Part shown: one piece after another, positions 1 through 39,446 of the stretch
How positions within the stretch are numbered: the first letter of the stretch is position 1
Layout of the letters: each line of letters opens with the position of its first letter
NCBI GenBank assembly: GCA_902586695.1
Contig: CACIIL010000010.1
Span: 1 to 39,446 of the forward strand
DNA from: an uncultured Alphaproteobacteria bacterium
GTDB lineage: Bacteria > Pseudomonadota > Alphaproteobacteria > HIMB59 > GCA-002718135
Direction: 5' to 3'
Length of the DNA stretch: 39,446 nucleotides
The notes under the pieces: generated by a model
What the model was told of the DNA's origin: nothing
Seen by the model: only the letters and a program-made list of their open reading frames with translations
The model's database searches: none
Made by a program: the position numbers and the translations under genes

Positions 1-1333
1 ATTTAATAACATTTTTTGTATCTGCAAATTCAGAAGAAAAATAGTTACTTTTTCTAAATATTGGCCTAGCTGGAGTAATATCAAATATTGTTACAAATTT
101 TTCTTTAGGAATTTTAAATTCGATATATCCTGTATTTAAGAAAATTGGTTTATAAGAAATTACATCAAATTTATTTTTTATATTTTTTTTTAAATAAGAT
201 TCATGATTTTTTCCCCATACTGAAAAATAATCCCAATTAATAAGTGAAAATCCTTCTGGGCATATTTTAACTTTTGTTAAAGGTAAAAAATTTAATGAAT
301 AAAAATAAAATATTGATTTTGAGCCTTTATTTTTGGCTTCATATGTCCACATTGGCTTATATACAAGTCCATCTGTATTATTAAATGAATAAATTTGATG
401 TAGTTTTTTTTCATCACTAATTTCTACAATCTTTCTATCAACTGCTTCACCTAGTAATAAAGCATGCCACCATCTACCTTTAAACAAATCAAATAAAGAT
501 AATAAAATTGATTTTAAAGCCCAAAGAAAAAAATCAATTTTTTGATTATTTCTAAATCTATAATCAAATTTTTGACCATATGAGTATTCAACATTTTCAA
601 TTTTAAAATTTGGAACATTTTTTAAAGAATGAATAATTGAAGAAAATGACAATTTATTTTTTTTAAAATATAAATAAATAAAAGAAAAATAATTTTCATC
701 AATATTATAATTTTTATTTAGATTGAGTGCTTCTTTAGGAAGGTTTGAAAAAAAAATACCTCTTTTAAATTTTGAATCATAATTTATAATAAACTTTAAT
801 AAAACTAATAAAATTTTTCTAATTCCATTAAGATAATATAAAATAATAAAAAAATACCATAAAAAAAAAGATAATAATTTATTAACTAAAATTTTATTTT
901 TTTCAAAGATAGTAATAAATTTAATATCGATAGGATAAATTATTTTTTTTTTACTTTTTGAAGATTTTAAAATTTCCCTTGGGATAGAAATCTCTCTCCT
1001 CATAGGATGAAAAAAATAAGATATGATAAATTGCTTAATTAATAATTCTTTATCTTTAACGTATTCTCCAAAAATAACTTTTGAAAATTTGTTCTTGTCA
1101 ATATTTAATGATGTATTTTCTATATCATTAATAACTTTAAAGTAAAAATCATCACCATTATTTTTTAATGTAATATCAAAGCCTTTTTGAATAAAAAAAA
1201 GTTTTTTTGAAAAAATTTTTTTTATTTTTTTTTCTACAATAATAGGTAAAAATTTATATAAGTAATTAAAACCATACCAATAAACTTTTCTTTTTAATTT
1301 AATTTTTTCTGAATCAATTTTTGAAAATTGCAT
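1..1333 (-). CDS. Partial CDS (C-terminus beyond window start); hypothetical, possibly surface-polysaccharide-associated protein
   Basis: Reverse-strand reading from ATG at 1333 (MQFSKIDSEKIKLKRKVYWYGFNYLYKFLP...FKGRWWHALLLGEAVDRKIVEI...TPARPIFRKSNYFSSEFADTKNVIK) stays open to the window edge where I checked it. It is adjacent and co-directional with a DUF4910-type gene. Missing from the ORF track because it has no stop in the window. Confidence 0.75.
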   Translation of the reverse strand, partial: MQFSKIDSEKIKLKRKVYWYGFNYLYKFLPIIVEKKIKKIFSKKLFFIQKGFDITLKNNGDDFYFKVINDIENTSLNIDKNKFSKVIFGEYVKDKELLIKQFIISYFFHPMRREISIPREILKSSKSKKKIIYPIDIKFITIFEKNKILVNKLLSFFLWYFFIILYYLNGIRKILLVLLKFIINYDSKFKRGIFFSNLPKEALNLNKNYNIDENYFSFIYLYFKKNKLSFSSIIHSLKNVPNFKIENVEYSYGQKFDYRFRNNQKIDFFLWALKSILLSLFDLFKGRWWHALLLGEAVDRKIVEISDEKKLHQIYSFNNTDGLVYKPMWTYEAKNKGSKSIFYFYSLNFLPLTKVKICPEGFSLINWDYFSVWGKNHESYLKKNIKNKFDVISYKPIFLNTGYIEFKIPKEKFVTIFDITPARPIFRKSNYFSSEFADTKNVIK

Positions 1334-1351
1334 TGTTGTTTTATATAAAAT

Positions 1352-2653
1352 TTATGAAACCATCTTTATTATTTTATTATATTTCAAAATTTTAATAATT
1401 TTGGTAATTTCATAAAAATTTAAAGATAATATTTTAGATAAATCAATTAAATCTGTTTTACCGTCTAAATAAGCACAAACATTTGAAATATTAAGAGAAT
1501 ATTTCTTAAAACCTGTTCCTAATGTATCTGTTCTTAAATTATATTTTGTATAAAAGGGTTCGCCTATAATTAAATTTTTATATATCCTATTATTTTCAAG
1601 TATATCAAAAACTAATGTATAAATATCATATGCACCTTGAAAGCCTTCTGAAGAAATGAAATCCAAATTATCTAATGACGTATGATACTCCTTATAATAA
1701 CCATGTCTTGTTCTCATTATAGATCCAATACTTAAATCAATACCAGGACTATTAAATTGTCTTTCATCAGATCCTCTTTGTAAAAAACTATATTTTTTAA
1801 ATTTTAATTTCTTTAAATTAAATGCAGTATTAGCAATTTTATTTGAAAGTGAGTCCTTATCTTTTGTTTCTAGATAAGAATAATCATTATTATCACCTAC
1901 ACAACTAACAATATATCCTGCAACTACATTTTTTTTTAGAATTTTATAGTTTTTATTAATGTAAGTTATAGCTCCAATTGTTTCAGGAACAAATATTATC
2001 CTATATGAATAATGTAAATTATTTCTAGATAATAAATATTTTGCTAAACGAGTTAATAAAACTGGTCCCGAAACTTCATTATTGCCCATTGAAGGGTGAC
2101 ATATATAGGTAGAAAGTAAAATTTCTTTAGATGATTTACCTTTAATTAAAATTTCTCCATAGTGCATATTTCCTTTTTTTAATGATGAGTCAATTACAAC
2201 TCTATATTTTTGATCTTTAAATTTTTTTAATTTATTGTGTTGAAGACAAAATCCCCAATCTTTTGTATAATAAGAATATCTATAAGGAATAGCATTTGGC
2301 ATTTTTTTAATAGTATGTAATTTTTTCTTAAGATCTTTAAATTGAATAACTTTATTAATTGGTATTGAATAACCAACAAGATGCAAATTATTGTCATTAA
2401 AATTAATTAATTTGTTGCCTTTTAAATCTTCAATATAAGCTTTTTTTACATTCCATTCTAATGGAATAGTCCAATCATAAACTTTTGTTCCTGATTTAAT
2501 TTTTTTGATTTTAAAATTTGGTAATTTTTTTTTTATAAAGTTAAGAGTTTCAACTGTACCTGAGCCAGTTAAACTTCTATTAAATTTAAATATTTGTTTA
2601 GCCCATTTATAGATTTGAAAACCTTCCTTAGAATTTGATATCACTTTAGACAT
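1352..2653 (-). CDS. DUF4910/DUF2172 aminopeptidase-like domain protein, often found in polysaccharide loci
   Basis: 433 aa ORF. RSLTGSGTVETLNFIKKKLPNFKIKKIKSGTKVYDWTIPLEWNVKKAYI and STYICHPSMGNNEVSGPVLLTRLAKYL are typical of this M28-like family; winged-helix-like C-terminus. Confidence 0.85.
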   Translation of the reverse strand: MSKVISNSKEGFQIYKWAKQIFKFNRSLTGSGTVETLNFIKKKLPNFKIKKIKSGTKVYDWTIPLEWNVKKAYIEDLKGNKLINFNDNNLHLVGYSIPINKVIQFKDLKKKLHTIKKMPNAIPYRYSYYTKDWGFCLQHNKLKKFKDQKYRVVIDSSLKKGNMHYGEILIKGKSSKEILLSTYICHPSMGNNEVSGPVLLTRLAKYLLSRNNLHYSYRIIFVPETIGAITYINKNYKILKKNVVAGYIVSCVGDNNDYSYLETKDKDSLSNKIANTAFNLKKLKFKKYSFLQRGSDERQFNSPGIDLSIGSIMRTRHGYYKEYHTSLDNLDFISSEGFQGAYDIYTLVFDILENNRIYKNLIIGEPFYTKYNLRTDTLGTGFKKYSLNISNVCAYLDGKTDLIDLSKILSLNFYEITKIIKILKYNKIIKMVS

Positions 2654-2725
2654 AATAAAAATTAAAATATAAGAATTTAAATTAATATATTTATTTAAAT
2701 AAATTTAATATAAAAAATAAGTTAA

Positions 2726-2753
2726 TTATCATATTATTCATTAATAATGATAA
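2726..2753 (-). terminator. Candidate intrinsic terminator after the 2763..3155 gene
   Basis: TTATCAT...ATGATAA inverted repeat just past the minus-strand stop, followed on the minus strand by a T-rich run (TTAACTTATTTTTTATATT). AT-only stem, so weak. Confidence 0.3.
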
Positions 2754-2762
2754 AATTATCAA

Positions 2763-3155
2763 TTATTTTCTAAAATAACTTCTAAATTCGGGTTTTCCAG
2801 CTTGATATAATACAATTGATGAAACTAAAAAAAATAATGGAACAAGATATTCAGATATATTTACATTATTTTTGTAATAAGATACGCTTCCTACTGTCGA
2901 CAAAAAAAACAAAAAAATACCCATGAATTGGATTGGATATAATTTGGTTGATTGATAAAATATGTAACGGATACCAAAATAAGCAAAGGTTGATGCAGTT
3001 CCTAATCGTACTGCTTGTAAACGATGCTCAGGAACATATAAATCATCAGAAAATGTAAAGGGGAAGACTAGCGATCTATCTAAAATGTAACCAAAAACAA
3101 TTGCTAAAGCAAATAAACTTAAAATAATAACAATTAGCTTTGCTACTAACCTCAT
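2763..3155 (-). CDS. Hypothetical membrane protein (about 4 TM)
   Basis: 130 aa ORF with several hydrophobic segments; no family recognised. Confidence 0.6.
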   Translation of the reverse strand: MRLVAKLIVIILSLFALAIVFGYILDRSLVFPFTFSDDLYVPEHRLQAVRLGTASTFAYFGIRYIFYQSTKLYPIQFMGIFLFFLSTVGSVSYYKNNVNISEYLVPLFFLVSSIVLYQAGKPEFRSYFRK

Positions 3156-3266
3156 ACCAATATTTCATCATACAGATTATTTATGTTTATTAAATAATTA
3201 TATAATTTTTACCTAAATTTAGACAAAAATTATGACTTTAAAAGTATTGATTTTTGAGAAATATAA

Positions 3267-3731
3267 TTAGTGGCAAGAAATATTATATTTTTTTAATCGA
3301 TAATAATTGTAAGGCCAGGGAGTAAGAAAACCAGCTATTAACATTAGAGGAATGATCCATAAAGTTAGTTTTGCTTCTCCTATTAAAATCCAATCTACGG
3401 CATTCATTGCAATTTCCATAGATATCATTGAAATTAAACTCATTCCAATAGCTGTTTTAAAAGCTTTACTCAAAATCATTTGTCTTGATAAAACAAAAGT
3501 TTCAAGGATTATACTAGAAATTATACCATTAATAATTGCTAAGATCATTATGGATAAAGTTGCCCAAGGTATTTGAGTAAATTGAAAAAATAAAATTGTT
3601 CCAAAATCTCCTATAGAACATCCCAAAAGACACCAAGAAGTATTTTTTGCACTACGTCTCCATGTATGTATACAATTCCAATGAAATTTTACCTTAGACT
3701 TTTCAATATTATTTATCGATGTGTTAATCAT
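3267..3731 (-). CDS. DUF4396 domain-containing membrane protein
   Basis: 154 aa; WRRSAKNTSWCLLGCSIGDFGTILFFQ and late ...AMNAVDWILIGEAKLTLWIIPLMLIAGFLTPWPYNYYRLKKY match the DUF4396 pattern. Confidence 0.8.
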   Translation of the reverse strand: MINTSINNIEKSKVKFHWNCIHTWRRSAKNTSWCLLGCSIGDFGTILFFQFTQIPWATLSIMILAIINGIISSIILETFVLSRQMILSKAFKTAIGMSLISMISMEIAMNAVDWILIGEAKLTLWIIPLMLIAGFLTPWPYNYYRLKKYNISCH

Positions 3732-3754
3732 TATTAATATATAATATTAAATAT

Positions 3755-4906
3755 CTAAACTACTAGAGTTTTAGATGTAATTTTTTTTTTTGGATCAACA
3801 AAGGGTTTCATAACAACTTTGGCTCTTTTAGTTTCTTCAAATATTTGTATTTCAAAACAATTATCAATATAAGCATTTTCTATTGATACCATAGCTAAAG
3901 CAATATTTTTTTTTAATCTTGGTGAATATACTGCTGAAGTTACTTTTCCAATATTTTTATTATTCTTAAAAACAGGCCAAAAAGAAGTATTAGGACCTTT
4001 CAAAGGTTTGCAATCTATAATTATACCAACTTGCTTTCTTTCAATTCCGCTTTCTTTAATTTTAATTAGAGCTTCCTTACCTATAAATTTGTTTTCATTT
4101 TCAAGATTAACTAACCTATCCAATCCTAATTCAAAAGGATTTGTATTTATATCAGCATCTGCATGATATGATAACATTCCCCCCTCTATTCGACGAATTG
4201 ATGATGTATGTCCAGGTTTTAAATTAAATTCTTGGCCAGCATCCATAATTGTTTCCCAAAGCTTATTACCTTTAGATCCATCACGAAGATAAATTTCATA
4301 ACCTAACTCGCTCGACCATCCAGTCCTTGAAATAATCAATGGGATACCTTGTAATTCACTTTTAATTAACCAATAATATTTTATATCTTTAATCTTTTCT
4401 CCAAATAACTTCTTCATAATATCTATAGATTTCGGTCCTTGTAATTGCAAAGGAGACACATCAGGCTCACTTATGTGAACATTGAAATCAGAATTTATAG
4501 CAACTCCTTGAGCCCATAAAAGAATATCACTATCACCTAAAGATAACCAATAATGATTCTCAGCTAATCTTAAAAGAACTGGATCATTTAACAATCCACC
4601 TTCATTATTTGTAATAAGAACATATTTGCATTGACCAATAGATAAATTAGATAAATCTCTTGAAGTAAGTAATTGAACAAATTTTGATGCATCTGGACCA
4701 GTAATTTCAACCTGTCTTTCAACTGATACGTCACACAAAATGGCATCATTAATTAAGTTCCAAAAATTTTGCTCAGGATTACCAAAATCTCTTGGTATAT
4801 ACATATGATTGTATACTGAAAAACCAGTAGCCCCCCACCTAACAGTGGAGTCAAAAAAAGGAGATTTTCTTATTTGTGTACCAAATCCAAAATCTTTATT
4901 TGTCAT
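3755..4906 (-). CDS. GcvT/DmdA-like aminomethyltransferase family protein (folate-dependent), not assigned as true DmdA
   Basis: 383 aa; YNHMYIPRDF, CDVSVERQVEITGPDASKFVQLLTSRDLS, QGPKSIDIMKKLFG, SRTGWSSELGYEIYL. Closer to the DmdA branch than to canonical GcvT. Confidence 0.8.
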   Translation of the reverse strand: MTNKDFGFGTQIRKSPFFDSTVRWGATGFSVYNHMYIPRDFGNPEQNFWNLINDAILCDVSVERQVEITGPDASKFVQLLTSRDLSNLSIGQCKYVLITNNEGGLLNDPVLLRLAENHYWLSLGDSDILLWAQGVAINSDFNVHISEPDVSPLQLQGPKSIDIMKKLFGEKIKDIKYYWLIKSELQGIPLIISRTGWSSELGYEIYLRDGSKGNKLWETIMDAGQEFNLKPGHTSSIRRIEGGMLSYHADADINTNPFELGLDRLVNLENENKFIGKEALIKIKESGIERKQVGIIIDCKPLKGPNTSFWPVFKNNKNIGKVTSAVYSPRLKKNIALAMVSIENAYIDNCFEIQIFEETKRAKVVMKPFVDPKKKITSKTLVV

Positions 4907-4924
4907 TTAAATCCTTTATAAAAA

Positions 4925-5401
4925 CTAGACTTTATATTCAAAATTTTGAGTGGTTGGATTAATTTTTATTAATTTAGCTCCATTACGAATATGATAATGA
5001 GTTGCAATTGGTGTCAGCGGAGATAGTGTCATAATACTATCAATATTATTATGTTTTTTCATGTATTTTAATAATTCCTTCATTATTTTTTTACCTGCGC
5101 CTTTTTTTAAAGACCATAATGTATATGCAATTGCAATTTGACTATTTTTAGCTTCTACACTCATCAAATCCAATTCTTTCACAGTGGCTGGTAATTCATT
5201 AGTAAATGCTAAGCATACCACTCCTTCAATTTCATTATTATATTTTAATCCAAAAATTTTTCTACCTCTGGATGTTCTGAAGTCATTATCTAGTTCAGGT
5301 CTAACTGGGTCATCATTAGGATTAATCTCAGTCAATTGAACTAATTCTGTTTTTTTTATCCATTTAAAAAAATCAAAATTGTAAGTATATTTTTTTATCA
5401 C
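4925..5401 (-). CDS. GNAT-fold protein resembling the C-terminal half of malonyl-CoA decarboxylase
   Basis: 158 aa; VVCLAFTNELPATVKELD... and IMTLSPLTPIATHYHIRNGAKL resemble the malonyl-CoA decarboxylase C-terminal pattern (VEVALT..IP..., FVTLSPIPGF). Confidence 0.5.
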   Translation of the reverse strand: MIKKYTYNFDFFKWIKKTELVQLTEINPNDDPVRPELDNDFRTSRGRKIFGLKYNNEIEGVVCLAFTNELPATVKELDLMSVEAKNSQIAIAYTLWSLKKGAGKKIMKELLKYMKKHNNIDSIMTLSPLTPIATHYHIRNGAKLIKINPTTQNFEYKV

Positions 5402-5472
5402 AAAGACCCTTTATACTTTTAGAATTGTTAGAAAAGTGTATTTTTTAATAATATATAAATAGTGAGTAAAAC

Positions 5473-5670
5473 ATGAAAATAATAAAAGAATTAGAAAATT
5501 TAAAATTGGTTATTGTTGAAATGGAAGTGAATTTAGGAAAAGAAAAAAGGAAAGGTCTTACATTATGTGCAAAAAATAATGATTGTTATTATCCTTTGAA
5601 TACTGCTCATGATGGTAGACCTATTGTATTAAATAAAGAAAATTTAATAAAATCAGAAAATAATTATTAA
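5473..5670 (+). CDS. Small hypothetical protein
   Basis: 65 aa ORF filling the gap between two minus-strand genes, not antisense to another CDS; no family recognised. Confidence 0.45.
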   Translation: MKIIKELENLKLVIVEMEVNLGKEKRKGLTLCAKNNDCYYPLNTAHDGRPIVLNKENLIKSENNY

Positions 5671-5683
5671 AATTTAAAAGCTT

Positions 5684-6922
5684 TTAATTTACCCATTCTC
5701 CATTTCGAAATACAGGTATAACATTTTCATTTTGATCAATACCATCTACATCAATTTGATCAGATCCAATCATCCAGTCGATATGAATCATACTTGAATT
5801 ACCGCCTCTATTTGAAATTTCTTCTTTGGTTAAATCCATTTCTCCTTTGAAACATTTTGTATAACATTGACCAAGAGCAATATGTGAAGCAGCATTTTCA
5901 TCAAATAACGTATTATAAAAAATTATTCCACTTTGAGAAATTGGTGAACTATTTGGAACAAGAGCAACCTCCCCTATTCTGCTAGCCCCCTCATCAGATT
6001 TAAGAACTTTTTGTAAAACTTCTTCCCCTTTAGAAGCATGGGCTTCAATAATTTTACCTTCTTTAAATGTAACATTAATATTATCAATTAAAGTACCTTG
6101 GTAGGATAACGGTTTAGTAGATGATACTTTACCTTCAACTTTATAGGCATGTGGAGTAGTAAAAACTTCTTCAGAAGGGATGTTAGGATTACAAATTATA
6201 TTATTTTGAGCTTTTGAGGCTCCTCCCATCCATTCATGCTCATCAGCTAACCCAACTCTTAAATTTGTATTGGGCCCATTATATTGCAGTGCTTTAAAAT
6301 TTTTTTCATTTAACCAACTAGTTTTTTTTCTTAATTTTTCATTGTGAACGTCCCAAGCTTGTATTGGATCATCTACTGATACTCTAGAAGCATCAAAAAT
6401 AGCTTCAGATAATTTAAAAACTGCTTCATCTACTGATACTTCAGGAAAAACTCTTTGAGCCCAAGCTTTACCTGGCCAAGAAATAATATTCCAATTAATT
6501 TTAAATTCTGTAATTCTCTCTCTTGCAGGTTTATATGCTTTTGCCATAGATTTATTTGCTCTTGATACTTTTTCAGGTTCCATTTTAGATAATAACATTG
6601 GATCATCACCTGCGATTGCCATTCTTGCAGTATTATTATCAAAAGCTTCACCCATTCCATTATAAAGCCAATCAGTAGCATTATCGAAAGATTCATCAGG
6701 GGCAAATTTAAATCTAGATAAAGTAATATCAGAATCTGTAAACAATGGTGTTACAATGTGAGCCCCTTCTTTATATGCATACTCAGCAATTTTTCTAACC
6801 AATGTTAAGGACTCAATAGGCGCTGTAATTAAAAGACTTTGTCCCTTTTGCAATCCAACTCCTCTTTTAACTGCTAAATTTGCTAGTTTAGCAATTTTTT
6901 CTTCGTTTATTTGTGTTTTCAT
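5684..6922 (-). CDS. M29-family (thermophilic metalloprotease type) aminopeptidase
   Basis: ORF track 5684..6946; internal ATG at 6922 (MKTQINEEKIAKLANLAVKRGVGLQKGQSLLITAPIES) is a more typical start. Conserved RVGLADEHEWMGGASKAQNNIICNPNIPSEEVFTTP...GQCYTKCFKG...NRGGNSSMIHIDWMIGS. Confidence 0.92.
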   Translation of the reverse strand: MKTQINEEKIAKLANLAVKRGVGLQKGQSLLITAPIESLTLVRKIAEYAYKEGAHIVTPLFTDSDITLSRFKFAPDESFDNATDWLYNGMGEAFDNNTARMAIAGDDPMLLSKMEPEKVSRANKSMAKAYKPARERITEFKINWNIISWPGKAWAQRVFPEVSVDEAVFKLSEAIFDASRVSVDDPIQAWDVHNEKLRKKTSWLNEKNFKALQYNGPNTNLRVGLADEHEWMGGASKAQNNIICNPNIPSEEVFTTPHAYKVEGKVSSTKPLSYQGTLIDNINVTFKEGKIIEAHASKGEEVLQKVLKSDEGASRIGEVALVPNSSPISQSGIIFYNTLFDENAASHIALGQCYTKCFKGEMDLTKEEISNRGGNSSMIHIDWMIGSDQIDVDGIDQNENVIPVFRNGEWVN

Positions 6923-6975
6923 TATATTTGTAATCCATCTTAACAATTTTAAATAAAATAATCAAAGAATTAAAA

Positions 6976-7374
6976 TTAATTTAATTTTTTAAAATTTTTA
7001 ATAATAAAAATGGTGCTTATTAATATTCCAATAAAAAATATGATTGTATTAAATTTTATTGTTTCAATACTTGTTTCTCCAGGACTATTAGTAAAAATAT
7101 ATCTTAAAAAATTTATAAATATTAATAATTGAAATAAAAAGATAGTAACAAATAAAGGAAGTTGTCTACTAATTGATTTTTTAAGAATAAGAAAAAGTGA
7201 AACTGCTAATGATAATAAAATAATACCAATAATTTCACTTAAACCAGCGATTGCATGATTAAATGACCCTAAATTATTTAATGCAAATTCATCTGTAAAA
7301 ATCAAAAGTTGAAATGCATAATAAAGTAAAAAAAAGATGTTCAATATAATTAATAAATTGTTTGTCTTATTCAT
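6976..7374 (-). CDS. Hypothetical membrane protein (about 4 TM)
   Basis: 132 aa, strongly hydrophobic helices; no family recognised. Confidence 0.6.
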   Translation of the reverse strand: MNKTNNLLIILNIFFLLYYAFQLLIFTDEFALNNLGSFNHAIAGLSEIIGIILLSLAVSLFLILKKSISRQLPLFVTIFLFQLLIFINFLRYIFTNSPGETSIETIKFNTIIFFIGILISTIFIIKNFKKLN

Positions 7375-7421
7375 TTCAGTATAATGAATTTTATTAAAAA
7401 GTTATTATATATCTAATCATT

Positions 7422-8033
7422 ATGATTAAAATATCAAAATATTCTTTAATCATTGCTTTATTTGCAATAATTTATAGTAGTGTATCTATGGCACTTGAAG
7501 AACCAAAATATCTAATACTCAAATCAAATAAAAACTATGAAATTAGACAATATAATGACCGTTTAGCAGTTGAAGTAGAATATTCCAATGAAGATTCGGG
7601 ATTTAGATATTTATTTAATTATATTTCTGGTGAAAATACAAAATCAGAAAAAGTTAGTATGACTGTACCTGTGACTCAATCTGTTAAGATTAATATGACA
7701 GCACCTGTTACTCAATCTACAAAAAACGGGAAAATGGTGATGCAGTTTTTTTTACCATCAAAATTTACATTAGATACTGCGCCAAAACCAACGAATAATA
7801 GAGTAAACCTAGTAGTTTTAGATGGTAAAATTTATGCAGTAATTAAATATTCTGGAAGAGTAACAAAAAAAAATTTTCAAAAACATTATGAAAAATTAAA
7901 AGAATATTTAATAAAGGATAAAATCAATTTTATAGAACCGGCAATTAGAGCAACATTTAATGGGCCATTTACATTGCCTATTTTTCGCAGAAATGAAGTA
8001 ATGATGGAAATAAAATATAATGAGAGAAGATAG
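7422..8033 (+). CDS. SOUL family heme-binding protein with signal peptide
   Basis: 203 aa; N-terminal signal-like stretch, YEIRQYNDRLAVEVEYS, two MT(V/A)PVTQS motifs, typical of SOUL proteins. Confidence 0.9.
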   Translation: MIKISKYSLIIALFAIIYSSVSMALEEPKYLILKSNKNYEIRQYNDRLAVEVEYSNEDSGFRYLFNYISGENTKSEKVSMTVPVTQSVKINMTAPVTQSTKNGKMVMQFFLPSKFTLDTAPKPTNNRVNLVVLDGKIYAVIKYSGRVTKKNFQKHYEKLKEYLIKDKINFIEPAIRATFNGPFTLPIFRRNEVMMEIKYNERR

Positions 8034-10587
8034 AATTAAAATAAATTCCTCAAATCTATCTCCTTATATAAATAAAAAAAAATTACGATGGGCTATAAAT
8101 TTTTTTAAAAGTAAATTAAATAAAAATTCTTTATATAAAAATAAAAAAATTGAATGTATTTTAATTGATTACAACTCTAAAAAATTAGAAAAATATCAAA
8201 ATATATATATTGAAAATACAATTGAGGAGAGTTTTTTAATCAATCCAATTAAAAAAGACTTTAGTAAAATTATTTTATATGGATTTGATACTAGGGGTCT
8301 AATTTATGCAATAACTGAAATAGTTGATAGAATTGAAAATAGAAAAGAAAAGAAAATAAATTTTAAAAAAATTTTTCACAAAACATATGAGTCTCCTAAA
8401 GCTAAAATTAGAAGTATTTCAAAATGTTTTGAAAGTGATATTGAGGATCTAAAATGGTTTTATAATAAAACTATGTGGAGAGAATATTTAGATATGTTAA
8501 TTACTAACCGTTATAATCGATTCAGTCTTACTCTTGGAATGCAATATAACTATCCATATGGAAATGAATTTATTAAAGATGTATATTTTTATTTAGCATA
8601 CCCATTTTTAGTAAAACCTCAAGGTTATAAAATTTATGCTGAAGGTATAAATAAAAAAACAAGAGATAAAAATTTAAAAATGTTGAAATTCATTAGTGAT
8701 GAAACTTCAAAGAGAGGACTAGATTTTCAATTAGCAATATGGACTCAACGATATGATTTTAATAATGTACCAAATGCAAATTACCAAATAAAAAAAGTCC
8801 CAAAAAATTATGCTGAATACTGTAGAGATTCTTTAAAAACTATACTTAATAGTTGCCCAAGTATAAGTGGCATAACTCTTAGAGTTCATGTTGAATGTGG
8901 AATACCAGAAAAAGATTATAATTTTTGGAAAATATATTTTAATTCTATAAAAAAAATAAGAAGAAATATAAATCTAGATTTGCATGCAAAAGGTATAGAC
9001 AATAAATTAATTAATCTTGCTCTTAATGTAACACCAAACGTTACTGTATCACCTAAATACATAGCTGAACACATGGGACTGCCCTATCATCAAACCTCAA
9101 TTAGAAAACAAGAAATGCCTCCAAAAGGTAAAATAGATAAAAAATGGATATTTAGTGAAGGAGAAAGAAAGTTTCTAAGATACAGTTATGGGGACTTACT
9201 AACTAATAAAAGAAAATATGGTATTTTATTTCGAATTTGGCCTGGTACACAAAGAATATTAATTTGGGGAGATCCAGACTTAGCTAGAGGATATGGTCAA
9301 CACTCAACTTTTTGTAATTCATTAGGAGTAGAACTATGTGAACCACTATCTTTTAAAGGAAGGATGGGAACAGGTATAAAGAATGGAAGATTTAATTACT
9401 CTGAAAAAAAATTAAGAACAAAATATGATTGGCAAAAGTATATTTATACATATAAAGTTTGGGGAAGGTGCGTATATAATTATGATACAAATGATGATAA
9501 TTATGCAAGATATTTCAGAAAAATTTTTGGCAGAGTATCAGAAGATTTAATTAATGCACTATCATATGCTAGCAAAATATTACCTTTCTTTACATTAGTT
9601 CATGGAGTTTCTGCATCTAACAATTCATATTGGCCTGAAATATATGAAAATATGAGTACTGTAGAAAAAGCACCGAACCTTCCTTATAGTTATGATCTAC
9701 ATAAACCTAGTAGATTTGGAATGGCTACTAGTCAAGATCCTCAATTAATTATGTCACCTTTTGATTTGGCAAATTGTATCTATAAAAACAGTGTTATCAA
9801 AAAGTATTCTCCAATAACAATGTCTAATTGGTTAAAAGAATATTCATTAAAATCTAATAAATTTTTATTAAAAGCTTTTAAAAAAAAAATAAATTTAAAT
9901 TCACAAGAATTTAAAAGATTAGAAATTGATATAAAAATATTATCATCTTTAGGATTTTTTTTTTCTTATAAAATTAGATCATCTTGTTATTGGGAATTAT
10001 ATATAAAAACAAAAAATCAAAATATAGGAAAAAGTGCATTAAAATTTTATAACATGGCATATGATGCTTGGTATACTGCTGCAAATATTTCAAAAAAATA
10101 TTATTTTGATGACCTGACATATGGACCACAAAGTTGGCTTAGAGGCAGATGGGATGATAGATTACCGGCTATAAAAGAAGATATTATTAAAATGAAAAAT
10201 ATTTTAAATAAAAACAAATATAAAAGATTTTTTTTTAGAAATTTGAATAAAATTAAAAATTGGAAGAATAATCAACAATTTAAGACTAAACACATTATTA
10301 ATATTAAAAATAATGGAAATATAGAAATTTATTTAGATTACAAAAAAAGAGCTAATAAAAAATTGTATGTAAATTTTCGAAATGTAAATCAATCTTACAA
10401 ATGGAGGAAAAGTAATTTAATATTAAAAAATAATCAATACTTTGGAAAAATTTTAAAAAAAAATATTAGTAGTAAATTTCCTATTCAATATTATTTTGAG
10501 TTAATTGATAATAATATTTCATTTTTTTGTCCAGGTATTAACAAAAATCTATCAAACCAGCCTTATTATATTATTAATAATGATTAA
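8020..10587 (+). CDS. Large putative glycoside hydrolase, TIM-barrel type (GH67/GH20-like logic), apparently cytosolic
   Basis: 855 aa; N-terminal ILYGFDTRGLIYAITEIVDRIE resembles GH20b/GH67N-type domains, followed by a barrel-like region (NRYNRFSLTLGMQYNYPYG, RGLDFQLAIWTQRYDF). No signal peptide. Start overlaps the SOUL gene stop by 14 nt. Confidence 0.65.
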   Translation: MREDRIKINSSNLSPYINKKKLRWAINFFKSKLNKNSLYKNKKIECILIDYNSKKLEKYQNIYIENTIEESFLINPIKKDFSKIILYGFDTRGLIYAITEIVDRIENRKEKKINFKKIFHKTYESPKAKIRSISKCFESDIEDLKWFYNKTMWREYLDMLITNRYNRFSLTLGMQYNYPYGNEFIKDVYFYLAYPFLVKPQGYKIYAEGINKKTRDKNLKMLKFISDETSKRGLDFQLAIWTQRYDFNNVPNANYQIKKVPKNYAEYCRDSLKTILNSCPSISGITLRVHVECGIPEKDYNFWKIYFNSIKKIRRNINLDLHAKGIDNKLINLALNVTPNVTVSPKYIAEHMGLPYHQTSIRKQEMPPKGKIDKKWIFSEGERKFLRYSYGDLLTNKRKYGILFRIWPGTQRILIWGDPDLARGYGQHSTFCNSLGVELCEPLSFKGRMGTGIKNGRFNYSEKKLRTKYDWQKYIYTYKVWGRCVYNYDTNDDNYARYFRKIFGRVSEDLINALSYASKILPFFTLVHGVSASNNSYWPEIYENMSTVEKAPNLPYSYDLHKPSRFGMATSQDPQLIMSPFDLANCIYKNSVIKKYSPITMSNWLKEYSLKSNKFLLKAFKKKINLNSQEFKRLEIDIKILSSLGFFFSYKIRSSCYWELYIKTKNQNIGKSALKFYNMAYDAWYTAANISKKYYFDDLTYGPQSWLRGRWDDRLPAIKEDIIKMKNILNKNKYKRFFFRNLNKIKNWKNNQQFKTKHIINIKNNGNIEIYLDYKKRANKKLYVNFRNVNQSYKWRKSNLILKNNQYFGKILKKNISSKFPIQYYFELIDNNISFFCPGINKNLSNQPYYIINND

Positions 10588-10656
10588 TATTTCCTTATTA
10601 TTTTCATATTTATAAAATAGTGTGTTTTTTTTAAAAAATATTATTATAACTAATAA

Positions 10657-11151
10657 ATGATTAAAATAATTACAATAATAACAATCTTTTTTTTATATTC
10701 CTGTTCCAATACTTCGCCAACGACAGTAAAAACTTCAGATACTCAGAAAGTTCTAGCTATAGAATACGGTGTAATTAAATCATCCTCTCCTGTTAAAATA
10801 AAAGGTGAATCTAACTGGATAGGTGCAACTGCAGGAGGAATGATTGGTGGTTTGTTGGGAACTCAAGTTTGTGGTGAAGAAGAAATTATAGGAACAAAAT
10901 GCCAAGATATAGCTGTTATTTTTGGAACATTAGGTGGTGTGGCAGCAGGAACTGTTATTCAAGCAACCCTTGGTAATCATAATGGTTTTCAATATATTAT
11001 AAATATTGATGAGTGTAGTGAAAGTATTAGTTCATGCCAAACTAATCAAGATAAAGCATTTGTTCAGGGTGACAAAGAATCTATTACCATAGGTCAAAGA
11101 GTGGTAATAATTTATGGAAATAACATAAGAGTAATTCCTTATGAAGGTTAA
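10657..11151 (+). CDS. Lipoprotein with glycine-zipper region (17 kDa antigen/SlyB-like)
   Basis: 164 aa; lipobox-like IFFLYSCSN, GESNWIGATAGGMIGGLLGTQVCG...IFGTLGGVAAGTVIQ, C-terminal GQRVVIIYGNNIRVIPYEG. Confidence 0.8.
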   Translation: MIKIITIITIFFLYSCSNTSPTTVKTSDTQKVLAIEYGVIKSSSPVKIKGESNWIGATAGGMIGGLLGTQVCGEEEIIGTKCQDIAVIFGTLGGVAAGTVIQATLGNHNGFQYIINIDECSESISSCQTNQDKAFVQGDKESITIGQRVVIIYGNNIRVIPYEG

Positions 11152-11995
11152 TATATTTATTTTTTTTTTAATTTTTTTCTTTTTTAATCCTTTAAAAGCA
11201 GAATTAATTTTTGAAAATGAATTTCCCAATAATATTCAAGGAATTTGGAGTCCAGATTGTGAATCGGAACTTCAAGTACATATTATTGGTAAAAATAGTA
11301 GTCTTTGGATTGATGAAGATTATGTGGGTTTGAATATGTCTAAAACTTCTGAAGTTCAGGGTTGGACTGCATACAAATGGGGTGAATTAGATGGTTCTTA
11401 TTATTATTTTTTAAAAAAAAATACTCAAAATCAATTAATGGAACTATCTCCTCCTGATGAATGGGATGGAATAGACTACTCTTTTCTGAATTCTAATGAT
11501 TTTAGTGTTTATGAAGAATGTAAATTTGTTCCAAGTATATATCAAATTATTTATGGTGAAATTGTTAGTTTGATGAATTCAAATCTTATTGAAACTTGCA
11601 CCAATGATTCAAAGCAACAAGAATGTATAAATGAAACATTTGATTTTTTAGATGTATCATCAGATGAAGAATTATCCATTGCGGAACTTACACGAGCTGC
11701 AAGAATTTTAATTTATTTTACATTTATAGATAAAAGAGTTGGAGAGGACAGAGATATAGGGTTTGTAACTTACACAACTACTTCATTATTTTTTCCTGCA
11801 ATTTCTAAAATATTAATTGGTAATTATGATTATGATAACTCAAATACATTATCTTTGAAAGAAATATACACTGACAGAGTAGCAACACTTGATTATCAAA
11901 ATTTATTTAAAGATAATATTAAAGGTTTAGATCCAAGCGAATTAAAAAGATTAATTGAAAATCTTGATTTTTTAAAGTCTATTTTAATAAATTAA
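11141..11995 (+). CDS. Secreted/periplasmic EF-hand-like protein
   Basis: 284 aa; N-terminal signal peptide; two EF-hand-like loops (DVSSDEELSIAEL and DYDNSNTLSLKEI). Start overlaps the lipoprotein gene end. Confidence 0.7.
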   Translation: MKVNIFIFFLIFFFFNPLKAELIFENEFPNNIQGIWSPDCESELQVHIIGKNSSLWIDEDYVGLNMSKTSEVQGWTAYKWGELDGSYYYFLKKNTQNQLMELSPPDEWDGIDYSFLNSNDFSVYEECKFVPSIYQIIYGEIVSLMNSNLIETCTNDSKQQECINETFDFLDVSSDEELSIAELTRAARILIYFTFIDKRVGEDRDIGFVTYTTTSLFFPAISKILIGNYDYDNSNTLSLKEIYTDRVATLDYQNLFKDNIKGLDPSELKRLIENLDFLKSILIN

Positions 11996-13100
11996 CTAAA
12001 TATTTACCTATTAAATTTTTATTTAAAGTAAATCCAATTCCAGGTAATTGATTAAGATTAAGTATGCCATTAGATATGCTTAATTTTTCTTTAAATAATG
12101 AGTCTCTTAATGGGTTAGGGTTTAAATCAGTTTCTAATAGTCCATTTTTATTAATAGCACTCATTAAATGAGCAGAAGTTATCATACCTACAGCGCTACC
12201 TAAAAAATGTAAATATAATTTATTATTTATATTTGAATTAAAATTTTTAACAATAAAAGACAAACCACCGTATTTAGTAATATCAGGTTGAATAAATTTT
12301 ATTTTTCTATTTTTTAAAAAATTAATAAATTTTTTTTCATTTGAAATATTTTCTCCAAGTGCAATAGAAATTTTACTTGAATTTATCAATTCTAAATAAT
12401 CACGATCTTTTGTTAAAGCAGAAACTGGTTCTTCAATCCAATATATTGGAAATTTTTGTAAAATTTTTAAATATTTTTTTGCATTATTTATATCCCAACC
12501 TTGATTAACATCAAACATAAGGCTTTCATTTTTATTACAAAAAAGAATTACTTTTTTTATTAAATTTAGGTCTAAGTTATTATTAAAACCTATTTTAATT
12601 TTAAATGATTTAATTCCTAATTTCCTAGCCTTTTCTATACTTTTTGTAGCTTCATCTGGATTTATACCACTAGCATATAAACCAATTTTATTTGTAGCTT
12701 TGTCGTTAATTAATTTATTCAAAGGTTTTTTTTTATTTTTTGAAAATAAATCCCATAAAGCGCAATTGAATCCTGCCAATATTGAATCATAAGAACCAAG
12801 ATCATTTGATTGAACAAATATAGACTTTAGATCTAAAAAAATTTTATAAATATCAGAAGGATCATAAATATTAGTATTCTTAATCTTATTTACGAATATA
12901 TTTTTTAATAAATTAAATTTATATAAAGCACCATCACTAGGAAAATTACACCAAATTTCACCTAATCCTATGTTATTATATTTATCTTTTAGCTCTATTA
13001 TTAATGCAGGTCTTTTTTTCATCACTCCAAAAGAGGTATAAACATATTTCTTTAGTTTATATTCAAGATGATAAATTTTGATTTTATTTATTCTAATCAA
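11979..13100 (-). CDS. Mandelate racemase/muconate lactonizing enzyme (enolase superfamily), candidate acid-sugar dehydratase or epimerase
   Basis: 373 aa; KxK (FKIKIG), metal ligands MFDVNQG / WIEEPV / ALGENI, QPDITKYGG and LHFLGSAVG (MR-type His). Confidence 0.9.
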   Translation of the reverse strand: MIRINKIKIYHLEYKLKKYVYTSFGVMKKRPALIIELKDKYNNIGLGEIWCNFPSDGALYKFNLLKNIFVNKIKNTNIYDPSDIYKIFLDLKSIFVQSNDLGSYDSILAGFNCALWDLFSKNKKKPLNKLINDKATNKIGLYASGINPDEATKSIEKARKLGIKSFKIKIGFNNNLDLNLIKKVILFCNKNESLMFDVNQGWDINNAKKYLKILQKFPIYWIEEPVSALTKDRDYLELINSSKISIALGENISNEKKFINFLKNRKIKFIQPDITKYGGLSFIVKNFNSNINNKLYLHFLGSAVGMITSAHLMSAINKNGLLETDLNPNPLRDSLFKEKLSISNGILNLNQLPGIGFTLNKNLIGKYLVNLLK

Positions 13101-13980
13101 GATCGTTAATTTCTTTTATGTAATTAAACATAGAGGTCCAATCTAAATCTTTATAAGAAGTTTTATCTGCATCTTCGTACACTTTTAAAGCAGTTTTTCC
13201 TGTATTTAAGTTAATTCCATCCAATGAACCTTGTTCAAGTGCGAGTTTAAGATCTTTTAATGCTAGGCTATTTTTAAATCCTGGAGAAACATCATTTTTA
13301 AGAACTTTTATTGGATAACTAACATTTAAATGTCCTTTACCTGCTGCTGTAGTTGTAAGTAGATTTATTGCTAAATCTAAATCTATGCCAGATTTTTTAA
13401 CTAATGATAGAGTTTCAGCAGTAACTATATTTGAAACTATTGACATATAATTATTGATAATTTTCATCTTGCTTCCTGAGCCACTTTTACCACAATACAC
13501 AACATCACTACCCATAGTTTCAAGTAATGGCTTTATAATTTCAAACTTATCTTTATCACCTCCCACTAAAATTAATAGAGTTCCATCAATTGCATTACTT
13601 ACTAATCGAGCTACTGGAGCATCATACATAAGAATATTATGCTTTTTAAATTCTTTGTTTATATCAATAGAATCAGTAGGTAAAATTGTACTCATATCAA
13701 TATAAATATAATCTTTCATATCCTGTTTTAACAAACCATTATCACTTAAACATACTTCTTTAACATTATTTCCATTTGGTAACATTGTGATTATGTAATC
13801 TCTATCATTTAAAAGATCTTTTAATGAAGTGCAATGAATGGCTCCTAAGTCTGTTAATTTAGTTATATTATCATCTTGAACATATGGATCATAAAAATTT
13901 AAATCATTACCTTTAGAAATTATGTTTGTTGCCATGGGACATCCCATTGTTCCAACTCCAATAAAACCAACTTTACTCAT
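13093..13980 (-). CDS. Beta-hydroxyacid dehydrogenase, YihU (sulfolactaldehyde reductase)-like
   Basis: 295 aa; GFIGVGTMGCPMATNI Rossmann, IITMLPNG, IDMSTILP, DAPVARLVSNAIDGTLLILVGG, KMKIINNYMSIVSN, TAAGKGHLNVSYPIKVLKNDVSPGFKNSLALKDLKLALE. These align segment by segment with recalled E. coli YihU. Confidence 0.88.
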   Translation of the reverse strand: MSKVGFIGVGTMGCPMATNIISKGNDLNFYDPYVQDDNITKLTDLGAIHCTSLKDLLNDRDYIITMLPNGNNVKEVCLSDNGLLKQDMKDYIYIDMSTILPTDSIDINKEFKKHNILMYDAPVARLVSNAIDGTLLILVGGDKDKFEIIKPLLETMGSDVVYCGKSGSGSKMKIINNYMSIVSNIVTAETLSLVKKSGIDLDLAINLLTTTAAGKGHLNVSYPIKVLKNDVSPGFKNSLALKDLKLALEQGSLDGINLNTGKTALKVYEDADKTSYKDLDWTSMFNYIKEINDLD

Positions 13981-13995
13981 TTTTTGCTCCTTTAA

Positions 13996-14922
13996 TTAAA
14001 TTACAGAAATTAATTTAGTTATTCTATTTTTACCTTCATTTTTAATCCAGTTAATAAACATTTCCTGATCTGAATTTGCAAAAATATCAATTGCATCATA
14101 CCAAATTGCCCTTCCACATAAAAAACCCAAAAAGTTTATACCAGAAGACTTGGCTAAAGACAGTGATTTGTAAAAATTATTAAAATTCATACCGGCACTT
14201 AGAAAAACGAATGGAGTGGAGAAGTCCATAAATGTATCTTTTAATAATTTTTCACAATCTTTAAATGAATACCGATTGTAAGAATCATCGTTATCAAAAC
14301 CTTTTACTTCAAATTCATTAAATGGAAATTCAATTTTAATAATATCTATAGAATATTTTAGTTTAGAAAATTCTTTGTAAAAATAAGATACATGTTGAGG
14401 TTTTCTTTTATAAAATTCTTCAATATTGTAACCTAATGAATCATCAAAATATAAAAGTGGTTCAAATAAAAAAGGTAAGTTGTAATTCTTGCAAATTTCA
14501 CTAACTTTTATAATTAATAATTTCTTTTTTTCATTAATAAATCTGTTTGAGTCTGGATTATAATACATAAAAAACTTTAAAGCTCCGAAATTATTCAAAA
14601 GATGATCAAAATTTTTAGTTGGAAGTTTTGTAATTTTTTCTAGATTTTCTATATTGTAGGCATCATCTTCATATGCTATTATTTTTTGAGTTTCTAAGTT
14701 TTTATAAATAGTATCATTTATATAAGTATCATAATCAAATAAAATAGAAGATACATAATCGGATAAATTACTTATAATATATTTTTTAAAATTAAAATAA
14801 TCTTCAGTTAAAAAATTCTTTTTTTTATTTTTTATTAAATTTTTAAGACTTGTTCCTTGATCTATAGCTAAAGCACAAAACTTATTATTTTTAAGTAAAT
14901 GTTCAATATTCTTATTTTTCAT
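13996..14922 (-). CDS. Class I aldolase of the LacD (tagatose-1,6-bisphosphate)/YihT family
   Basis: FCALAIDQGTSLKNLI, IDIIKIEFPFN (candidate Schiff-base Lys), TPFVFLSAGMNFNNFYKSLSLAKSSGINFLGFLCGRAIWYDAI. ATG at 14922 overlaps the DhaK stop as ATGA, so it is preferred over the ORF-track start at 14958. Confidence 0.88.
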   Translation of the reverse strand: MKNKNIEHLLKNNKFCALAIDQGTSLKNLIKNKKKNFLTEDYFNFKKYIISNLSDYVSSILFDYDTYINDTIYKNLETQKIIAYEDDAYNIENLEKITKLPTKNFDHLLNNFGALKFFMYYNPDSNRFINEKKKLLIIKVSEICKNYNLPFLFEPLLYFDDSLGYNIEEFYKRKPQHVSYFYKEFSKLKYSIDIIKIEFPFNEFEVKGFDNDDSYNRYSFKDCEKLLKDTFMDFSTPFVFLSAGMNFNNFYKSLSLAKSSGINFLGFLCGRAIWYDAIDIFANSDQEMFINWIKNEGKNRITKLISVI

Positions 14923-15917
14923 AAATGAAAATAAGGTGCAGAAGTTTTTTGAGACCAAAGATTTCTCATTTCTTCTGTTGACTTTAAAAGTGAAATAGAA
15001 AAACCCGCACTTTCTTGAGTTGTAATGTACTCATTTACTAAAGGTTTATAGGTTTTGATATTATATTTTGTTAAATATTCTTCTAAATCATTATAAATTA
15101 TTAATAATTCCATTAATGTTGTTGCGCCAGAACCATTTACAAATGGTATTAAAATATCACCATTAGAATATGAAAAGTCATCAAATATTTTATCTAACAT
15201 TGTTGAGACAATTTTTCTTGAATTATCAATTTTTTGTCTACCATAACCAGATTCTCCATGCACTCCCATTCCAATAAAAATTTCATCGTCGGCAATTTCA
15301 AAAATTTTTTTTCCACTAATTGGTGATACTCCTGGACTGATAGCTACAGATAAGGTTCTAGTATTATCTCGTACTATTTCTCCCATCCTTATTAAAGATT
15401 CAAGGTCTCCACTATTTTCAGATAGGGCGCCCAAAATCTTATATATAAAAGTGGTTCCTGCCCCTCCTCTTCTTTCATTTTCTTTACCCTTTGGGGCAGA
15501 GGCAATGTCATCATACATTATTAAAGCTTTAGCATTGATATTTTCATCTTCTGCTAATTCAATAGCCATTTCACCATTCATCACATCACCTGCGTGATTA
15601 GAAATTAATAAAAGAATTCCTGGATGTGATTTAAATAATTTAATTCCTTCAAGAATTAAATCACCGGATGGTGCTGAAAAAATATCACCTACCACATTTG
15701 CATCCAATAACCCTTCACCAATCCAACCTAAAGCAATTGGTTCATGTCCAGAACCATTTCCAATTAAAAGAGGAATTTTACTTACATTTTTTGGATTTTT
15801 TCTAATTATTAATCTTTTATTTGGCTCAAAAAATTTAACTTTGTCATAATGGGCTTTGACATAACCATTTAGCATATCATTAACTATGTTTTCTTTTAAA
15901 TTAATTATTTTTTTCAT
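14919..15917 (-). CDS. DhaK-type kinase subunit (dihydroxyacetone/ketose kinase, covalent His)
   Basis: 332 aa; GNGSGHEPIALGWIGEGLLDANVVGDIFSAPS, RRGGAGTTFIYKILGA, GMGVHGESG (His motif), FVNGSGATTLMELL. Confidence 0.93.
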   Translation of the reverse strand: MKKIINLKENIVNDMLNGYVKAHYDKVKFFEPNKRLIIRKNPKNVSKIPLLIGNGSGHEPIALGWIGEGLLDANVVGDIFSAPSGDLILEGIKLFKSHPGILLLISNHAGDVMNGEMAIELAEDENINAKALIMYDDIASAPKGKENERRGGAGTTFIYKILGALSENSGDLESLIRMGEIVRDNTRTLSVAISPGVSPISGKKIFEIADDEIFIGMGVHGESGYGRQKIDNSRKIVSTMLDKIFDDFSYSNGDILIPFVNGSGATTLMELLIIYNDLEEYLTKYNIKTYKPLVNEYITTQESAGFSISLLKSTEEMRNLWSQKTSAPYFHL

Positions 15918-16512
15918 TAAATATTTCTCTAAAAAATTCTTTTAAAATTATTGAGGTGGAAAAGGCTCCAGGATCAATTACACCTACTCCCTTTGTTTCA
16001 AGAAATTTTGCCCTGCCAACTTTTGCTTCCATATTCTTTGTATTTTGAAGTGATTTATCAATTGAAGAAAAAATCTCATCAATTAAAAAATCATCTTTAT
16101 TATTTATCTTATCATGTAAAGGATAATAAATATCTAAAATACTTTTATCCCCAATATTAACTTTTCCTCTTTTTTTAATTTTTTCAATAGTTGATGAAAA
16201 AATATTTAAAACAGATTTTTGAGTATTATTAATATTCAAATTAGCAACTTCTTTAATAAAGATTGTCATTAGAATACCTGATGCTCCACCCATAGATATT
16301 CTCATTAACTTAGAAACTTCGGACATAAAATCGACTACATTATTTATATCAATATTCTCGAAACTATTTACAACTTTGTCAAGACCTCTTAAAATAGTAG
16401 ATCCATGATCACCATCTCCAATTTGTTGGTCTAAATTATCAATTTCGTTGTATTTATCTTTAATTACTAAATATGATCTGTGTAACCAATTTTTATGAAA
16501 ATCAATCATCAT
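15901..16512 (-). CDS. DhaL-type kinase subunit (ATP-binding)
   Basis: 203 aa; LDQQIGDGDHGSTILRGLDKV and MGGASGILMTIF motifs; overlaps dhaK and the upstream gene. Confidence 0.92.
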   Translation of the reverse strand: MMIDFHKNWLHRSYLVIKDKYNEIDNLDQQIGDGDHGSTILRGLDKVVNSFENIDINNVVDFMSEVSKLMRISMGGASGILMTIFIKEVANLNINNTQKSVLNIFSSTIEKIKKRGKVNIGDKSILDIYYPLHDKINNKDDFLIDEIFSSIDKSLQNTKNMEAKVGRAKFLETKGVGVIDPGAFSTSIILKEFFREIFNEKNN

Positions 16513-17348
16513 AAATATTGAATTAAATAAGAATAAGATTTTTTAATCGCCTCATAAGGATCTTTCTCAATATTTCTCCAAGTAAATAAGTCTTTACTAG
16601 TCGGGTTATTAGCCTGAATAAACATCTCTAATGTAATATTATTAGAATAATTTATTTCTTTTAAAGTTTTAAAAATATTTTCAAAATCAATACTACCTGA
16701 ACCAGGAATGCCTCGATCATTTTCAGCAATATGGATATGAAATATCTTTTCATTTGCTTTTCTAATTGAAGAAACAATATTTTTTTCTTCAATATTCATA
16801 TGGTAAAGATCTAATAATAAACCAACTTTAAGGTGATTTACAAGAGAGCAAAGATAAAGACCTTCTTCTACAGTATTAATAAAATCTGTCTCATATCTAT
16901 TTAATGGCTCTATTCCTAATTTAATATTTTTTTCATCTAATAAATTGATAATTTTTTTTATACTATCAGCTGAGTTATGAAATTTTCTTTCTTTATTAAA
17001 ACCGCGATCATTACTAACTCCCCATGCACAATGAATTACTCCTGTTAGTAATTTAGAACCCATTAAAGAGGTAATTTCAATAGCTTCTTTTAATTTATCA
17101 ATACCTTTTAAACGAATTTCTAAATCTTCACTTGTAATATCTTCTTCATTAGACAATCCAGTAGTACAAGTAATCTCAATATTTAAATCTTTAGCATATT
17201 TTCCTATTTCTTTTGCTTTATAAAAATCTTGTCCAAGTAAAGATACTTCAACTGATTTATAACCAGCTTCACTGCATTTTTTAATATATGGCTTTATATC
17301 TTCTGACCATTCTTTAACAAATATAGCTGAGTGGACTCCTAATTTCAT
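16509..17348 (-). CDS. Xylose-isomerase-like TIM barrel sugar isomerase/epimerase (hydroxypyruvate isomerase/tagatose 3-epimerase type)
   Basis: 279 aa; GYKSVEVSLLGQ, LGIEPLNRYETDFINTVEEGL, LLLDLYHMNIEE, FHIHIAENDRGIPGSGSIDFENIF. Confidence 0.9.
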   Translation of the reverse strand: MKLGVHSAIFVKEWSEDIKPYIKKCSEAGYKSVEVSLLGQDFYKAKEIGKYAKDLNIEITCTTGLSNEEDITSEDLEIRLKGIDKLKEAIEITSLMGSKLLTGVIHCAWGVSNDRGFNKERKFHNSADSIKKIINLLDEKNIKLGIEPLNRYETDFINTVEEGLYLCSLVNHLKVGLLLDLYHMNIEEKNIVSSIRKANEKIFHIHIAENDRGIPGSGSIDFENIFKTLKEINYSNNITLEMFIQANNPTSKDLFTWRNIEKDPYEAIKKSYSYLIQYL

Positions 17349-18454
17349 TTTAACAAATCTATTTTTTTAAATAGATCATGAAAAATTTCATCTCTATTAA
17401 CACCATAAGCCTCTCTCATTAAATGAGCATTATCTTGTTTAACCCAATAGAGATTATCATCTAATAAAGAAGATTGAATAATAGTTGATGGAACCCAAGA
17501 AGGATTTATTAACCAAGCGATATTAATAACATCCCATATAACCCATGTTCTCCATGTTTGATCAATAATACCTCTTTGCTTATGAAGAGGATTATTAGTA
17601 TATAAATAATATAAATAATTTCCAATTTCGCCTTTTCCTCTTACAAATTCTTTCATATCAGGAAGAGATAAAGTTAGTTGTGCTCCTACATTAAAGCCAG
17701 GAAGATATACATTTGCAACTCCACATTCAAAAAGTAATTGTGATGCATAAACATCTTGAACTAAATTCAATGAATTTTTATTATGATTAAAACTATATGT
17801 AGGAAATCCAGAAGTCCAAACAACAACCATATTTCTAATAATATCAGGCTTAAGAAGTAATGCAGAAGCTATATTTGTAAGGCAGCCTATTGCTGAAATA
17901 TAAATTTTTTCATTAGGGTATTTAAGACACATATCAATTATAAATTGACTAGATTCACTTTCTATAGGTTTATCAAAACTTTCAAGGTACTTTGGTGAAC
18001 CTCTAAATACTTTTCCATTATAATTCATATCTAGTTTATTAAAAATATTTATAATTTCTTGATAACTTTTTTCTACCCCCTCTTCTGGAGTATCGAAGTA
18101 TATTTCATTTGGATGTTTTCTAGATTCTAATAATCCATTTACCCAATTATAATAATCAGAAACTAATTCTTTGTTTGAATCATCAATAATTTTTTTATTA
18201 GTTATTATATCATATGCTTGTTTTAATTCTTCTTTATGATGTTGAAATGAATAAGGTTCAGCAGTAACTCCTAATAATTCTATTTTTTCTTTAGAAAGTA
18301 ATGCCCATGTTAAAGCAAATTGATCATCAATTTCATTAGCAGTATCAGTATCCAGTATCATTTTGTTTTTTCCAATCGGTAAAGATAAATTATATATAAG
18401 CTCTTGATTACTCAATTTAGGAAATTTGTTGATTATATGTTTAGGTATAGACAT
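17345..18454 (-). CDS. Nucleoside hydrolase-fold (IUNH-like) protein, divergent
   Basis: 369 aa; MILDTDTANEIDDQFALTWALLS (variant of DTDxGxDDAxAL), IYISAIGCLTNIASALLLKPDI, LLFECGVANVYLPGFNVGAQL. Confidence 0.82.
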   Translation of the reverse strand: MSIPKHIINKFPKLSNQELIYNLSLPIGKNKMILDTDTANEIDDQFALTWALLSKEKIELLGVTAEPYSFQHHKEELKQAYDIITNKKIIDDSNKELVSDYYNWVNGLLESRKHPNEIYFDTPEEGVEKSYQEIINIFNKLDMNYNGKVFRGSPKYLESFDKPIESESSQFIIDMCLKYPNEKIYISAIGCLTNIASALLLKPDIIRNMVVVWTSGFPTYSFNHNKNSLNLVQDVYASQLLFECGVANVYLPGFNVGAQLTLSLPDMKEFVRGKGEIGNYLYYLYTNNPLHKQRGIIDQTWRTWVIWDVINIAWLINPSWVPSTIIQSSLLDDNLYWVKQDNAHLMREAYGVNRDEIFHDLFKKIDLLK

Positions 18455-18482
18455 TATTTATTTAATAATTTTAATAAGCATC

Positions 18483-19490
18483 TTAAAAATTTTTTGCTAC
18501 ATTTATAATTTTTTCTGCAGATGGAATATAATAATCTTCCATTGGAGGACTAAAAGGAACTGGGGTATGAGGTGCTGTTATTTTGGCAACTGGAGACTTT
18601 AAATCAGAAAAGCATTTTTCAGATATTAACGAAGTAATTTCTGAAGCTAAAGAACATTTTGGATTTGATTCATCAACAACTATTACTTTTCCAGTTTTTT
18701 TAACAGATTCGAATATTAACTCTTCATCTAGTGGTGAATAAGTTCTTGGATCAATAATTTCACAATTTATAGAATCTTCAGCTAATTTTTTTGCAGCTTC
18801 TTCAGCAAATAAATTCATTCTCTGAATTGCTATAATAGTTATATCATTTCCTGATTTTCTAATTTTACCTTTACCAAGTGGTATAGGTTTTAAATCATCT
18901 GGAACTTCACATTTAGTCATATACAATCTTTTGTGTTCCATAAAAATTACAGGATCGTCATCTTGAATAGAAGCCAAAAGAAGTCCTTTCGCATCATAAG
19001 CATCATAAGGAGCTACTACTTTTAAACCAGGTATATGTGTGTACAAACTATATAGAGTTTGAGAATGCTCACTACCTGCTCTAAATCCAGCCCCTACAAC
19101 AGTTCGGACTACCATTGGAACTTTTTGCTTACCTCCAAACATATATCTTACTTTAGCAGCTTGATTCATCATTTGATCGAAACAAACTCCTGCAAAGTCA
19201 ACATACATTAATTCTACAATAGGTCTTAGACCAGTCATAGCAGCTCCAACTGCAGCACCAAAAAAACCAGCTTCTGCAATTGTAGTATCTCTTACTCTTT
19301 CAGCTCCAAATTTTGTGAACAATCCTTGTGTAACACCAAATGGTCCTCCCCAAGCATCTTGAGTTCCTTGATATTGCTCTCTTCCTTTACCACCGGCAAT
19401 ATCTTCTCCCATTAAAATTACATTTTTATCATTTTCAAAAGATTGAACTAAAGCATCATTAATTGCTTCTTTAACTGTCTTTATTGGCAT
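18483..19490 (-). CDS. TPP-dependent 2-oxoacid/acetoin dehydrogenase E1 component beta subunit
   Basis: 335 aa; VILMGEDIAGGKGREQYQGTQDAWGGPFGVTQGLFTKFGAERVRDTTIAEAGFFGAAVGAAMTGLRPIVELMYVDF; VIVVDESNPKCSLASEI. Confidence 0.93.
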   Translation of the reverse strand: MPIKTVKEAINDALVQSFENDKNVILMGEDIAGGKGREQYQGTQDAWGGPFGVTQGLFTKFGAERVRDTTIAEAGFFGAAVGAAMTGLRPIVELMYVDFAGVCFDQMMNQAAKVRYMFGGKQKVPMVVRTVVGAGFRAGSEHSQTLYSLYTHIPGLKVVAPYDAYDAKGLLLASIQDDDPVIFMEHKRLYMTKCEVPDDLKPIPLGKGKIRKSGNDITIIAIQRMNLFAEEAAKKLAEDSINCEIIDPRTYSPLDEELIFESVKKTGKVIVVDESNPKCSLASEITSLISEKCFSDLKSPVAKITAPHTPVPFSPPMEDYYIPSAEKIINVAKNF

Positions 19491-20462
19491 TTAAATATTT
19501 TCCTTTGGGTAACTTACATAAACTTCTTTAAGTGCATCTTCAGGATCTGGCCAAGGTTGAGTCTCAGCATATTTAAAAGCTTCATTAACTTCATTTAATG
19601 CTATGTTTTTTATTTCTTCTAATTTGTCTGCATTTAAACCATGGTTAATCGAATTTTCTATAGCTAATTTTATTGGATCATTATTTTTAGCTTCTTCTAT
19701 TTCTTCTTTAGGTTGATATAATTGTGTATCACCCTCATATTGTCCAGAGAAACGATAATTTTTAAATTCTAAAAAAATTGGGATTTCATTATTTTTTGAT
19801 TCAATAATTGCTTCATTTGTAATTTTGTAAACTTCAAAAACATCATTTCCATTTCCTTGATATGATTTCATATCGTAAGCTTTTGAAATGTCAGATAATT
19901 CTTTGGTGTTTAAATGCCAATCAGTAGCAGTTGCTTCTGCATAGCCATTATTTTCACAAACAAATAACATTGGAATATTCCACAACTGAGCTAAACCTGC
20001 TGCTTCATGAAATGCTCCATTATGGATTGCTCCATCACCAAAAAAGGAAACTGACATTTTTTTTCCATTATTTATTTTTTCTTGCAAAGCTGCACCTAAA
20101 ACAACAGGTGGGCCAGCAGCAACAATTCCAAATGATCCTAACATACCTCTATCAAAGTCACTGATATGCATGCTGCCTCCTCTACCTTTACATATACCAG
20201 TTTTTCTTCCATAAATTTCTGAAGTAATTTTTTTTAAATCACAATCTTTCGCAATAGCATGACCATGATTGCGGTATGTGCTAGAAATCCAATCATCATT
20301 ATTTAAAGCTGCCATTACTCCAACACAAATTGCTTCAGACCCAATGCAAGTATGAAGATAACCAGGTACAGTCTTTTCTTTTGCTATTTTTTTAATACGT
20401 TCTTCAAAAAATCTAATTGTAAATAGTTTCTTATAGATCCAATTAAGTTTTTTTTTATCCAT
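19491..20462 (-). CDS. TPP-dependent 2-oxoacid/acetoin dehydrogenase E1 component alpha subunit
   Basis: 323 aa; TIRFFEERI, STYRNHGHAIAKD, GRGGSMHISDF, FFGDGAIHNGAFHEAAGLAQLWNIPMLFVCENNGYAEAT (TPP motif). Confidence 0.93.
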   Translation of the reverse strand: MDKKKLNWIYKKLFTIRFFEERIKKIAKEKTVPGYLHTCIGSEAICVGVMAALNNDDWISSTYRNHGHAIAKDCDLKKITSEIYGRKTGICKGRGGSMHISDFDRGMLGSFGIVAAGPPVVLGAALQEKINNGKKMSVSFFGDGAIHNGAFHEAAGLAQLWNIPMLFVCENNGYAEATATDWHLNTKELSDISKAYDMKSYQGNGNDVFEVYKITNEAIIESKNNEIPIFLEFKNYRFSGQYEGDTQLYQPKEEIEEAKNNDPIKLAIENSINHGLNADKLEEIKNIALNEVNEAFKYAETQPWPDPEDALKEVYVSYPKENI

Positions 20463-20602
20463 TTTTTTATTTAATATTATACTAAACTAATCATCTTAAT
20501 AAGAAAATTATTTGAACAGATCAACCATAAAAAAGTCAATACATTATAGCTCTTAAAGCAATTGACAATACAAATATAATAACATTTACTATAATTAATA
20601 TT
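20463..20602. promoter_or_regulatory. Divergent promoter/operator region between the two catabolic operons
   Basis: 140 bp between divergent start codons. GTCAAT(20535-20540)...ATTGAC(20561-20566) gives back-to-back TTGAC -35-like elements; near-palindrome GCTCTTAAAGC at 20549-20559; TATAAT at 20590-20595. Confidence 0.45.
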
Positions 20603-22054
20603 ATGAAGAAAACATTAACAATAGGTTATGCGGCAACTGCAATTAGTCCTTATTATTCTGAAGAACAACAAGTTAGAAAAAAATCTGAAGAACACTTAAA
20701 AATAATATTAAAAAATTTTGATGTAGAATTAATGTCATTTCAAAAAACAATTTTTTCAAAAGAAGATTCAATAGAAGCTGGAAAATTTTTTAAAAATAAA
20801 ATTGATTTTTTACTTTTACAAACAAGTTCCTGCAGTGCAGGAGAGCAACTATATCCATTATGTGATATTGTAAATAAAATGGGTTTATGGGCTGTACCTG
20901 ATAATGAAAAAGAGGGAGATGTTAAATTGCATTCTTTAGTATCAGTTAGTCATTATTTAGGTATTATAAAAAAAATTCTTTATGAAAAAAAAATTAAAAC
21001 TAAATGGTTTTATAATTATGGAAACACAAATGAATTTAAAAATAAATTTCTAATAACAATAAAATCTTTAATTGCCCAAAAAAAACTAAGTCAGTCTAAG
21101 ATAGGCTTTATTGGAGGTATTTCACCAGGATTTGATAATATGATTGTCGATAAAGAAAAAATTAAAAAAAATATTGGTTCAAAAATAGAAGAGGCTACAA
21201 TAAAAGAATTAATTGACAAAGCTAAAAATTTTAATCAAACAAAAATTGATAATGAAATTAAAAAAATTAAAAATGCAGCATCAAAAATTGAAGTTTCTAA
21301 TGAAGATTCATTTAATAGAGTAACAAGAGTATATTTTGCTTTAAAACAAATGAAAGAAGAAAATAATTGGGATGCTTTAGCAGTTCAATGCTGGTCTCAA
21401 TTTCAAGAATTATATGATATTGCTCCATGCATGGCTTATGGATGGATGGGTAGTGAGGACGGTGTAGCAGTTTCTTGTGAAGGAGATGTGCAAGGAGCAC
21501 TTAGTATGCTTTTACTAAATTATATTGAAGGTTCTAAAAAATCTTCTACACTTCTTGATTTAGCAACTTTTGATACTGATGCAAATGCTGTATTAATGTG
21601 GCATTGTGGTGTATCTCCTAGACATTTTGCTAATAAAGATGGAATTAAATGGGTGGATCATAGTACTCTTGGAAGAAAAACTGATAAAAAGTACGGTATA
21701 GCTGGAGATCAAGTATTTAAATCTCAATCCTCAACTACTACATATCTTGGAAATAATGGAGAAAGATTATTAATATTAAATTCAGAAATTTTTAATCATA
21801 CAAACAAAGGTTATGATGGAACTAGAGGATGGTTCAAGGAAACAAAATTAAACAGAAAAAAAATTTCAGCAGAAAACCTAATAAATACTCTAAATATTAT
21901 TGGTCATGAACATCATTATGCTGTAGGTCAAGGAGATCAAAGTAAAGAATTGATAGAATTTGCAGCTTGGAATGATTTAAAGCTTGTAGATGAGATTCCT
22001 TTGGTAGATTATATTTCACCAAAGGATAACGAATCAAATAATTATATTATTTGA
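20603..22054 (+). CDS. L-fucose/L-arabinose isomerase-like protein
   Basis: 483 aa; FLLLQTSSCSAGEQLYPLCD, LAVQCWSQFQELYDIAPCMAYGWMGSEDGVAVSCEGDVQGALSMLLL, VLMWHCGVSPRHFA, GDQSKELIEFAAWNDLKL. Confidence 0.9.
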   Translation: MKKTLTIGYAATAISPYYSEEQQVRKKSEEHLKIILKNFDVELMSFQKTIFSKEDSIEAGKFFKNKIDFLLLQTSSCSAGEQLYPLCDIVNKMGLWAVPDNEKEGDVKLHSLVSVSHYLGIIKKILYEKKIKTKWFYNYGNTNEFKNKFLITIKSLIAQKKLSQSKIGFIGGISPGFDNMIVDKEKIKKNIGSKIEEATIKELIDKAKNFNQTKIDNEIKKIKNAASKIEVSNEDSFNRVTRVYFALKQMKEENNWDALAVQCWSQFQELYDIAPCMAYGWMGSEDGVAVSCEGDVQGALSMLLLNYIEGSKKSSTLLDLATFDTDANAVLMWHCGVSPRHFANKDGIKWVDHSTLGRKTDKKYGIAGDQVFKSQSSTTTYLGNNGERLLILNSEIFNHTNKGYDGTRGWFKETKLNRKKISAENLINTLNIIGHEHHYAVGQGDQSKELIEFAAWNDLKLVDEIPLVDYISPKDNESNNYII

Positions 22055-22073
22055 TTATTAAATTGGAGGAAAA

Positions 22074-23318
22074 ATGAAACTTAAAATTATTACTTTTACT
22101 ATAATCAGTTTACTTTTTTCAAAATTAGTTACTGCAGAAACTGCTCCTGGATTTAGTTCTTGGGATGAAGTTATAAAAGCAGCTGATGGTGGTCAAGTAA
22201 ATGTTTATATGTGGGGTGGTTCAGATGCAATTAATGGATTTGTTGATGATTTTTATGGAGTACCCTTAAAAGAAAAATATAATATTACACTTAATAGAGT
22301 GCCGTTAAAAGGTACTGTTGATGCTGTTAACCAAGTATTAAGTGAAAAAGAAGCTGGTGTAACTGGTGATGGAGGAAGTATAGACTTGATATGGATCAAT
22401 GGTGAAAACTTTTGGACACTCAAACAAGCTAATTTGCTTTATGGTCCTTTTGCTGCTGGTTTACCAAATAGTGAATTTGTTGCATGGGATAACCCTGCAG
22501 TTAATTTAGATTTTGGAAGACCTGTCGATGGAATGGAAAGTCCATGGTCTAGTGCTCAATTTCACTTCATGTATGATTCAGCAAGAAGTAATTATAATGA
22601 CATGCCAAGAAGCTATGCTGAACTTAGTGATTGGATTTCATCAAATCCAGGAAGATTTACTTACATAAGACCAGGTAAAGGTGGTTTTGTAGGTACTCGC
22701 TTTGTTAAACAAATTTTCTTTGAGTTAAGTGGCGGGCAGGAACAATGGGTTGGACCATTTAATCAAGATTTATATGATAAATGGGCACCTAAAGTTTGGG
22801 AACTATTAAACTCATGGGAAAATGATTTATGGAGAGGTGGAGAAACTTATCCAAAAGATAATGCAGAAATGCATAGTCTATTTGCTAATGGTGAAGTTGA
22901 TTTAGACTTTACTCAATCACCAAGAGGTGCAGGTCCAACAAATACAGCTGGAACCACTCCTCCCACTTCAAGAGCTTTTGCATTTTATGAAAATATGATT
23001 GGAGACTTTAATTATTGGGCAATTCCATACAATGCTCCTAATAAGGCTGCTGCTCTAGTATATGCTAATTTAGTTCTAGAACCTGAATTACAAGCTGCAC
23101 AAGTTCAACCTGCTAATGGTTTTTGTTGTGGATGGGGTATTAGCACAGCTAAAGTAACGGATGCAGCTGGTAAAGCCGCAATAGCTGATGCTCAAAATAA
23201 TCTAGGTGATGCCGCAGAAGATCAAAACATTTTAGCGAAAGCACTTGTTTCAGACATTGCTGCAGAATATCAAGATTTAATTGAAGCAGATTGGGAAGCA
23301 AACGTACTTCTTAAATAA
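22074..23318 (+). CDS. ABC transporter substrate-binding protein, YnjB-like family
   Basis: 414 aa with signal peptide; WDEVIKAADGGQVNVYMWGGSDAINGFVDD, GGSIDLIWINGENFWTLKQANLLYG, ESPWSSAQFHFMYD, FYENMIGDFNYWAIPYNAPNKAAALVYANLVLEPELQA correspond to E. coli YnjB features. GGAGGA RBS upstream. Confidence 0.88.
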   Translation: MKLKIITFTIISLLFSKLVTAETAPGFSSWDEVIKAADGGQVNVYMWGGSDAINGFVDDFYGVPLKEKYNITLNRVPLKGTVDAVNQVLSEKEAGVTGDGGSIDLIWINGENFWTLKQANLLYGPFAAGLPNSEFVAWDNPAVNLDFGRPVDGMESPWSSAQFHFMYDSARSNYNDMPRSYAELSDWISSNPGRFTYIRPGKGGFVGTRFVKQIFFELSGGQEQWVGPFNQDLYDKWAPKVWELLNSWENDLWRGGETYPKDNAEMHSLFANGEVDLDFTQSPRGAGPTNTAGTTPPTSRAFAFYENMIGDFNYWAIPYNAPNKAAALVYANLVLEPELQAAQVQPANGFCCGWGISTAKVTDAAGKAAIADAQNNLGDAAEDQNILAKALVSDIAAEYQDLIEADWEANVLLK

Positions 23319-23326
23319 ATTTTAAT

Positions 23327-24202
23327 ATGGGCGGGGAAAGATTAAAAATTATATTATCTTTAACCCCGCCTCTTTTAATTATAATTACTTTATTTTTTGG
23401 CGGAATATTTTACGGTTTTTTGCAAAGTCTTGGATATCAACCAGCTATAGGAAAATATGATATTAATTTTTCAGCTTATTATAATGTTATGTTTTCTGAG
23501 CGATATTCTAAACTTTTCTGGACTGGTTTAGGGCTTAATCTGTGGGTTAGTTTTGCTAGTACTTTTTTAGCAGCTGTATTTGCACTATTTGGTGCACTTG
23601 CAATAAGAAAAACTTTTTTTGCTAAAACTGTTTGTAACTTTATTTACTCTCTAAATTTACCAATGCCCCACTTAGTTGTAGCAGTTGGCATGATTTTTGT
23701 TTTTTCACAGAGTGGATTATTAGCTCGATTTGCTTCTCAACTAGGTTTAATAAATAGTCCTGGTGATTTTCCTGTTTTAGTAAGAGATAAATATGGTTTT
23801 GGAATAATTTTAGCATACATATGGAAAGAAGCTGCATTTTTCTTTATTATATTAATGTCTGTTCTTCAATCATTAGGAGAAAATTTTGAAGAACTTGCTC
23901 AGAGTTTAGGGGCAAATAGATGGCAAAGATTTCGTTATGTAATTTTACCACTTGTAATGCCTAATTTGTTTTCTGCATCTATAATTGTATTTGCATTTAG
24001 TTTTGGAGCTTACGAAGTTCCTGCATTATTGGGAGTTATTTATCCTCAAATGTTACCAGTTATGGCATTTGAATTTTTTTTAAATCCTGATTTAAATGCA
24101 AGAAGTGAGGGTATGGCATTAAGCATAATAATAGCACTTATAGTTATGATCTTAGTTGTATTTTACTTTTGGTTAACTCAAGCTAAAATTAGGAAAGACT
24201 AA
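23327..24202 (+). CDS. ABC transporter permease (YnjC-like N-half)
   Basis: 291 aa; EAA motif NFEELAQSLGANRWQRFRYVILPLV; multiple TM helices. Confidence 0.92.
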   Translation: MGGERLKIILSLTPPLLIIITLFFGGIFYGFLQSLGYQPAIGKYDINFSAYYNVMFSERYSKLFWTGLGLNLWVSFASTFLAAVFALFGALAIRKTFFAKTVCNFIYSLNLPMPHLVVAVGMIFVFSQSGLLARFASQLGLINSPGDFPVLVRDKYGFGIILAYIWKEAAFFFIILMSVLQSLGENFEELAQSLGANRWQRFRYVILPLVMPNLFSASIIVFAFSFGAYEVPALLGVIYPQMLPVMAFEFFLNPDLNARSEGMALSIIIALIVMILVVFYFWLTQAKIRKD

Positions 24203-25065
24203 TGAATAATAATTTAAAGAAAATTAATGTTTATGCAATTTATTTAGGTGCTTTAATATTGATCTTACCACTTATTGCTTTTTTTATAAATGCATTTTCT
24301 TTTCGTTGGTTCTATCCTCAAATTATACCAAAAGAATTAAGTTTGCAGGCTTGGGTAAGATTAAAACTAATTCCTAAGCCTGGACAAAGATCTATAGAGG
24401 GGTTTTTAGATTTATGGACAAGTAATCCTGCTGTAATTAAAGCTTTAATGAATAGTTTAACTATAGGTATTCTAGTAACTATAGTATCTATTATTATAGC
24501 ATTGCCAGCTGCTAGGGTTTTGGGATTACTTAATTTTCGTTTTAAAAAATTAATTATATTTATAATGGTGTCACCTACTATTTTACCACCTATAGCCTTT
24601 GTTCTTGGTTTAAATATTAATTTTATTTCCCTTGGTTTTTCTGGAAGTTTTTTTGGAGTTTGTTTAGTTCATTTAGTTCCAATAATGCCCTATGTAGTTT
24701 TAACTATGACAGGTATTTTTGCAAACTATAATCCAGATTTTGAACATCAGGCAAGAACTCTTGGTGCAAATAAAACAAGAACTTTTTTTCTTATAACTTT
24801 ACCAGCAATAGCTCCTGGCATGGTAGTTGCAGCGTTATTTGCTTTTCTTGTATCTTGGAGTCAATATTTATTAACTTTTTTAATTGGAGCAGGAAAAGTA
24901 ATGACTTTACCTTTACTTGTATTTTCTACAGCATCTTCAGGTAATCCTGCATTAACTGCTGCAATTTCAATAATATTTATATTTCCAGCAATACTGATAT
25001 TATTTTTTACTTCAAAATTTGTTTCAGGTGAATCAGGTGCAACAAGTGGATTTGGGAAAATATGA
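24202..25065 (+). CDS. ABC transporter permease
   Basis: 287 aa; EAA-like DFEHQARTLGANKTRTFFLITLPAIAPG; overlaps its neighbours. Confidence 0.92.
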   Translation: MNNNLKKINVYAIYLGALILILPLIAFFINAFSFRWFYPQIIPKELSLQAWVRLKLIPKPGQRSIEGFLDLWTSNPAVIKALMNSLTIGILVTIVSIIIALPAARVLGLLNFRFKKLIIFIMVSPTILPPIAFVLGLNINFISLGFSGSFFGVCLVHLVPIMPYVVLTMTGIFANYNPDFEHQARTLGANKTRTFFLITLPAIAPGMVVAALFAFLVSWSQYLLTFLIGAGKVMTLPLLVFSTASSGNPALTAAISIIFIFPAILILFFTSKFVSGESGATSGFGKI

Positions 25066-26117
25066 GTGATTTAAAAATTATAAATTTAGTAAAAAATTTC
25101 GTTGGTATGGATAGACCTGCTGTTAACAATGTAAATTTAAAAATAAATAGTGGTGAACTTGTAGCATTTTTAGGACCTTCAGGATGTGGTAAAACTACAA
25201 TTTTAAAGATGATTACTGGATTATTTGCACCTGATAATGGTGATATTGTTCTTGATAATAAATCATTATTACCAATACCAACTGAAAACAGAGGTGTTGT
25301 AATGGTATTTCAAAACTATCTTTTATTCCCATACATGAATGTAAATGAAAATGTTGGATTTGCACTCAAAATGAAAGGAATAGATAAAAATGTTATTGAA
25401 AAAAAAGTAAGAGAGATGTTAGATCTAGTGAAACTTCCTGATATAGGATTCAGAAAACCAAAACAATTATCAGGTGGCCAACAACAAAGAGTTGCTTTAG
25501 CTAGAGCTTTGATAGCTAGTCCTCGATTACTTTTATTAGATGAGCCATTAAGTAATCTTGATGCACATTTAAGAGATGAAATGAGAGATTTAATAGTAAC
25601 AATACAAAAAAAATTAAATGTAACAACTATATTTGTAACTCATGATCAAGAAGAAGCTGTTTTATTAGCTGATAAAATAGCTTTAATTTTTGATGGGGAA
25701 TTACAGAACTATACCTCACCTAAAAATTATTATGAGCAACCAAAAAATATAAAAGCTGCTAAATTTTTTGGTGGAGTTAATTTTATTAAATCTAAAAAAA
25801 TAAATAATGAGTTTATATCAGATATTGGCAAAATAAATTATGTAGGAGAAAATATTAATGATTTAAATGATGAAATTAATATAACTATTAGACCTGAAAA
25901 TATAAAATTATCTAAAACAAATGATTTCGATCATAATTCTTTTAAAGGAAATATTAAATCAATTATTTTTTCAGGCACTCATACAAGATATAAAATTATT
26001 ATTAATAATTTAGAACTAGAATGCTCATTACAATCATTAGGAATTAAGAATATAAATCAAGGTGACGAAATTTTTGTTCATTTACCAAAAGATAAAATAT
26101 GGGGAATGAATGACTAA
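25062..26117 (+). CDS. ABC transporter ATP-binding protein (MalK/PotA-like architecture)
   Basis: 351 aa; Walker A GPSGCGKTT, signature LSGGQQQRVALARAL, Walker B LLLLDEPLSNLDAHLRDEM, TOBE-like C-terminal region. Confidence 0.95.
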   Translation: MSDLKIINLVKNFVGMDRPAVNNVNLKINSGELVAFLGPSGCGKTTILKMITGLFAPDNGDIVLDNKSLLPIPTENRGVVMVFQNYLLFPYMNVNENVGFALKMKGIDKNVIEKKVREMLDLVKLPDIGFRKPKQLSGGQQQRVALARALIASPRLLLLDEPLSNLDAHLRDEMRDLIVTIQKKLNVTTIFVTHDQEEAVLLADKIALIFDGELQNYTSPKNYYEQPKNIKAAKFFGGVNFIKSKKINNEFISDIGKINYVGENINDLNDEINITIRPENIKLSKTNDFDHNSFKGNIKSIIFSGTHTRYKIIINNLELECSLQSLGIKNINQGDEIFVHLPKDKIWGMND

Positions 26118-28056
26118 AAATATTTCTTCAATATCTTTTTCTAAAGATAAAATACTAACAGAAATATCGGAACATATGTTTGGTACAAATCTTGAACATA
26201 TTGGTGAGGCAATTTATAGAAACGGAATTTGGGCAGAAATAGTTAAAAATAGAAAATTTTGTGGACCTGATAAACTTGTTTGGAATAATGGATTAGAACA
26301 TGATCATTTAGATTTTGGAATTGTCCAACCTTGGAAAGGACTTAATGCTTCAGCAAAACACGTTATGTATGCTCATTCTAATTCAGAATATATTGTTAAA
26401 GGTGAAGAAATAATAAGTAGATATGGAAGTGGTAAACAATCTCAACAAATAACTATAAGAGAAAAAAGTAAAACTAAAAGAGGGATAGAACAACAATTAA
26501 AATTGATTGATTCCAAAGATTATTATGAATTTAACATTATAACTAAAGGCGATAATCAAAAAGTATTTATTGAAGTTGGAGAAATAAAATTCTCATTTAT
26601 TGCAAAAAAAAAATGGACTAAAAATATTAAGAGATTCAAATTTAAAAAATATAATAAATTAAAAAAACTTAAAATTTCCATTCTGTCAGGTAACATTTAC
26701 ATAGCTAATTGTTCCTTAATGCCAAAAAATACAATTTTTGGATTTAGAAAAGATATAACTAATATGATTAAAGAATGGACACCGAGTTATATACGATGGC
26801 CCGGAGGTAATTTTTTATCTGGTTACGATTGGAAAAACGGAATTGGCAATAGGGATTTTCGTTTACCATACTATGATCATGCTTGGTATCAATGGGAAGA
26901 TAATGATGTTGGTACTGATGAATTTATGAAATGGTGCGAATATATAGGAAGTGAACCTATGATTACTGTTAACACTGGTGATGGATTAATCAAGGATGCC
27001 CAAAATTGGATTGAATATATTACAGGATCTGAATCAACAAAATTTGGAAAACTGAGAATTAAAAATGGAAGAATAAAACCTTATAAACTTAAAACAGTAT
27101 TTATAGGTAATGAAATGTTTGGCGGTTGGCAAATAGGTCATACTGACCCAATCACATATGCAAATAAATATGACAAATTTGTAAAAGGTATAAAAAAAAT
27201 TAATAATAAATTACGGTTCATTGCTGTAGGTGCATGCTCTGATCACTTTGGTCATTGGAATGAACAAATTTTAAAAAATATAAAAGAAAAAATTGATGAA
27301 ATAAGTGTTCATTATTATTCTATTAGAACTGAAAAAGATAAAAAACATCCAAATTATAAATCTCGTTATTTACCGACTGTTGCTGCTTCAACTGAAGTTA
27401 GACTAATGTTAGACAGAACTATTAAAGAAATAAAAAAAAATACAAAAAAAGATATAAAAATAGCTTTTGATGAATGGAATACTTATGTTGAGGCACATTC
27501 GCCCTATTTTATTGAAAATTATAATATAGCTGATGCAATTTATGCAGCCTCTTTATTACATGCATGTATAAATAGAGGTGATATAATTCGTAATACAGGA
27601 ATATATCATCTAATCAATGTAATGGGAAATTATAGAATAGAAGGAAAAAACATATGGAAAACTCCAACTACTTTAGTTCTTGAATTATTTACGAAATTTC
27701 ACAAAGGTTCGATATTAAAATCTAAAGTTATTAGTGAAAAATTTTCTTCACCTAGATTAGGTAAGCAACCAACTTACAATAACAATAAATATTTAGATGC
27801 TTCAGTAACTTATAAAGATAATCAGATTTGTTTATCTGTTGTCAATAAATCTGAAAAGCATAGTATAAAATTTAAAAATATTAATTTTAATAAAATTAAG
27901 GAAACTTTTACTATAAATGGTCAAAATAAAACTGACTTAAATACTTATAGAAATAATACAAAAGTGAAAATAAAGAAAAATATTTTAAATAAAGGAAAAG
28001 ATTATATTATATTGCCTCCACATTCAATAAATGTCATTTTACTTGATTATAATTAA
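26110..28056 (+). CDS. Alpha-L-arabinofuranosidase-like (GH51), cytosolic
   Basis: 648 aa, no signal peptide; YIRWPGGNFLSGYDWKNGIGNRDFR, FIGNEMFGGWQIGH (acid/base Glu), IAFDEWNTYVEAHSPYF (nucleophile Glu). Confidence 0.88.
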   Translation: MTKNISSISFSKDKILTEISEHMFGTNLEHIGEAIYRNGIWAEIVKNRKFCGPDKLVWNNGLEHDHLDFGIVQPWKGLNASAKHVMYAHSNSEYIVKGEEIISRYGSGKQSQQITIREKSKTKRGIEQQLKLIDSKDYYEFNIITKGDNQKVFIEVGEIKFSFIAKKKWTKNIKRFKFKKYNKLKKLKISILSGNIYIANCSLMPKNTIFGFRKDITNMIKEWTPSYIRWPGGNFLSGYDWKNGIGNRDFRLPYYDHAWYQWEDNDVGTDEFMKWCEYIGSEPMITVNTGDGLIKDAQNWIEYITGSESTKFGKLRIKNGRIKPYKLKTVFIGNEMFGGWQIGHTDPITYANKYDKFVKGIKKINNKLRFIAVGACSDHFGHWNEQILKNIKEKIDEISVHYYSIRTEKDKKHPNYKSRYLPTVAASTEVRLMLDRTIKEIKKNTKKDIKIAFDEWNTYVEAHSPYFIENYNIADAIYAASLLHACINRGDIIRNTGIYHLINVMGNYRIEGKNIWKTPTTLVLELFTKFHKGSILKSKVISEKFSSPRLGKQPTYNNNKYLDASVTYKDNQICLSVVNKSEKHSIKFKNINFNKIKETFTINGQNKTDLNTYRNNTKVKIKKNILNKGKDYIILPPHSINVILLDYN

Positions 28057-28069
28057 AGATAGATCTAAT

Positions 28070-28489
28070 TTATTTTTTTATAAAAGCTTCTGGATCACAT
28101 AATTTGCAAACCATCTTACCTGCACTACCTTTGTTATCAAATGTTTGATAAAAAATATCTGAAGATATAATATTATTAATTGCTAATTGTTTTTCAATTT
28201 CCCAATAATACAAATCACACTTTGAACACTTAGCTGCTTTTCTTAAATGCTCAGGCTTATAAAATGATTTCCATATTTTTTTATTATCTTCAATATTTGT
28301 GTTTTTATCAATTAAAAAAATATTGGCAGGTATATCCATAAAACATTCAGCACACTGAATTTCTTCTGTAACATGTGAGTAGGCATCATTTTTATTTCTA
28401 TTATTTACCTTAAATTTAAATCTAATGTTTTTTGATTCACACTCTGGACATTGATATTTTTCTTTATTTTCATTGTTCATATAAAACAA
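28070..28489 (-). CDS. Hypothetical zinc-ribbon protein
   Basis: 139 aa; CPECESKNIRFKF, IQCAECFMDIP, CSKCDLYYWE, KMVCKLCDPEAF Cys pairs. Confidence 0.65.
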   Translation of the reverse strand: MFYMNNENKEKYQCPECESKNIRFKFKVNNRNKNDAYSHVTEEIQCAECFMDIPANIFLIDKNTNIEDNKKIWKSFYKPEHLRKAAKCSKCDLYYWEIEKQLAINNIISSDIFYQTFDNKGSAGKMVCKLCDPEAFIKK

Positions 28490-28551
28490 TATAAATTATG
28501 ATTGTAAAATTACTATTTAAAACTGCATTATTATAAGTATAAGAAAATATA

Positions 28552-29241
28552 GTGAGAGAATATTTATTTAAATTAAATTCATCAAGAATTTTTCAATTTT
28601 CTGTAATATCTATAATTATTCTTAATGCAATCACATTGGGTATAAGTACTTATGAATTAAATTCTATATTAAAGAACACGATTCAAATATTAGACTACGG
28701 TATAACTGTTTTTTTTGTTATTGAAATATTAATACGGTTTATTAGTGAGCCAAAAAAGATAAATTTTTTTAAAAGTGGTTGGAATATTTTTGACACAATT
28801 ATCGTTTTAATTTCATTAATCCCCATACCTAACAATTCCAGTTTTTTACTATTAAGACTATTACGTGTTTTTAGAGTATTACGTTTGATTTCAGTAATTC
28901 CAGAATTAAAAAAAATAATAGAAGCTCTAATTAATTCTATCAAAAAAGTTTTTTATGTAAGTTTATTACTTTTTATTATTCTTTATATTTATGCAACCAT
29001 AGGATCTATTTTATTTGGAGAAGTTATCCCATACAGATGGAGTGATGTAGGTGTTTCATTGATTACTTTATTCCAAGTTTTAACTTTATCAAGCTGGGAA
29101 ACAGTTATGCTGCCTCTTCAAGAAATATTTTGGTGGGCTTGGATATACTTTTTTAGCTTTATTATTATTTGTGCAATTACAATGATGAATTTATTAATTG
29201 CCGTAATTGTTGATGTTATCTTAAATCAAAAAAAATTATAA
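28552..29241 (+). CDS. Voltage-gated-type ion channel (single 6-TM domain, BacNav/Ca-like superfamily)
   Basis: GTG start; S4 FLLLRLLRVFRVLRLI; pore FQVLTLSSWETVM; S6 AITMMNLLIAVIVDVI. Confidence 0.9.
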   Translation: MREYLFKLNSSRIFQFSVISIIILNAITLGISTYELNSILKNTIQILDYGITVFFVIEILIRFISEPKKINFFKSGWNIFDTIIVLISLIPIPNNSSFLLLRLLRVFRVLRLISVIPELKKIIEALINSIKKVFYVSLLLFIILYIYATIGSILFGEVIPYRWSDVGVSLITLFQVLTLSSWETVMLPLQEIFWWAWIYFFSFIIICAITMMNLLIAVIVDVILNQKKL

Positions 29242-29904
29242 TTACTTACAAAACTTCATAACAAAATAAATACCAATAGACACTGATGGCCCTATTCCAA
29301 ATGCAAATAATAATGTACCTATTCCCACTATACCTCCTAAATAAAAACCTACCATTACTGCAGAAACTTCTATAATCGTTCTTATAATTACAATTGGTTG
29401 ATTGGTTAAACAAATTAAACCAGTCATTAGTCCGTCTCTTGGACCAGGACCTAAATTAGCAATCAAATAAAAAGCACTACCAAAACCAACAACAAGTACT
29501 GCAATAATTGATTGCAATATTTGATAAAATAAAGTCTTGGGGTATGGAAGAATTGGAATAGATAAATCTATAACTACTGAAATTAATATTACATTTAGTA
29601 TAGTTCCTAGACCTGGTTTTTGTTTAAGAGGAACCCAAAATAATAAAACAGTTATGCTAACAATAAAAGTGGTAATACCAATTGATAAATTTGATTGAAA
29701 AGAAAATCCTTGAGCGAGAACAGTCCAGGGACTAACACCTTGATTTGCAGTAATAAGTAATGTTTCACCAATAGCAAATAAAGAAAGTCCTATTATAAGA
29801 TATATAAGAGTAATTAATTTTGGTTTAAAATTAAGAGGATTTTTAGAACTCCAAGAAAGATTTGGAATTTTTTTTATTTTCAAAATGTTAAATAAAAAAT
29901 TCAT
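29242..29904 (-). CDS. YczE/YyaS/YitT-type membrane protein
   Basis: 220 aa; GLSLFAIGETLLITANQGVSPWTVLAQG and SAFYLIANLGPGPRDGLMTGL motifs. Confidence 0.85.
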   Translation of the reverse strand: MNFLFNILKIKKIPNLSWSSKNPLNFKPKLITLIYLIIGLSLFAIGETLLITANQGVSPWTVLAQGFSFQSNLSIGITTFIVSITVLLFWVPLKQKPGLGTILNVILISVVIDLSIPILPYPKTLFYQILQSIIAVLVVGFGSAFYLIANLGPGPRDGLMTGLICLTNQPIVIIRTIIEVSAVMVGFYLGGIVGIGTLLFAFGIGPSVSIGIYFVMKFCK

Positions 29905-29906
29905 AA

Positions 29907-29938
29907 TTAAAGCAAGTAATAAAGATTACTTGCTTTAA
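29907..29938 (-). terminator. Perfect 14-bp stem / 4-nt loop hairpin between NTF2-like and YczE-like genes
   Basis: TTAAAGCAAGTAAT-AAAG-ATTACTTGCTTTAA directly downstream of the minus-strand stop at 29947 and 2 nt upstream of the next minus-strand ATG (29904). Confidence 0.6.
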
Positions 29939-29946
29939 AGATATAT

Positions 29947-30267
29947 TTATTTAGGCATATTAGTTGCACCAGTCTCAAGAGAAATAATTTTGCCATCTTG
30001 AAATTTGAAAACAGCCATTACAGCCTGTGTATTACCGTCACTAAAAGTTACAAAAGAATGCTCTACACCTATTTCATCATTTTCATAGACTATTCTTACT
30101 TTGTCTCTATTTATATCATCACTTAATGCCCATTTAATAACATCTTGCTTTGATAAAACATTGCCAGATGCATGCATTGTAAATTTATAGTCATCATGCA
30201 GTACTTCGTTCATTGCAGCTTCGTCTTTATTCATAAATGCATCACTGTATTTTTGTAGAATTGACAT
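29947..30267 (-). CDS. NTF2-like/SnoaL-like family protein
   Basis: 106 aa; YSDAFMNKDEAAMNEVLHDDYKFTMHASG...VMAVFKFQDGKIISLETGATNMPK. Confidence 0.82.
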   Translation of the reverse strand: MSILQKYSDAFMNKDEAAMNEVLHDDYKFTMHASGNVLSKQDVIKWALSDDINRDKVRIVYENDEIGVEHSFVTFSDGNTQAVMAVFKFQDGKIISLETGATNMPK

Positions 30268-30320
30268 AGTTTCTCCTTAAAAAGTTAAAAAATTGATTAA
30301 ATTATCTATATATATATGAA

Positions 30321-31169
30321 ATGTTAAACTTTTTTCCATTTTTATTTGTGTTTTTTTGGAGCTCAGCTTTTGTTAGTGGACAAATAATCGTTCAATCAGC
30401 TAGCCCCTTTGCTTCACTTTCATTTAGATTTATTATTGTAGCATTTGGATTTTTATTATTCGCATATTTTTTTAAAGAAAAAATTTTTGTTAAGAGATCA
30501 TTGATTTTTCAATCAGCTGTTACCGGTATATTCTTTCATGGATTTTATCTTGGAGGTGTTTTTTTTTCTTATAGTGTAGGTTTATCAGCAACTCTATCAG
30601 CTTTAATTGTTGGATTACAGCCAGTATTAACAAATATTTTGTGCGGTCCTATTTTAAAAGAAAAAGTCACACTAACTCAATGGATAGGAATTTTATTAGG
30701 ATTAGTAGGTGCGGCATTAGTTATTGGTCTTGATATAGGAAAGTCAATTCCAATACTTGGTATTATTGCTTCTATTGTTGCTTTAATAGGTGCAACTACT
30801 GCTACAATATGGCAAAAAAAATTTACTAATAAATTACCTCTTTCAATAAATAATTTTTATCAAGCTGTAGCTGCAGCAATTTTTTTGTTTTTTATTTCTA
30901 TTTTTTTTGAAGTTCCATATATCAATTTCACTAATTCTTTTATATTTTCAATGAGTTGGCAAATAATTATGGTTTCTTTTGGCGCATTTACTATCTTAAT
31001 GTATTTAATTAAAATTGGTTCTGCATCAAAAACTTCAAATTTATTCTTTCTTGTACCACCAACTACTGCAATTATGGCATGGTTAATTCTAGGTGAAGAA
31101 TTATTAAGAAATGACTTTATAGGATTATTTATTGCAGCAGTTGGTGTTTATATAGCCACAAGAAAATAA
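30321..31169 (+). CDS. EamA/DMT family transporter
   Basis: 282 aa, about 10 TM; FWSSAFVSGQIIV, ALIVGLQPVLTNIL, PPTTAIMAWLILGEEL. Confidence 0.93.
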   Translation: MLNFFPFLFVFFWSSAFVSGQIIVQSASPFASLSFRFIIVAFGFLLFAYFFKEKIFVKRSLIFQSAVTGIFFHGFYLGGVFFSYSVGLSATLSALIVGLQPVLTNILCGPILKEKVTLTQWIGILLGLVGAALVIGLDIGKSIPILGIIASIVALIGATTATIWQKKFTNKLPLSINNFYQAVAAAIFLFFISIFFEVPYINFTNSFIFSMSWQIIMVSFGAFTILMYLIKIGSASKTSNLFFLVPPTTAIMAWLILGEELLRNDFIGLFIAAVGVYIATRK

Positions 31170-31541
31170 TTATAAATATTTTATAATTTTAGAGTCTCCA
31201 GGGGCTAACTTAAAGTTTAATAAATTTTTTTTAAAAACCCATTTCATATCTTCATGCTCAGATAAGATAATTTCTTCATCAAGTTTTTCACATAAGAAAT
31301 AATGTACCTCTACATTTATTTTTTCATCTCTAAATCTTTCTGATGATATTTTATTATTTATTTTAATATTTATTGATAGTTCTTCAAGGATTTCTCTTTT
31401 AAGTGCATTCTCAAAACTTTCATTATTATTTACTTTGCCTCCTGGAAATTCCCAATAAAATGCAAAATGTTTATCTCTATTACGTTGAGCAATTAAATAT
31501 TTATTATCTTTTTTAATAACTGCAGCAACAACATCAATCAT
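31170..31541 (-). CDS. mutT: NUDIX hydrolase, MutT-like (8-oxo-dGTP diphosphatase)
   Basis: 123 aa; WEFPGGKVNNNESFENALKREILEELSINI Nudix box. Confidence 0.9.
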   Translation of the reverse strand: MIDVVAAVIKKDNKYLIAQRNRDKHFAFYWEFPGGKVNNNESFENALKREILEELSINIKINNKISSERFRDEKINVEVHYFLCEKLDEEIILSEHEDMKWVFKKNLLNFKLAPGDSKIIKYL

Positions 31542-31551
31542 ATATTGCTTA

Positions 31552-32331
31552 TTAATTAGTTAATTGATAATTAAATAATTTTCCAAAACCTAAAACATTA
31601 TCTTTAACACCAGCTCTTCTTAAACAACTCCACATTTGAGCCTGATTACTTGTTATGACTGGTTTTCCAATTTTTTGTTCAATTTTGTCTATAACTTCTG
31701 TAGATCTAATCCCGCCACAACTAAGAAAAATAGCATCTGCATCATCTTCATCTATCTCTTCTGCAAATTTAATCCAGTAATCTGGTGTAACTGTTCCAAA
31801 TTCAATACCTTTTGTTAAATTTAATCCTTGAATATTTAAAACTGAAAAACCTTTTTCATATAAAAATTCAGCTTCTTTAATATTTATTTCATCCAAATAA
31901 GGAGTGCCTACAACGATTTTTTTAATTTTTAATTCTTTTAATGCGTCTATTACTCCTGTAACTAATGTCATAGGAATTGAATATGGGGCTCCTTTTTTAA
32001 TTTCTTTCTTTATTATTTCTTCTCCAATCACAATAGAACCTGATGTGCAACTATAACTGATAACATTAGGTTTTGTATCAGGTTGTATCCTTGAGGCAGC
32101 ATCAGCCATATATTCTATATGCCTAGATAAAGTTTCATTTGTAGTATAATCATCTGTTTTAAGTCTTGTAATGTGCACTGCTACATCCTTTGGTGCCATA
32201 TCAAAAAAATCACTTTCAGCAGCAAGATCTGTAGACATAAGAATAAAACCTAATTTAGCCCTCCAATGTCTACCTTTATCCATTTCAGGATTTCTTTTTT
32301 TAGATTTTATTTTTTCTCCTGGTTTAAACAT
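31552..32331 (-). CDS. Maleate isomerase / arylmalonate decarboxylase / Asp-Glu racemase family protein
   Basis: 259 aa; DVAVHITRL, VISYSCTSGSIVIGEE, DAIFLSCGGIRSTEVIDKIEQKIGKPVITSNQAQMW. Confidence 0.88.
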   Translation of the reverse strand: MFKPGEKIKSKKRNPEMDKGRHWRAKLGFILMSTDLAAESDFFDMAPKDVAVHITRLKTDDYTTNETLSRHIEYMADAASRIQPDTKPNVISYSCTSGSIVIGEEIIKKEIKKGAPYSIPMTLVTGVIDALKELKIKKIVVGTPYLDEINIKEAEFLYEKGFSVLNIQGLNLTKGIEFGTVTPDYWIKFAEEIDEDDADAIFLSCGGIRSTEVIDKIEQKIGKPVITSNQAQMWSCLRRAGVKDNVLGFGKLFNYQLTN

Positions 32332-32369
32332 ATCAAAAGTTATATCTTAAAAATTAATAATATATTAAA

Positions 32370-33596
32370 TTATTCATATCTAAGTGCATCGATTGGATTA
32401 AGATTTGCAGCTTTTCTTGCTGGATAAAAACCAAAAATTATTCCAATTGAGGAAGAAAAAACAAATGATAAAACTAGTGAAATATAATCGAGACTCATTT
32501 TCCAATTAAAGTATTCACTAACACCAAAAATTACACCCAGACCTAAAGCTATTCCAATACACCCACCTATTAATGATATCATCAAAGATTCGATTAAAAA
32601 TTGAAGCAAGATATCTCTTTTTTTAGCTCCTACTGACATACAAACACCAATTTCTTTAGTTCTTTCTGTAACTGTAACTAGCATTATATTCATTATACCA
32701 ATACCTCCGACAATAAGAGATATTCCTGCAACTGTTGCTAATAAAATAGACATTACTCTTGAAGATTCTTGTCTTGCATTTAAAAATTGAGCATAATTTC
32801 TAATTACAAAATCTGGATTTCCATTAGCTGAAATTTTATGAAGTTTCCTCATTACTGTATCAATATCTTTTTCAGTTTTGAAAAGTAATTCAGTAGAGGA
32901 AACATTAATTGTCATACTACGTATTTGGTCACCAGGAAATTTTTTTCCAACTAATCTTTGTTTAGCTGTTTTTAAAGGAACTACAATTGTGTCATCTAAG
33001 TCTGCCCAAACCGTGCCACCTTTAGCTTCTAATAAACCAATTATTGTAAAAGGTACTTTGTTTATTCTTATAACTTCATCAATAGGACTATCTGTGCCAA
33101 ATAAATTTTTTTGAACTGTTTTACCTATTACTGCAACTCTTGAGCCTTTGTTCAATTCATCTTCTTGAAATTTCCTACCCAATTCAAAATTCCAATTACT
33201 TAAATTGAAATGATCATTTGTGGTTCCGGTAACACTAGTAAGCCAGTTATTTCCATTTGCTACTATTTGAGTACTAAGACTAACTCTCGGTGCTATTGCG
33301 GAAATTGCAGGTAATTCTTCTTTTAGTGCTTCCATATCTTTTAAAGTTAAAGTATTTACAGAATTAGCACCCATAGAAACACCTCTAGATGATGAACTTT
33401 GTGATCTAACAATTAAGTTATTTGATCCAAATCTTTCTATTTGCTCTTCAACTTCTTGTCTTGCTCCAGTTCCTATTGAAATCATTGTTATTACAGAACT
33501 AACTCCAATTATAATACCTAAAGAAGTTAATACACTTCTCAAAATATTAGATCTCAAACTTTTTTGCGAAAGATAAATTAAATCAGTTAGAGACAT
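32370..33596 (-). CDS. MacB-type ABC transporter permease (FtsX domain)
   Basis: 408 aa; LTSLGIIIGVSSVITMISIGTGARQEVEEQIERFGSNNLIV; FGFYPARKAANLNPIDALRYE. Confidence 0.93.
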   Translation of the reverse strand: MSLTDLIYLSQKSLRSNILRSVLTSLGIIIGVSSVITMISIGTGARQEVEEQIERFGSNNLIVRSQSSSSRGVSMGANSVNTLTLKDMEALKEELPAISAIAPRVSLSTQIVANGNNWLTSVTGTTNDHFNLSNWNFELGRKFQEDELNKGSRVAVIGKTVQKNLFGTDSPIDEVIRINKVPFTIIGLLEAKGGTVWADLDDTIVVPLKTAKQRLVGKKFPGDQIRSMTINVSSTELLFKTEKDIDTVMRKLHKISANGNPDFVIRNYAQFLNARQESSRVMSILLATVAGISLIVGGIGIMNIMLVTVTERTKEIGVCMSVGAKKRDILLQFLIESLMISLIGGCIGIALGLGVIFGVSEYFNWKMSLDYISLVLSFVFSSSIGIIFGFYPARKAANLNPIDALRYE

Positions 33597-34266
33597 TTTT
33601 CTTATCCTCTATAATTTTACCATCTTTCATTTTAATAATTCTTGATGCATGTTTAGCTATATCATCTTCATGAGTAACTAAAATAATAGTTATACCTTTT
33701 GAATTTAATTCATTGATGATTTTCATAATTTCTAAACTAGTCGTGCTATCTAAGGCCCCTGTCGGTTCATCAGCTAAAATTAGTTTTGGAGTACCAGCAA
33801 TAGCTCTAGCAATTGAAACTCTTTGTTGTTGACCACCAGATAATTGATTTGGTCTATGATGAGTTCTATCTTTTAAACCAACACTTTCTAATGCATTTAG
33901 TGCAAGTTTGTTTCTTTCTTTTGAGTTTTTTCCTGAGTATAAAAGTGGTAAAACAACGTTTTCAAGGGCATTTAACCTTGGCAATAAATTAAAATTTTGG
34001 AAAACAAAACCAATTTCTTTATTTCTTAATTCAGCTAATTTATTAGAATTTAAAGAAGATATGTTGTTATCTTTAAAGAAATAATCACCACTAGAAGGTG
34101 TGTCTAAACAACCAATAATATTCATTAAAGTTGACTTACCTGAGCCAGACGAGCCCATAACAGAAACAAATTCACCTTCTTTTATTAAAACATCTACATT
34201 ATTAATAGCTAAAAGTTTGTTATCTCCCATTACATATTCTTTAGAGAGAGAATTAATTTTTATCAT
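33583..34266 (-). CDS. MacB-type ABC transporter ATP-binding protein
   Basis: GSSGSGKSTLMN, LSGGQQQRVSIARAIAG, LILADEPTGALDS. The natural start MIKINSLSKEYVMGDN lies at 34266; the ORF-track 34332 start overlaps the upstream gene by 65 nt. Confidence 0.94.
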   Translation of the reverse strand: MIKINSLSKEYVMGDNKLLAINNVDVLIKEGEFVSVMGSSGSGKSTLMNIIGCLDTPSSGDYFFKDNNISSLNSNKLAELRNKEIGFVFQNFNLLPRLNALENVVLPLLYSGKNSKERNKLALNALESVGLKDRTHHRPNQLSGGQQQRVSIARAIAGTPKLILADEPTGALDSTTSLEIMKIINELNSKGITIILVTHEDDIAKHASRIIKMKDGKIIEDKKNVSN

Positions 34267-34267
34267 T

Positions 34268-35845
34268 TTAAAATAATCTAAGTGCTTTTTTAACAGAAGT
34301 TTCAATTTTAACTTTAGAGATAACTTGATCACCTTCTTTAAGCTCGCCTTTTACAATTTCTGTGTATCCACTAGAATTTAAACCAGTAATTAATTCAATC
34401 TTTGTATGTTCGCCATCAACTAACTTATAAACTTTTTTAACATTTAAAGATTCTTTTAGTGAGAAGTATTTATTTTTTTGCTCGTCACTAAGTAAATCAA
34501 TTAACGCATTTTCAATATATAATTGCATTTCTTTTCGAATTTTTTCTGGTGATAAATTTTTAGCAGTTAAAGATTCTCGAACTTTACCTAATTTAGGATA
34601 TACACTTCTCATTTTATTTTGTTGTTCTTGCGACATATTTAATTGACCCATAATTTCTTGCATTTGTGATGGTCGACCACTTCCCCACTGACTTCCAGTA
34701 CTTCGTGAATTTTCTTTTGGTTTTTGATCTAATTTTACTGAAAGAGCAGTATTTTTGACTTTTAAAATATCTTTTTTATCTTCGATGATAATATCAACAT
34801 TAGCTGTCATTCCAGGTAAAAGGATATTATCAGGATTTTCAAATGAAGCTATAACTTCATACGTAATTACATTTTGATCATCTATTGGGGAGTAACGTAT
34901 TTGAGTTATAGTTGCTTTTAATTTTCGATCTGGGAAAGCATCTGTTGAAAACTCTACTAATTGGTTATTCTGTATATTTCCAATATCTGACTCATCAATA
35001 AAAATTTCAATATTCATATTCGATAATGTTTCAGCAATTGTAAACATAATAGAATCTTTTTGATAAGCTCCCAGAACATCGCCTACACTTATATGCCTAT
35101 CTAATATGAAACCATTTATTGGAGAGATAATTTTAGTTTTAGTTAAATCTAATCTTTCACTTTCTAATTTAAGTTCAGTTTGCTGAATTAATTTTTCTAC
35201 TTCCTCAATTTCAGCATTAATAATTTTTATCTGAGCTCTTCTAGAATCAATAATTGCATTTAATGAAAGTATTTCAGATTCCAAAGAATTTAATTGATAA
35301 ATTGCACTTTCATATTCAAAAGTTGCATCTTCAAATTCTTTTTTGGAAATAAATTTATTTTTGAATAATGTTTTTTTATCTTCTAAATTTTCTTTAAGTT
35401 TATTAACATATAAAATAAAATCATTTAATTTAGATTTAGCTCCAGATGAATTTGATATAGCATTATTTAGTTCTGAATTAGCTTTTTCTAAGCTTGCTTT
35501 TTTTTGCTTTAATTTAGAATTTGAAATATCTACTGAGGTTTGTGTTTCTTTAACATTAAGTACAAAAGGGTTTTGATCAAATGTAGCCAAAACATCACCA
35601 GCTTTAATGGTTTCATTAAAATCTTTTTCTATATTTACAATTTTACCTGAAATTTCTGACGATAATATTAATGTTGATGTTGGTATAATTTTACCTGTAG
35701 CTGATATTGTTTTTCTAATATTTCCTTTTTCTATTTGAATATATTCGTATGAAGTTGTAGAGATTTGATTATTATTTAAATTATAATAATAAAAACCTCC
35801 ACCACCTAACAATATAATTACTAATAAAAATATAATTTTTTTCAT
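34268..35845 (-). CDS. MacA-type periplasmic adaptor (HlyD/RND-MFP) with unusual C-terminal insertion
   Basis: 525 aa; N-terminal anchor, biotinyl-lipoyl halves (ATGKIIPTSTLILSSEISGKIV; TKIISPINGFILDRHISVGDVL), long hairpin; insertion at about residues 375-468. Confidence 0.92.
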   Translation of the reverse strand: MKKIIFLLVIILLGGGGFYYYNLNNNQISTTSYEYIQIEKGNIRKTISATGKIIPTSTLILSSEISGKIVNIEKDFNETIKAGDVLATFDQNPFVLNVKETQTSVDISNSKLKQKKASLEKANSELNNAISNSSGAKSKLNDFILYVNKLKENLEDKKTLFKNKFISKKEFEDATFEYESAIYQLNSLESEILSLNAIIDSRRAQIKIINAEIEEVEKLIQQTELKLESERLDLTKTKIISPINGFILDRHISVGDVLGAYQKDSIMFTIAETLSNMNIEIFIDESDIGNIQNNQLVEFSTDAFPDRKLKATITQIRYSPIDDQNVITYEVIASFENPDNILLPGMTANVDIIIEDKKDILKVKNTALSVKLDQKPKENSRSTGSQWGSGRPSQMQEIMGQLNMSQEQQNKMRSVYPKLGKVRESLTAKNLSPEKIRKEMQLYIENALIDLLSDEQKNKYFSLKESLNVKKVYKLVDGEHTKIELITGLNSSGYTEIVKGELKEGDQVISKVKIETSVKKALRLF

Positions 35846-35963
35846 TTAAATTTAATATATTAATTTGATATTGGGATATAGTTCATAACAGATAAAATAA
35901 TAGCTAAAAATATTAAAAATACTTGAATATTTTATTATTTTAAATTTAATAACATTATAAAAA

Positions 35964-38366
35964 ATGGAAAATTATGCAAAAGTAGTAATCATAGGGGGCG
36001 GAGTTGTTGGGTGTTCTATACTTTATCATCTTTCAAAATTTGGATTAAAAGATTGTATCTTATTAGAGAGAAAAGAGCTCACATCAGGATCTTCTTGGCA
36101 TGCTGCAGGGAATGTTCATGTTATATCTAATGATCCTAATATTTCAAGATTAATGGCCTATACAATAAATCTGTATAAGGATATTGAAAAAGAGTCTGGC
36201 CATTCAATTGGATTTAAATCAAGTGGTGGATTTTATCTTGCTTCAAATGAAATATGGGATGATTATTTAAAAAGGGAAAGATCTAAAGCTAGATATATGG
36301 GTTTAGAACAAGAATTTGTATCTTTAGATGAAATAGCAAAAAAAAATCCTTTAATTGATCCTAAAAGATACATATCTGCTCTATGGGATCCAATTGATGG
36401 AGAAGTTGATCCATCTGGTGTAACTTATGCATTTGCAAAAGCAGCAAAAAAAAACGGAGGTAAGTACTATACACACACATTAGTAAAAGAAACAATTAGT
36501 AATAAAGATGGAAGTTGGAATGTAATTACTGATAAAGGAAATATTAAAGCTGAAATAGTCATTAATGCTGGAGGTTTATGGGCTAGAGAAGTTGGATTAT
36601 TAGCTGGTATTAATTTACCTGTTCAACCAATGGAACATCATTATTTAATTACAGAAAGTATTCCTGAGATAGAGGCAATGGGTGATAATAAGAGATTACC
36701 AGTTGGAACAGATTTTGAAGGAAACATATATTTTAGACAAGAAGGAAAAGGTTTGCTTTTAGGAACTTATGAAAGAAAATCAACTCCTTGGAAAATAACT
36801 GGAACACCTCTTGATTTTGGTCATGAATTACTTGAACCTAAATTAGAAAATATTCAGGATAGATTAGCAATTGGTTTTGAAAGAATGCCAGCTTTGCAAA
36901 AAGCAGGAATTAAAAATATTGTAAACGGTCCATTTACTTTTGGTCCAGATGGAAGTCCACTCATTGGACCAATCCCAGGTTTAAAAAATTATTGGGTTGC
37001 TGTTGGTGTAATGGCTGGATTTTGTCAAGGTGGAGGAGTTGGAAAATGCATTGCGGAATGGATAATAGATGGAGAACCTTCTATCGATGTATGGGCAATG
37101 GATGTTGCAAGATTTGGAGAATATGCATCTCCACATTATGGAACAATAAAATCTTCTGAAAATTATGAAAGAAGATTTATAATGACATTTCCTAATGAAA
37201 GCCTTCCTAAAGGAAGAAAGCAAAAAACTACTTCTTTATATGATTATTTTATAAATATGGGAGCTGTTATGGGGGATAATTTTGGTCTCGAACATGTGCT
37301 TTGGTTTTCTGAAAATAAAAATGATGCTTTTGAAGAACCTACTTTTAAAAGAAACAAATCTTTCAAGTACGTAGAAAAAGAAGTAAAAAATGTAAGATCA
37401 AATGTAGGGTATATAGAATTAGCAAATTTTTCTAAACATTATTTTACAGGACCTGATGCTTATAAGTTTTTAAATTTTGTTATGGCAGGAAAAATTCCAA
37501 AACCAGGTAAATTAAATCTATCTCCAATGTTATCTCCAAAGGGGAAATTAAATGGTGATTTAACTATAGGTTGCTTAGATAATAATAATTACTATGTTTT
37601 TGGTTCTGGTGCATCTCAAGAGTTTCATAGAAGGTGGTTTGAATTAAATTTAGATAATTATAATCTAAGATACGAAAACAGATCAGAAAAATTAAATGGT
37701 ATATCTATTGCAGGACCAAAATCAAGAATAGTTCTTCAAAAAATAGTTAGAGAAGATGTATCTAATGAAAATTTTAAATTTAGAGATATTAAAAAAATAT
37801 TTGTAGGTGGTGTACCAGCATTAGTTTGTCGTTTATCATTTACTGGTGAACTTGGTTATGAAATTTATGTAGAGCCTCAATACTTAATTAAACTTCATGA
37901 AGAAATATTAGATGCTGGTAAAGAGTTTAATATTAAACCTTTTGGTGCACGTGCACTTATGTCTATGAGATTAGAAAAGAGCTGGGGGGCATGGACTTTA
38001 GATTTTCGACCTGATTTTACACCACAAGAAACAGGTTTGGATAAATTCATTGATTGGGGAAAAAAATTTATAGGAAAAGAACATATAATAGATAAAAAAA
38101 TAAATTCACATCTATGCGTATTAGAAATTATAGGATCAAACGTTGATGTTACTGGAAATGAAGCGATTTTAAATAATAAAAATGCTATTGGATATGTTAC
38201 ATCTGGTGGTTTTGCCCACTATACTAATAAAAGTATAGCTTTTGCCTACATTTTCAAAGACAAAAATTTAAATGATATTGAAGTAGAAATAAATGGTGAA
38301 TTTTATAAAGCTAAAATAATTAATGAACCTTTATACGATCCTCAAGGATTGCGTATGAAATTATGA
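35964..38366 (+). CDS. FAD-dependent oxidoreductase fused to GcvT domain (dimethylglycine/sarcosine dehydrogenase family)
   Basis: 800 aa; VVIIGGGVVGCSILYHL, LTSGSSWHAAG (covalent-FAD His motif), C-terminal GcvT-like SFTGELGYEIYVEPQYLIKLHEEI. Confidence 0.94.
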   Translation: MENYAKVVIIGGGVVGCSILYHLSKFGLKDCILLERKELTSGSSWHAAGNVHVISNDPNISRLMAYTINLYKDIEKESGHSIGFKSSGGFYLASNEIWDDYLKRERSKARYMGLEQEFVSLDEIAKKNPLIDPKRYISALWDPIDGEVDPSGVTYAFAKAAKKNGGKYYTHTLVKETISNKDGSWNVITDKGNIKAEIVINAGGLWAREVGLLAGINLPVQPMEHHYLITESIPEIEAMGDNKRLPVGTDFEGNIYFRQEGKGLLLGTYERKSTPWKITGTPLDFGHELLEPKLENIQDRLAIGFERMPALQKAGIKNIVNGPFTFGPDGSPLIGPIPGLKNYWVAVGVMAGFCQGGGVGKCIAEWIIDGEPSIDVWAMDVARFGEYASPHYGTIKSSENYERRFIMTFPNESLPKGRKQKTTSLYDYFINMGAVMGDNFGLEHVLWFSENKNDAFEEPTFKRNKSFKYVEKEVKNVRSNVGYIELANFSKHYFTGPDAYKFLNFVMAGKIPKPGKLNLSPMLSPKGKLNGDLTIGCLDNNNYYVFGSGASQEFHRRWFELNLDNYNLRYENRSEKLNGISIAGPKSRIVLQKIVREDVSNENFKFRDIKKIFVGGVPALVCRLSFTGELGYEIYVEPQYLIKLHEEILDAGKEFNIKPFGARALMSMRLEKSWGAWTLDFRPDFTPQETGLDKFIDWGKKFIGKEHIIDKKINSHLCVLEIIGSNVDVTGNEAILNNKNAIGYVTSGGFAHYTNKSIAFAYIFKDKNLNDIEVEINGEFYKAKIINEPLYDPQGLRMKL

Positions 38367-38372
38367 TTATAC

Positions 38373-38401
38373 AATAAATTCAATAATTTAAATAATTTAT
38401 T
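38373..38401. terminator. Candidate bidirectional terminator between convergent genes
   Basis: AATAAATT (38373-38380) / AATTTATT (38394-38401) inverted repeat in a 30-bp gap between convergent stops; AT-only, weak. Confidence 0.25.
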
Positions 38402-39377
38402 TAAAGTAAGATCTATATTTTTTAATATTTAAATTATGTTTAGCTTTAATATGTCTTACAGTATTGGTTTGAGATCTCATTACTACTGATTCTGTATGAG
38501 CCATATCATTCTTAATTCTAACACCTTTTAATAATGTACCATCAGTAACACCAGTTGCTGAAAACATAACATCGCCACTAGCTAAATCATTAGTTTCATA
38601 TATTTTGTCTTTATCCAAAACACCCATATTCTTGGCTCTTTTAAAACTTTCATCACTATCATAAATTAATTTAGTGTAAATTTTACCTCCTAAACATCTT
38701 AATGCTGCAGCAGCTAAAACACCCTCTGGGGATCCTCCAATACCCATGTAAATGTCAATTCCACTATCTTCTATTGAGGTAGCTATAACTGCACTTACAT
38801 CACCATCTGGTATGAGTTTTATTCTTGCTCCAGTAGCTCTAATTTCACTTATTAATTTTTTATGTCTTATTCTGTCAAGAACACATACAACTATATTTTC
38901 TTGTCTAATTCCAGAATATTTAGAAAAATCATTAATGATTTTTTTTGGTTCATCATTAATGTTAATTTCTAAATCTTGATATTTATATCCATAAGCAACT
39001 TTTTGCATATAAATATCAGGAGCATGTAAGAAACTACCCTCTTCACCAATAGCTAAAACCGACAAAGCATTTTCCCCACCATGTGCAGTTATTGTAGTTC
39101 CTTCTAAAGGATCAAGAGCAATATCTACATTTATACCACCCTTTCCTACCATTTCACCAATATAAAGCATGGGAGCTTTATCTCTTTCACCTTCTCCAAT
39201 TACAACTTTACCATTAATATCAAGATCATTTAAAAAATCTCTCATTGCGTTTACAGCTGATTGATCAGCAGCTTTTTCATTACCTCTACCCATATGAAAC
39301 GAACTTGCAATTGCTGCAATCTCAGTAACTCTAACAGCCTCTAATGCTAAATTCCTATCTAATAATAAAGATTTCAT
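38397..39377 (-). CDS. glpX: Class II fructose-1,6-bisphosphatase
   Basis: MKSLLLDRNLALEAVRVTEIAAIAS, GEGERDKAPMLYIGE, DIALDPLEGTTITAHG, GIGGSPEGVLAAAALRCLGG. Internal ATG at 39377 is preferred over 39428. Confidence 0.95.
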   Translation of the reverse strand: MKSLLLDRNLALEAVRVTEIAAIASSFHMGRGNEKAADQSAVNAMRDFLNDLDINGKVVIGEGERDKAPMLYIGEMVGKGGINVDIALDPLEGTTITAHGGENALSVLAIGEEGSFLHAPDIYMQKVAYGYKYQDLEININDEPKKIINDFSKYSGIRQENIVVCVLDRIRHKKLISEIRATGARIKLIPDGDVSAVIATSIEDSGIDIYMGIGGSPEGVLAAAALRCLGGKIYTKLIYDSDESFKRAKNMGVLDKDKIYETNDLASGDVMFSATGVTDGTLLKGVRIKNDMAHTESVVMRSQTNTVRHIKAKHNLNIKKYRSYFK

Positions 39378-39378
39378 T

Positions 39379-39446
39379 TTAATTCCATTTTGGTTTTCTT
39401 TTGTCAATAAATGCTCTGATCCCTTCATCAGAATCTGCTTCCATCA
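39379..39446 (-). CDS. Partial CDS, C-terminus of enoyl-CoA hydratase/isomerase (crotonase) family
   Basis: Reverse-strand translation ...MEADSDEGIRAFIDKRKPKWN* matches the characteristic crotonase C-terminus (SxDxxEGIxAFxEKRKPxW). Stop is 1 nt before the glpX ATG. Confidence 0.85.
   Translation of the reverse strand, partial: MEADSDEGIRAFIDKRKPKWN

Follow-up and report, generated by a model that had tools for sequence, protein, structure and literature searches.

The window, i.e., the whole stretch of 39,446 nucleotides that was analyzed, contains an intact open reading frame with an ATG start that encodes a protein of 295 amino acids, here termed RED. RED is a beta-hydroxyacid dehydrogenase in which both domains (PF03446 and PF14833) were found, and its gene is part of a 15-gene operon (Table 1). 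The gene order is ENOL-RED-ALD-DHAK-DHAL-EPI-NH-E1b-E1a on one strand and ISO-SBP-PERM1-PERM2-ATP-GH51 on the other.

Table 1. Genes of the operon and codons of the four RED residues compared with YihU (positions in the window)
Feature	Position	Strand	Basis
ENOL, mandelate-racemase-type enolase superfamily enzyme	11979..13100	-	closest solved relative 3ddm; Lys-x-Lys, Asp, Glu, Glu, His motifs
RED, YihU-like NAD(H)-dependent beta-hydroxyacid dehydrogenase (predicted)	13093..13980	-	domain, family, alignment and tree evidence
Ser180 codon (YihU Ser178, informative residue)	13441..13443	-	alignment, codon count
Asn176 codon (YihU Asn174)	13453..13455	-	alignment, codon count
Lys173 codon (YihU Lys171, catalytic Lys of superfamily)	13462..13464	-	alignment, codon count
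Arg125 codon (YihU Arg123)	13606..13608	-	alignment, codon count
ALD, LacD/DeoC-family class I aldolase	13996..14958	-	PRK12858 225 bits, cut-off 184; Schiff-base Lys aligned with LacD
DHAK, dihydroxyacetone-kinase-like DhaK subunit	14919..15917	-	GSGHEP, HAGDV, VHGE motifs
DHAL, DhaL subunit	15901..16512	-	above NCBIfam cut-off
EPI, D-psicose/tagatose 3-epimerase-like	16509..17348	-	family match
NH, inosine/uridine nucleoside-hydrolase-like	17345..18454	-	family match
E1b, two-subunit TPP enzyme beta (PDH E1-like)	18483..19490	-	family match
E1a, two-subunit TPP enzyme alpha (PDH E1-like)	19491..20462	-	family match
ISO, FucI/AraA-superfamily isomerase	20603..22054	+	best NCBIfam match SftI, 142 bits, cut-off 700; E293, D319, H437 conserved
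SBP, ABC substrate-binding protein	22074..23318	+	PRK11622/YnjB type, above cut-off
PERM1, ABC permease	23327..24202	+	family match
PERM2, ABC permease	24202..25065	+	family match
ATP, ABC ATPase	25062..26117	+	family match
GH51, alpha-L-arabinofuranosidase-like glycoside hydrolase	26110..28056	+	family match

Among solved structures, RED is most similar to E. coli YihU (PDB 6sm7; phmmer E 2.5e-57, 198 bits), followed by HIBADH (143 bits) and GarR (141 bits). The earlier note had paired Arg125, Lys173, Asn176 and Ser180 of RED with Arg123, Lys171, Asn174 and Ser178 of YihU; the phmmer alignment to 6sm7 reproduced all four pairs at the codons that had been assigned. The NNYMS and TAAGKGH blocks, which start at residues 176 and 211 of RED, are identical in the two proteins, as had likewise been claimed, and the numbering offset of two results from a two-residue insertion after Asp31. 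In the YihU structure work, Arg, Asn and Ser reportedly hold the sulfonate and Lys is said to be catalytic. In 47 relatives of RED, R125, K173 and N176 are invariant and S180 is at least 90% conserved. Asp31, located after the second Rossmann strand, is invariant in these relatives as well. An Asp of this kind is NAD(H)-binding in Rossmann folds, and Asp31 would fit NAD rather than NADP.

The top curated family of RED is sulfolactaldehyde reductase (NF012005) with 270.4 bits, which is under the NCBIfam equivalog cut-off of 348. RED scores 205 bits against the GarR family, below the GarR/GlxR cut-offs, 193 bits against HIBADH (cut-off 291.6) and 124 bits against the LtnD/YgbJ L-threonate dehydrogenase family (cut-off 350). 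An AlphaFold model of RED (pLDDT 94.6) was compared with solved structures. YihU 6sm7 ranked first by E-value, but with a TM of 0.69 and an rmsd of 14.8, whereas GarR and HIBADH gave TM values of 0.91-0.92. The fold comparison thus does not separate substrates and was dropped as a discriminator. The rmsd of the model (m876647800349) is about 15 on the 6sm7/6smy chains and about 2 on GarR and HIBADH, so the domains are arranged differently in the YihU crystal chains.

The residues were then compared across the superfamily. GarR, GlxR and HIBADH retain the Lys and the Asn, as the earlier note had cautioned for other beta-hydroxyacid dehydrogenases; they carry Gly at the Arg position and Val or Leu at the Ser position, and YgbJ/LtnD has only the Lys of the four. 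A Ser-Gly-Gly motif occupies the site of the YihU and RED Arg in GarR, GlxR, LtnD and HIBADH. A class-wide sample of 385 same-class genomes gave 29 homologues, of which 25 contain the Arg and two the Ser (YihU 178). The Arg marks a broad clade and is therefore weak evidence when taken alone; it was ruled out as a sole diagnostic, since a broad alphaproteobacterial clade has Arg together with Ala, Val or Ile at 178. The sulfonate-cluster genes searched for were present in none of eight neighborhoods of such proteins, and in the four of these that were inspected at the level of single genes the context seems unrelated. Because the Arg is common, the Ser is rare and the eight neighborhoods of Arg proteins with Ala, Val or Ile showed none of these sulfonate-cluster genes, Ser180 and not Arg125 provides most of the specificity signal.

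In a tree of beta-hydroxyacid dehydrogenases with 68 rows, all Arg proteins form one clade (support 100/99), with GarR, GlxR, YgbJ/LtnD and HIBADH outside. A position of RED within the GarR/GlxR, LtnD or HIBADH clade, which the earlier note had named as speaking against its proposal, was thus not found; clade and site residues both exclude RED from these groups. The RED clade comprises HIMB59 and one marine gammaproteobacterial genome (100/100) on a long separate stem. Inside the Arg clade it forms a polytomy with the clade of YihU from yih clusters, without a supported join; forcing all Ser-178 rows into one clade was not rejected (p-AU 0.085). Identity between RED and YihU is 36%, the family score of 270 bits falls short of the 348 required and RED sits on its own long branch, so that, as judged from sequence, RED is YihU-like and not a close or proven YihU orthologue. 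On balance, we lean toward RED being a YihU/DhpA-type oxidoreductase that depends on NAD(H) and would interconvert 3-sulfolactaldehyde (SLA) and 2,3-dihydroxypropanesulfonate (DHPS).

The operon partners of RED give a mixed picture. ISO matches SftI (sulfoquinovose isomerase) with 142 bits and L-arabinose isomerase with 23 bits; Glu293, Asp319 and His437 are presumably the metal ligands expected in the FucI/AraA superfamily. ISO is 26% identical to the second SftI-type isomerase of the genome, and no solved structure is sequence-related to either protein. A stop codon seemingly present in ISO of other genomes was ruled out: the frame is open, and the signal was a frame-end effect of the search. 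DhaK retains its substrate-site motifs. ENOL matches 3ddm with 188 bits and retains the KxK, Asp, Glu, Glu and His of the mandelate racemase group. Family searches of the operon detected no sulfoquinovosidase, YihV/SqiK-type kinase, sulfonate-type ABC transporter or sulfite exporter. The operon also failed as a sulfo-EMP cluster, with ISO far below the SftI cut-off and DhaKL in place of a PfkB/PfkA kinase. The hydrolases present are the GH51-like and the nucleoside-hydrolase-like protein. Both are furanoside-type hydrolases, which had suggested a DHPS-riboside (arsenosugar-like) substrate; this idea was dropped, as there is no direct evidence for it.

FucI/AraA-superfamily isomerases, 3-epimerases, DhaKL and LacD-type aldolases act on non-sulfonated sugars in known pathways. 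Together with the arabinofuranosidase-like and nucleoside-hydrolase-like genes, this would agree with a pentose or hexose ketose-1-phosphate pathway starting from an arabinofuranoside or nucleoside, with a neutral aldehyde (glycolaldehyde, glyceraldehyde or lactaldehyde) as the substrate of RED. We regard such a neutral substrate as doubtful, because the Arg/Asn/Ser pocket is conserved, relatives with the same pocket occur in sulfonate contexts that lack these sugar genes, and RED is present alone, without the sugar genes, in four genomes.

The distribution of the operon was determined in related genomes. The source genome (about 1.1 Mb, 75% complete) groups with uncultured marine alphaproteobacterial single cells and MarineAlpha5_Bin5, a group which we take to be HIMB59/AEGEAN-169. 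The RED gene was found in 24 of the 162 genomes of the order, all belonging to one genus, and lies in the same cluster in about 15 of these 24. The operon is conserved in marine HIMB59/AEGEAN-169 and in two gammaproteobacteria. Every copy on a contig that reaches far enough contains RED, located between DHAK/ALD and ENOL; the examined copies with ISO but without RED (G080 and G081) stop at a contig break. In the four genomes that have RED without the sugar genes, the gene occupies one and the same chromosomal site; a divergent GntR/FCD regulator accompanies it in three of them and ENOL in one (L036). Two HIMB59 operons (L039/L107 and L045/L109) are without ALD and without an aldehyde dehydrogenase, and in the gammaproteobacterial operons (L121 and L122) the place of the aldolase, between DHAK and RED, is taken by an SSADH-type aldehyde dehydrogenase. 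RED and ENOL are thus more constant than the aldolase, and the source of the aldehyde is not fixed. Records labeled 'Euryarchaeota archaeon ARS96' and 'Gammaproteobacteria TMED225' (L114 and L120) contain a HIMB59-type operon, with a RED about 65% identical, like the alphaproteobacterial copies; they are probably misbinned contigs.

Scanning about 85,000 species genomes yielded 80 loci with YihU-like genes. Three groups can be told apart: operons of the HIMB59 type, true yih clusters, which occur in Enterobacterales, Vibrio, Pasteurellaceae and Pseudovibrio, and loci without sugar genes. Relatives of RED with both Arg and Ser lie inside the yih sulfoglycolysis clusters of Enterobacterales, Vibrio and Pasteurellaceae. 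In the third group, the YihU-like gene is found together with ENOL (L129, L131, L133, L135, L161, L173, L175, L176 and L177), usually accompanied by an aldehyde dehydrogenase and a LacI or GntR regulator; a sulfonate-type ABC transporter is added in L133, L135, L161, L173 and L176, and SulP in L161 and L173. Arg+Ser relatives in Aquisalimonas and Spiribacter are neighbored by an SsuABC-type transporter, an aldehyde dehydrogenase, ENOL and SulP, those in Rhizobiaceae by the same set without SulP. The substrate-binding protein of this group reaches 156 of the 163.5 bits required for the SsuA family, and SulP is above its cut-off. The YihU-like proteins of L161, L170 and L177 are above the NCBIfam sulfolactaldehyde reductase cut-off. 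On plasmid NT26_p1 of Pseudorhizobium banfieldiae NT-26 (L217), a YihU-like gene occurs with a TRAP transporter, a TauE sulfite exporter and an aldehyde dehydrogenase. The phylogeny, these neighborhoods and the SftI-like isomerase support the proposal of the earlier note that RED could realistically act on a sulfonated or other anionic C3 aldehyde.

Several further genes were seen around YihU-like genes or ENOL. Relatives of NH adjoin the YihU-like gene in L170 and are in the same cluster in L177. An NH search of 398 genomes found two further genomes only, one with a related ABC substrate-binding protein nearby, and a clear pathway around NH was seen in neither. A family of proteins of 746-776 amino acids, DUF3604-like by eye only, adjoins or is near the YihU-like gene in L126, L127, L130, L140, L144, L148 and L172, several of them with TRAP transporters. 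In L217 and L218, two-subunit fumarate-hydratase-like genes occur with sulfite/sulfate exporters and an FAD-binding protein, which may represent a further route of desulfonation.

Alternatively, RED might serve the oxidation of seawater DHPS, its place in a sugar operon being secondary: RED would convert DHPS to SLA, an aldehyde dehydrogenase would form sulfolactate and ENOL would act on the latter. This would fit the stand-alone RED genes beside the GntR/FCD regulator, the sets of RED, aldehyde dehydrogenase and ENOL elsewhere, the aldehyde dehydrogenase adjoining RED in the gammaproteobacterial operons, and the precedent of DhpA, a YihU homologue that oxidizes DHPS to SLA (PMC9594981). However, in the genomes with the operon, every copy that extends to RED has it enclosed between DHAK/ALD and ENOL, and we consider this role improbable. 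It differs from the preferred reading in direction and role and shares its substrate.

The ENOL family was investigated separately. A search started from ENOL found it in 13 of 399 genomes, the source genome included, and showed no YihU-like gene beside the other ENOLs. These adjoin SsuABC-type transporters, an aldehyde dehydrogenase, FAD alcohol oxidases, or a YihV-like kinase and a class I aldolase. Plasmid-encoded ENOLs of Sulfitobacter (L218), Shinella (L222) and Rhizobium (L225) lie beside a TSUP/TauE-type sulfite exporter, and in Shinella ENOL directly follows a kinase, an aldolase, a succinate-semialdehyde-type dehydrogenase and an SDR. Two other ENOLs are found with sugar-acid genes (arabinonate dehydratase and tricarboxylate transporters), and the family is therefore mixed. 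A PF04295 (UxaA/SuyB-type) protein was detected neither in the source genome nor in G002, which is 92% complete and has RED and ENOL; this is compatible with a sulfolactate role of ENOL, but is not proof of it. In the literature searched, no paper connects the enolase superfamily with the breakdown of sulfolactate or sulfoquinovose.

The ENOL data raise the possibility that RED reduces a carboxylated C3/C4 aldehyde (e.g., tartronate semialdehyde) released when a uronate-derived ketose 1-phosphate undergoes aldol cleavage, with Arg125 binding the carboxylate. The best NCBIfam match of ENOL is talarate/galactarate dehydratase (115 bits, cut-off 500), and the relatives among sugar-acid genes point in the same direction. 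In addition, a protein of 855 amino acids without Pfam match, encoded nearby (8020-10587, + strand), shows a weak match to alpha-D-galacturonidase (33 bits, cut-off 1300). However, GarR and GlxR lie outside the Arg clade with Ser-Gly-Gly at the Arg site, ISO matches SftI and not uronate isomerases, and the cluster is without a glycerate kinase or KDG-type aldolase, making a carboxylated substrate unlikely. Taken jointly, a neutral or carboxylated aldehyde is a possibility that we keep as a serious second choice.

A second, paralogous sulfosugar-type cluster of the same genome is located on another contig, outside the window (L089; G000 contig C9:6000-25900). It encodes an SftI-type isomerase (303 bits), a PfkB kinase, a class I aldolase, a mutarotase, a 2-hydroxyacid dehydrogenase and a sulfopyruvate decarboxylase, whose alpha subunit is above the cut-off and whose beta subunit has 220 of 221.5 bits. 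A sugar ABC transporter, a sulfatase and an FGE-like protein are also present. The isomerase, kinase, aldolase and sulfopyruvate decarboxylase genes suggest that the source organism probably metabolizes C3 sulfonates. Next to the sulfatase and FGE-like genes, a protein of 610 amino acids (L089:17605-19434, + strand) has no Pfam or NCBIfam match.

Since RED keeps all four YihU residues, the operon may degrade a sulfonated sugar by an undescribed route. From the observed residues, clade, operon conservation and gene neighborhoods, we infer the substrate, the direction, the order of steps and the role of each neighbor as follows. The ABC transporter and the hydrolases would import and open a glycoside, and the SftI-like isomerase and the 3-epimerase would yield a ketose. 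Its conversion to DHAP and an anionic C3 aldehyde would fall to the class I aldolase and DhaKL, the latter phosphorylating either the intact ketose or, once cleavage has occurred, free dihydroxyacetone. RED would reduce the aldehyde by hydride transfer from NAD(H), with Lys173 as general acid/base and Arg125, Asn176 and Ser180 holding the sulfonate; stand-alone RED would oxidize DHPS, like DhpA. ENOL could act on the derived 2-hydroxyacid (sulfolactate), by alpha-proton abstraction with loss of sulfite or by racemization. The absence of a known sulfoquinovosidase, a YihV-type kinase, a sulfonate-type ABC transporter and a sulfite exporter from the cluster counts against this reading, as do the epimerase and the TPP pair, which it does not explain.

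Such a DhaKL route and a sulfolactate-acting enzyme of the enolase family would both be new. That the operon combines a new route for a sulfosugar or sulfonated glycoside (DhaKL, SftI-like isomerase, 3-epimerase and LacD-type aldolase) with an MR/MLE protein of the 3ddm family representing a new class of enolase-superfamily sulfolactate enzymes is conceivable, though we would not expect it. By removing the alpha-proton and releasing sulfite, an ENOL of this class would form pyruvate, or it would racemize sulfolactate; it would thus substitute for SuyAB or SlcC/ComC.

In the ocean, sulfoquinovose and DHPS serve as major sulfur-carbon currencies, and surface waters commonly contain the abundant, uncultured, open-ocean HIMB59/AEGEAN-169 bacteria. 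Should the operon handle a sulfosugar, the marine sulfosugar/DHPS cycle would gain an abundant clade and a hitherto unknown set of enzymes. The 2023 description of the clade contains no word beginning with 'sulfo' and does not mention DHPS (PMC10308909). For the sulfolactate step, a 2026 review names only SuyAB (PMC12890257); an ENOL that cleaves or racemizes sulfolactate would be a second enzyme type beside it.

Compared with known systems, RED resembles E. coli YihU (PDB 6sm7/6smy/6smz; NF012005) in fold, domains, the Arg/Lys/Asn/Ser set, NNYMS, TAAGKGH and the NAD-type Asp, but differs by an identity of 36%, a score under the cut-off and a separate, well-supported clade. Its operon partners (SftI-like isomerase, DhaKL, LacD-type aldolase and ENOL) are unlike those of YihU. 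GarR/GlxR, LtnD/YgbJ and HIBADH share the beta-hydroxyacid dehydrogenase fold and the catalytic Lys; they have Ser-Gly-Gly in place of the Arg motif, no Ser at 178 and lie outside the Arg clade. ENOL corresponds to PDB 3ddm, a putative mandelate racemase/muconate lactonizing enzyme, in the KxK, D, E, E and H positions (188 bits), and the 3ddm record is without an assigned function. The DHPS dehydrogenase DhpA of Desulfovibrio (PMC9594981), compared by description, is likewise a YihU-type protein accompanied by an aldehyde dehydrogenase, with similar sets in Devosia, Spiribacter and others; its partner is SuyAB, whereas RED neighbors ENOL. With the SqvD/SqiK/SqiA-type system, the operon has in common an SqvD/SftI-like isomerase, a class I aldolase of the YihT family (PF01791) and a YihU-like reductase. 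It differs from that system by a putative DhaKL kinase instead of the PfkB/PfkA type, by having no known sulfoquinovosidase, and by its additional 3-epimerase, TPP enzyme, nucleoside-hydrolase-like protein and ENOL.
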